Assembly (NCBI GenBank): GCA_964017155.1
Contig: OZ024857.1
Coordinates: 19,534,904 to 19,598,903, forward strand
Length of the DNA stretch: 64,000 nt
Direction of reading: 5' to 3'
DNA from: Oasisia sp. SBJ-2009
Lineage: Eukaryota; Annelida; Polychaeta; Sabellida; Siboglinidae
A program made the position numbers and the translations under genes. Below, in pieces: positions 1 through 64,000 of the stretch. Numbering within the stretch: position 1 is the stretch's first letter; the number at the start of each line of letters is the position of its first letter. The notes under the pieces were generated by a model. That model searched no databases. It saw only the letters and a program-made list of their open reading frames with translations, and had not been told where the DNA came from.

Positions 1-134
1 CCATTCAACCAGTCCTACTTCTAGTGCTTCCAGAAATGTATTTAAAAAGGTCCACAATGCAGTTGTTTTAAGCAGGACTACAATCAGGATCAATGGCATA
101 GAAATCCATTTGGTGGTATGTCCCCACCAGTATT

Positions 135-295
135 AACAGAGCTAATACATCCGAGCTGGGGCTCTCGAAGACACAGCGCCCTCACACGGGTGGTATACAA
201 ACTTAAAACAGATACCATACTAAACGACGAGACGTCCGAGATTGAGTGAGATCTGTGCGCGTTTGGTTCCACAGGGGAGTGCCCCAGCTCCTATC
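135..295 (+). repeat. Dispersed repeat, copy 1
   Basis: About 155 bp starting AGAGCTAATACATCCGAGCT, containing GCGCCCTCACACGG and ACGACGAGACGTCCGAGATT. It recurs in the same orientation at 2779-2935 with roughly 85-90 % identity by eye. Family unknown. Confidence 0.8.
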
Positions 296-704
296 TAATA
301 GCTCTGGTATTAATTACTGCACCAATTTCGTGTTGACAAGTCCAAGATGATGCCAATTTCTTCAGTACGCTTTTCCTAAGACGTCATCGTGAATGTGGGA
401 GAGTTCACCATTGTCTTCGTTTCGATTAATTGGATATATAAAAGAAAACATTTATCCTCCTTCTGCTGTTAAGTTTATATTGCGAATCAATATTCAACAA
501 TTATCGTGAAGAATGATCAGCATCGCAAATATCTGTAATTGGGCCAAAGTCTCAAAAATGTACATTGACTAAAATCGTTTCTTTTTTCTCTCACATCGTC
601 AAGTTATTATTAAGTCAATCTAACGATAATCTGTATATACATATTCGTATATTAAATTTATACTTATATAAAGGCATTGTCCAAATAAAACCAGGTCTAT
701 GATA

Positions 705-706
<2 letters not shown>

Positions 707-752
<46 letters not shown>

Positions 753-770
753 ATATGTGTGGGGGGGGGG
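707..770. repeat. (AT)n microsatellite followed by a G run
   Basis: An AT repeat with one interruption, ending in GTGT and eleven G in a row. Confidence 0.9.
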
Positions 771-1076
771 GGACCTCGGGGATTGCAATCTTTGCAATAG
801 TTATAACGCGGGTAACTGCCTTTTCCCTAAAGCATCGCTGTGTAACTCGGCTAGTTATTTATGTTATTGAATAAATCATGCTTTTTGCACAATTACTGGT
901 CGCCGGGTCGAGACAGTAGAATAATAAATATTATAGCAGGCGGATCTCAGAATGCCACCCCAGTGTTTGTATAGATTTATGTAGCATAGTTCCGGTAAGA
1001 TATAGGTCTGCCTATTTACTTTATTGGTCACACGTCCGCCCGCCCACCCACCTGGTCGCACGCACGTACCCCAAAC

Positions 1077-1179
1077 CAACACACATACTCACACACATAC
1101 ACACGCACATACATACATACATACACACACAATCACACTCATACAAACACACTCATACACGCACGCACACATATACACA

Positions 1180-1257
<78 letters not shown>

Positions 1258-1262
1258 AACAC
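1077..1262. repeat. Compound CA/CGCA/CATA microsatellite
   Basis: A mosaic of CACA, CATA and CGCA tetramers ending in (CA)n and (AT)n. It creates spurious long frames on both strands. Confidence 0.9.
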
Positions 1263-1580
1263 ATACACACTGACATACACATACACTAACAAGTTAATTT
1301 TAATAATAATGTTTGGTTATTTACTTTACAGTGGCGATAACGTCGATTACCGTTTAGATTTGGTGAACACGTCATTAGCGAATTGAGGTTAATGACAGGT
1401 ATTGACGCCCACATAAAATGCAAATCAAAACTTATTTTGCAGTTCTCTAAACCCATAAACCTGATTGGTTTAGAGTGTGGATTACCCCATGCGTCCGCAA
1501 CACAACTATTGTGATACATGTACACATTCGTTGTGTTGTGTCTGTTTCTGTGACTGATGCGTTAAGTATTCTCTCTGCAG

Positions 1581-1800
1581 TTCGACGTCAGTGGTGATGG
1601 ATTTCGTGTGCTTCCGAACGATCGAATTGGTTGGACAAATGAAATGAATTTCAACGTGATCAGCTGCGACTATGACGTGTATCATCAGACGTCTTTTCGA
1701 AATTATTATCACAGCGACTACCCACGCACCGAGGTCCCGTACAAGTTCAACAATTCGACAGTACCAGCTATCTTTTCCGTTGCCGTGAAGATTAAGCCAA
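1581..1800 (+). CDS. Unknown plus-strand gene, internal exon with extracellular-type sequence
   Basis: Acceptor TATTCTCTCTGCAG, donor AAGCCAA|GTAAGT. The exon is 220 nt, phase 0 in and 1 out. It encodes FDVSGDGFRVLPNDRIGWTN, then NFNVISCDYDVYHQTSFRNY and FNNSTVPAIFSVAVKIKP, with one Asn-glycosylation sequon (NNST). The V-(x)3-DRIGW pattern with aromatic residues resembles repeats in large secreted or surface proteins of invertebrates, but I cannot name the family. Upstream exons were not found and may lie outside the window. Confidence 0.65.
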
Positions 1801-1858
1801 GTAAGTTGCATAAGTTGTTCGTTCCAATGCCAATATGGTAAACTTTCTACGTCAGCAT

Positions 1859-1873
1859 TCACACACACACACA

Positions 1874-1913
<40 letters not shown>

Positions 1914-1955
1914 CACACATATGATATATATATATATAATAATTTATATATATAT

Positions 1956-2034
<79 letters not shown>
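1859..2034. repeat. Compound CA, CGCA and AT microsatellite
   Basis: (CA)n, then (CGCA)n, then about 110 bp of AT repeat, inside the intron of the unknown plus-strand gene. Confidence 0.9.
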
Positions 2035-2037
<3 letters not shown>

Positions 2038-2273
2038 AATACTTGAAGACATAAATACACTTGGAGACATAAATTGCAAAGAATCACGTATGCCTGCTAA
2101 CCAGAAACTCAACTGAGTAACCAACATAATAATATATTTCACCTTGAGAAAACCCAATATGTCATTTTGTAAGGTGTGGGTAAAACACCCATTTTATGAT
2201 AATCAAGACGTTCGTAGCAAAATGCAAGTTGCCATAGTAACGGTGTCACATTAATTAATCTCGTCGCTTGCAG

Positions 2274-2348
2274 ACGCAACATCTAACGATTCATCGAACC
2301 CGGCCACTGCAGCCGACATCGAGGTGCAAACCGCCAACGTGAAAGGAG
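2274..2348 (+). CDS. Unknown plus-strand gene, Ser/Thr/Asn-rich linker exon
   Basis: Acceptor TCGTCGCTTGCAG, donor GGAG|GTAGGA. The exon is 75 nt, 2 bases in and phase 1 out. It encodes ATSNDSSNPATAADIEVQTA followed by NVKG. It reads as a flexible stalk, and its phase agrees with both neighbours. Confidence 0.5.
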
Positions 2349-2778
2349 GTAGGAACTGAAAGACAAACCATAGTAGCGTATACAGCTCCACTGTTACTAG
2401 TGGACCAGCCGACATGCGATTTAAACTTTTGATCCGCATTTATTTTAATAGCATCAAACTATGCTATATAGATCACTCATAGCATGTGGAAAGAGGTGTG
2501 GGTGGATGCCACCCTAGATTTTAAATTTGATGGTAATTTTCAAGGACACGAAAGGTTACATTTTGTATTTTTGTTTTTTGCATTATTTTGGACCACAATC
2601 ACCGTCTGTCCAAAAGAATTATTCTTCTTTCAAAAAAAATTCTTTATGACAAAAGCTAAAGAAAAGTTGTTAAAATGACAAATGTATGCAGTAATGTTTG
2701 CCTTACGAGATGTCATGTCATAGCAGTAATGTAATTCACATATTTAACCGTTATCAACATTGTTGGTAAAGTCGACAC

Positions 2779-2935
2779 AGAGCTAATACATCCTAGCTGG
2801 GGCTCTTCAACACACAGCGCCCTCACACGGATGGTATCAAAACGTAAAACAGATACAGTATAAAAACGACGAGACGTCCGAGATTATGCGAAATCTTTAC
2901 GTCAGTGGTTTGGTTCCATTGGGGGAGTTAGTTCA
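2779..2935 (+). repeat. Dispersed repeat, copy 2
   Basis: Second copy of the repeat at 135-295, in the same orientation, with shared GCGCCCTCACACGG and ACGACGAGACGTCCGAGATT. It lies in the intron between the linker exon and the terminal exon of the unknown plus-strand gene. Confidence 0.8.
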
Positions 2936-3409
2936 ATAGTTGACGGAGGCCTCGTGTGTAATTTTGATTGCGACGTAGGAAAACCTCGACTTACTGGATT
3001 ATCAGTTCAATCGTTAGTTCAAAAAACTACGTTAGCGTGAAAGCTGAGTAGTGTATGTTTTAGGTATTCCAACGTCATTATTGTGTAAGCCGTATCAACC
3101 GTGAATTGTGTAATGTAACGTACTTTCTAGTCAAACTGTCTAGACATTCACTCTAACTATCGCCTATTGAATAAAATTACAACTGAGAGATAGGTCATTA
3201 TGGACGCACGATACATAGGGTTTATCAATAATTATTAGTATCAATATGCACTTTTTTACTAATATGTAGTATTCATAATGTTGGCAAACCGTCAAGTACA
3301 AGACCCCTTATTCCTGATGTAAGCATTTGCGCAAAGCTTAATAATTAGTGCCCAGTGAAATACTGTATAGAATATTTTCATTAATGTATTGTTCGTTGTT
3401 TTCGTTTAG

Positions 3410-3498
3410 GTTGCAACACCGTAACCTCAGCAGCCAGCGTCGTTGTTTCAATTTGTATTTTACGCGTTCTACTCGTCAATGGATTTATCCTACGCTAG
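3410..3498 (+). CDS. Unknown plus-strand gene, terminal exon with hydrophobic helix
   Basis: Acceptor TTGTTTTCGTTTAG. Two bases complete a Gly codon, then CNTVTSAASVVVSICILRVL and LVNGFILR followed by TAG. A 20-residue hydrophobic stretch at the extreme C-terminus suggests a membrane anchor, or a signal for lipid anchoring. The phase fits the linker exon. With the two preceding exons it gives ectodomain, stalk and anchor. An (AT)n array begins 40 bp later. Confidence 0.5.
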
Positions 3499-3539
3499 GC
3501 TTCGTCACGTCTACGCCGAAACACGGATCAACTAGCTAC

Positions 3540-3542
<3 letters not shown>

Positions 3543-3600
<58 letters not shown>

Positions 3601-3622
3601 CATACATATATATATATATATA
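3543..3622. repeat. (AT)n / (CATA)n microsatellite
   Basis: AT repeat with three CATA units, just after the unknown gene's stop codon. Confidence 0.9.
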
Positions 3623-3846
3623 GCTATAGCACTTATTATGTTGTCTGTTGTTACAATATTGCGATGGTTCTCTGATCTGTGCTTTGAGCTTTTGTTGTAC
3701 TAATTTTTATTCTGCAAATTAAAGCCGGGTATTTAATTGTTTCGCTGCAATTACGTCATTCATTTCATTAATATTTGCATATGACCATACGACCTTCATT
3801 TTGGCGAAGTCGACCGATTACGTACTGTAAATAACAACGTGCACCA

Positions 3847-4098
3847 GTGCAGCTGAACTGGAAGCGTTTTTCTACATTTCCCATAAACATCCAACACAGG
3901 GGCTACAGGTCCTCACCGCAAGTGGTTAATAAACCCTGGTTAATAAACTTACAGAGCTGTCAACTTACAACGTCGCTGGCAGCAGTGGTGTGTCTAAGTA
4001 TCTTGCTTCTTCTCCTTCGCTGCCGGCTGCATCCAGACGTCGGGTCGCAGGTTAACTCAGACAAAGGTTCTATGCGTCGTACAACTAATGCCCCGTAA
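3847..4098 (+). other. Open frame with hydrophobic helix, possible alternative last exon
   Basis: A possible acceptor (AACTTACAG at 3951) precedes SCQLTTSLAAVVCLSILLLL and a basic tail ending RRTTNAP then TAA. The layout resembles the terminal exon at 3410-3498, but the phase does not fit the preceding linker exon. Confidence 0.2.
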
Positions 4099-4699
4099 AT
4101 AGCGCGACGCAACAGTAACGTCACTTCCGTGGACAGATGCGTATTTCCGGTGCATCGCCAGTCCCGCGTCGAATACCAGTCAACGACAGTTTTACGTCGT
4201 TTCATATTTCCACTCAGTGTGTTGTCTATTTCCAGCAGGGGCTATCGTTGATATGAAGCATAACGTTAAAAAATATTACGTATGATTTCGCCTGTCAATA
4301 AACTTGGATCCGTTCTGCATATTTCAACCGCATCCCAACGTCTTCTTCAGCAGAACAAAGTTAGGGGTAGTTTTCCTAATGAATGCTGCACGGGTGCCGA
4401 GAGCTCCTTACCGACATACCAATTCAGTGTAGGTTTCTCTTGTCGATGTTTTCGCCTCCTTTATCTTTCTTATTTGCCGATTTTCCCTACGGTCTGTAAT
4501 TGTAACGTCTTTGATCAGACACAGATTCTATAGTTTGACACATGATCGATCTTGGTCATGTGATACACATGTAACTTCATTCTGGTGAAGAAAACCACGG
4601 GTTGTGAATACAAAGTTACAAAACGGAATCCAGGTTGCTTATGAGATCATCATGTCTAATATGTATAAACAAGAAACCAGATCTTTTATGTATTCAAGG

Positions 4700-5208
4700 C
4701 TAATGCCCTGTCCACACCATACCTCGCCAAGACGTAGACCCTGGAGACATTTGCTGACATTTGACGTACACGGGCCTTGCGACCTGTGGAGGGCGGGTGT
4801 GGGCGGCCTCGCAAACTTTATCAGTCTTGCGATATTTTGAAAATTCTCCTGTTGAATCTTTGAAATCGCTAGACGACAGTGTGGACGGCATCGTACACCA
4901 CTAGACGCTAATGTAGACAGGTTCGTCGCAAGTCGCAAAACGTAAGTTCCACCGAGGAATTCCGAAAAACGCAATCAGCGTGCGAGTATCGAATGAGTCG
5001 CAAGGTTTGGAAAGGTGGCGCTAGTGTAGTTTTCCTTTGGTACACACCAGATGGCGTGTATGGTCCCTCTCGGTGAGAACGTACATCTTTTGCGGTGTGG
5101 ACACGAAAATCGTAACTCACTCAGGGCGTACATCGCAGTTGTTTTTGTCTGCGACGTGGTGTGGACACCCTTCGTGGTACATCGGATCCAGTGTGGACCG
5201 GGCATTAG
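4700..5208. mobile_element. Possible small DNA transposon with CTAATGCCC termini
   Basis: CTAATGCCCTGTCCACAC at 4700 and the reverse complement of CTAATGCCCGGTCCACAC at 5208 form an 18-bp terminal inverted repeat with one mismatch. There is no clear target-site duplication. Two near-palindromic copies of GCCAGAGCTGCTCTGGC follow at 5215-5276. Confidence 0.4.
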
Positions 5209-5214
5209 ACTATC

Positions 5215-5276
5215 GCCAGAGCTGCTCTGGCAATAAGGATTTGTTCGCGCTTATTGCCAGAGCTGCTCTGGCAATA
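5215..5276. repeat. Pair of near-palindromic 20-mers
   Basis: GCCAGAGCTGCTCTGGCAATA occurs twice about 25 bp apart (first copy preceded by CGCCAGAG). Each copy is itself almost self-complementary, so the stretch can form two hairpins. Confidence 0.6.
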
Positions 5277-5389
5277 GTCAGGGCGTTTATTCAAAGTTTA
5301 AAATGTAGGTGTATGGAATGGAATATTAAACATTTATTTAAATATAATCACACAGTATAATATGTGCGCACTAGCGCCTCCATAAATGC

Positions 5390-6319
5390 AGGACATCAAC
5401 ATTCGTTTTGCAAATTTTATTCGCACATTTGGGCGTATTCATCTAAATACACCCCAAAGAACTGACAAATGAAAGAAACCATGCCCTACTTGAACGGAAC
5501 ATTACACGTTATGGCATACAACAAGAACACGAATTGTCAGTTGAAACTTCCAGGAACACGTTCTGTGAATACCGTATTTGCCGTGTATGGCACTGAACAG
5601 GAAATGACGTTGCGGAAGCAAGACATTGCGGCCACAATCTGAACCTGTCCACACAGGCGGAAACTGTGGAGTTGTGGCGGAATCACGTGACTAATATATC
5701 GGCATGCCGCCGCCATGGCCTTCCACTTCCGTTTCCACCGCTGTGTCACAAGCAAAACAAGCTATGCCAAATACGATACAAATACATTTATTTCAGGTAA
5801 AAACCTATATACAATTGGTACATACATTAGCACTTCTAAGAAGCCTATAAATTATCAAATATGTTACAAAATGAATAGATTAAAAATAAATAAGGTTATT
5901 AGTTAGATAAATGTAAAATTGTAGGAAAACAGACAAAATAATGAGCAATATACAGGATGTGATTGTATAATAAATATGCAATTATTTCATGTAAATAAAT
6001 ACCGTTTGAAAAGTAAGTTATATAAACAACTTACTGACTTTTAAAATATATATAATAATAAAATAAATAATAATAAAGTTATATGCGAGACATGATGACT
6101 ATCTTACAGATTTACTGTGTACAACGAATTGGCCCAGCTAATCCACATTGGGCCATTTACTATTTCAAAGCAATTGTACATAACCCTAATCAAGTAATTA
6201 TTTATGTTAAAATCTCAAAGGAAATGATTAATGGGTTTCTTTGGGATCTGAAAAGGATTCTTTCATGTTCCAAAGTATTCTTTCACAACACTAAACTCTC
6301 TGTAATGTTCACAATCCTG
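5390..6319. other. AT-rich intergenic stretch, no gene seen
   Basis: I see no coding, RNA or repeat structure. 5890-6080 is very A/T-rich. The missing 3' exons of the rhomboid gene could lie here or elsewhere below 7700, but none was recognised. Confidence 0.5.
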
Positions 6320-6323
6320 TTAA

Positions 6324-6818
6324 AGCGACATGGTCCGTTCGTGGCTTTTTTTTAATTGCAAAATCATGTTATACGGTATAAACTATACCTATTATAGCGT
6401 AAAGACAGTCAAAATATGTTTTCATGTACCATTTAGGGGTTGAAAATAGACGCAGTAAGGGGTGCTTAACTATGTTTACATATCTACCACGAGGCGTTTT
6501 CGAAACCGTTGTAGGCGTGGCTAATAGCCCAGAAGGAAATGCATGATCACGTGATGCAGCATCACGTGAACACAAGTTGACGCGACTAACGCCACACCCA
6601 GCCAGGCACACAGCTCCCAGTTGGTAAAGGTCAAAGGATAGGTGTCACTCGCGACGATTTGAGTGACAGCGTATACAAACATTCGACGTTTAACATTACG
6701 AAGTCAGTTCTGTTTTGATAAAAAAAATTGGCGGTCAGGACGCTACAATAGTTAAAACTTATACTGATTAACATGATTTTGCAATAAAAATAAAAAGCCA
6801 CGAACGGACCATGTCGCT
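6324..6818. mobile_element. MITE with TTAA target duplication
   Basis: The terminal inverted repeats are about 50 bp. The left begins AGCGACATGGTCCGTTCGTG after TTAA (6320-6323). The right ends with its complement before TTAA (6819-6822). The shared inner sequence is GGCTTTTT(...)ATTGCAAAATCATGTTA. TTAA duplication is typical of piggyBac and Kolobok families. The AGCG start favours a Kolobok-like source. There is no transposase. Confidence 0.85.
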
Positions 6819-6822
6819 TTAA

Positions 6823-7525
6823 TATAAGTATTTCGTGTAATTCTTTCCTTTTTAATTTGAGTTACATTTAAAAAATCACTAATGACCATGCCATATACAG
6901 ATAATATAGGCAAATCGGAACTTAAAACTAGAAATTCCCCGTATGCGGAGTTATTTGGGATACGAAAGGTTTTTCGATATATGGTCAGGAGCATTAGTGA
7001 ATAAATAAATATAATTCTAATCAAATGAAAGTATGGGGTTACATGAAAGGGTTATATTAATTAAAATTGTACACATTACTAAGAGTTTCACATTATCGAA
7101 GAATCCCTTTATATTATAATTTGAGACACTAAAGAATCTCTCTCGAGTCTTAATGAATCCTTTTATTGCTGTACAATGCATGCAAACTAATGTGCTACAT
7201 TGAGGAAAAGGTCTAAATGAGAACCTGAAATTATTCATACATATGACTTTGGTAAGAAACGAAAAATACAATTATAATACTGAAAGATACATTGACGTTG
7301 AAATGGGCACTAATGACTTTAGAGACATTTGTTAACGAATCCTTTTTATTATTAGCCCAGCCAATGTGACTGCGAATCCTCCCGATGGATTTGTGAATGC
7401 CAGTAGGTAAACAAATTACATTTTAAAATGACATAAAAAGCCATGTTGATGAGATGTTGATGTCGTTATTAGTAATAATCTGCAAAGCAGGTAATTACGG
7501 AGATTCTAATAAGGCTTTGGATTAA
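6823..7525. other. AT-rich non-coding stretch
   Basis: No gene, RNA or clear repeat seen. On the minus strand it lies downstream of rhomboid exon 3. Confidence 0.5.
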
Positions 7526-7541
7526 GTGCCGCGTGTTTGTA

Positions 7542-7546
<5 letters not shown>

Positions 7547-7613
<67 letters not shown>

Positions 7614-7640
7614 CGTTTGTGTGTGTGTGCGTGTGCACGC
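7547..7640. repeat. (GT)n microsatellite
   Basis: About 60 bp of pure GT, then GTGC-interrupted repeat, 70 bp from rhomboid exon 3. Confidence 0.9.
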
Positions 7641-7709
7641 GCGTATTGTGGTGTTGTGCACGTTATATGTCTACTGTGCAGTACGTACCGTTTAACTTGT
7701 ATAGCTTAC

Positions 7710-14640
<6,931 letters not shown>

Positions 14641-14843
14641 CGCCGGTGTTTGGCTTCGTCCGGTGATGAGACGCGACCGTCAGACAATACAATACAATAC
14701 AAACACGCGATACAATACAAACACAAAGTAACGTTTACTGATTCGATCGCGTTGGACACGTAACGACAGAGTTAGCGCCCGTTGCAGTCATAGTACTTTG
14801 TGTTGATATTTTGGATCCTTCCGCTTGCGTGGGGTTCGTCCAG

Positions 14844-15240
14844 TTAGTAGTCCATATCTTCGTCCGACTCCCACAGACTGTGGGCTAACTCGGACACAGT
14901 GTGTGCTAGTGCAATTTGTACGTCTACGTAGGTAATACACACCAGCTCGACTACTGCGTAAATGGACTTCAACACGTCAATCACGACCGAGACAATCACC
15001 ACGAGCCACTTGGAGTATACCTCGCCGAATGCGTTTATCGAGTCTATCCACACCAACAGTCTGCGGGATGCTGCCTCGGATACTGGTTTCCAGACTCTGT
15101 CTACTCCTGCCCAGAATGCCCTGTATATAAAAGCCAGTTTTACTGCCGCTGCCTGGCGGGGATTTCCTAACGTCCCCGGGAAGCGACGACGCTCGGTTGT
15201 TCCTGCTTTGACAGAGAGGGCATTATGTGCAAAATAATAT
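14844..15240 (-). CDS. Unrecognised open exon-like segment (possible last exon)
   Basis: The minus strand is open from about 15248 to the TAG/TAA-type stop at 14844. A usable acceptor (CTCTCTGTCAAAGCAG) lies near 15207. The product includes AAAVKLAFIYRAFWAGVDRV, a hydrophobic stretch SKWLVVIVSVVIDVLKSIYA and the acidic end LWESDEDMDY. There is no in-frame ATG at the start. The opposite strand is also open (14962-15237, ending GKRRRSVVPALTERALCAK), so the coding strand is uncertain. Base composition is richer in GC than its neighbours. I do not recognise the family on either strand. Confidence 0.3.
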
Positions 15241-15319
15241 AAATTTTAATCAATGGGTTTGGGGCACATAACATTTCAAAAAGGTGCATTGTTTTCCTCT
15301 AGTGTGCCCGAAGGGGGCA

Positions 15320-15413
<94 letters not shown>

Positions 15414-15418
15414 TACAC

Positions 15419-15470
<52 letters not shown>
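15320..15470. repeat. (AT)n microsatellite
   Basis: About 150 bp of AT with a few CATATACA interruptions. Confidence 0.95.
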
Positions 15471-15472
<2 letters not shown>

Positions 15473-15755
15473 CATCTATCATAACTATATTGGGGGGCGG
15501 ATCAAGATAATTTAATATGGGAAGACAAAATCTCTAAGTGTATCCCTTGACACCCGCCATGCACGACTTCACTGTGGCGCTATCGGGCTGTCAACTCAAT
15601 TTCCCCGCTGCTTCCCGTTCACTGATGACATCGGAAAAGGTCTAGATTGTTCTATGCGAAAAGATTTGCTTCTATTCCGAAGTACGAGATCCCCAGAAAA
15701 TTCGAGAGGGGAAATAATATTGCCAGTACAATGTATCATCATTAAGTGTGCATAT

Positions 15756-17431
15756 AGTGTGGGCTCTTAATGTAATAAATTTTCACATCTGGACAAAAGC
15801 ATGAAATTTGGCACAGATGACCTCCATGCCATACTATTTCAGAATTTTGATGGAAGCAACCTGAGATTTTGATGCTTCCACAATTTTTTGCAATATTCAA
15901 AATGGCTACCATCAAAAATAAAAAACTTGCTTTTCTATATTTCATGAACAGTTTCACATAAAATGTTTCTTTTCGGCTTAATATATACATTTTCTGGTCT
16001 TCTAATTTCAAATATGGTGCATTTTGACTTATTCGACATTCATATCCGCCATTTTTAAAGATGGCGGCCATATTCCCTAATGTTGCAATATCTTATAAAA
16101 TATGGCACTTAGAGACGTTATTTTGGCATCAATTTATAGGTAAGTGGATAGCTATTTTGAATTTGCTCTCCTCCACCACTGTGGATGTAGAAAGGCGTGC
16201 AGAGGAAACTGCAAATGTGCCAAAGCAGGAATCAAGTGCACTATTCTGTGTAACTGTGAAGGCGGGTGCATCAACAACGATGGAGTGTAAGCTATGCGAT
16301 GCTACAATTACGGACATCTGTGACTGATGTTACGCCCTACGTCAGGATCTGAAGGATATTCTTTTCACCGATTTGAATTAAACTTCATGTTTTCTACCAC
16401 AACATATTTATGTTTTAACTTTATAATTATCATAATGTGATATGCATTGCCTACATCATATTTCATGACAGAGTCAGCACCACTTGCGCTGTACATGTAG
16501 CTTTGATATCGATTCTAGGTGGTAAAGTTCACAGGATATAGCGACATTAGCTTTGGAAAATGGCGAATGTAAATGTCGGTCAAGGTCAAAAAGTAAAATA
16601 TTTAAAATAGCTACCCCAACATACGTATATTTTGACAAAACTGTCCATATAACATCCCTCCAAATAAATTGTTTAAAAATATGTAAGCAATTCGATTTTA
16701 CATGCGCCATTTTATTAAATGGCGGTTGTGAAGGTCACATTAAGGTCAGGTGTAAAATGTTTGACGAATTTGAAATTGCTATCCAGGTACCTATACATTG
16801 ATACCAAAACCAAGACTCTAGGTGCCATATTTGATAAGATATAGCAACAGTAATGAATACGGCCGCCATCTTTAGAAATGGCGGATGTGAATGTCGGTCA
16901 AGGTCAAGAAATAAAATATTTTAAATATCTACCCCACTATGTGTATATATTGAAAAAGTGTCCGTATATCATCCCTCCAAATATCTCATTTTATTAAATG
17001 GCAGTTGTGAAGGTCAAATTAAGGTCAGGCGTGAAATGTTTGATAAATTCAAAATCGCTATCCACTTACCTATACATTGATGCCAAAATAACGTCTCTAA
17101 GTGCCATATAGCAACATTAGGGAATATGGCCGCCATCTTTAAAAATGGCGGATATGAATGTCGAATAAGTCAAAATGCACCATATTTGAAATTAGAAGAC
17201 CAGAAAATGTATATATTAAGCCAAAAAGAAACATTTTATGTGAAACTGTTCATGAAATATGGAAAAGCAAGTTTTTTGTTGTTGATGGCAGCCATTTTGA
17301 ATATTGCAAAAAATGGTGGAAGCATCAAAATCTCAGGTTGCTTCCATCAAAATGCTGAAATAGTATCTGTGCCAAATGTCATGCTTTTGTCCAAATTTAT
17401 GACATTTTCTGACATTAAGAGCCCTCACTAA
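15756..17431. mobile_element. Foldback-like element with ~350-400-bp inverted arms
   Basis: The left arm (15756 to about 16120) and right arm (about 17080 to 17431) are inverted copies of roughly 90 % identity. Ends read AGTGTGGGCTCTTAATG and, inverted, AGTGAGGGCTCTTAATG. The middle holds two degenerate direct copies of a ~290-bp block rich in AAATGGCGG, TGTCGGTCAAGGTCA and GGCCGCCATC motifs. ATA on both sides could be a 3-bp target duplication. There is no intact transposase, and a Cys-rich coding remnant lies just inside the left arm. Confidence 0.75.
16174..16290 (+). pseudogene. Cys-rich C-terminal coding remnant inside the foldback element
   Basis: The frame reads HHCGCRKACRGNCKCAKAGI then KCTILCNCEGGCINNDGV and TAA: nine Cys in 38 residues, spaced CxC..C..CxC..C..CxC..C. 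The pattern resembles the Cys-rich tail (CXC-like) found at the end of uncharacterised proteins spread by mobile elements in invertebrates. Upstream coding sequence is missing, so this is a fragment. Confidence 0.55.
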
Positions 17432-17439
17432 TAATGACA

Positions 17440-19000
17440 ATTATGCAAACGTTTCTCATTTGCAAGTGCTTTCCTTCTAGTATAGGCTTTGACCTTGTCC
17501 TTGACCTTGTCTTTGAGACTTGAGTATGAAGCCAGTATATATTTAATATATTCCTAAATTATAGCTTCAGTTTATTCACGCATAAATATGTATTCAAAAA
17601 CATTCACATTCAGCATTATTAAAATACAATTAAAATACATTTATGAAATTGTGTATTTTGCCCAAGTTAAAATCAAGAGTAGATTCAAAATTAAAATAGT
17701 TGAGATTTGTGTTTTTCCTTATTGAGTTGATCTTTCAATGTTTATGCTTACTAGAAAATCGAAGATGCCTAGCATTTCAGGTTATAAATAAAATAATATC
17801 TTACTGGGTACCTACAAAGATTTGCTATTCACGAAACAGAGCCAGAATATTCGAGAACGTTTACTTACTCAAAAATCTAAACCCCCTATTATATCCGTAT
17901 TATCGCTCATGCCAAAGGTTCCGTTAAAAACTGTTATTAGTCACATGCATCTTTAGCACGTCATCAGAGTTTAGCATTACTATTGTATTGTATTCATTAA
18001 AGTAGCACATATAACTGGCTTGCAACTGAAAAAAAACGCAGTGCTCACCGCTAATTTACTGACGCCCGTCGTCCTGGTAATCGTAATGGCGCCTGGTGTG
18101 GTAGTGTCTTCAATGATCGCAAGGCGGAGCTACATATTTGCGAGCGCCGAAGTCGAAGACGCTTCGACCTTCGTACATCATATGATTCGTTCCTTGTTTT
18201 CCACGCCGCTTGTCAGTTTTTTGTTATAGTGAGTTAGATATTAAAATTAATTAATCTATGTGACGCGGAATCGCTCAAAAGAAGTAAATTACTAAATGTT
18301 GATCAAACCCAAGCATAGCGGCCCATGGCCATGGCATAGCTAAGTCTTAGAGCTAGCCTAGCCTAGCCTAGCCCTGGCCTAGGCCCTAACATAAGCTTAG
18401 GCTAGACTCACTAAGGCCTACGCAAAGAAGGCCAACGGTTTGTTGCTATGTTGTTACATCTAACAAAATTGTATTCTAATTGCTGGCAATGAATTGAACT
18501 AGGTACAGCAAATAATGTGAAAACGAGTCTAGATATGAAAATCACAATCTACACATCAACCGTAGCGAAAACAAATTAACCAACAGTCAAAGGCACCAAA
18601 GAGGTATATTTTTATAAACCACAGCTGACTGGGTGGAAACCGTAGTTGCAGTTGTGACAGGTACAGTCTGCCGGCCACAGTCCACATTTATTTATATACC
18701 ACAGGTATATTTTTACCTCTGAAGATCTCTATCCACATTAAAATACTAACTGTTGTAATAACTAAGTAAAGCAATTAAAAGCAGCACATTTTAAAGAAGT
18801 AACTCTTTTTGGCATGCTGAGTTAATATATTCTGATGGTGGGTATCAGCTGTTACGGTTATCAGGTTACCTTTAAATGCATGAAGTGTATTAATGTATTT
18901 TAATGAAATTAAAGGCATTTAAACTATATTTTGTATTAAAATATCAATGGAAAAGAGTATCACTAATGTGGTCATATATGTATGTGTATATATATACATG
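17440..19000. other. Intergenic, no gene seen
   Basis: AT-rich unique sequence. 18354-18425 contains a short run of CTAGC/CCTAGG motifs (GCCTAGCCTAGCCTAGCC), possibly a small simple repeat. Confidence 0.5.
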
Positions 19001-19005
19001 TATAT

Positions 19006-19054
<49 letters not shown>
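18985..19054. repeat. (AT)n microsatellite
   Basis: ATAC/ATGT mix running into about 40 bp of pure AT. Confidence 0.9.
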
Positions 19055-19056
<2 letters not shown>

Positions 19057-19570
19057 GTTTGCAGTAGTGTGGTGAATAAAAAACTTTGCCCATATTGACC
19101 ACCAAATAAGATTATTTCTATACTGATAACCTTATTTTATAAACAATAACACTGATATTCTTTACAAAACGCATCATATGACAAGTATATCAACGTGAAT
19201 ATTTACTATTTCATCACTTATTAATGGTGATTTGGGTAAACATCAAAAGTTGTTTTTGCATCATTAAAACATGTTTAGGAGGTCAGTGTGTTAGCCTATG
19301 ACATGGTTTAGTGTTTCCCATGGGTAAAATTATGAATGAGATGGTGGGCTGGGCTGAGAAAGCGCTGATGGCATTATTCGATACCATAGGAACTGCTTAA
19401 TGTAGTGTGACCAAGTCTTGCTTGCCTGTATTGCGCGATATGGCAGTCTAAATTACAGATGATTAAAAACACGATAGAATAGACTAAACAAATTATGCAA
19501 ACAATGGCACTTTGGAATGGCTTAGTAGGAAAGTGATCTTTTTGATGTCTGCTATTTTATTTCAATGCAG

Positions 19571-19699
19571 ATTTCATCCAAGATTAATATAGATGATGAC
19601 CACAGAAGCTCCGAGAAATTCAAATTGCATAGAGGGCTTGAGAAACTACTGTATTTCTACATCAACCAACACCCAAACTCAAGAGAGCTGACCCACTAA
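19571..19699 (+). CDS. Possible orphan terminal exon, function unknown
   Basis: After a good acceptor (ATTTTATTTCAATGCAG) the frame is open for 42 codons to TAA. It reads ISSKINIDDDHRSSEKFKLH then RGLEKLLYFYINQHPNSREL. There are no recognised partners or family. A second open stretch on the same strand (20381-20583, ending at donor CCCAGCA|GTAAGT) could be related. Either may be a decayed transposon remnant. Confidence 0.2.
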   Translation: MSSKINIDDDHRSSEKFKLHRGLEKLLYFYINQHPNSRELTH

Positions 19700-19999
19700 A
19701 ATATATATATATATTATATGTACACTACACATTTTCTTGGCCCATTTTGAGACATGTTTCCACTCAACCAACTCATATTAAAACAAAGACAGAGCAAGAC
19801 ACTTGTTAACACTTGGCAGAAAAATAGCTTTAATGGCAAAATAGTGTTTCTGCTTGTATTACTTAAGACACAAATCAACAGCCACACTTTTAATAACAAT
19901 GGCGACAGTGCACTTATCTTGGTAGCGTCATAGGAAAATAGTCTTTCATATGACACAATAATTGTATTAGATAAATGTATGACCATACATGCATGCATG

Positions 20000-20000
<1 letters not shown>

Positions 20001-20076
<76 letters not shown>

Positions 20077-20242
20077 CATATATATATATACATATGTATA
20101 CATATATATACACACATATATACATATATACATATATACATATATATATATATGCATATGTATATACATATGTATACATATATATATATATATATATATG
20201 ATGTAAATTATATATACATACATACATACATACATACATACA

Positions 20243-20275
<33 letters not shown>
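20001..20275. repeat. Compound AT/CATA microsatellite
   Basis: AT and CATA blocks to 20200, then TACA copies 20216-20270. Confidence 0.92.
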
Positions 20276-20374
20276 GATATACATACATGATATATACACT
20301 TTTGTGGTTTTGCTGTCACATGACTGGGAGTACAATAACAATCTTGTTAACAATTCTATAGAATCGTTTAGTAC

Positions 20375-20583
20375 ACAGGATTGCCACCAGACATAACAGA
20401 GCCACCATCTCAGATGGATGCAATCACCATGTATAGGAATTCGCTACTGAGAGCAACGAAGATGCTATATCTGACTGGACTCATCACACCAGGAGCTCAG
20501 TCAGTGCAGTACACAACCATGAATTACACCAGCTCATGCCCGATTGCATTCAGCACAATCCTACCCCGAATTCCCAGCAGTAA
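20375..20583 (+). other. Open stretch with a good donor, possible exon remnant
   Basis: The frame is open from about 20381 through the donor CCCAGCA|GTAAGT. It encodes [20 protein letters not shown] and further polar sequence with one Asn-glycosylation sequon. The acceptor side is weak. No family is recognised. Confidence 0.15.
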
Positions 20584-20770
20584 GTACAAGGAATTTTTAC
20601 ATGTGTCTGTTCACATGCAAGATAAGGATAGCTTATCATTCTGTGTCAGAAATATAACCGCAGACAATATGCTGCAAGATAAATGCAATGCAATGAGGCA
20701 TAACACTGCTCAAACTGACATCAGTAAGTATTTATTTATATATCTATATATATATGTGTATATAGGCTGA

Positions 20771-22750
20771 ATAACAAACTATGTACAATCGCACGTTGCA
20801 AAACCAGTGCGTCCTGTCACGCGCCACATGGTGCAATCGCCACATGCAACATCTAGCATATTTACAAATACAGCTTTCTCATAATTACACTAACATTTTT
20901 TTCAATAAATAACCATGCTTCGAATGCGAATCAGACAAACGCCACATAACCATTGTACACACTTAAAACAGACTTGCGTAGATGCAACACATACTACATG
21001 AAACAAACTTGTGTCGACACACAAACATGACAAGATTTGCTCGCAGATTTGGCACGTCCGACTATAAAATAACAAAATGATGGCCAGATTTAAGCAGAAA
21101 CAACACTGTGAATGTGCTTATTTCCACGTGAATACTGGCTAGAAACCAAAATAAACTTCCACGGCATGTCTATAAACAGCAGTTTCATACACCAACATAC
21201 ACAAGGCAGAACTCAATGCGGTATGTCAAGTACAGCAGTTGGCGCCGCCGGTGTTATCCTGTGTCAACATTCTTGGCGATGATCAGGTGTTCAATCATTG
21301 TTCATATGAACATAAATACGCAATATATATAAAGTGCTTTGGAACATCTAAGTGACACAGTGACGTAGCCAGTGAATAACATCCTGGGTCTAGAAATGTC
21401 TCGTTCGTGACAAAAAAATACACTAAAGAAAAATATATAAATGGTTCGTATATATGAACATAGATCCAATAAAAGTAATGTAAATAACAAATCTAAAGCA
21501 TAAACAAAACCAGTAAGATAGCACAGCTATATGAATGGCAGCTTACATCATGTTGTCTCATGGTTCTTTGATTTATTATTTCTAACCAATTTTTAATGGC
21601 TGGCATACATTCAGTGACTTTCTTGCTCAGTGTGTATATTTCAAGGAAATTAAATCAAGTGTTACACAGTATCGTCCATAACGTATATTACAACAAGATC
21701 TGCACGTGAAAGCATCCATATCAAATTTGGACCCAGATGTGCATGCACGAAAGATATTGGTGACTAATGTATATATACAAAACTGTTTAAATAAATAAAC
21801 ACTTGCAATGAAGCTTGCTCTATTTGATTGTCATTTGTATTCCTACATATACATCTAGGTGTTCTTTGTTATGGCACTCTGTGACAATAATCCAAACACA
21901 GATTTGGGGTATTATGTTGCCTCCTTCAGACATAGAAAAGGTAAATGGATGTACATTATCCCACAAACTACATCACAACCAAACACAAACCATTACATGG
22001 CATGTAGCTTTGCAAATCAGGCCTTACCACCAATTTGTTTTATTCAAAAATAGCCTACTTTATCTAATTGAATGCACATATGACAATTACTATACATACT
22101 TTGACAGTCAAGTTATCCCAACTATGACTAGGTCAAAGAATGGACGGACACCGAGGCTTGAACCTCTATAATACAGACACATGACTAAATCTCTTTGAAC
22201 GATACTCCCCCTTATAAACAAAATATGTCTTTCCACAGTGTCATGATGCAGTAGGTCTTGCAACCGAGACAAAAATTAATGCTTACATCACAGTGATCCT
22301 TTGCGAACGATACAAATTAGTAATCCGAGTACAAACACCATAATCTGACTTGCTGGACTCCCAACATTTAAAAGCAGTAGACACCAGTCTTTAATGGACG
22401 ATTAGTTAGTTGCTGTTGTAACAGCACGCACGACGAAAATACTGACAAGTTAACGATATAAATGCAACCTTTGAAGTTCTGCTACGTGTAACCTTAGATA
22501 ACTACTTTAAAAGGACCTTATGTAGCTTTGCATCTGATACAAGGGACACTCTCTGTGTCCACGCACACACAATCAGAAGTCTTTAGATCCTGGCTAGTGC
22601 ACTTGTCCACGTAGTGTCAGTGGTCACGGGGGTGACACTGAAGCGTCATTAAATAATACGTCCTCTTCCCAGACCTCCAAGTAGAACTCTCGTACGTTGA
22701 GTCTGTGACAGAGGACAGTAGCTTCTCACCGACTTGTTCTCCGTCAGTGT
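20771..22750. other. Intergenic region and anion exchanger 3' UTR, no other gene seen
   Basis: The part nearest 22750 should be 3' UTR of the anion exchanger on the minus strand. I see no coding sequence, and candidate poly(A) signals are listed separately. Confidence 0.5.
22038..22043 (-). promoter_or_regulatory. Possible polyadenylation signal for the anion exchanger
   Basis: AATAAA on the minus strand about 710 nt after the stop codon. Another lies near 21573. Either could end the 3' UTR, and nothing in the sequence decides between them. Confidence 0.25.
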
Positions 22751-22834
22751 CTACACAGGCATGGGCACTTGCTCGTAGAAGTCAGGTTCATCCTGGTCAG
22801 AGTCGAGCTGCTCTGGCGGCAAATCACTGTCCAG
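22751..22834 (-). CDS. SLC4A2: Anion exchanger exon 21 (terminal exon, C-terminal tail and stop)
   Basis: Acceptor TGTCCGTTGTAG. The exon has 27 codons then TAG. It encodes [20 protein letters not shown] and EQVPMPV. The acidic tail ending in PMPV matches the AE2 C-terminus (CLDANEAEP...DEYNEMPMPV). It was found by searching for the expected tail, as it is far too short to show as an open frame. Confidence 0.93.
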   Translation of the reverse strand: MDSDLPPEQLDSDQDEPDFYEQVPMPV

Positions 22835-25800
22835 CTACAACGGACACAAATGAATATATATCAACACTTAATTACAACAGAGTCACAGCTAACTTAGTCA
22901 ACTTTGATGGTGGGTAGCAGATTTAAGTAGGATACAGAATAAAAATTGGAATATGAAGAACGAGATTAGGAACTGAGTGCAACATATCAGGCTTTTTACC
23001 ATGTTTACCAGCAGGGTGTGTTGGCAGTGAAATTTGGAAGGGCATAGTGCGCAGAGTGATGTTTGGCAGATGTTTGGGTGCGGTTACATGGCTATTTTGG
23101 TACACGTCATAGCTTTATGCAGACACCCGTCCACCCGTCATTTCGAAGGGTAAAAAAGCGTTGTGGATGGGTAGAAATATGGGTGGACGGGTAAAAAATG
23201 AATGAGCCAAAAACCAAGGGATTAACCAAACTCGTAATCATAAAACAATGCGAGTCGTCAATGGATGGATGAAGAAGCTATTTTAAAGTTTATAAACTGG
23301 CTTAACAGTTAACACCCATGTATCCACCAAAACACGTGTGACTGGCAATAATTTGGTTCTGCATAAAGCCCTGGTACACGGGGTGAACACAATAACAGTT
23401 CAGCCACGAAGTGCACACGATGGTGTTCAATTGAACAGTTCAGGCAGGAAGTAAATATGATGATGTTCAAACGAACAGCTTAGTCAGGAAGTGTATACAA
23501 TGGTGTTCAATTGAACAGTTCAGCCAGGAAGTTAATATGATGGTGTTCAAATGAACAGCTTAGTCAGAAAGTGTACACGATGGTGTTCAATTGAACAGTT
23601 CAGCCAGGAAGTTAATATGATGGTGTTCAAATGAACAGCTTAGTCAAAAAGTGTACACGATGGTGTTCAATTGAACAGTTCAGCCAGGAAGTTAATATGA
23701 TGGTGTTCAAATGAACAGCTTAGTCAGGAAGTGTACACCATGGTGTTCAATTGAACAGTTCAGCCAGGAAGTTAATATGATGGTGTTCAAATGAACAGCT
23801 TAGTCAGAAAGTGTACACGATGGTGTTCAAATGAACAGTTCAGCCAGGAAGTTAATATGATGGTGTTCAAATGAACAGCTTAGTCAAGAAGTGTACACGA
23901 TGGTGTTCAATTGAACAGTTCAGCCAGGAAGTTAATATGATGGTGTTCAAATGAACAGCTTACTCAGGAAGTGTACACGATGGTGTTCAATTGAACATTT
24001 AAGCCAGGAAGTGTACACGATCGTGTTCGACTGAAGCTGTCGGTCAGGAAGTGTCCACTATCGCATTCAATTGGAAGAATTCTGCCATTGAGTGAAGTGT
24101 AAAGCGTGAAGTGCTTCAAGTCCTAACACCTAAGAACTGGATATTACGTTACATACACTTTACTTTATAAGTAGAAGAAATAAACATGCGAGACTATAAA
24201 GAGGAACGTACCTCTCTGAGTTCCGTCTCGGTGAAGACAAGAGGCAGAAGGAACTTCCTTATGGGCACTGTGAGGATGAGGGCGAAGGGGAACGCGAGAG
24301 ACGCGCTGGACGACTTGATCGCCCACATGGCTGTCAGTAGAATCACCTGCACTAGTGTGTACATGTGGATCTTGCGCGTCGGCACCTGTGAAACAACACA
24401 CAAGGCATGTGGCTTGAAAGAGACATGCTTCAACGTTCCTGTTGTCAACATCTGGAGGCAAGCACCTAAAGTTGCTGTTTGTACTCAAATTGTCAGGGTA
24501 AAAAATCACATCATATGCGGTTTTGTGAAACTATTCAGATGTACTAATAACGTAACACAAAGTGCATTTAAGGTATAACTGCCAATGCTAAATTTAAAAT
24601 GTGGTTAAAAGACAACACAAAAAAAGTTTAACATGTTAATAATAAATTATTCTGTTTTATCAGATTTTTTTATCAAAACTAATGCTACTTCGTACAGAAT
24701 AGTTCTACCCAACTGCAAGGAATTTGATAGATTTCTATCACATACATAAACAGTGCCAACACACAGTGCATAAGCAGTTGCTGTATATAGTTGTAAATGT
24801 TTTACAGCCTTCATCTTTGAGAAAGCTTCACTAAGATGACTATGTGATGTTCATGGACACGGATGTAAGTGGCGACTCACCTGTCGTATGTAGCTGACCA
24901 TGGGATGGTGCTTGGCCGGCACAAAGAACAGCTGCATGCGCTCGAACAACTGTATGCCGGCCGTCACTGACAGCCCCATGTAGAGGAAGATCCCAAACAA
25001 CACGGCCAGTGGGATGTTTCTCAACACCTGACCCAGCATGGCCGACACACCTACAACAATGTCATAACACATTTCTCAACACCTGACCCATCATGGCCGA
25101 CACACCTACAACAATGTCATAACACATTTCTCAACACCTGACCCATCATGGCCGACACACCTACAACAATGTCATAACACATTTCTCAACACCTGACCCA
25201 TCATGACAGACACACCTACACCAATGTCATAACACGTTTCTTAACACCTCACCCATCATGGCAGACACACCTACAACAATGTCATAACACGTTTCTCAAC
25301 ACCTGACCCATCATGGCAGACACACCTACAACAATGTCATAACACGTTTCTCAACACCTGACCCATCATGGCAGACACACCTATAACAATATCATAACAC
25401 CTTTCTCAACACCTGACCCATCATGGCCGACAAACCTACAACAATGTCATAACACGTTTCTCAACACCTGACCCATCATGGCCGACACACCTACAACAAT
25501 GTCATAACACGTTTCTCAACACCTGACCCATCATGGCAGACACACCTACACCAATGTCATAACACGTTTCTCAACACCTGACCTATCATGGCAGACACAC
25601 CTACAACAATGTCATAACACGTTTCTCAACACCTGACCCATTCATGGCCGACACACCTACAACAATGTCATAACACGTTTCTCAACACCTGACCCATCAT
25701 GGCAGACACACCTACACCAATGTCATAACACGTTTCTTAACACCTCACCCATCATGGCAGACACACCTACAACAATGTCATAACACGTTTCTCAACACCT

Positions 25801-28800
25801 GACCCATCATGGCAGACACACCTACAACAATGTCATAACATGTTTCTCAACACCTGACCCATCATGGCAGACACACCTATAACAATATCATAACACCTTT
25901 CTCAACACCTGACCCATCATGGCAGACACACCTATAACAATGTCATAACACCTTTCTCAACACCTGACCCATCATGGCAGACACACCTATAACAATATCA
26001 TAACACCTTTCTCAACACCTGACCCATCATGGCAGACACACCTACAACAATGTCATAACACATTTCTCAACACACAGCCAAATACCGCCGACACACACAA
26101 CAATGTCATAACACGTTTCTCAACACACGGCCAAATACAACCAACACACACCTACAACAATGCCATAACACATTATTTCTCAACACTCAGCCAAATACAG
26201 CCATACACACCTGCAACAATGTCATAACACGTTTCTCAACGCACAACCAAATATCGCCGACACACTCTTACAACAATGTCATAACACGTTTCTCAACACA
26301 CGGCCAAATAGAGAGGACACACACCTACAACAATATCATAACACATTTCTCAACACACGGCCAAATACAGAGGACACACACCTACAACAATGTCATAACA
26401 CATTTCTCAACACACGGCCAAATACAGAGGACACACACCTACAACAATGTCATAACACATTTCTCAACACACAGCCAAATACAGAGGACACACATCTACA
26501 CCAATGTCATAACACATTTCTCAACACTCGGCCAAATACATCCGACACACACCTACAACAATGTCATAACACATTTCTCAACACATGGCCAAATACAGAG
26601 GACACACACCTACCACAATGTCATAACACATTTCTCGACACACAGCCAAATACAGAGGACACACACCTAAAACAATGTCATAACACATTTCTCAACACAC
26701 AGCCAAATACAGAGGACACACATCTACACCAATGTCATAACACATTTCTCAACACACGGCCAAATACAGCCAACATACACCTACAAAAACAACATAACAC
26801 GTTTCTCAACACATTGCCAAATACGGGCCAACACAACAATGTCATAACACGTTTCTCAACAAACGACCAAATACAGCCAACATACCTACACCCACAAAAA
26901 TATCATAACATGTTTCTCAACACATTGCCAAATACAGCCAACATACACCTACAAAAATGTCACGACACATTTCTCAACACATTGCCAAATACAGCCAACA
27001 TACACCTACAAAAATGTCACGACACATTTCTCAACACATGGCAAAATTCAGCCGACACACCTGCAACAATGTCATAACACACCTACAATAATGTCATAAC
27101 ACACCTAAAACGTCATAACACATGGTTTTCCGCATTTTGAAATGGCTTCTAACATTTTACAACCGTTTCTTTAACGACCGATTTTCTAGAACTCAACACT
27201 TGAGCAAACTGTCCCCTGACTAGCGAGGTCACATGACCTGGTGTAGTCACTCACCTATCATGACGTGGACGGCAAGGCCAGTGACACGCTGTTCCCGCAC
27301 CATGCTCAGCACCGGCTTCATTCCTGGAGCCTGCTTGTGGGTGTAGACGGAGAGGGCGGACACGTGAGTGACCGACCGGACGGCCGCCCCAGTCACAAGG
27401 GGTAGACCAAACACCCCACCCACGCTGATGAGCACCCCTACCAGCATCAGGTCGAGGTGGTAGCCCGACCCCTTCTTCAGCTTCCGTTCTGTCTTGTTTA
27501 TGATCTTACTGCAAATGAAAATGGTTTATTCTAACACAGTGCAGTGTCTATGGGCCTGATCAGAACATTTCACAAATTAAATCAAATTTTACATGTACAT
27601 GAGCAATCAAAACAAAAAAGTATTGTTACGTGGTGGTCACATGGCACATAATGTGCCGTCTTCCTGTGACCCCAAAACATACACTTATAAAGTACAGATA
27701 CATATATACTTATACACATACAATCATGAAATCGCTGTTCTCAATATAATTTATTTGACAATATAATTTATTTGACAATGGACTGGAGGAATGTTTAAAA
27801 AGAAAATTTTATAATCTTGTAAATCCAAACAGTTTGCCTTTTTAAATAAACAATTTCACACATCGTTCTTCTCTGACAGACATCCGGGGTGGTTAAATAG
27901 TACCTGGACTTCTCTGGTAAGCTTCGTGCCATGTTATGATTATCACACAAAAACTGCTGTCACATATATCAGCAACTGTATTTCAGCTAAGTAATCATTG
28001 ATATATTAAAATGAATTATAGCAAACATTCACACTTCACATCAGATTCTTATGAAACCGTCTGAATGGTCTAGCCAAATCTTTGGACATAATGAATGAAG
28101 ATATTAGGCAATATGGTGGTATTAATAAATAATATAAAAGGTGCAATACTAAGGAAAAAATATTTGTTACGCTCTGCACTGCTGTTTTTATTTATCAGCT
28201 GAAATGTAGACAAACTTCCATCCTGAGGCGTTGAAGGTTTACCTACACAACACACTGGTCAACGTGTGGCAGGATGAACCAAGTCACAACTAAAAACTAA
28301 CCTGGTGATCTGCATCTCCATGAAGACAATGATGAACAGGAGGAGGGCGGGTATACTGGCCCCAAAGATGGCCCACATTGGCAGCCTCTCTTTCATACCC
28401 AGCGGATGGATTACCCAGCCTCGCTTTTCTGATGCTGTTGGCTTGAGACCATTTGGAACGTCCAGTTTCTGTGCAGACCACACACAGTGGGGTTATTGTA
28501 TTGTATTATATTGTTAGTAAACATGTAACACACTGTTTCAAACTACACAGTTGCCAAGTTCTCTCACACCAAATGCACAAGACTGTAGCTCTATATTAAT
28601 GTGTGTATAATTTACTTAATGTTTAAGAGGACATGTGCTTTGAAATTTTGTTAAGCTAGAGAACTAAAACTTGGTGGGAATTATCTCGTTGGGTTAAAAT
28701 ACACATAACAAGTGGAATTTATATTTTTGGACATGTGTACCCTGGAAATGGGAGACATTTATTTGTTTGAACCCTTTTTTATGCACAAATTCAAAAACAA

Positions 28801-31800
28801 TATGGATGGTGCTACAATAAATAACAGTATGTATTCAACTAAAAGTAGCACAATTATAGTTTGTCTGTATATATACTATCTGCTGTCTTTTAGCTTCTAA
28901 ACAAATATCAACAGACAACAAGACTGTCTTCTCCATTAGAGTGAACATAACGTTATAATCATATATGTAGGACACAAAGAATAAATTTCTTATTCCTACC
29001 TCTGTGTATGTTTCTGCGATAGAGTAATCCACAGCCACCATGATAGCAATAGCGATGGGAACACCAAAGTCACCCAATGCTCTCCTAATCTAAAAATACA
29101 GACAACAAATGCAATCAATACATGTATCCATGGCTATAAATTACAGTTACATCTCCCTGCAACTCACTGATGTTTTCCTTATAGTTAGGAACAGATCAAT
29201 GACTCACATTTGTGTACACTAATCCATATATTTAACTGATTTAGACACTGTTACACAGACAAAGCATACCGACATACACACATATATAATTTTAATCGTA
29301 ATGTTGGTAAACATCAACATACCCCCATCTTTCTTCATTTCATCATCAAATTTACAATTATTTCTTCAGCACAATTTCAGCAGTCTTCAGATTTTTAGTC
29401 AGACTAACCAACACTGCCAACAACTGAAAGCTGCACAAATATCACGGAAGAGACAAATGGCCTGAAAAATAACTACATTTTATATGCAAGTGATTGTTAG
29501 AAACACTGGTAGACACTTACACTGCGCCCCAAGAACTTGCTGTTTCTGAACTTCTTCAAGTACTCGGCAATGAAGTAGGTGCCGAGGGTGAGGATGAGAG
29601 TGAGCAGGGCGGTGTTGGGCTGGCTGTGAACCTCAACGTCATACGGCGTAGACGTGACGTTGTACGTCACATTAGACAAGCCGTTGCTGCTGATGTTTGG
29701 CAGTGGGTAGAAGGCATTCAGCGGATGCTTCAGGAACACCTGAAAGGCCGAGAGGTGTCATTCTGTGATGACATCACTGGTGTGGCAAGCAAATATAGGA
29801 AGAACGGTTGCACAAATAACCAGTTGTTCTCCTAAGATGTTTCACTGATGGTTTATGTGAGACTATCCTTCTGTGCAGCCAGTCAGTCCACTACCTGTTA
29901 CACATTTACCTTCTACCTGGCACATGTTACTTCCCCTGGCAATGACACCAGACAGACAGGAGCAACACCTCACACTGTCTCATCAAAAGAACAACAAGAG
30001 ACAGAGGCATGTGTGTATGACTAGTGAGTGGGCTCAATAAACACAAGAGGAACAAATACGACAGAAACAGCAAGAACTGCTGCATCTATTCTTCAAGCAT
30101 GGTGCACTAGATGGTGAACTGGTGCAATGGAGGGTGAACTGGTGCAATGGAGGGTGAACTGGTGCAATGGAGGGTGAACTGATACAATGGAGGGTGAATT
30201 GGTGCAATGGCGGGTGAACTGGTTCAATGGAGGGTGAACTAGTGCAATGGAGGGTGAATTGGTGCAATGGAGGTGGAACTGGTGCAATGGTGGGTGAACT
30301 GGTTCAATGGAGGGTGAACTGGTTCAATGGAGGGTGAACTGGTTCAATGGAGGGTGAATTGGTGCAATGGAGGGTGAATTGGTGCAATGGAGGGTGAATT
30401 GGTGCAATTGAGGGTGAACTGGTGCAATGGAGGGTGAACTGGTGCAATGGAGGGTGAACTGGTGCAATGGAGGGTGAACTGGTTCAATGGAGGGTGAATT
30501 GGTGCAATGGAGGGTGAACTGGTTCAATGGAGGGTGAACTGGTGCAATGGAGGATGAACTGGTTCAATGGAGGGTGAACTGGTTCAATGGAGGGTGAACT
30601 GGTTCTATGGAGGGTGAACTGGTTCAATGGAGGGTGAACTGGTGCAATGGAGGGTGAACTGGTTCAATGGAGGGTGAACTGGTTCAATGGAGGGTGAACT
30701 GGTTCAAGGGAGGGTGAACTGGTGCAATGGAGGGTGAACTGGTGCAATGGAGGTGGAACTGGTGCAATGGAGGATGAACTGGTGCAATGGAGGATGAACT
30801 TGTGCAATGGAGGTGGAACTGGTGCAATGGAGGATGAACTGGTGCAATGGAGGATGAACTGGTGCAATGGAGGATGAACTGGTGCAATGGAGGCTGAACT
30901 GGTGCAATGGAGGGTGAACTGGTGCAATGGAGGATGAACTGGTGCAATGGAGGATGAACTGGTGCAATGGAGGATGAACTGGTCCAATGGAGGATGAACT
31001 GGTGCAATGGAGGGTGAACTGGTGCAATGGAGGGTGAACTGGTGCAATGGAGGGTGAACTGGTGCAATGGAGGGTGAACTGGTGCAATGGAGGATGAACT
31101 GGTGCAATGGAGGATGAACTGGTCCAATGGAGGATGAACTGGTGCAATGGAGGGTGAACTGGTGCAATGGAGGGTGAACTGGTGCAATGGAGGGTAAACA
31201 AACTTACCCTGGATTCAAAACAGCACCAGGAATTTTCTAACTGGGAATCTCTCAAGAGAGAGTCTGACATTCTAACCGCTACACAAGACATAGTATGAAC
31301 AGCTGACAATTGTGGAGGATCCGTTACCTTGACGAGCTTGTAGAAGACCTCGTAGATGAAGATGAGAGCGATGAGGGCGGAGAAGATCTCCTCGGTGAAG
31401 CGGGTGAAGTACTGTACCAGGAAGCTGCCCTCGAACATGACCACGAACACGGTGAAGATGCCGACCCACAGGTTGATCCACAGTCGCATCGGCATGTACT
31501 CCAGCCCCACCTGGCCACAGATCTGACACAAGATATAGGAGGGTTAGTAAATCTAAATGTTTAGTTTTTCATATCCAAATTGAGATGTTTGTTTTTCACG
31601 TCGACTTCCTCAGTACTAATGACAAATGACAACGTCGTACATGGGTGGTAGCTCATACATGGGTGGTAGCTCATACATGGGTGGTAGCTCATACATGGGT
31701 GGTAGCTCGTACATGGGTGGTAGCTCGTACATGGGTGGTAGCTCGTACATGGGTGGTAGCTCGTACATGGGTGGTAGCTCGTACATGGGTGGTAGCTCGT

Positions 31801-34800
31801 ACATGGGTGGTAGCTCGTACATGGGTGGTAGCTCGTACATGGGTGGTAGCTCGTACATGGGTGGTAGCTCGTACATGGGTGGTAGCTCGTACATGGGTGG
31901 TAGCTCGTACATGGGTGGTAGCTCGTACATGGGTGGTAGCTCGTACATGGGTGGTAGCTCGTACATGGGTGGTAGCTCGTACATGGGTGGTAGCTCGTAC
32001 ATGGGTGGTAGCTCGTACATGGGTGGTAGCTCGTACATGGGTGGTAGCTCGTACATGGGTGGTAGCTCGTACATGGGTGGTAGCTCGTACATGGGTGGTA
32101 GCTCGTACATGGGTGGTAGCTCGTACATGGGTGGTAGCTCGTACATGGGTGGTAGCTCGTACATGGGTGGTAGCTCGTACATGGGTGGTAGCTCGTACAT
32201 GGGTGGTAGCTCGTACATGGGTGGTAGCTCGTACATGGGTGGTAGCTCGTACATGGGTGGTAGCTCGTACATGGGTGGTAGCTCGTACATGGGTGGTAGC
32301 TCGTACATGGGTGGTAGCTCGTACATGGGTGGTAGCTCGTACATGGGTGGTAGCTCGTACATGGGTGGTTGCTCGTACATGGGTGGTAGCTCGTACATGG
32401 GTGGTAGCTCATACATGGGTGGTAGCTCATACATGGGTGGTAGCTCATACATGGGTGGTAGCTCATACATGGGTGGTAGCTCATACATGGGTGGTAGCTC
32501 ATACATGGGTGGTAGCTCATACATGGGTGGTAGCTCATACATGGGTGGTAGCTCATACATGGGTGGTAGCTCATACATGGGTGGTAGCTCATACATGGGT
32601 GGTAGCTCATACATGGGTGGTAGCTCGTAATTGTCCTCATCTCTGTCCTTTGGTATGTTGGTCTTCCTAATGTGATGGCTTCCTTTATTTGTGGGTTCTT
32701 CTGTTTGGTTCTTTATTTAAAAAATTCACTCCCTGCCAGGCTTCTAGTCTATGATGTGGTTTCACTCGTTCATGGTCTGTTAGGGTGGATTTGTGATATT
32801 CGACATAAATTTGTTTCCACTCCTTGTGCATTTCTCAATGTTTGCGTTGTCTACGTCCTTTCTGAGCTCCACATGTACATCTGTACAATGACGTCATTCA
32901 TCATTAGTACTGAGGGAGTCAACATGTGACGTCCAATGAGACTCTAACGTAAAAGAAACATCTTGATTTGGATATGAAATATTTAAATTTGATTTGGAAA
33001 AGAACTATCCTGAAAAATGTTCAGTAACCTCATCTACAAGTGGGTCTGTCCCAGGCAGGAGGCTTGACCATTGTAACTAACTAGTAAATTCACTGATACC
33101 ACCACTAGCCATAGTTCAATAGCTACACAGGCATCCAGTCTCATGTCAAAGCAAATTTAAACGATACACTCTTGTAGTCTATCTACAGAACAGACACTAT
33201 TTGATTAGTTTCCTGTGTCTGTTGATCAACCCCAGATATCGCAGACCTTGACTCTCACAAACATCTACTATCCTTAACACTAAGCCAGCACACATATAAT
33301 GTGGCAGCACTGAAAATTTGGAACAACTTTCCCATAACCTTAAACAATCTGACAAGGTAGCCATATTCTGCAACATTTAGATTTGTTATTCCAAACTGCA
33401 TTTCCATCCTAAATGTTGGTTCCATTGGTGACTTTTATGGGTCCTTCAACACGATTTTCTTAGCGATTCTGACTGGCATTGCTCTTAAATAAGGATTTAA
33501 GGGTTCCGTGTATGTTGCATGAAATATTTGTAATATTTTCCAATCGTACACATGCTGCTAGCTGACTTACCACATAGAGGCTTTCTTCAAAGAGCAGCAG
33601 GGGCCCAGTGGCCCCCACAATGGTGAGGGGCTGGGCAGCCAGGAGGGAGAACATGACACCCCCCACAGACGTCATCACCAACATCTCACACACACCCAGC
33701 CACTTGTCTGTCTTGTCACCTGTCACAAAACACACACTGTCACCTGTCATACAATACACACTGTCACCTGTCACACAATACACACTGTCACCTGTCATAC
33801 AATACACACTGTCACCTGTCACACAATATACACTGCCACCTGTCACAAAACACACACTGTCACATGTCATACAATACACACTGTCACCTGTCACACAATA
33901 CACATTGCCACCTGTCACAAATCACACACTGTCACCTGTCACACAATATACACTGCCACCTTTCACACAATACACACTGTCACCTGTCACACAATACACA
34001 CTGTCACCTGTCACACAGTACACACTGTCACCTGTCACACAGTACACACTGTCACCTGTCACACAGTACACACTGTCACCTGTCATAAAACACACACCAT
34101 ATCATATTACTGTAATGATGTATTTAGACAGTGTGTTTTGGAAACCTGTTATTTTTGTGTCTGAACACAAGCAATACAAAGTGACTATATGTTTTCGGTT
34201 AACAAAAATAATTAATTTTCTGCACTATATGTTTTTGGAGAGATGAGAATTTTATTATGTTTATGTGCCTGAATAAATACGGTCACGGTTCAAATGTACT
34301 TCAAACTGTCCCAGGTTGCCATGATGTGGTACACGCAAAATACATGTAGTAACAAATGTTTATTTACAGAAACCATGATTATGCATTCACAGCTCAAAGA
34401 GCAGGCCTCCGAGTGTGACTGTGGGTGAGAGACAAGTGAAGTAGATGAAGAAGAAAGTGTACTCACTGAGCAGGCCTTTAAATGTGACAGTGGGTGAGAG
34501 ACAAGTGAAGTAGATGAAGAAGAAAGTGTACTCACTGAGCAGGCCTTTAAATGTGACAGTGGGTGAGAGACAAGTGAAGTAGATGAAGAAGAAAGTGTAC
34601 TCACTGAGCAGGCCTTTAAATGTGACAGTGGGTGAGAGACAAGTGAAGTAGATGAAGAAGAAAGTGTACTCACTGAGCAGGCCTCTAAATGTGACAGTGG
34701 GTGAGAGACAAGTGAAGTAGATGAAGAAGAAAGTGTACTCACTGAGCAGGCCTTTAAATGTGACAGTGGGTGAGAGACAAGTGAAGTAGATGAAGAAGAA

Positions 34801-37800
34801 AGTGTACTCACTGAGCAGGCCTTTAAATGTGACAGTGGGTGAGAGACAAGTGAAGTAGATGAAGAAGAAAGTGTACTCACTGAGCAGGCCTCTAAATGTG
34901 ACAGTGGGTGAGAGACAAGTGAAGTAGATGAAGAAGAAAGTGTACTCACTGAGCAGGCCTTTAAATGTGACAGTGGGTGAGAGACAAGTGAAGTAGATGA
35001 AGAAGAAAGTGTACTCACTGAGCAGGCCTCTAAATGTGACAGTGGGTGAGAGACAAGTGAAGTAGATGAAGAAGAAAGTGTACTCACTGAGCAGGCCTTT
35101 AAATGTGACAGTGGGTGAGAGACAAGTGAAGTAGATGAAGAAGAAAGTGTACTCACTGAGCAGGCCTCTAAATGTGACAGTGGGTGAGAGACAAGTGAAG
35201 TAGATGAAGAAGAAAGTGTACTCACTGAGCAGGCCTTTAAATGTGACAGTGGGTGAGAGACAAGTGAAGTAGATGAAGAAGAAAGTGTACTCACTGAGCA
35301 GGCCTCTAAATGTGACAGTGGGTGAGAGACAAGTGAAGTAGATGAAGAAGAAAGTGTACTCACTGAGCAGGCCTTTAAATGTGACAGTGGGTGAGAGACA
35401 AGTGAAGTAGATGAAGAAGAAAGTGTACTCACTGAGCAGGCCTCTAAATGTGACAGTGGGTGAGAGACAAGTGAAGTAGATGAAGAAGAAAGTGTACTCA
35501 CTGAGCAGGCCTTTAAATGTGACAGTGGGTGAGAGACAAGTGAAGTAGATGAAGAAGAAAGTGTACTCACTGAGCAGGCCTTTAAATGTGACAGTGGGTG
35601 AGAGACAAGTGAAGTAGATGAAGAAGAAAGTGTACTCACTGAGCAGGCCTCTAAATGTGACAGTGGGTGAGAGACAAGTGAAGTAGATGAAGAAGAAAGT
35701 GTACTCACTGAGCAGGCTTCTAAATGTGACAGTGGGTGAGAGACAAGTGAAGTAGATGAAGAAGAAAGTGTACTCACTGAGCAGGCTTCTAAATGTGACA
35801 GTGGGTGAGAGACAAGTGAAGTAGATGAAGAAGAAAGTGTACTCACTGAGCAGGCTTCTAAATGTGACAGTGGGTGAGAGACAAGTGAAGTAGATGAAGA
35901 AGAAAGTGTACTCACTGAGCAGGCCTTTAAATGTGACAGTGGGTGAGAGACAAGTGAAGTAGATGAAGAAGAAAGTGTACTCACTGAGCAGGCCTCTAAA
36001 TGTGACAGTGGGTGAGAGACAAGTGAAGTAGATGAAGAAGAAAGTGTACTCACTGAGCAGGCCTTTAAATGTGACAGTGGGTGAGAGACAAGTGAAGTAG
36101 ATGAAGAAGAAAGTGTACTCACTGAGCAGGCCTTTAAATGTGACAGTGGGTGAGAGACAAGTGAAGTAGATGAAGAAGAAAGTGTACTCACTGAGCAGGC
36201 TTCTAAATGTGACAGTGGGTGAGAGACAAGTGAAGTAGATGAAGAAGAAAGTGTACTCACTGAGCAGGCTTCTAAATGTGACAGTGGGTGAGAGACAAGT
36301 GAAGTAGATGAAGAAGAAAGTGTACTCACTGAGCAGGCTTCTAAATGTGACAGTGGGTGAGAGACAAGTGAAGTAGATGAAGAAGAAAGTGTACTCACTG
36401 AGCAGGCTTCTAAATGTGACAGTGGGTGAGAGACAAGTGAAGTAGATGAAGAAGAAAGTGTACTCACTGAGCAGGCTTCTAAATGTGACAGTGGGTGAGA
36501 GACAAGTGACGTAGATGAAGAAGAAAGTGTACTCACTGAGCAGGCTTCTAAATGTGACAGTGGGTGAGAGACAAGTGACGTAGATGAAGAAGAAAGTGTA
36601 CTCACTGAGCAGGCTTCTAAATGTGACAGTGGGTGAGAGACAAGTGACGTAGATGAAGAAGAAAGTGTACTCACTGAGCAGGCTTCTAAATGTGACAGTG
36701 GGTGAGAGACAAGTGACGTAGATGAAGAAGAAAGTGTACTCACTGAGCAGGCTTCTAAATGTGACAGTGGGTGAGAGACAAGTGACGTAGATGAAGAAGA
36801 AAGTGTACTCACTGAGCAGGCTTCTAAATGTGACAGTGGGTGAGAGACAAGTGACGTAGATGAAGAAGAAAGTGTACTCACTGAGCAGGCTTCTAAATGT
36901 GACAGTGGGTGAGAGACAAGTGAAGTAGATGAAGAAGAAAGTGTACTCACTGAGCAGGCCTCTAAATGTGACAGTGGGTGAGAGACAAGTGAAGTAGATG
37001 AAGAAGAAAGTGTACTCACTGAGCAGGCCTCTAAATGTGACAGTGGGTGAGAGACAAGTGAAGTAGATGAAGAAGAAAGTGTACTCACTGAGCAGGCCTC
37101 TAAATGTGACAGTGGGTGAGAGACAAGTGAAGTAGATGAAGAAGAAAGTGTACTCACTGAGCAGGCCTCTAAATGTGACAGTGGGTGAGAGACAAGTGAA
37201 GTAGATGAAGAAGAAAGTGTACTCACTGAGCAGGCCTCTAAATGTGACAGTGGGTGAGAGACAAGTGAAGTAGATGAAGAAGAAAGTGTACTCACTGAGC
37301 AGGCCTCTAAATGTGACAGTGGGTGAGAGACAAGTGAAGTAGATGAAGAAGAAAGTGTACTCACTGAGCAGGCCTTTAAATGTGACAGTGGGTGAGAGAC
37401 AAGTGAAGTAGATGAAGAAGAAAGTGTACTCACTGAGCAGGCTTCTAAATGTGACAGTGGGTGAGAGACAAGTGAAGTAGATGAAGAAGAAAGTGTACTC
37501 ACTGAGCAGGCCTTTAAATGTGACAGTGGGTGAGAGACAAGTGAAGTAGATGAAGAAGAAAGTGTACTCACTGAGCAGGCCTCTAAATGTGACAGTGGGT
37601 GAGAGACAAGTGAAGTAGATGAAGAAGAAAGTGTACTCACTGAGCAGGCCTCTAAATGTGACAGTGGGTGAGAGACAAGTGAAGTAGATGAAGAAGAAAG
37701 TGTACTCACTGAGCAGGCTTCTAAATGTGACAGTGGGTGAGAGACAAGTGAAGTAGATGAAGAAGAAAGTGTACTCACTGAGCAGGCTTCTAAATGTGAC

Positions 37801-40800
37801 AGTGGGTGAGAGACAAGTGAAGTAGATGAAGAAGAAAGTGTACTCACTGAGCAGGCCTTTAAATGTGACAGTGGGTGAGAGACAAGTGAAGTAGATGAAG
37901 AAGAAAGTGTACTCACTGAGCAGGCCTCTAAATGTGACAGTGGGTGAGAGACAAGTGAAGTAGATGAAGAAGAAAGTGTACTCACTGAGCAGGCCTTTAA
38001 ATGTGACAGTGGGTGAGAGACAAGTGAAGTAGATGAAGAAGAAAGTGTACTCACTGAGCAGGCTTCTAAATGTGACAGTGGGTGAGAGACAAGTGAAGTA
38101 GATGAAGAAGAAAGTGTACTCACTGAGCAGGCCTTTAAATGTGACAGTGGGTGAGAGACAAGTGAAGTAGATGAAGAAGAAAGTGTACTCACTGAGCAGG
38201 CCTCTAAATGTGACAGTGGGTGAGAGACAAGTGAAGTAGATGAAGAAGAAAGTGTACTCACTGAGCAGGCCTCTAAATGTGACAGTGGGTGAGAGACAAG
38301 TGAAGTAGATGAAGAAGAAAGTGTACTCACTGAGCAGGCTTCTAAATGTGACAGTGGGTGAGAGACAAGTGAAGTAGATGAAGAAGAAAGTGTACTCACT
38401 GAGCAGGCTTCTAAATGTGACAGTGGGTGAGAGACAAGTGAAGTAGATGAAGAAGAAAGTGTACTCACTGAGCAGGCCTTTAAATGTGACAGTGGGTGAG
38501 AGACAAGTGAAGTAGATGAAGAAGAAAGTGTACTCACTGAGCAGGCCTCTAAATGTGACAGTGGGTGAGAGACAAGTGAAGTAGATGAAGAAGAAAGTGT
38601 ACTCACTGAGCAGGCCTTTAAATGTGACAGTGGGTGAGAGACAAGTGAAGTAGATGAAGAAGAAAGTGTACTCACTGAGCAGGCTTCTAAATGTGACAGT
38701 GGGTGAGAGACAAGTGAAGTAGATGAAGAAGAAAGTGTACTCACTGAGCAGGCCTTTAAATGTGACAGTGGGTGAGAGACAAGTGAAGTAGATGAAGAAG
38801 AAAGTGTACTCACTGAGCAGGCCTCTAAATGTGACAGTGGGTGAGAGACAAGTGAAGTAGATGAAGAAGAAAGTGTACTCACTGAGCAGGCCTCTAAATG
38901 TGACAGTGGGTGAGAGACAAGTGAAGTAGATGAAGAAGAAAGTGTACTCACTGAGCAGGCTTCTAAATGTGACAGTGGGTGAGAGACAAGTGAAGTAGAT
39001 GAAGAAGAAAGTGTACTCACTGAGCAGGCTTCTAAATGTGACAGTGGGTGAGAGACAAGTGAAGTAGATGAAGAAGAAAGTGTACTCACTGAGCAGGCCT
39101 TTAAATGTGACAGTGGGTGAGAGACAAGTGAAGTAGATGAAGAAGAAAGTGTACTCACTGAGCAGGCCTCTAAATGTGACAGTGGGTGAGAGACAAGTGA
39201 AGTAGATGAAGAAGAAAGTGTACTCACTGAGCAGGCCTTTAAATGTGACAGTGGGTGAGAGACAAGTGAAGTAGATGAAGAAGAAAGTGTACTCACTGAG
39301 CAGGCTTCTAAATGTGACAGTGGGTGAGAGACAAGTGAAGTAGATGAAGAAGAAAGTGTACTCACTGAGCAGGCCTTTAAATGTGACAGTGGGTGAGAGA
39401 CAAGTGAAGTAGATGAAGAAGAAAGTGTACTCACTGAGCAGGCCTCTAAATGTGACAGTGGGTGAGAGACAAGTGAAGTAGATGAAGAAGAAAGTGTACT
39501 CACTGAGCAGGCCTCTAAATGTGACAGTGGGTGAGAGACAAGTGAAGTAGATGAAGAAGAAAGTGTACTCACTGAGCAGGCTTCTAAATGTGACAGTGGG
39601 TGAGAGACAAGTGAAGTAGATGAAGAAGAAAGTGTACTCACTGAGCAGGCTTCTAAATGTGACAGTGGGTGAGAGACAAGTGAAGTAGATGAAGAAGAAA
39701 GTGTACTCACTGAGCAGGCCTTTAAATGTGACAGTGGGTGAGAGACAAGTGAAGTAGATGAAGAAGAAAGTGTACTCACTGAGCAGGCCTCTAAATGTGA
39801 CAGTGGGTGAGAGACAAGTGAAGTAGATGAAGAAGAAAGTGTACTCACTGAGCAGGCCTCTAAATGTGAGAGTGGGTGAGAGACAAGTGAAGTAGATGAA
39901 GAAGAAAGTGTACTCACTGAGCAGGCTTCTAAATGTGACAGTGGGTGAGAGACAAGTGAAGTAGATGAAGAAGAAAGTGTACTCACTGAGCAGGCTTCTA
40001 AATGTGACAGTGGGTGAGAGACAAGTGAAGTAGATGAAGAAGAAAGTGTACTCACTGAGCAGGCCTTTAAATGTGACAGTGGGTGAGAGACAAGTGAAGT
40101 AGATGAAGAAGAAAGTGTACTCACTGAGCAGGCCTCTAAATGTGACAGTGGGTGAGAGACAAGTGAAGTAGATGAAGAAGAAAGTGTACTCACTGAGCAG
40201 GCTTCTAAATGTGACAGTGGGTGAGAGACAAGTGAAGTAGATGAAGAAGAAAGTGTACTCACTGAGCAGGCTTCTAAATGTGACAGTGGGTGAGAGACAA
40301 GTGAAGTAGATGAAGAAGAAAGTGTACTCACTGAGCAGGCCTCTAAATGTGACAGTGGGTGAGAGACAAGTGAAGTAGATGAAGAAGAAAGTGTACTCAC
40401 TGAGCAGGCCTTTAAATGTGACAGTGGGTGAGAGACAAGTGAAGTAGATGAAGAAGAAAGTGTACTCACTGAGCAGGCCTTTAAATGTGACAGTGGGTGA
40501 GAGACAAGTGAAGTAGATGAAGAAGAAAGTATACTCACTGAGCAGGCCTCCGAATGTGACGGCAGGCGAGAGGCAAGCGAAGTAGATGAAGAAGAAAGTA
40601 GCGAAGCAGTGGAAGTTGAGGCCGTCCTTGATGTCACTCAGGTACTGTGGGTAGCGTCGCTTCACGTCTTTCACCATGCCCCCAAACAGCCGGCCGGTCC
40701 GTGCCAGGGGCTCCAAGTCAGTTAGTGATGGACTTCCATGCAGAGTCGCTGTGGCAACAAACACATGTACTCATGTAAACTGTACTGGTTTATCCTCATC

Positions 40801-43800
40801 TTACCATAGCTGGTGCGTAGTAATAACAGCGGTGGTTGCGCGGTAGAGTGCCGGACTGTCTATCGAGGGGACGATAGTTCAATCTCACCTACCGCCGTTT
40901 CGAAACTTAGGCAATTTCGTTTACCTCACATTTCCTATGTCTTTCGGAAGAGACACTAAAAGCCGGTGGTCCTTTCTATCTGGTGTCTATGCCAGGGGAA
41001 GTAAAAGATCCCACACCGGGGGTAAATTTTTAACCTGTAGTGGACTCACTAATTCTAGAGAAGGACAACTCTAAAAACCAAGCTCGACAATACTCTAGTC
41101 ACAAACATGTGGCTAACATAGAGTGATGAGCTAACTATAAGAAGAAGAAGAATATGTGTATGTCCTGTTATAAGCTCTCTCACATGAAGTGAAGGTATGA
41201 TATATTTCTTTAATAATTTTCCTGTGGAGAAATATCTTACGGCCACCGTAAAATATATGTACTATTGTGTAGGCAACTTGAGTATTTTCTTGATAATGTT
41301 TTTATTATATGGCGTTGTTCTCCACATCTTCAGAGCTAACATCATTGCAAAGAATGACTACTGAGTCGCCACCTAGTGACAGACAAAGAGATCACTTCAC
41401 GAGAAAATTCGTAAAAACACAAACATTGTTATTGCATGATTAAACTGAAGCGATAACATGCCAGTGACCCCTTCAATTGACCTCTGACCTGACCCACTCA
41501 CCAAGGGATAACCTTCGGGTTTTCTTCCTTCGCAGTGTCTCTTTTGCCATGAGCAGGATCGGCAGCAGCGTTTTCTTATCCCACTCACAAGGTGGCAGCA
41601 CGATAGCGTTATCGAGGAACCGGTTTATTGCGTCGAGCAAATCTTGTCGGTCCTCTGCTTTGTATGAATCGTCGAGAAAATACTGGAAGAAATCAGTGAG
41701 CGGGTGTAAGATTAATGAGTAAGAGTCATTGTGGATAAACAAGTATAGAACCGGTCCACTCTGGTGGGCCGGTGCGAGAAAAAAAAACAGTGGACAAAAC
41801 CCCAACGGACAAAACCCCAGCAGACAAAACCCCAGCGGACAAAACCCCAGCGGACAAAACCCCAACGGACAAAACCCCAACGGACAAAACCCCAACGGAC
41901 AAAACCCCAGCGGACAAAACCCCAACGGACAAAACCCCAACGGACAAAACCCCAGCGGACAAAACCCCAACGGACAAAACCCCAGCGGACGAAACCCCAA
42001 CGGACGAAACCCCAACGGACGAAACCCCAGCGGACGAAACCCCAACGGACGAAACCCCAACGGACGAAACCCCAGCGGACGAAACCCCAGCGGACAAAAC
42101 CCCAACGGACAAAACCCCAACGGACAAAACCCCAGCGGACGAAACCCCAACGGACGAAACCCCAACGGACGAAACCCCAGCGGACGAAACCCCAACGGAC
42201 AAAACCCCAGCGGACAAAACCCCAGCGGACAAAACCCCAACGGACAAAACCCCAACGGACAAAACCCCAGCGGACGAAACCCCAACGGACGAAACCCCAA
42301 CGGACGAAACCCCAGCGGACGAAACCCCAACGGACAAAACCCCAGCGGACAAAACCCCAGCGGACAAAACCCCAACGGACAAAACCCCAACGGACAAAAC
42401 CCCAGCGGACAAAACACCAGCGGACAAAACACCAGCGGACAAAACCCCAGCGGACAAAACCCCAACGGACAAAACCCCAACGGACAAAACACCAATGGAC
42501 GAAACCCCAACGGACAAAACCCCAGCAGACAAAACCCCAACGGACAAAACCCCAACGGATAAAACCCCAACGGACAAAACCCCAGCGAACAAAACACCAG
42601 CGGACAAAACACCAGCAGACAAAACCCCAGCAGACAAAACCCCAACGGACAAAACCCCAACGGACAAAACACCAGTGGACAAAACTCTAGCGAGCAAATT
42701 CCCAGCGGACAAAACCCCAATGGACAAAACCCCAACTGGACAAAACCCCAACGGACAAAATCCCAACTGAAAAAACCCTAGCGGACAAATTCCCAGCGGA
42801 CAAAACCCCAATGGACAAAACCCCAACTGGACAAAACCACAACGGACAAAATCCCAAAGGACAAAATCCCAACGGACAAAACCCCAATGGAAAAAATCCC
42901 AACCGGACAAAATCCCAACGGACAAAACCCCAACGGACAAAATCCCAACCGGACAAAATCCCAACGGACAAAATACAAAACGGACAAAACCCCAACAGAC
43001 AAAATACAAAACGGACAAAACCCCAACCACTGATTTCAGATGTGGGTGTCCAGACTTTCTTGCTGTATACATGCATGCATGTTTCGGATTTTGTCCATTG
43101 GGGTTTTGTCCTGCACTCGGTGGACCACACATATGCAGGTGTACTCACGGGGTTGGACATGAGGGTGGAGATGGAGCGGCCGACCTCGTGACAGTCGACG
43201 GTGGTGTTGGTGGGCCCCATCACCAGGAAGAGGAAGCGCACGGGAAGGGGAACCTCCAGGATCTCGGAGAGACACTGCCCCTCGCACAGCCGCACGAATG
43301 CCATCACCGGCTTGCTCAGGAAGTCAACGTTGCCGGCCAGCACCATGCAAGCCTCTGCATTCGGGGGGATTTTGCGCAGGATCGCTGCTTCCGGTCGCGA
43401 CTGGTGGCCAGGCAGCACACCAGGTGGCAGCACGTATAGTTTGTTTTTCTCCTACAACAAAACGTTCATCGTTCTGAAACCAGCGGGAAAATGTTTTGTG
43501 TGGATTTTCTATTTGAGTTGAGATGGGTTTTTTATGATGAATTTAACAGTAGAGGTACAATTTAATTTTGGCTAATTTACTATATATGCCAGGGAACATG
43601 TATGGTGAATTCAAAATATATATAGAAATGTTCTGGAAATGAACTTGTACCTGCTTAAATTCCCAATTTACTAAATAAAAATGCTTAGCTAAACATTATG
43701 GTAAGGGACACTAACCTATATTTAGGTTTTCACAATATAATGGGCCAATACTGACATACCTGATTTAAAAGCATTAAAGATTCAACATCGTTATTTTCTA

Positions 43801-44336
43801 TTTAAAACTAAGAATTAAACAGAAATGTTAATTTCGCTACACATTAACATGTCATTATTAACACCAGTAATAACTGATAAAACACATTACAAACAGCACA
43901 TAAAATTGTAAAAACAGTCATCACATGACGCTCTGCTGTAAGCTGTTTACTAAAAACTGGCATTTCAGATTAAACTGGCAATGACAATAAATTATTTCTT
44001 GAAGACTTTTTTCAAGTACTGCAATTCTGACTAGCCACTTAACAGTTAGGTACATATTCAGATGGAAAGAGAGACGAAAAACTATGCGAAAGGCTCACAC
44101 AAATTTCTCTTAAGTTTCCCTTTGAGTAAAATCCGTGATAACATGTACAGAACTATCCAGTATTCTGTGTGACAGAAGTGAGTAGTTGCAGTATTTGTAC
44201 CTTCTCCACGTCATCGATTTGGACGTTTGTCTGTGGCCCCTCCTGGCCCATGTCCACGGTGTCTGGGAACTTCTTTCTGTGGGACATATTTGGCACAGTG
44301 TTTAGTTCCTCCAACTAAACACAGCTGTACGTATAC

Positions 44337-44394
<58 letters not shown>

Positions 44395-46152
44395 TACACC
44401 CATACATCCATATACACATACACACATACACCAATACACCCATACACCAATGCACCCATACACGCGCCCACGCACACGCACACATATACTGAACTATGAT
44501 GTTGTAGCACGAAAGCGGATAGACTGTTTTTTTTACTTTCATAAATCTGAAAGTAATTCTGAACATTTTTAACTGAAGAAACTGTCTAGAATTACACTTT
44601 ACTAAAAACAACGGTGCTTGATATTTACTTATGCTACACTATAACAAGTTTACAATAACACCACATAAATAAAAACTATTAATTTAATAAAATGGATTCT
44701 CCCAATTCTCTCAGTTTCAACATACAATTATTTCCATTCATAAACAAACGCAAAATGGCATCAGGTTAAGTTGCTGCCTTGCCGTTTTTTATGAACACCA
44801 ACTACATATGCCGTTGATCTGACAAGTTTCCGAGGCCACTGGTAGATAACACTACACAGCCCTGCCATACACATACAAGAATAACTATAGTAATAGTTCA
44901 ACAAAACTCAGTAAAATTATAAAACATCACAACTATGACAAGTTAGGGGGCAAAACTGTGATACAGTTAGCGAGCCACTGCAGTGACATCATTAACTAGA
45001 GAGTGCATTCAACATACCCGTCATGGTCCTGCGTGTTATCAGCATTCCTTGCCATCTTGTCCAGGCCGTACAGGTTGAAGTAGGTCTTGTTGCGGGGGAT
45101 TGGGATGTTCTTCTCACCCACGTGTCTGCAACCAACAGCTACATGTCAAACCACTCTTGCTTCAGGCAGGCAGTGTCCAGAGACAGGCAGTCTATCTAGA
45201 TAAGCAGTCTCTCGAGACAGGTAGATAGACAGACATGCAGATGGAGAGAAAGAGGGAGAAACAGATAGGACAGAGAGAGACATGGTCTCCATAGATCTTC
45301 TTCTTATTATTGTAGCTCAGCACTCTGTAGAAGCCATGTATATATACGTGGCTAGAGTATTGTTGAGCTTAGTCTCAGGTTAATTTCATGTAAATAAAGC
45401 TAAAGATAATGTCAGAGAACCCATGATTAAAAGTCTCTTCATTACAGATATAGTTATATTAGATTAATTCCAATTATAACTGTTCTGTTTGATACTTACG
45501 CTGTGTGACATTCTGTCCCCGTTAGCGCTAAGTCTGCAGGAACTAGTTTCAATTTGCCATCGTCTAAAACCTACCATTCTATTACTGCTTAACCTCTCCA
45601 GCTCCTTAGCAATTCCATCCATCAGGCAACAAGTTTTTATAATAACAACAATTAACCCTGTGCTCAAATTTTCCCACAATTTTTTGCACTAAACAATAAA
45701 AAAAAATTATTATGTTCACACGAAAATGGTCACTCCTGATGTACCAGCTGGCAGAGTACAGTCACTGTCACAGTCCAATGACAGCAGGTAACTAGAGTGA
45801 CAGAGAGTGACATCTTACTGATGGCGTGAGAGCAGTGCGTGTAACATGTCGTCCCGGTGCCGAGGGTCAAGCTGGTCAGTTATGATGAGCTGGTCGATGA
45901 TGCGCTGCGTGATCTCCGTCATGCACGTCGCCTCCAGGTCCAGCAGTAATGCTCCTGTCAAACACACACGATAATAATCATTCCAGAAAGAGACGGGCTT
46001 CACATCCCCTTTTTATCAATATCTCAGGTCTCAGGTGGTTTCCTCCAAACAGTCCAAACTTGGGCTAACGCAGGAGTATACTTTTCATATAATTACATGT
46101 ACAATTATACACATTGCTTACACATCTGTACATTGTGTGTGTGGTGTGGTGT

Positions 46153-46233
<81 letters not shown>

Positions 46234-49200
46234 ATGCGCTTTTTTGTGTGTAAGTGCATGTGTGTATGCATTAGTGCTCGTTTGATACCAGATTTTTTCA
46301 ATACCTATCGATACCAAATTGTTCCGATACTCGATACTTACATTGTAAGTCTAATATTCATATAGAGTACAGTTCCCAGTAGAAGCACATTATGCAACAG
46401 AGCCACACACATTTTTTTCTTAGGTTCAGAATTAGTGGCATTATTCTTCAAAAATAAAAAAATTGTTTTCAAATTCAAATGAATGGCACAGTTTAGTGAT
46501 TTCCACAAGTTTTCCTAAACGTACCGACATTATTCCAACAGCCAACAGGTTCCACAATACTATCCGGGGTTTCCAGGGCCAGTTTTTGCCGTGAAACCTA
46601 TAAAAATGGAGTGCCATGGAGTGCCATGGAGTGCCATGGCGTGCCATGGAGTGCCAGTGGCACTGATGTTGGGACATCACAGATATCAAATAGATTGACA
46701 AATATTGACAGTATCGAATGGATCGATGGTATTGATGGTATTGAAAGATTGACGACAACTAAAGAGATCGATGACACTGAAGTTTGATATATGTCGAATA
46801 TTGTGATACCACAAAGTAGCAGTATTGAACTTGCAAAATCAAAACTATTTATGGAGTTTTACAATATATATATATATAAAGCACGGTCCAAAACGTAATT
46901 GTTAAATAAAAATAGACACAAAAATACATGTACTACTAATATTAAAGCATGCACAGTACTATTAAAAAAATTATTTTCTAATAAACACATCAGAATAGTA
47001 CCGAATAGATAAATTATGAAATAAATAGGAAATTGATAAATTTATAAAACAAAATATTCAAACGGAGGTGATAACGAGGGCATAAGAGATGGAAGGTCGC
47101 ACCCTGCTCAATACACCTGCGCAACTCAAGGAGACTGTGGAAGGAGAGGGAGGCGACGTGGGGCTTGCCCCACCGCTCCGCACCCTCATCCAAGTCCTCC
47201 TCAAACTTGATCCAGCGAGCCTTCTCCCGCCACTCCCAGCCAATCGTGTCGTCCCACACCAGCTCGTCCAGCTCCACGAACATCTGCAGCCACAACACAG
47301 ACAGTAGTCACGTGTGCCACGAACATCTGCAGCCGCAACACACACAGTAGTCACGAACATCTGCCACCGTAACACAAACAGTAGTCACGTGTGCCACGAA
47401 CATCTGCAGCCGCAACACACACAGTAGTCACGAACATCTGCAGCTGCAACACAAACAGTAGTCACATGTGCCACGAACATCTGCAGCCGCAACACACACA
47501 GTAGTCACGTGTGCCACGTACATCTGCAGCGGCAACACAAACAGTAGTCACGTGTGCCACGAACATCTGCAGCCGCAACACACACAGTAGTCACGTGTGC
47601 CACGAACATCTGCAGCCGCAACACAAACAGTAGTCACGTGTGCCACAAACATCTGCAGCGGCAACACAAACAGTAGTCACGTGTGCCACGAACATCTGCA
47701 GCCGCAACACAAACAGTAGTCACGTGTGCCACGAACATCTGCAGCCGCAACACAAACAGTAGTCACGTGTGCCACGAACATCTGCAGCCGCAACACAAAC
47801 AGTAGTCACGTGTGCCACGAACATCTGCAGCCGCAACACAAACAGTAGTCACGTGTGCCACGAACATCTGCAGCCGCAACACAAACAGTAGTCACGTGTG
47901 CCACGAACATCTGCAGCCGCAACACAAACAGTAGTCACGTGTGCCACGAACATCTGCAGCCGCAACACACACAGTAGTCACGTGTGCCACGAACATCTGT
48001 AGCCGCAACACAAACAGTAGTCACGTGTGCCACGAACATCTGCAGCCGCAACACAAACAGTAGTCACGTGTGCCACGAACATCTGCAGCCGCAACACAAA
48101 CAGTAGTCACGTGTGCCACGAACATCTGCAGCCGCAACACACACAGTAGTCACGTGTGCCACGTACATCTGCAGCGGCAACACAAACAGTAGTCACGTGT
48201 GCCACGAACATCTGCAGCCGCAACACACACAGTAGTCACGTGTGCCACGAACATCTGCAGCCGCAACACAAACAGTAGTCACGTGTGCCACGAACATCTG
48301 CAGCCGCAACACAAACAGTAGTCACGTGTGCCACAAACATCTGCAGCGGCAACACAAACAGTAGTCACGTGTGCCACGAACATCTGCAGCCGCAACACAC
48401 ACAGTAGTCACGTGTGCCACGAACATCTGCAGCCGCAACACAAACAGTAGTCACGTGTGCCACGAACATCTGCAGCCGCAACACACACAGTAGTCACGTG
48501 TGCCACGAACATCTGCAGCCGCAACACACACAGTAGTCACGTGTGCCACGAACATCTGCAGCCGCAACACAAACAGTAGTCACGTGTGCCACGAACATCT
48601 GCAGCGGCAACACAAACAGAAGTCACGTGTGCCACAAACATCTGCAGCGGCAACACAAACAGTAGTCACGTGTGCCACGAACATCTGCAGCCGCAACACA
48701 AACAGTAGTCACGTGTGCCACGAACATCTGCAGCCGCAACACAAACAGTAGTCACGTGTGCCACGAACAGCTGCAGCGGCAACACAAACAGTAGTCACGA
48801 ACATCTGCAGCCGCAACACAAACAGTAGTCACGAACATCTGCAGCCGCAACACAAACAGTAGTCACGAACATCTGCAGCCGCAACACAAACAGTAGTCAC
48901 GAACATCTGCAGCCGCAACACAAACAGTAGTCACGAACATCTGCAGCCGCAACACAAACAGTAGTCACGAACATCTGCAGCCGCAACACAAACAGTAGAA
49001 CATCTGCAGCCGCAACACAAACAGTAGTCACGAACATCTGCAGCCGCAACACAAACAGTAGTCACGAACATCTGCAGCCGCAACACAAACAGTAGTCACG
49101 AACATCTGCAGCCGCAACACAAACAGTAGTCACGAACATCTGCAGCCGCAACACAAACAGTAGTCAAGTACACTGCTTTGCAGAAGTTACGGTTTTATCT

Positions 49201-52200
49201 AAAAATTACATACATTGTTTTCTCACCCTTCACCCCCCCCCGCCCCCCCCCCCCATGCAAGTGTAGCATTAGCCCTCTCCCGAGCCTCAAAGGAGTGCAA
49301 ATACCAGTTTCTAGTGTTGTTAAACCACATTCCTTTTAGACACACTTCATAACTAATATTCTTGAGTTTTTGTATCATTTCGGTTGATCTCCTTTGTAAT
49401 CTTTCTAGTATATCAATACCCTTTTTGCGATATGGCCTCCATGCCTGTATGCAATATTCTAAATGAGGCTTAACTATTGTTTTGTACAGGGGTATTATTA
49501 GTTCTTTTTCCTTGTACACTATATTTTGCCTAATTAATACAAGAATTTGGTTTCTCTTCACGTAGAGCGCAGTAGCTCAGGGGTAGAGCTTCGGACTTTC
49601 GACTACGAGAACCCGGGTTCGAATCCTGGCTGCGGTGTTAAAACCTTGGGCAAGTTTTTTCACTCTACATTGCTCCAGTTCACTCAGCTGAATAAATGAG
49701 TACCTGGCTATAGACAGTGGTGGATATGTGTACGAGCAGCCTTCGCGCATTAATTGCAGCATGTGGCTGGATGCTTCCCAGAGAAGCCGAGATGGTGTCT
49801 GAGTGAACAGGTCTGTCAGGGAAGTAAAGTGTAAAGCGCTTTGAACGGTCCTGAGGACTGGGTACTGCGCTATATAAGAACTTGCCTTTTTTTCTGCTGC
49901 AAGTCCACACTGCTCTGTTTGGTGTTGTATATGCACCAATCAGTGGCGTGAGAAGCGTGCCGACCATCACACAGCTTCATTAATATCAGTGGCCATTGAT
50001 GTGCCTTACTTTAACAGTTTCACATTTAAATCCTTGCTAATATTTGTGTACACAACTGAACTTTACCTCATGAGGATTTCGGTCGACCGCAACTCTGGGT
50101 AAATTACTCTGGCGCGTCTTCATTTTGATGGATGATGTGTATGATAATTTCCGTTTACGCGTACCCCAAGTGTTGCCGTATCTGTGGCCTGTCAACACAA
50201 TTCAAAATGTACACAGCATTTCCACAATCATATGAATGCATCCCATTAAACAGCATACTGTCATGTACCCGGTAATGTACGCATTAAACAGCTGTATATA
50301 TCTATCTTTCTGAATTATTTTCTAAGTAACACAAGTACAGTGCCTCATATCAGTGCTGGTATTCAAACCCATATGTCTACAACATGGTATTGTTGGGGGG
50401 GGGGGGGGTGTAAGAAGTGATATTAATGACACAAAGAAGTGTTTTATCATGAATGGCATATAGGAAGAACACGCAATTAGTACACATAAATAAGGTAAGC
50501 TTTTACCCTTGTAAAGAGGCATGGCTAACTGTTTTGAAAGTATTTCAGGTATAACTAACTATTTGTGTTGAAAATGAGACATAAAAGAAACCCTACAGCA
50601 ATGGTTTTGCCATTGCAATGAGAACCTGAAATATTGCAGACTTGATAAACCTAACCATTTTAAGTGTAATACTTTGGTACGGATGATGCATTTTACTTAT
50701 ATTTGTTTTAACTGCAATACTTATTATTTGACTTGAAACGTGTTTCGCATAACGGTGTAATGTTTGCTTCTTTCCTTTCTAATGGAACCCTTCTCTCCAT
50801 CTCATTCTTGTCTCGTCCACAGGGTAGTCTCGCTTAACCGACTGTCGTTCGGCTGCGGAACTACGCCGAGAAGACAGTCTGGCTACATTAACGGTTTTGT
50901 TTGGGTAGCAGCCGTGATCTATAAAATGCTGCCACCTCACGGACACTGCCGTAATATATATTTTTATAAACAACTGCAAATTTGTATTTCTATTTATTTT
51001 GTGTTAATATAAGTTTAATTTTTAATAGTTTTTATAATACAGCATTATTTGATCAAAAGGTTTCCTTATTTAATTTGTATGCTATCCGTGTCGAGCTAGA
51101 CAATGCTGCCACCTCACGGATACTGGTTAATCCTGCCGTAATTCTTATTTTATAAACAACGGTAAATTTGAATTTTTACTTACTTTTGTGTTAATATAAG
51201 TTCAATGGTGAATACTTTTCATATGATATTATTATCTTGTAAAAGTATATCGTTATTTTAATTTTTATTTCATAGTTGGCCTGAGAGCCAATCAGCGTCT
51301 CTACCCTAATCTGGGGTAAGGCTGCCCGGATGTAGAAACTTAAGCCCATATACTGTCCCAGGCGGAGTTGAGGGGGCTTAAAAGTGCTGCCACCTCACGG
51401 AGTCTGGGTAACCGAGGCTAGTCCACAGGGTTAATCCGACGTTTATGAACTGGTCGCTAGATGGCAGAACGTGTAAGCTTTCAGTCAGCGTTTGTGAATT
51501 GATCGCTAGATGGCACCACTTATAGGTTTGACAGACGACGCTGCCGATTTCGTTTTCGTATGGTTACTTCAATGATACCCGGGGTACATTTATCGTATTT
51601 GTCGTTGATGTCACATATACACGGGTCAGTTTGTCGAACATTTCCCTACGTTATTCAAAAGAACCTAACCCTAACCCCAGCAGATATTGTCTAATTTACA
51701 CAATTTAAACTCTAAACAGGAACAGCAAGTTTATTTTAGCTTCAGTTTTAAACTTCGTTCCGGCATTCGGGATTGAATCGGACTGCGATGTGGAAAACGT
51801 AACTTCCGCGTATTTCTTTTTTACCACGCGAAAAGGAAGGCAACTACCTTTGTTGACGTTACGACATTGAATCGATCCAAATCATTGCATTTCACAAACC
51901 AGGCGTTGCAGCCAGCAGTTGGTAAGAATTAACCTTTTAATTTGAGAAATGAATGATCAAAGTGTTCCAGTCGAACATTTTACGAAACGTTTTCAGATAG
52001 TCGCAGCACCGGTGAAATATATACATCATTTCCGGTGCGATATAGCGTGCTTGACAACAAACGAACAATAAAATAATTTAGCAATGTGCCAGTTTAAAAC
52101 GTCTTGTTGGTTAATAAATGCGCCACGGATAAAAATCGTCGTACATCTTCGACTGTGGTCTGCGTGGTTTATCTTGGTTGAACTATACAGTGATAAGTTG

Positions 52201-55200
52201 ACCGCGAATGCAAATTATCGCATTGGCGTTCGAGGTTTTCAGGCGCCAGGAACTACTAGTCTTGTGGCTTCACATGCACTGTGTCTGTGCATTGATCATA
52301 GCATTGCTTGTTCAACTATTGTAATCTACGATTTCGTTTTATAATTTGAAACATTAAGGTTTGCAGAAAATATAATAAATCATTTACACAATTTTCTGAA
52401 CAGATAACCTTTAATAAAAATGCCTGTAAGTGTAAGCATCTGGGAAGTTGGTATTTTGTCGTGATGTGTAAGACACGATTGCATTACAAATAATCTGGTT
52501 GACCTATAACAGTTCCCCACACGTCCATATCCTGTTAACGATACCAGGACTATTTCTGCCTATGGTTGTATGTAAACAGAACAGGCTAATCAGTGACATG
52601 GAAACGTGGGCAGCACACGTTGTGTAACTATCTTATGGCTGCACAAGGATGTCTGGCATACAGACAGACAGAATTATATTTACTCTAACAATAATTAATA
52701 CAATTGTTTTAATACAAAACCAAACATATATTTAGACTCTCAATAGTGTCAACGCAAGGGCTATTCTTTCCTAAACAAAACCAGAAAATAAAAATACATT
52801 ATCATTTATCCAATATTTGATGTTTAAACTGTGTTTATTTTGGTATAAAATAATACACAAAAATACCACACAATTTTATGGGGGAATCTTCATAAAAGTA
52901 AAATCCATAATATTTAGAATTAATAATCCAATAATGCAGAGAATTAAATAAAAATTAATACAAATTAAATAATTAAATTTAAAACTTCAATAAGAAACAA
53001 ATATGTAAACTTTGGGGGAACGACATGCACGTACTTGCGATGTTCTCGAGGTCTCCGTCTGCGAGGGCCGTGACCTCATCCGACTCGTTGCGAGTGACCG
53101 GCGTGATGCGATCCAGCTCCACGTTACTGCCGAGGTGTTGCCAGTACGGCAAGTCATCCTTGGAGACATGGCGGCGACGGTAACGGCGGTGACGGTGACT
53201 GGTTCCACCCTCAATCCTGGTGACACGAGTGACGGGGACTGACGTGATGACAGAAGTGACACAGACCAAGGGACAGTACTGGTGATCAGGGTGACAGGGC
53301 TTGGACTGGTCTGCCATGTTAGCCAGTTTTCCACTGTGCTTATCTTACCTGATTAAGCTCCACAGCTATAACAGGATAGGGGATGAACCATCACGGACAT
53401 AACCAGTCTGGGTAAAATCCTTTGCCTTCATGTGCATAACACTCATGGACAAATGCCCTCAACATTAGGCAGGAATTATATACAATTACCTAGATCGTTA
53501 TTATATTAGTTCTCCACTTGAAAATAAGAATGATTGATTAAGTCACCTGTATGGGTTTTGTCTTTCATAAGGGCTACATTCATATGGCATGGTGAACTAC
53601 TTCACAAAAAGTTGACATGATAACATAAAATGTTGTACAAAGTTAATGTTTGCAGATAGTGAAAAATTAAAATCGCAACCAATTAAAAATTACAATACAG
53701 CTAAAGATATCCAACTCATGCCCAGAAGATAGATAATTCTGACATTAATGGTACTGTAAATAAGCCAGACTACCATGCTATCTTGCAACAGAATGCTGGA
53801 ATATCTTAAAGAGGGAAATTGACTGCGTCGTTGACAAATTTGTCCCCTTGAAAAAACAAGGGAAAAGGTCAAAGAAGAAACACTTATCGAAGGACGCCAT
53901 TAGAAAAATCAAGTACAAGCAAATGATGTGGAAGACATATAGACATACTGGAAGTGAAGAAGACTATGCCATTTATAAAGAAGCACTTAATCAAGCTACA
54001 GCTGAAATTAGAAATTCGAAGAGAAGCTATGAACAAAAAATAGCTTTCAACATAAAACATGACAGCAAGAGTTTTTATGCGTATGTTCGAAGTAAACAGA
54101 AAGTTCAAGATAAGGTCGGGCCACTAGAAGGTAGTGATGGAAACATAATAACGGAGGGATTCTTAATGGCAGAAAACCTAAATGAATACTTTAGTTCGGT
54201 ATTTACCAGGGAAGATATTAGTACATTACCAGTACTAGAGACTAAGTTCGAAGGGAGAGAGTGTGACTATTTAGGACAACTAACTGTAACCCCAAAAATG
54301 GTAGCTATGAAAATAAGAGATATGAAGGATAATAAATCACCAGGAGTGGATGGGATTCCTCCCAAATTACTACTGGAAATTGTAGAACAAATTAGCATAC
54401 CACTTGCAACAGTGTTCAATTTGGCATTAGAGGAAGGAGTGGTTCCGGTAGAATGGAAAGAAGCAAACATCATACCATTATTTAAAAAAGGATCAAGAAG
54501 CAAGTCAGAGAACTATAGGCCAGTGAGTTTAACATCGGTGATTTGTAAACTATTAGAAAGACTAATTAAAGATCACTTGGTTGATTTTCTTGTTAAAAAT
54601 AAATTGATAAACACATCTCAACATGGGTTTTTAAAAGCGAGGTCATGCTTAACAAATATGTTATGTTTTTTGGAAGATGTCACAAAGTGGGTAGATGAGG
54701 GATCACCAGTAGATATAATCTATTTAGATTTTAAAAAAGCCTTTGACAAAGTCCCACACCAAAGATTACTACTTAAACTAAAGGCCCATGGCATAGGAAA
54801 TAGTATGATTAACTGGATAGAAAAATGGCTTATTGATAGAAGACAAAGAGTAGTAGTTGATGGGGAGGTTTCAAATTGGAAATCTGTTTTGAGTGGAGTA
54901 CCGCAAGGATCAGTATTGGGACCTATTTTATTCTTAATATATATCAATGATTTGGATGATGACGTAACAAGCAAGGTGTTGAAGTTTGCGGACGACACAA
55001 AAGTGTTTAGGAAAATAAAAAGTGATGCAGATAGACAGCATTTACAAGATGATCTAAATAAGTTGATAGAATGGTCTGAGAAATGGCAAATGCTGTTTAA
55101 CTTTGGAAAGTGTAAGTGCCTCCACACAGGACATGGGAATGAAAATGCACAATATACAATGGGTGGTACTGTACTAAATACTACTGTAAAGGAAAAGGAC

Positions 55201-58200
55201 TTAGGTTTAACCATTAGTGCTGACATGAAGGTATCAGAGCAGTGTGGAATTGCAGCAGCGAAGGCAAACCAAATTCTTGGATTAATTAGGCGAAATATAG
55301 TATACAAAGAAAAAGAACTAATAATACCGCTTTATAAAACAATAGTTAGGCCTCATTTAGAATATTGTATACAAGCATGGAGGCCATATCGCAAGAAGGA
55401 TATTGATATGCTAGAAAGAGTACAAAGGAGAGCAACAAAAATGATACCAAAACTCAGGAATATTAGTTATGAAATGCGTCTAAAAGAATGTGGTCTAACA
55501 ACACTAGAAACCAGAAGATTGAGAGGAGATCAGATTGAGGTTTTTAAAATATTGAATGGGTATGAAAATATTGACAGAAATATTTTTTTCACGGTCAAGG
55601 AAGAGAGAAGGACTAGAGGACATGGAGTTGCATTAGCAAAGAAGCAGTGTAGACTAGATATTAGAAAATTTTCATTTTCCCAAAGAATAGTAAACGAATG
55701 GAACAAATTATCAGCTGATTGTGTAGGTGCTAGAAGTGTTAATATGTTTAAAAATAAAATTGACATATACCTAAGACGGGCAGGGTATACTTAGATAGAT
55801 AGGTTGGACTCTCGATAAGCCAAACGGCTTCCTTGTCCACCTGCCATCTAGAGTTGATTCTCTAGGTGGCAATCTTGTTAAATCTTGTTAAATCACCTGA
55901 AGTAAACCTTTCGGAGGCAATCTTGTCTACTCCTGTTATACTGTTTCCACCATATATTTTCACAGCTCATTAAAAAGTATATGCTGAAATGATAACCTCA
56001 TCTAGTGATCAGTTTTACAACTCCACTACACAATGAACTGTTGAAGAAGCCACAACACGGCAGTCGTGAATGACAGCGCCACAATACACAGAAAAATTCT
56101 GATCAATTTTAGATCGCACATGCATGCACACAAACAAACACACCATCGCAAAGTATGGCATTCGCACACACCAAACACAGTGTACATGCACATGCATGCA
56201 ATATGATGTGGAGTCATATTAAATACTGGTCATCACTGTGCATAGCAAAAACCCAACAAACTGCCAAATAAGTTAGTGTAAATGATAAACAGTTTAGGCA
56301 TAATACAATACAATAAGCTAAAATAATTTCGCCATTGTATTCCCCCTTCCCCAATCACTTTCCCCTCCCCGATATTGCGTTGAGCTTACCCTTTTAAATA
56401 CCATAATTTTATATGTAGTGTTTGAACTAATAGTCATTTATCGGGTGCAATTCTATGATCAAATCTGAACTAATAACTTCCCATAAATATTAAGATGCCT
56501 AGAATTTAAAGGAAACATGTCCTGACACTTCCAAGTTCACTCTTTTAAACTGTTGAAGTACTTTAATCATAATAGTAGCACCATTGTCACCTACCTAACT
56601 AAAACATGTGGAGGCCTTAGCTGTTTGCTAGTAACTACACATTCAGTGGCAAGAAACCTTGATCACAGTCAACAAAACTAGTTAAATAAAATACACTCAA
56701 CAGAATTAAAAAGCCAACTACAACTCTTCAAACAACGTCGAAACGTGACAACAAACTAATTTTACAGAAGCTGTTATTACACCAGACCGACCATGTTTTA
56801 ATTAAACTGTCAAAATGGTGCATTACAGACTGCCAGTTGCAGCTGTCGCAACATTTGTGACTGACACAGACAACAGGAGTCTTCACACAGTACGTTTGTT
56901 TAACTCCATCTCGCCCACAGGCTGCATATGTATTTCCAATATTTCCTCTTTATTTCTGTGTTTAAGGGCAGTTGTCTGTTTTTTCATGGTAAAAAAAATT
57001 GTATATATATTGTTTGGGTATGTACATAATATAATTATTGTGTTTGTGTGTACTATGTAGATATATTCTGACATACCACCCTGACATTACTTAAAGAAAA
57101 ACGCAGAAAGGACTTTTCAAGTGGGTTCAACTTTTACAAAATGCATGCAGATTAATCATACAATGAATAATACAATTATTATAAACATTAATAAATTGTA
57201 TACTGGATTGAAAGGACAGAAAACAGGTAAATGTCAAAAACAAATTTAGTTATTTTAAGTGTAGCAAAGAAATTTTATTTAATAAAACAGCACCAGCCTG
57301 TGGCAAAGATGGAGACAGAAAATCTGTGTGTGACGTCCGCAATATGTCAAGTCTTAACATACAGTGATACAGTGCTCAGGTCACTTTTGCTACAGCCAAC
57401 GAAAGCCAATCAAACATCTAGCTGGGTCAACTTGAGTAACAACGCACAAGACAGCAATTCAACTCACCAAGGTATGTCGCCCCACGAGGGCGGACAACTG
57501 AGGGAACTAACTGAGCTGTAAGGGTAACGAGCACCACACATGAGTCTTTTTCGTCTTGTGTATTTTACAGAGGTTCTCCTGGTCTATGGCCAGTGCGTGA
57601 ACCATGTCACCATTTCTAACCAAATATTTGCAGTTTTCTCACACCCAACCTGTTTTATTCTATCACAAAAAAATATTTTTTGGTTCATTTTGGTTGTTCA
57701 AGTTAAATATCTTCAAACTCATGATCCAATAATTACTAAAATTAATTAAATAAACAGTACTTGAACACTCATATCCTTGGTACAACTCTGTACAAAGTGT
57801 TGGCAATGTGTCTGAAATATTAATACACTGTACATGTAATGATAATACTATATATGTGAATGTTATACCCTATCAGTGCTGGTGGGTAGGCCAGGAATTG
57901 GAGTTATTCAATATGGTCAAATAATATGTTCACATAATTTGTTTTTGAAGTACCAACTTCATCTCGGGGCTCATCAAACCCAAGGATTTGGAGGATTTTA
58001 TCTTCAGAATGAATAATTTGGGCATTTAGTGCATTTCACAAGTCAACAATGTTATTTTTCTTCAAAAATGTAAAATAAAAAATTACATTATTAAAGCCAT
58101 CAGAAGGTGAAGATGAATAAAACATCAAACGACACACAGAAGTTAGTGTACTTTTAGTCAACAGTAAACAAACGGTGGATTGATGTTTGTTTTTGATGCA

Positions 58201-60733
58201 ATGACAGACACTGCAATACTCAATGGTAGATCTCTTTGCACTGATAATAACACCAAAACACATTACCTAGTTGCAATTGAACAAGGTAGGAAAGATGCTA
58301 ACAAAATCAACCAGGAGGTTCTGCAAAGAGAAGTCTACAATGACATCAATCACATACCCTGTAACTGGTGACCCTGAGGGGGGCGTCTCCAAATCAGGCA
58401 TTCCGTCGTTACTTCCTGTCAAAGCAGAAACCTGACATCAATACGTTGTCATACACCTATTGCCAGACCCTGTTAGTTACCTATCTGTGTATCAAGAAAT
58501 TTCCAGTAAAACTGTCGCGATCTTATTGGTATTTTTGTAGTACTGAATGTCCCATATGCATGGATTAAAAGTGCCATATCATGTTGATCTTTCAATAGAT
58601 TGATCTAAAATTAGTTTTGCCACAAAGTAAACCTACCATATTTGGCTGTACATATTCAGATACATAACATAAAAGTCAACTGCCCAAAAAACAAACGATA
58701 TAAAAAATAACTGCTGGTGAAGCTACATACTCACTACATATTCAGACACATGAAGTTACGGCCGAAAACACACAGTACAGAAAAAAATGTTTGGGGGTTT
58801 AGTGTGTCTGAATAAATAGTTTTTATGGTACATGTTACCCACAATATTCATTAACTTCTGCCACAAGTAATACAGTCAACTACCCTCTGGCTTCGAAGCA
58901 AGCTCATGATCATGTTTCAATACATAGCTTTATGTAGAGACCCGTCCACCCGTCATTAGGACGAGTAAAAACGAATATGGACGGGCAGAAATATGGGTGG
59001 ACGGGTGGTGGATGGGTAAAAAAAAAAAATATATATATATATAGCGTTAGTTATGCTTGAAAGTGAGTGTAAATATGTATGTTTGTAGCCCGTTTCAGGT
59101 CATCAGGCACATCTGAAAGTTTGTAAACTAGCTTAACAGTTAACATCCATGTGTCCACCAAAACATGTGTGACTGGCAATAATTTTATCCACCACAAAGC
59201 CCTGCTTCGAAGCAAGGTCACGATCGTCTTTGCGTACAACAGACCCGCCACCTGGTGGCAACCACTGACTCACCCAAGTGAAATGTGACCTTCGGCTTGC
59301 TTTCTTCCGACTTGGTTTCTTCTGACGCCCCCGGGGGTTCTTCAGCATACCCTCTCCTCACACCCATGGTGGCCGGGCTGTTGTTCAGGCCTTCCCCAAT
59401 ATAGAACCCCACTGCATCCTGGGTACTCTCGTGACTCGCCCCGTCTGCGTGGTCCGTTGTGTCGCCCCCGGACACCTCCCCGTCTTTACCCTTGGGGTGA
59501 TCTTGAAGGTTGGGGGCAGACACTGCATCGTGGACCCCCTTTTGTTCCTGAAACGCACACACAATAGTCAGCATACAGGATCTAATAGTCATGCCCCCCC
59601 CCAACTATTTAACAACAATGAGTAGCTTTGTGTGAATCATTGCTTGTATTAGTAAGTAAGGATGAGCCCCTGGTATTCAATGGATCTAAATTTGTAACCT
59701 GCAAACTGCTGATTCTCACAGACATCTTTCATGGAATACATCAGCAAATTTGTGATTGATATGTAAAAAGCACAACATTGTTTTATGAAACACAAATTAG
59801 TGAAACACACTGTACTTGTGTGCAATAACAGTGGCATCCTTATGCAGTAACAACAATGTCTTTTGAGGCAGTTGCGCAAAGTAATTATTTTGCACAATAA
59901 ACATCTTCTTGAACAAGCTGTCTGTACTACCAGTTGGTGCATGAAGTAATTCTCCTACCAGTGAAATTAACAATAGAAGAGCTTAGGTTTGTACCTGTAT
60001 TACTTGTCAACAAAACTATCATCCATCCTTCTCACAAACTATGCTGCATGACACGCTATGTTATGCCATTACACGCCTGTAAATGGTATGTGGACAGGAG
60101 TTGTGTCCCGTCTATTCAGGTAACAAGGTGTCTGACTCAACAAAGCACACATTTAACAGGATAAATTACCAACATCAATATCAGGTCACAGTACAGTTAG
60201 AAAAATACTTGGAAAACGTTAATGAAAAGTTAAGGTAATTATAACTGGCCATAGTACAATGCTTTTCATCAATAATCACACTTGTCTTGATTATTGATTT
60301 TACTACACTAATAATATTCCATAATTATAATCAATACAGTCAATTCGTCACAGAAGATTGTCTGCATTCAGACTAAGCACAGCTTGATCACTTGTGCAGT
60401 TGGCAGTTTGCCTCTAGCATTTATTGTGATACTGATGCTTTATTATGGATGATTGGGTGATAAAAGACACAATTCCTCATTACACCTACTGGTGCATATA
60501 TCATGCCAAATGTAGAGGATGCACATGTACATAAGATGTTTTCTTTCCAACTTTGTTAGATTAACCATCACCACATTGTAACTTCTCTCAAGATTGTATG
60601 TCTTGAGTTCTACTGTTCTCCACCAGGTGGCAGTGTGGAAATATCCACTGCAGCGCCATCTGATGATCACCTCTCGAAGCGTCCACACTCACCAACGTGG
60701 CTGGTTGATGAACCAGTGATGATTAATCAAAAG

Positions 60734-60809
<76 letters not shown>

Positions 60810-63001
60810 CAGTATATGTGCAGATGCGAACTGAGACAACTTTACTCCATATGTTATCCTAACCATAACCTCACATTGATGAATTTATTAACAATCACAC
60901 TTTGGGATGGGTTCAATTACAAATTACACAATTACCTTATTTGAAACAGGCAATTTATATCAATGAAATTTACTCACCACTACATTTGGAACAACTGTCA
61001 GTGAAATAAGAATACACTGAACTAAACAGACTATGTACAAAGTGTCTGAGTAACTATTACAATCAGCAGCATGATTACAGTCATAACCGAATATAACTAA
61101 CCCACACACTGCTACATCTCTGAAGCCACAGAATATCACCTTTTTGTGACAGACAATAATGCTCTTGCTTTCGTGGCGAGCCAAAAATAGTTCAGAAGAA
61201 GATCACAATCCAATCAAGATAAACAAGGAAGTCTTTAAAATGACACACTGAGTATTGTCAGAAAAATATTTTTGGGTGTGCATCAGTAAAATAAATGGCT
61301 GCATTATCGACCTTATAAATATCTAATGAACACACTGCTCTGTGTTTCTGCATATGTTAATGGTGGATGTGATCTGCTGCTTAGAGACGTGACAGAGCAG
61401 TAACTGGAGGCGAGTGTGGTTAAGCTGCCCACTAAGACCTCTATGACTACACCGCCAGTTAGCCTACATCACGTACTCGCCTTCTGCCTCAATCACACCT
61501 GCTAATCTCCTACAAAGCAAGAACATCATTGGACTTTCTCAATCACAGCTGTCACTGGCAGTCTTGGGTGGAAGTGCCACACCATTAGTGCTCATAGGAA
61601 CTACACAATGGACCGAAACAAACAGAGCATGTTGTGTTATAAAGATGACCCCCGTATGTAATGTTTTTTAGGAATATAGTACATTACCATGTTTCTTTTA
61701 ATATGGATTTGCTTCTATTGTAAAATATATATTTTCTTGCATACTTTAAATGATACACTTATAACCTGATAGACAAATTATATGGTGCTAAGAAGGATTT
61801 TGACAAAAAACATAAGATTTTGTTTGATATTCGTGTATTTTACAGCCTGGTATATGGAGAAAATTGATCAGATTATGATTGTTACAATAATTAACTATGA
61901 TAATGATGACAATGTGGACTTTTAAGGAATTTAAAGTAAAAATTATGGAATTAAACCAGGAAAAGGTGTAATAGAAACAGACCTTTACAATACTGACGGA
62001 AGTCAATCAAACATGGCATGCCAAGCATAATTAGACATGAAAATGTACAGGTCAAATTGAAACAATAGAAAGGAAGCAATGATACACACAAGCATGCATC
62101 TCGACTGCTTGTTGAGGCGCAGCTACAAAGCTTCACAACTGGCACAATCATATGAAAAATAGGCTGATTATTAATTAAAACATAACAATGTCAAAAACAA
62201 ATAAAATTTATATTTTAAATATATGAGACTGCTAGACATACAGCGAGTGACTGAGTGTCGGAGAATCAATGAGTTAATAACAATAAAAAATATACAAAAT
62301 TATACCTTTTGTCCACTTGACTTCTTAGACTTAGATTTTCCATGACTTCTGTTGTCTTTGGTTGACCTTGAGTGTGCGAGCTTCCTTCGTGGACTGATTG
62401 GGTGATAGGCGTGGGCGTATTCATCGCTTCTGTGGTGGCCTGTATAACATAGTACCTGGCAATATTAATTAGAGACACTTTGTACCAGATTTTACCACAT
62501 TTAGCCCTAAATTGCTACAGTGTCTGGTTTTACAATTGCGCTAACCAATTTCACCCCTTTCCGTTGCCACACTGACAGGTTTCATTATTTGAGTATGCAT
62601 TGCTGCAATGTACACCCTGCAGCTGCATCTGAACCAAGTACACCCTCAGTCACCCTGTGTAAATAAGTTTACTTGAATGTCATACCAATAACAATCTCAG
62701 TGAAAAACATACAAGAAATAGCAACAATGTTATAATACTGGAAGCTAGAACATTATTTACACAATGTAAATATTTTTATAACAACCATGTTTATTACAAT
62801 GTTTCCTTTTAAACTTATTACTCATTCTTCATTCACCTAGACCTCAATCAGACCAGTCTAGTCTAGACACTCTTTTTTTACCATTGTTATTTACTCAGGC
62901 AAACTCAGCCCATTCACTCTGTCACTCACCCACTCACTGTCACTCACTCACTCATTCACCCACTCACTCACCATATTTCTCTCATTCATTCACTCAGTCC
63001 G

Positions 63002-63047
<46 letters not shown>

Positions 63048-63688
63048 AGTCACTCCCTCAGTCACTCACTCCCTCAGTCACTCACTCCCTCAGTCACTCA
63101 CTCCCTCAGTCACTCACTCCCTCAGTCACTCCCTCCCTCACTCACTCACTCACTCCCTCACTCACTCCCTCAGTCACTCCCTCAGTCACTCCCTCAGTCA
63201 CTCCCTCCCTCACTCCCTCCCTCCCTCCCTCCCTCCCTCCCTCCCTCCCTCCCTCCCTCCCTCCCTCCCTCCCTCCCTCCCTCCCTCCCTCCCTCCCTCC
63301 CTCCCTCCCTCCCTCCCTCCCTCCCTCCCTCCCTCCCTCCCTCCCTCCCTCCCTCCCTCCCTCCCTCCCTCACTCACTCACTCACTCACTCCCTCAGTCA
63401 CTCCCTCACTCACTCACTCACTCACGCCCCCCCCCGCCCCCCCCCGCCCCACCCGTGCAGTACCCTGGTGTACGTACACTCGACGTCGTGCATGTCGAGG
63501 TGGTGCTTGGAGTGGGTCTCCTCGGGCGAGGTGTAGAAGCCGTCCCTCAGGTTGGGCTGCTCCGCCAGCTGACACGCCGACTGCACGAACCTCCCCAGTT
63601 CCTCCCGATTCTCCTTCTCCATCCTCTGATCCGTAGCCGAGGGAGTCTGCACCTCCGAGTCACTCTTCACTGCTCCCAGCAGTGGCAT
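22751..63688 (-). CDS. SLC4A2: SLC4-family Cl-/HCO3- anion exchanger, AE2/AE3-like (whole gene, at least 21 exons)
   Basis: This is a plasma-membrane anion exchanger that swaps chloride for bicarbonate and so regulates pH. The exons were found by protein similarity and GT-AG junctions, and their phases agree almost throughout. The order is: a His/Arg/Ser-rich N-terminal extension, the cytoplasmic band-3 domain (exons from 50188 to 41502), the membrane domain (exons from 40748 to 24212), and a short acidic tail ending VPMPV. The summed length is about 1,240 residues, close to vertebrate AE2. It is an anion exchanger rather than a Na-bicarbonate cotransporter because it has FMEMQIT, with the Glu equivalent to AE1 E681, and AAVRSVTH, with the Arg equivalent to AE1 R730. 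It also has [17 protein letters not shown] and [12 protein letters not shown] blocks typical of AEs. About a third of the gene is minisatellite DNA. The 5' end is open: the first visible exon begins with ATG directly after an AG and may not be the true start. Confidence 0.95.
23107..23371. mobile_element. Small MITE, copy A (265 bp)
   Basis: Flanked by the 9-bp direct repeat TGGTACACG (23098-23106 and 23372-23380). Ends read inward are (C)ATAGCTTTATGCAGA and AGGGCTTTATGCAGA. Contains the inverted pair ACCCGTCCACCCGTC and GGGTGGACGGGT. A second copy is at 58912-59203. Confidence 0.8.
23390..24060. repeat. Minisatellite, 80-bp dimer of 40-bp units
   Basis: Alternating units GAACAGTTCAGCCAGGAAGT... 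and GAACAGCTTAGTCAGGAAGT..., each 40 bp, about eight dimers. It lies in the last intron of the anion exchanger. The unit is not related to a flanking exon. Confidence 0.92.
24212..24385 (-). CDS. SLC4A2: Anion exchanger exon 20 (TM13-TM14)
   Basis: Acceptor TTTCACAG, donor AGAGAG|GTACGT. The exon is 174 nt, phase 0 both ends. It encodes [40 protein letters not shown] and [18 protein letters not shown], matching AE2 MHLFTALQLLCLALLWAV...AASLAFPFILILTVPLR...IFTDREM. Confidence 0.96.
24881..25050 (-). CDS. SLC4A2: Anion exchanger exon 19 (TM11-TM12)
   Basis: Acceptor CATTGTTGTAG, donor CGACAG|GTGAGT. The exon is 170 nt, 2 bases in and phase 0 out. It encodes [40 protein letters not shown] and [13 protein letters not shown], matching AE2 [29 protein letters not shown]...PKHHPDVTYVK. 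The acceptor lacks a long pyrimidine tract. Acceptor and first ~34 exon bases are the template of the 55-bp array directly upstream. Confidence 0.96.
25051..27110. repeat. Minisatellite of ~55-bp units carrying the exon 19 acceptor
   Basis: About 37 units. Each contains, on the minus strand, CATTGTTGTAG followed by GTGTGTC-GCCATGATGGG, i.e. the exon 19 acceptor and roughly its first 34 bases (CTCAACACCTGACCC on the plus strand). The units nearest the exon (25051-26060) are the most exon-like. Distal ones lose the exon part and become CACACGGCCAAATACAG variants. Confidence 0.93.
27255..27508 (-). CDS. SLC4A2: Anion exchanger exon 18 (TM9-TM10, substrate Arg)
   Basis: Acceptor TTCATTTGCAG, donor ATGATAG|GTGAGT. 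The exon is 254 nt, 1 base in and phase 1 out. It encodes [40 protein letters not shown] and [15 protein letters not shown], as in AE2 QKGSGFHLDLLL...AATVRSVTHANAL...KEQRVTGLLVALLVG. The Arg of AAVRSVTH is the counterpart of AE1 R730. Confidence 0.97.
27509..28301. other. Anion exchanger intron 17, unique sequence
   Basis: No repeat or gene seen. Confidence 0.5.
28302..28468 (-). CDS. SLC4A2: Anion exchanger exon 17 (TM8, substrate Glu)
   Basis: Acceptor GGTCTGCACAG, donor ATCACCAG|GTTAGT. The exon is 167 nt, phase 0 in and 2 out. It encodes [24 protein letters not shown] and then [18 protein letters not shown]. The FMEMQIT Glu is the equivalent of AE1 E681. Na-bicarbonate cotransporters carry Asp here, so this supports electroneutral anion exchange. 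Confidence 0.97.
29000..29089 (-). CDS. SLC4A2: Anion exchanger exon 16 (TM7)
   Basis: Acceptor TGTATTTTTAG, donor ACAGAG|GTAGGA. The exon is 90 nt, phase 0 both ends. It encodes [20 protein letters not shown] then [10 protein letters not shown], nearly identical to AE2 [30 protein letters not shown]. Confidence 0.97.
29521..29739 (-). CDS. SLC4A2: Anion exchanger exon 15 (glycosylated extracellular loop and TM6)
   Basis: Acceptor CGGCCTTTCAG, donor CGCAGT|GTAAGT. The exon is 219 nt, phase 0 both ends. It encodes [20 protein letters not shown], a loop with three N-glycosylation sequons (NIS, NVT, NVT), then [20 protein letters not shown] and [12 protein letters not shown]. The latter matches AE2 [31 protein letters not shown]. 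Confidence 0.96.
30103..31195. repeat. 20-bp minisatellite in anion exchanger intron 14
   Basis: About 55 tandem copies of GGTGCAATGGAGGGTGAACT with variants (GGTTCAATGG, AGGATGAACT, AGGTGGAACT). Not related to the flanking exons. Confidence 0.96.
31328..31522 (-). CDS. SLC4A2: Anion exchanger exon 14 (TM4-TM5)
   Basis: Acceptor ATCTTGTGTCAG, donor GTCAAG|GTAACG. The exon is 195 nt, phase 0 both ends. It encodes [20 protein letters not shown] then [20 protein letters not shown] and [13 protein letters not shown]. This matches AE2 VWIGFW...[35 protein letters not shown], including the Lys-rich end of TM5 where stilbene inhibitors bind in AE1. Confidence 0.97.
31637..32628. repeat. 18-bp minisatellite in anion exchanger intron 13
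   Basis: About 55 copies of GCTCGTACATGGGTGGTA. The first three and last thirteen units carry CTCATAC, the middle ones CTCGTAC. Because 18 is a multiple of 3 it leaves several open frames, none coding. Only 115 bp from exon 14. Confidence 0.97.
32640..33570. other. Anion exchanger intron 13, unique part
   Basis: No gene or repeat recognised between the 18-bp array and exon 13. Confidence 0.5.
33571..33719 (-). CDS. SLC4A2: Anion exchanger exon 13 (TM2-TM3)
   Basis: Acceptor TTTGTGACAG, donor TATGTG|GTAAGT. The exon is 149 nt, 2 bases in and phase 0 out. It encodes [20 protein letters not shown] then [20 protein letters not shown], equivalent to AE2 EKT..LIGVSEL...[20 protein letters not shown]. 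Acceptor plus first exon bases (CAG|GTGACA) recur in every unit of the adjoining 24-bp array. Confidence 0.95.
33721..34090. repeat. 24-bp minisatellite carrying the exon 13 acceptor
   Basis: About 15 copies of CACCTGTCACACAATACACA-CTGT. On the minus strand each reads TGTGACAG|GTGACA, identical to the exon 13 junction (TGTGACAG|GTGACAAGAC). The array runs directly into the exon. Confidence 0.93.
34389..40538. repeat. 69-bp minisatellite made of exon 12 end plus splice donor
   Basis: About 89 tandem units over 6.15 kb. On the minus strand each unit is GTGAGTACAC (donor and intron start) followed by 59 nt matching the 3' end of exon 12, which encodes TM1. The translated unit is [18 protein letters not shown] followed by K/R, G/S and LLS. 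The donor GTGAGT is kept in almost every unit. The most distal unit (34389-34440) has lost it. A higher-order pattern of nine variants (621 bp) repeats about four times in the part nearer the exon, and a run of seven units shares TACGTC (YVT) at 36480-36920. Confidence 0.97.
40539..40748 (-). CDS. SLC4A2: Anion exchanger exon 12 (membrane-domain entry and TM1)
   Basis: Acceptor TTGTTGCCACAG, donor CTGCTCA|GTGAGT. The exon is 210 nt, 2 bases in and phase 1 out. It encodes [31 protein letters not shown] and then TM1, [19 protein letters not shown], as in AE2. The last 59 nt plus the first 10 intron bases are the template of the 69-bp array that follows. The frame continues without a stop through the whole array if the donor is skipped. 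Confidence 0.97.
40829..41155 (+). mobile_element. tRNA-derived SINE in anion exchanger intron 11
   Basis: Starts with a tRNA-like head: GGTGGTTGCGCGGTAGAGTG (box A region) and ATAGTTCAATCTC (box B). The body contains TCGGAAGAGACACTAAAAGC and AAAGATCCCACACC. It ends in an AGA/AAG tail near 41150. A 3' fragment lies inverted at 45296-45375. Confidence 0.75.
41502..41682 (-). CDS. SLC4A2: Anion exchanger exon 11 (end of cytoplasmic domain)
   Basis: Acceptor ATTTCTTCCAG, donor CCTTG|GTGAGT. The exon is 181 nt, phase 0 in and 1 out. It encodes [20 protein letters not shown] and [14 protein letters not shown], matching AE2 YLADEREDLLTAINAFLDCSVVLPP, then a basic stretch [14 protein letters not shown] with a plausible basophilic kinase site (RRLSL). 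Confidence 0.95.
41788..43030. repeat. 15-bp minisatellite in anion exchanger intron 10
   Basis: About 83 copies of CGGACAAAACCCCAA with C/A and A/G variants (CAGCGGAC, GGACGAAAC). It fills the intron between exons 10 and 11 almost completely. The 15-bp period leaves all frames open, giving spurious [14 protein letters not shown] products. Not related to the exons. Confidence 0.97.
43149..43451 (-). CDS. SLC4A2: Anion exchanger exon 10 (conserved core of cytoplasmic domain)
   Basis: Acceptor TTTTGTTGTAG, donor AACCCC|GTGAGT. The exon is 303 nt, phase 0 both ends. It contains [42 protein letters not shown] and [13 protein letters not shown]. These are the family blocks known in AE2 as KIPENAEATVVLVG, VPVPVRFLFLLLGP and [13 protein letters not shown]. 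The 15-bp minisatellite starts about 120 bp downstream in the next intron. Confidence 0.97.
43452..44200. other. Anion exchanger intron 9, unique sequence
   Basis: AT-rich, nothing recognised. Confidence 0.5.
44201..44276 (-). CDS. SLC4A2: Anion exchanger exon 9 (short linker exon)
   Basis: Acceptor TATGTCCCACAG, donor GAGAAG|GTACAA. The exon is 76 nt, 1 base in and phase 0 out. It encodes [20 protein letters not shown] then DDVEK. There is little conservation. The call rests on good splice sites and exact phase between exons 8 and 10. Confidence 0.8.
44340..44480. repeat. (AT)n then CATACAC/CCATACA microsatellite
   Basis: About 52 bp of AT followed by an irregular CA-rich tract, 65 bp upstream of exon 9. 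Confidence 0.9.
44481..45017. other. Anion exchanger intron 8, unique sequence
   Basis: No gene or repeat recognised. Confidence 0.45.
45018..45125 (-). CDS. SLC4A2: Anion exchanger exon 8 (variable cytoplasmic linker)
   Basis: Acceptor TGGTTGCAG, donor GACGG|GTATGT. The exon is 108 nt, 1 base in and phase 2 out. It encodes [20 protein letters not shown] and [15 protein letters not shown]. It corresponds to the poorly conserved loop after the LLLKH motif of AE2, where FPRNIS resembles IPRNKT. It is supported by phase continuity on both sides. Confidence 0.85.
45296..45375 (-). mobile_element. 3' fragment of the SINE found at 40829
   Basis: Read on the minus strand it has GCTCAACAATACTCTAGCCA, then AGAGTGCTGAGCTACAATAA and an AAGAAGAAGA tail. 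The intact copy has GCTCGACAATACTCTAGTCA and AGAGTGATGAGCTAACTATA. Confidence 0.7.
45819..45954 (-). CDS. SLC4A2: Anion exchanger exon 7 (cytoplasmic domain)
   Basis: Acceptor GTTTGACAG, donor CATCA|GTAAGA. The exon is 136 nt, entering with 2 bases and leaving in phase 2. It encodes [20 protein letters not shown] followed by [20 protein letters not shown], matching the AE2 ALLDL...VVEQMVISDQI...ALL helix region of the cytoplasmic dimer domain. Confidence 0.95.
46134..46232. repeat. (GT)n microsatellite
   Basis: GTGGTGTGGT lead-in followed by about 75 bp of pure GT. Confidence 0.95.
46270..46755. mobile_element. Possible MITE with TCGATAC-rich inverted ends
   Basis: The left part has TTTCAATACCTATCGATACC and CGATACTCGATAC. 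The right part has GTATCGAATGGATCGATGG and GGTATTGATGGTATTGAAA, roughly the inverse. Between them GGAGTGCCAT repeats five times (46608-46668). Boundaries and target duplication are unclear. Confidence 0.4.
47103..47283 (-). CDS. SLC4A2: Anion exchanger exon 6 (start of band-3 cytoplasmic domain)
   Basis: Acceptor GGCTGCAG, donor GAGCAGG|GTGCGA. The exon is 181 nt, phase 0 in and 1 out. It encodes [12 protein letters not shown], then the family signature [20 protein letters not shown] and [19 protein letters not shown], nearly identical to AE2. The acceptor and first ~10 exon bases (ATGTTCGTGG) are the seed of the 43/34-bp tandem array that begins immediately upstream. Confidence 0.95.
47286..49165. 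repeat. 43/34-bp minisatellite carrying the exon 6 acceptor
   Basis: About 34 units of 43 bp (CACGAACATCTGCAGCCGCA plus ACACAAACAGTAGTCACGTG and TGC), then about 11 units of 34 bp lacking the CGTGTGCCA part. On the minus strand each has GGCTGCAG|ATGTTCGTG, the exon 6 acceptor and first bases. The 43-bp form also contains the E-box palindrome CACGTG. Confidence 0.95.
49290..49561 (-). pseudogene. LINE reverse transcriptase fragment
   Basis: Encodes [40 protein letters not shown] and degenerate sequence to about 49290, matching residues near the end of the RT frame at 53764-55794 ([17 protein letters not shown]...[10 protein letters not shown]). It is inverted relative to that copy, broken by substitutions and ended by a G/C-homopolymer tract at 49235. 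Confidence 0.85.
49567..49895 (+). mobile_element. tRNA-derived SINE with conserved central domain
   Basis: The tRNA-like head GCGCAGTAGCTCAGGGGTAG (box A) continues to CCCGGGTTCGAATCCTGG (box B). Then come the body TTGCTCCAGTTCACTCAGCT and ATGAGTACCTGG, and the tail AAAGCGCTTTGAACGG with GCGCTATATAAGAACTTGCC before a T run. Head-core-tail layout and the core words match SINE families widespread in marine invertebrates (I recall the MetaSINE-type core, unverified). It abuts the LINE fragment. Confidence 0.88.
50067..50188 (-). CDS. SLC4A2: Anion exchanger exon 5 (short exon before the band-3 cytoplasmic domain)
   Basis: Acceptor TGTGTTGACAG, donor CATGAG|GTAAAG. The exon is 122 nt, entering with 2 bases and leaving in phase 0. 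It encodes [20 protein letters not shown] and ends VDRNPHE. The pattern S-HR-(x)-G-(x)-RK...PHE followed by FVELDEL matches the AE2 segment SHRFEDVPGVRRHLVRK...PHE. It is too short to stand out as an open frame and was found by filling the gap between exons 4 and 6. Confidence 0.85.
50189..50814. other. Anion exchanger intron 4, unique sequence
   Basis: No gene. A run of 14 G lies at 50395-50408. Confidence 0.45.
50825..51420. mobile_element. MITE with 10-bp target duplication (MULE-like)
   Basis: Flanked by GTCCACAGGG on both sides (50815-50824 and 51421-51430). Ends are TAGTCTCGCTTAACCGACT and, inverted, TAGCCTCGGTTACCCAGACT. Inside, a ~170-bp block beginning ATGCTGCCACCTCACGGA is repeated (50929 and 51102), with a third partial GTGCTGCCACCTCACGG at 51384. 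A 9-10-bp duplication suggests the Mutator-like group. There is no transposase. Confidence 0.82.
51431..53034. other. Anion exchanger intron 4, unique part
   Basis: AT-rich, no gene recognised. An 86-codon frame at 52084-52344 has no support. Confidence 0.45.
53035..53317 (-). CDS. SLC4A2: Anion exchanger exon 4 (HRHRRYRRR segment; 5' edge uncertain)
   Basis: The donor is GCAA|GTACGT. The reading frame contains [16 protein letters not shown] and ends [15 protein letters not shown], matching the AE2 stretch from the NLQERRR block to DEIEAQ...ADLDLMK. The left edge is unsettled. An acceptor GGCAG at 53312-53311 would give the correct phase after exon 3, but its pyrimidine tract is poor. Alternatively ATG at 53317, in a good context (AACATGG), could be an alternative first exon, as vertebrate AE2 uses internal promoters. 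A 17-nt acceptor-donor pair (53349-53365) just upstream adds to the ambiguity. Confidence 0.75.
53764..55794 (+). CDS. LINE reverse transcriptase (Jockey/CR1-type), N-terminus missing
   Basis: An open frame of 676 codons with no internal stop. Order: linker [20 protein letters not shown] and [22 protein letters not shown] blocks [65 protein letters not shown] (catalytic Asp), [20 protein letters not shown] and [11 protein letters not shown] (FADD catalytic box); then the C-terminal region [28 protein letters not shown] and [14 protein letters not shown]. It has no endonuclease domain and no upstream promoter, so it is not an autonomous element as it stands. Confidence 0.88.
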   Translation, partial: ARLPCYLATECWNILKREIDCVVDKFVPLKKQGKRSKKKHLSKDAIRKIKYKQMMWKTYRHTGSEEDYAIYKEALNQATAEIRNSKRSYEQKIAFNIKHDSKSFYAYVRSKQKVQDKVGPLEGSDGNIITEGFLMAENLNEYFSSVFTREDISTLPVLETKFEGRECDYLGQLTVTPKMVAMKIRDMKDNKSPGVDGIPPKLLLEIVEQISIPLATVFNLALEEGVVPVEWKEANIIPLFKKGSRSKSENYRPVSLTSVICKLLERLIKDHLVDFLVKNKLINTSQHGFLKARSCLTNMLCFLEDVTKWVDEGSPVDIIYLDFKKAFDKVPHQRLLLKLKAHGIGNSMINWIEKWLIDRRQRVVVDGEVSNWKSVLSGVPQGSVLGPILFLIYINDLDDDVTSKVLKFADDTKVFRKIKSDADRQHLQDDLNKLIEWSEKWQMLFNFGKCKCLHTGHGNENAQYTMGGTVLNTTVKEKDLGLTISADMKVSEQCGIAAAKANQILGLIRRNIVYKEKELIIPLYKTIVRPHLEYCIQAWRPYRKKDIDMLERVQRRATKMIPKLRNISYEMRLKECGLTTLETRRLRGDQIEVFKILNGYENIDRNIFFTVKEERRTRGHGVALAKKQCRLDIRKFSFSQRIVNEWNKLSADCVGARSVNMFKNKIDIYLRRAGYT
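53764..55960 (+). mobile_element. Non-LTR retrotransposon (LINE), 5'-truncated, RT frame intact
   Basis: The copy starts within the linker before the reverse transcriptase and runs through the stop at 55794 into about 165 bp of 3' sequence with AATCTTGTTA repeated (AATCTTGTTAAATCTTGTTA). It sits antisense in the anion exchanger intron before exon 4. Its 5' truncation is normal for LINE insertion, but the uninterrupted frame implies recent insertion. Confidence 0.88.
55961..57467. other. Anion exchanger intron 3, unique sequence
   Basis: No gene, RNA or clear repeat recognised. Confidence 0.45.
57468..57515 (-). CDS. Possible 48-nt symmetric microexon of the anion exchanger
   Basis: A strong acceptor (CGTTACCCTTACAG) and a strong donor (CTTG|GTGAGT) frame 48 nt with no stop in the expected phase. 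It enters with 2 bases and leaves with 1, so it fits between exon 3 (phase 1 out) and the next exon without shifting the frame. The 15 full codons read [15 protein letters not shown]. There is no conserved counterpart that I recognise, so it may be a chance pairing or an alternative exon. Confidence 0.3.
57516..58880. other. Anion exchanger intron 3, unique sequence
   Basis: AT-rich. Nothing recognised. Confidence 0.45.
58912..59203. mobile_element. Small MITE, copy B
   Basis: Same family as copy A at 23107-23371: ATAGCTTTATGTAGAGACCC, then GGGTGGACGGGT, AGTTTGTAAACTAGCTTAAC and AAAGCCCT. Here a 22-bp near-identical direct repeat flanks it (58890-58911 and 59204-59225, GCTTCGAAGCAAG-TCA-GATC). 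An AT run lies inside at 59027-59043. It sits 50 bp from exon 3. Confidence 0.78.
59274..59547 (-). CDS. SLC4A2: Anion exchanger exon 3 (disordered acidic N-terminal region)
   Basis: Acceptor TGCGTTTCAG, donor CACTTGG|GTGAGT. The exon is 274 nt, entering in phase 0 and leaving in phase 1. The 91 residues are low in hydrophobics, rich in Gly, Asp, Glu and Ser, and end with [16 protein letters not shown] and VTFHLG resemble the short VQFFL-type motif in the AE2 N-terminus. A copy of a dispersed repeat ends about 50 bp downstream on the + strand numbering side (58912-59203). Confidence 0.8.
59548..62305. other. Anion exchanger intron 2, mostly unique
   Basis: Contains the AT array at 60736-60806. 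No gene recognised elsewhere. Confidence 0.45.
60736..60806. repeat. (AT)n microsatellite
   Basis: About 65 bp of AT repeat. Confidence 0.95.
62306..62439 (-). CDS. SLC4A2: Anion exchanger exon 2 (His/Arg/Lys-rich segment)
   Basis: Acceptor TTATACAG, donor AAAAG|GTATAA. The exon is 134 nt, entering with 2 bases and leaving in phase 0. It encodes [19 protein letters not shown] followed by a basic Ser/Lys run ending KSSGQK. The YHP-IS-(n)-RRK pattern matches the HHIHHPLS...RRRK block of vertebrate AE2, a cytosolic pH-sensing and regulatory region in that family. Confidence 0.85.
62440..62880. other. Anion exchanger intron 1, unique part
   Basis: Nothing recognised. Confidence 0.45.
62895..63452. 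repeat. CTCA/CTCC pyrimidine array with (CT)n and C runs
   Basis: Starts CACTCACTCA, then (CT)n at 63006-63042, alternating CTCAGTCACTCC blocks, about 170 bp of pure CCCT at 63205-63370, and ends with C/G runs at 63426-63450. Only 25 bp from exon 1, with its donor beyond the C run. On the minus strand it is a purine-rich GGGA array. Confidence 0.95.
63478..63688 (-). CDS. SLC4A2: Anion exchanger exon 1 of this window (N-terminal extension)
   Basis: The exon follows the acceptor TTTGTTGCCAG and opens with ATGCCACTGCTG, encoding [12 protein letters not shown]. It ends in phase 1 at GTCGAGT before the donor GTACGT. It encodes 70 residues, acidic and polar, ending with MHDVE. The split codon plus the next exon gives a [14 protein letters not shown] junction that lines up with the His-rich N-terminal block of AE2. 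Whether this is the first coding exon cannot be decided, because the ATG sits exactly at an acceptor and more 5' exons may lie beyond the window. Confidence 0.75.
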
Positions 63689-64000
63689 CTGGCAACAAAC
63701 AGCTCCGATAACAATCACATAGGTTCAGTTAAAATAGTCTGGGAACAAACAGTTCTGATCAAGGTCACATAAGTTCCGTTAATTAATATACTTTCACTCC
63801 ATCATTTTCTTTTCGACAAATTTCACCTCATTCACAAAATGCCATCTACCCAGTAGGAAGATTCAGTCTAGTGTAAATACAGTTTACAAAGAAGCCTAGC
63901 TGTGTTTTTGTGTGATAAATTCTGAATTTTTAAAGGTGACGATAATGTTCTTATTTGATAATAAAAGGTCAAAAAAAATGTAATGTTACCAAACCATTTA
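63689..64000. other. Upstream of exon 1, no exon recognised
   Basis: AACAAACAG-TTC-GAT repeats twice (63692 and 63744). I see no promoter element or further coding exon. Confidence 0.4.

What the first reader, a model, noticed from the sequence alone, without database searches (positions are those of the whole stretch)
34389..40538. A 69-bp array of ~89 copies of an exon end with its own splice donor, keeping the reading frame open
On the minus strand each unit is the donor GTGAGTACAC followed by 59 nt matching the last 59 nt of exon 12 (TM1 of the anion exchanger). Because 69 is divisible by 3, the frame stays open for about 6.1 kb. Splicing from any unit's donor to exon 13 would also preserve the frame and add n x 23 residues, each a copy of a membrane segment. 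This could be a store of alternative donors, giving a variable number of extra TM1-like segments, or a large decoy that the spliceosome must ignore. Only the exon-proximal donor gives a normal AE protein.
Basis: partly seen in the sequence, partly recalled or inferred. Interest (0 to 1): 0.92.

Follow-up and report, generated by a model that had tools for sequence, protein, structure and literature searches.

The report
Splice-junction tandem repeats in transporter gene
An animal bicarbonate-transporter gene carries 88 spare copies of one exon's end, each with an intact-looking splice signal, and three more of its splice junctions have also grown into tandem arrays; this looks like a giant case of the 'mirage' repeats known from lancelets rather than a store of alternative protein parts.

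Summary
The array is real. On the minus strand, exon 12 of an AE2/AE3-like SLC4 gene (40748-40539) is followed by 88 near-identical 69-bp copies of its last ~60 nt plus the first intron bases, then a decayed 90th unit; 89 of 90 units keep CAGTGAGT. The open frame is real, but follows from 69 being divisible by 3 and from homogenisation. All 88 core units replace a conserved glycine (FGG) by Arg or Lys, and 4 of 5 variable columns are non-synonymous, which argues against a coding reserve. Four of 10 arrays of period 10 or more in the mapped gene span a junction (0.66 expected, P = 0.002). This matches 'mirage' minisatellites described in amphioxus, where RT-PCR results suggest regular splicing. 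The organism could not be named, and no RNA data were at hand. Best reading: junction-seeded minisatellites, ignored because exon-proximal sites are used. It would be an extreme natural test of splice-site choice: 89 donors and 14 acceptors in one intron.

The parts
40539..40748 (-). Exon 12 of the SLC4 AE-like gene, ending ...FGGLL S (phase 1), source of the array
   Evidence: Gene model with open spliced CDS; AE3/AE2 alignment
40533..40538 (-). Authentic 5' splice site GTGAGT (context TCA|GTGAGTAT)
   Evidence: U1 duplex -7.6 kcal/mol
34460..40531 (-). 88 core 69-bp units (2-89), each with TCA|GTGAGTA; 5 variable columns; 9-unit higher-order repeat in units 16-48
34391..34459 (-). Terminal unit 90: diverged, keeps exon-like CGGAGG, donor destroyed
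34387..34389 (-). In-frame TGA that closes the 2070-codon frame; AATAAA follows at 34364
   Evidence: chance of an AATAAA in 60 nt about 0.05
33714..34097 (-). 24-bp x 16 array of the acceptor of exon 13 (GTGACAG|GTGACA): 14 intact ACAG|GTG junctions including the authentic one
33571..33719 (-). Exon 13
25016..27080 (-). 55-bp x 37 array of the acceptor and first 35 nt of exon 19 (GTTGTAG|GTGTGTCGGCC)
24881..25050 (-). Exon 19
47274..49166 (-). 43-bp (and 34-bp) array of the acceptor and first 9 nt of the MFVEL exon (GGCTGCAG|ATGTTCGTG)
47103..47283 (-). MFVEL exon (cytoplasmic domain)

Best explanation
It is a junction-seeded minisatellite of the kind called a 'mirage' in amphioxus. A short tandem duplication arose across the exon 12 / intron 12 border. 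The extra copies were harmless because, with the exon-proximal donor in use, they lie in the intron. Unequal exchange or slippage then expanded and homogenised the middle of the array to 88 copies, while the exon copy (kept by selection on the protein) and the far-end copy escaped homogenisation. The same happened at three acceptors of the gene. The copies are spliced out because the authentic site lies next to a well-defined exon (exon-centric proximity), not because the decoys are weaker. Shown: sequence, gene model, array anatomy, nearly equal donor strength, sister arrays. Inferred: order of events, exon-proximal splicing.
For: The unit spans the border. Exon-like edges and a homogenised core with a 9-unit higher-order repeat, the pattern reported for globin mirages. 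Three sister junction arrays: in a 24-mer scan of 28 borders, 4 have 14-88 matches at 19/24 or better in the adjoining intron and 24 have none. 4 of 10 arrays of period 10 or more in the mapped gene span a junction, 0.66 expected, P 0.002; without the 69-bp array 3 of 9, 0.50 expected, P 0.010. Core copies lack all 4 CpGs of the exon copy and 5 of 8 differences lie at those CpGs, as in non-coding decay. Gly to Arg/Lys in 88 of 88 core units. Two database proteins from other records, P0001 and P0002, show one extra copy of the exon 13 acceptor ([32 protein letters not shown]), so duplication there is not confined to this assembly.
Against: The decoy donors are almost as strong as the true one: PWM 5.62 against 5.65, U1 duplex -7.1 against -7.6 kcal/mol, so sequence alone does not explain how they are ignored. 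The species was not identified, so membership in the amphioxus class is by anatomy only. The enrichment test was made after the 69-bp array had drawn attention to the window, in one gene. The exon 12 array itself was not found in any other record. P0003, 83% identical, shows no extra acceptor copy.
Confidence: 0.85

Rival explanations
1. Store of alternative donors: array donors are used in some tissue, giving AE isoforms with n x 23 extra residues.
For: 89 donors with the same -3 to +7 sequence; the unit is a multiple of 3 and the frame is open. The 24-bp acceptor array also keeps the frame: of 14 acceptors, the 8 from 33911 down to the authentic 33719 give no stop.
Against: Arg/Lys at the conserved Gly in 88 of 88 core units; 4 of 5 variable columns non-synonymous; the 6 acceptor copies upstream of 33911 lead to an in-frame stop; sister arrays of 55 and 43 bp break frame; each insert would place another hydrophobic segment after TM1 (inference from the SLC4 fold, recalled); amphioxus mirages reported not to disturb splicing.
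Confidence: 0.06
2. Alternative last exon: read-through of the whole array to the TGA at 34389 and the AATAAA at 34364 gives a truncated AE with a 2070-residue tail, or the 89 U1 sites serve to suppress that intronic poly(A) site (telescripting).
For: Stop and AATAAA lie within about 35 nt after the array; U1 bound in introns suppresses premature polyadenylation (abstract and passages of PMC3826338).
Against: An AATAAA within 60 nt is expected with probability about 0.05 by chance; no RNA data; unit 90 and its flank look like relic intron.
Confidence: 0.04
3. Assembly artefact: the array is inflated by mis-joined long reads.
For: A 6.2 kb, 98% identical array is a classic trouble spot; the globin paper notes a mirage that appears aberrantly assembled in the genome draft.
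Against: No indel in 90 units, structured blocks of variants and a 9-unit higher-order repeat, three sister arrays with other units, and an extra acceptor copy in two other records. The exact copy number remains untested.
Confidence: 0.04
4. Units act as mini-introns with internal acceptors, so the array is removed stepwise.
For: 59 of 88 core units have TTTAG behind a pyrimidine-rich stretch, 58 nt after the previous donor. The AG that overlaps each donor (CTCAG|TGAG) scores 0.28 to 1.57, above 2 to 3 of the gene's 15 own acceptors.
Against: The TTTAG site scores -2.06, below all 15 acceptors of the gene (leave-one-out -1.44 to 12.7); the 11-nt remainder would break the frame unless used in threes; using CTCAG would destroy the donor of the same unit. 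The matrix rests on 15 sites only.
Confidence: 0.02

Closest known systems
Amphioxus 'mirage' minisatellites (Adh3, TnC, globin BflGb6 and BflGb9, PGBD5)
   Same: Tandem repeats across an exon-intron border, at 5' and 3' borders, with splice signals in many copies; homogenised core, divergent edges; several genes affected (PMC3087553, abstract and passages; PMC3902484, passages).
   Different: Here 89 intact donor copies in 6.2 kb, against 3-6 units in BflGb6 and 2-7 in PGBD5 as stated in those passages; four junctions of one gene, both ends of one intron.
Variable internal tandem repeats at exon-intron boundaries of primate duplicated genes
   Same: Minisatellites at borders that can change intron structure (PMC2812944, passages).
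   Different: Those average 30-bp units x 4 and modify mRNAs; here no RNA evidence and far more copies.
Intron gain from tandem arrays or AG/GT duplications (Zhuo 2007, Gao and Lynch 2009, Rogers 1989)
   Same: Duplicated splice signals in tandem.
   Different: Here existing introns grow; no new intron is shown. These papers were not read; known from the text and reference list shown.

Membership tests
Amphioxus-type mirage minisatellite | Tandem repeat unit spans an exon-intron border and contains the splice signal | tested here: met
   Four arrays, at the E12 donor and at the MFVEL, E13 and E19 acceptors
Amphioxus-type mirage minisatellite | Occurs at both 5' and 3' borders | tested here: met
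   One donor array and three acceptor arrays
Amphioxus-type mirage minisatellite | Concerted evolution in the core, edges excluded | tested here: met
   Units 2-89 vary at 5 columns; unit 1 and unit 90 differ from a typical core unit at 9 and 8 columns
Amphioxus-type mirage minisatellite | Unit length within the reported range (10-160 bp) | tested here: met
   24, 43, 55, 69 bp; range
Amphioxus-type mirage minisatellite | Does not disturb regular splicing | not testable with these tools
   No RNA data
Amphioxus-type mirage minisatellite | Length instability between alleles or within individuals | not testable with these tools
   One haplotype in hand; the genome search did not complete
Amphioxus-type mirage minisatellite | Cephalochordate host | tested here: inconclusive
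   No call names the organism; the gene is an AE-type SLC4 gene
Alternative 5' splice-site cassette | More than one donor used in mRNA | not testable with these tools
   No RNA data
Alternative 5' splice-site cassette | Extra coding segments under protein-level constraint | tested here: not met
   Gly to Arg/Lys in 88 of 88 core units; 4 of 5 variable columns non-synonymous

The most novel reading that the evidence does not exclude
Splice junctions are preferred seeds of minisatellite birth in this lineage, through a junction-linked mutational process or through selection that tolerates duplications which leave one working site. An intron with 89 nearly equal donors and 14 acceptors that is still spliced correctly would show that exon-centric proximity can override 1,245 competing GT-AG pairs.
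Probability: 0.25. Interest if true: 0.75.

Novelty: new member of a known kind. Interest (0 to 1): 0.48.

Why it matters
A review (PMC10228655, one passage) contrasts two proximity rules with an imagined intron that has two adjacent sets of splice sites: the intron-centric rule picks the innermost pair, the exon-centric rule the exon-proximal pair. Intron 12 here is that intron in nature, with 89 matched donors and 14 acceptors (1,246 pairs), and the two rules predict very different products. It also gives a four-junction case for asking why minisatellites start at splice borders.

Tried and rejected
Chance: rejected; 88 homogenised copies with 0% indels. Selected open frame: rejected as a needed cause; 69 is divisible by 3, the exon part is already open and only the intron bases had to lack a stop. 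Donor strength as the discriminator: rejected; donors nearly equal. RNA folding hiding the decoys: no support; a 3-unit stretch folds no better than shuffles, z 0.38, and predicted accessibility of the donor 11-mer is near zero for the authentic and the 10 array donors tested alike. Mini-intron units: see the rival. Acceptor strength: 0 of 27 other pattern matches reach the authentic score at exon 13 and 0 of 37 at MFVEL, but 18 of 19 do at exon 19, so strength is not a general answer. The exon 13 pattern was loose: its 28 matches include AGs that are not copies of the acceptor. The exon 19 pattern matched 20 sites, fewer than the 37 copies TRF gives, because diverged copies fall outside it.

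Search for the array elsewhere: the 2070-aa frame gave no hit at E 0.001 among the 7990 best candidates scored; exon 12 plus units gave 31 hits, of which I read 9 sequences, and those 9 carried no copies of the 69-bp unit; 0 exact matches in viral contigs and genome contigs, which are not animal collections. P0050 and P0031 show degenerate repeats beside the homologous exon of other animals by eye, but a self-BLAST did not report them.

Controls that helped little: of 722 intronic 30-mers, 279 have a second copy of 24/30 or better in their intron, nearly all in the introns that hold arrays, so they say nothing about borders. In the 30-mer scan of the same call only 3 of the 4 junction arrays pass 24/30; the exon 13 acceptor reaches 22/30 because its unit is 24 bp, and it passes in the 24-mer scan.

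Mended on checking: my first array count (8 arrays, 0.57 expected, P 0.001; 3 of 7 without the 69, P 0.005) had left out two short arrays (27742-27779 and 29901-29941). One search recounts with all TRF rows of period 10 or more in the mapped gene, overlapping rows merged: 4 of 10, 0.66 expected, P 0.002; 3 of 9 without the 69, 0.50 expected, P 0.010; with the largest period per array P 0.004 and 0.017. The test leaves out arrays beyond the mapped exons (40/80-bp at 23394-24073, 12-bp at 62922-63429, 50-bp at 63688-63782) and periods under 10.
Full report
WHAT IS THERE. The gene on the minus strand is an anion exchanger of the SLC4 family. I mapped 15 exons between 50188 and 24212; spliced together they give one open frame of 875 residues with both Pfam domains of the family; the best solved relatives are AE3 and AE2 (on a preliminary exon set). 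All 15 donors begin with GT and all 15 acceptors end in AG.

THE ARRAY. From 40599 to 34399 there are 89.9 copies of a 69-bp unit, 98% alike, without indels. Unit 1 is the exon end itself. Units 2-89 vary at only 5 columns: three unit types in nearly equal numbers (30, 29, 29), a run of six units sharing one further change, and a nine-unit pattern repeated in units 16-24, 25-33 and 34-42 with a partial fourth copy (period-9 agreement 44 of 79, the highest fraction of the 24 shifts tried). Unit 90 is a relic: it keeps the exon-like CGGAGG, which the core has lost, but its donor is destroyed. CAGTGAGT is present in 89 of 90 units. The join between copies shares TAC, so the unit is 62 + 7 or 59 + 10 nt of exon and intron. 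This is how an expanded and homogenised minisatellite with protected edges looks.

WHY THE OPEN FRAME IS NOT SELECTION. The frame runs 2070 codons to a TGA. Given a unit divisible by 3 and an exon part already open, only the few intron bases had to lack a stop, and homogenisation spread that unit. The core units encode Arg or Lys at the first glycine of FGG in 88 of 88 units; that glycine is present in AE2 and AE3 and in 13 of 13 SLC4 fragments covering it that I read. Four of the five variable columns in the core are non-synonymous in the exon frame. The exon copy has 4 CpGs, the core none, and 5 of the 8 exon-to-core differences at the 61 compared positions lie at those CpGs. A point on the other side: of those 8 differences 3 change an amino acid and 5 are silent, which fits constraint on the exon as well as on the array; the numbers are too small to separate the two.

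THE SISTER ARRAYS. The 24-bp array at 33714-34097 is the acceptor of exon 13 with its first exon bases; 14 ACAG|GTG junctions are intact including the authentic one. Thus both ends of intron 12 are arrays: 89 donors and 14 acceptors. All 14 acceptors are in the same phase; the 6 farthest from exon 13 lead to an in-frame stop and the other 8 do not. The 55-bp array at 25016-27080 is the acceptor plus 35 nt of exon 19, with units near the exon almost identical to it and distant units decayed. The 43-bp array at 47274-49166 is the acceptor plus 9 nt of the MFVEL exon. In a scan of all 28 borders of the 14 mapped introns with 24-mers, the E12 donor and the E13, E19 and MFVEL acceptors have 88, 14, 34 and 46 matches of 19/24 or better in the adjoining intron, and the other 24 borders have none (these are match positions, not a strict count of units). 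With seeds placed at random, 0.66 of the 10 arrays of period 10 or more would span a border; 4 do (P 0.002). Leaving out the array that drew attention, 3 of 9 do, against 0.50 (P 0.010) (which replaces a first count that had missed two short arrays). This is one gene, looked at after the fact.

HOW IT WORKS. Donor strength does not tell the true site from the copies: in a weight matrix from the gene's other donors the authentic site scores 5.65 and the copies 5.62, and their U1 duplexes are -7.6 and -7.1 kcal/mol (U1 sequence recalled). Folding gives no answer either. The simplest rule that yields a normal protein is position: the site nearest the exon. A review describes this as the exon-centric proximity rule, opposed to an intron-centric rule that would take the innermost pair (PMC10228655, one passage). 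[quoted passage not shown] That the same holds here is inference.

WHAT IT IS CALLED. Tandem repeats across intron-exon borders in amphioxus are termed mirages, with units of 10-72 bp in Adh3 and about 150-160 bp in globins, at 5' and 3' borders, with homogenised cores and excluded edges (PMC3087553, abstract and passages). The four structural features that I could test are met; normal splicing, instability and host were not testable or stayed open. I could not name the organism of the window: no call gives it, and the genome search did not complete. If it is a lancelet, this has more copies than any mirage in the passages I read; if not, the class reaches beyond lancelets. The listings show no title or abstract on this SLC4 array, and a search joining SLC4, anion exchanger, amphioxus, tandem repeats, minisatellite and splice donor (4 of 6 required) found 0 papers. 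Most subscription papers are not held; the original Adh3 paper was not read (one search was a guess at its id).

OTHER ASSEMBLIES. Two proteins from other records, P0001 (98% identical over 64% of the query) and P0002 (100% over 64%), run from one extra copy of the exon 13 acceptor into exon 13, so duplication at that acceptor exists outside this assembly. P0003 (83% over 63%) shows no such copy. For the 69-bp array no such support was found.

Noticed in passing
63688-63782: A 50-bp x 1.9 duplication ends at the acceptor of a putative upstream coding exon ([10 protein letters not shown]...), a possible fifth junction case; the best copy matches the acceptor 30-mer at only 17 of 30, so it was not counted.
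   Followed up: partly
34359-34364: AATAAA about 20 nt after the stop that closes the array frame; chance about 0.05.
   Followed up: partly
9561-11044: A TACA microsatellite of 371 copies at 100% match.
   Followed up: no
41792-43027: A 15-bp x 82 intronic array with a short inverted copy of its unit in the 5' flank, near the donor of the preceding exon.
   Followed up: no
P0050 and P0031: In other animals the homologous SLC4 exon is read together with degenerate repeats lying directly beside its border; seen by eye, not confirmed by self-BLAST.
   Followed up: partly
49566-49637: A tRNA-like sequence without a clear anticodon on the plus strand, close to a frame that looks like a LINE reverse transcriptase by recall; perhaps SINE-derived.
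   Followed up: no
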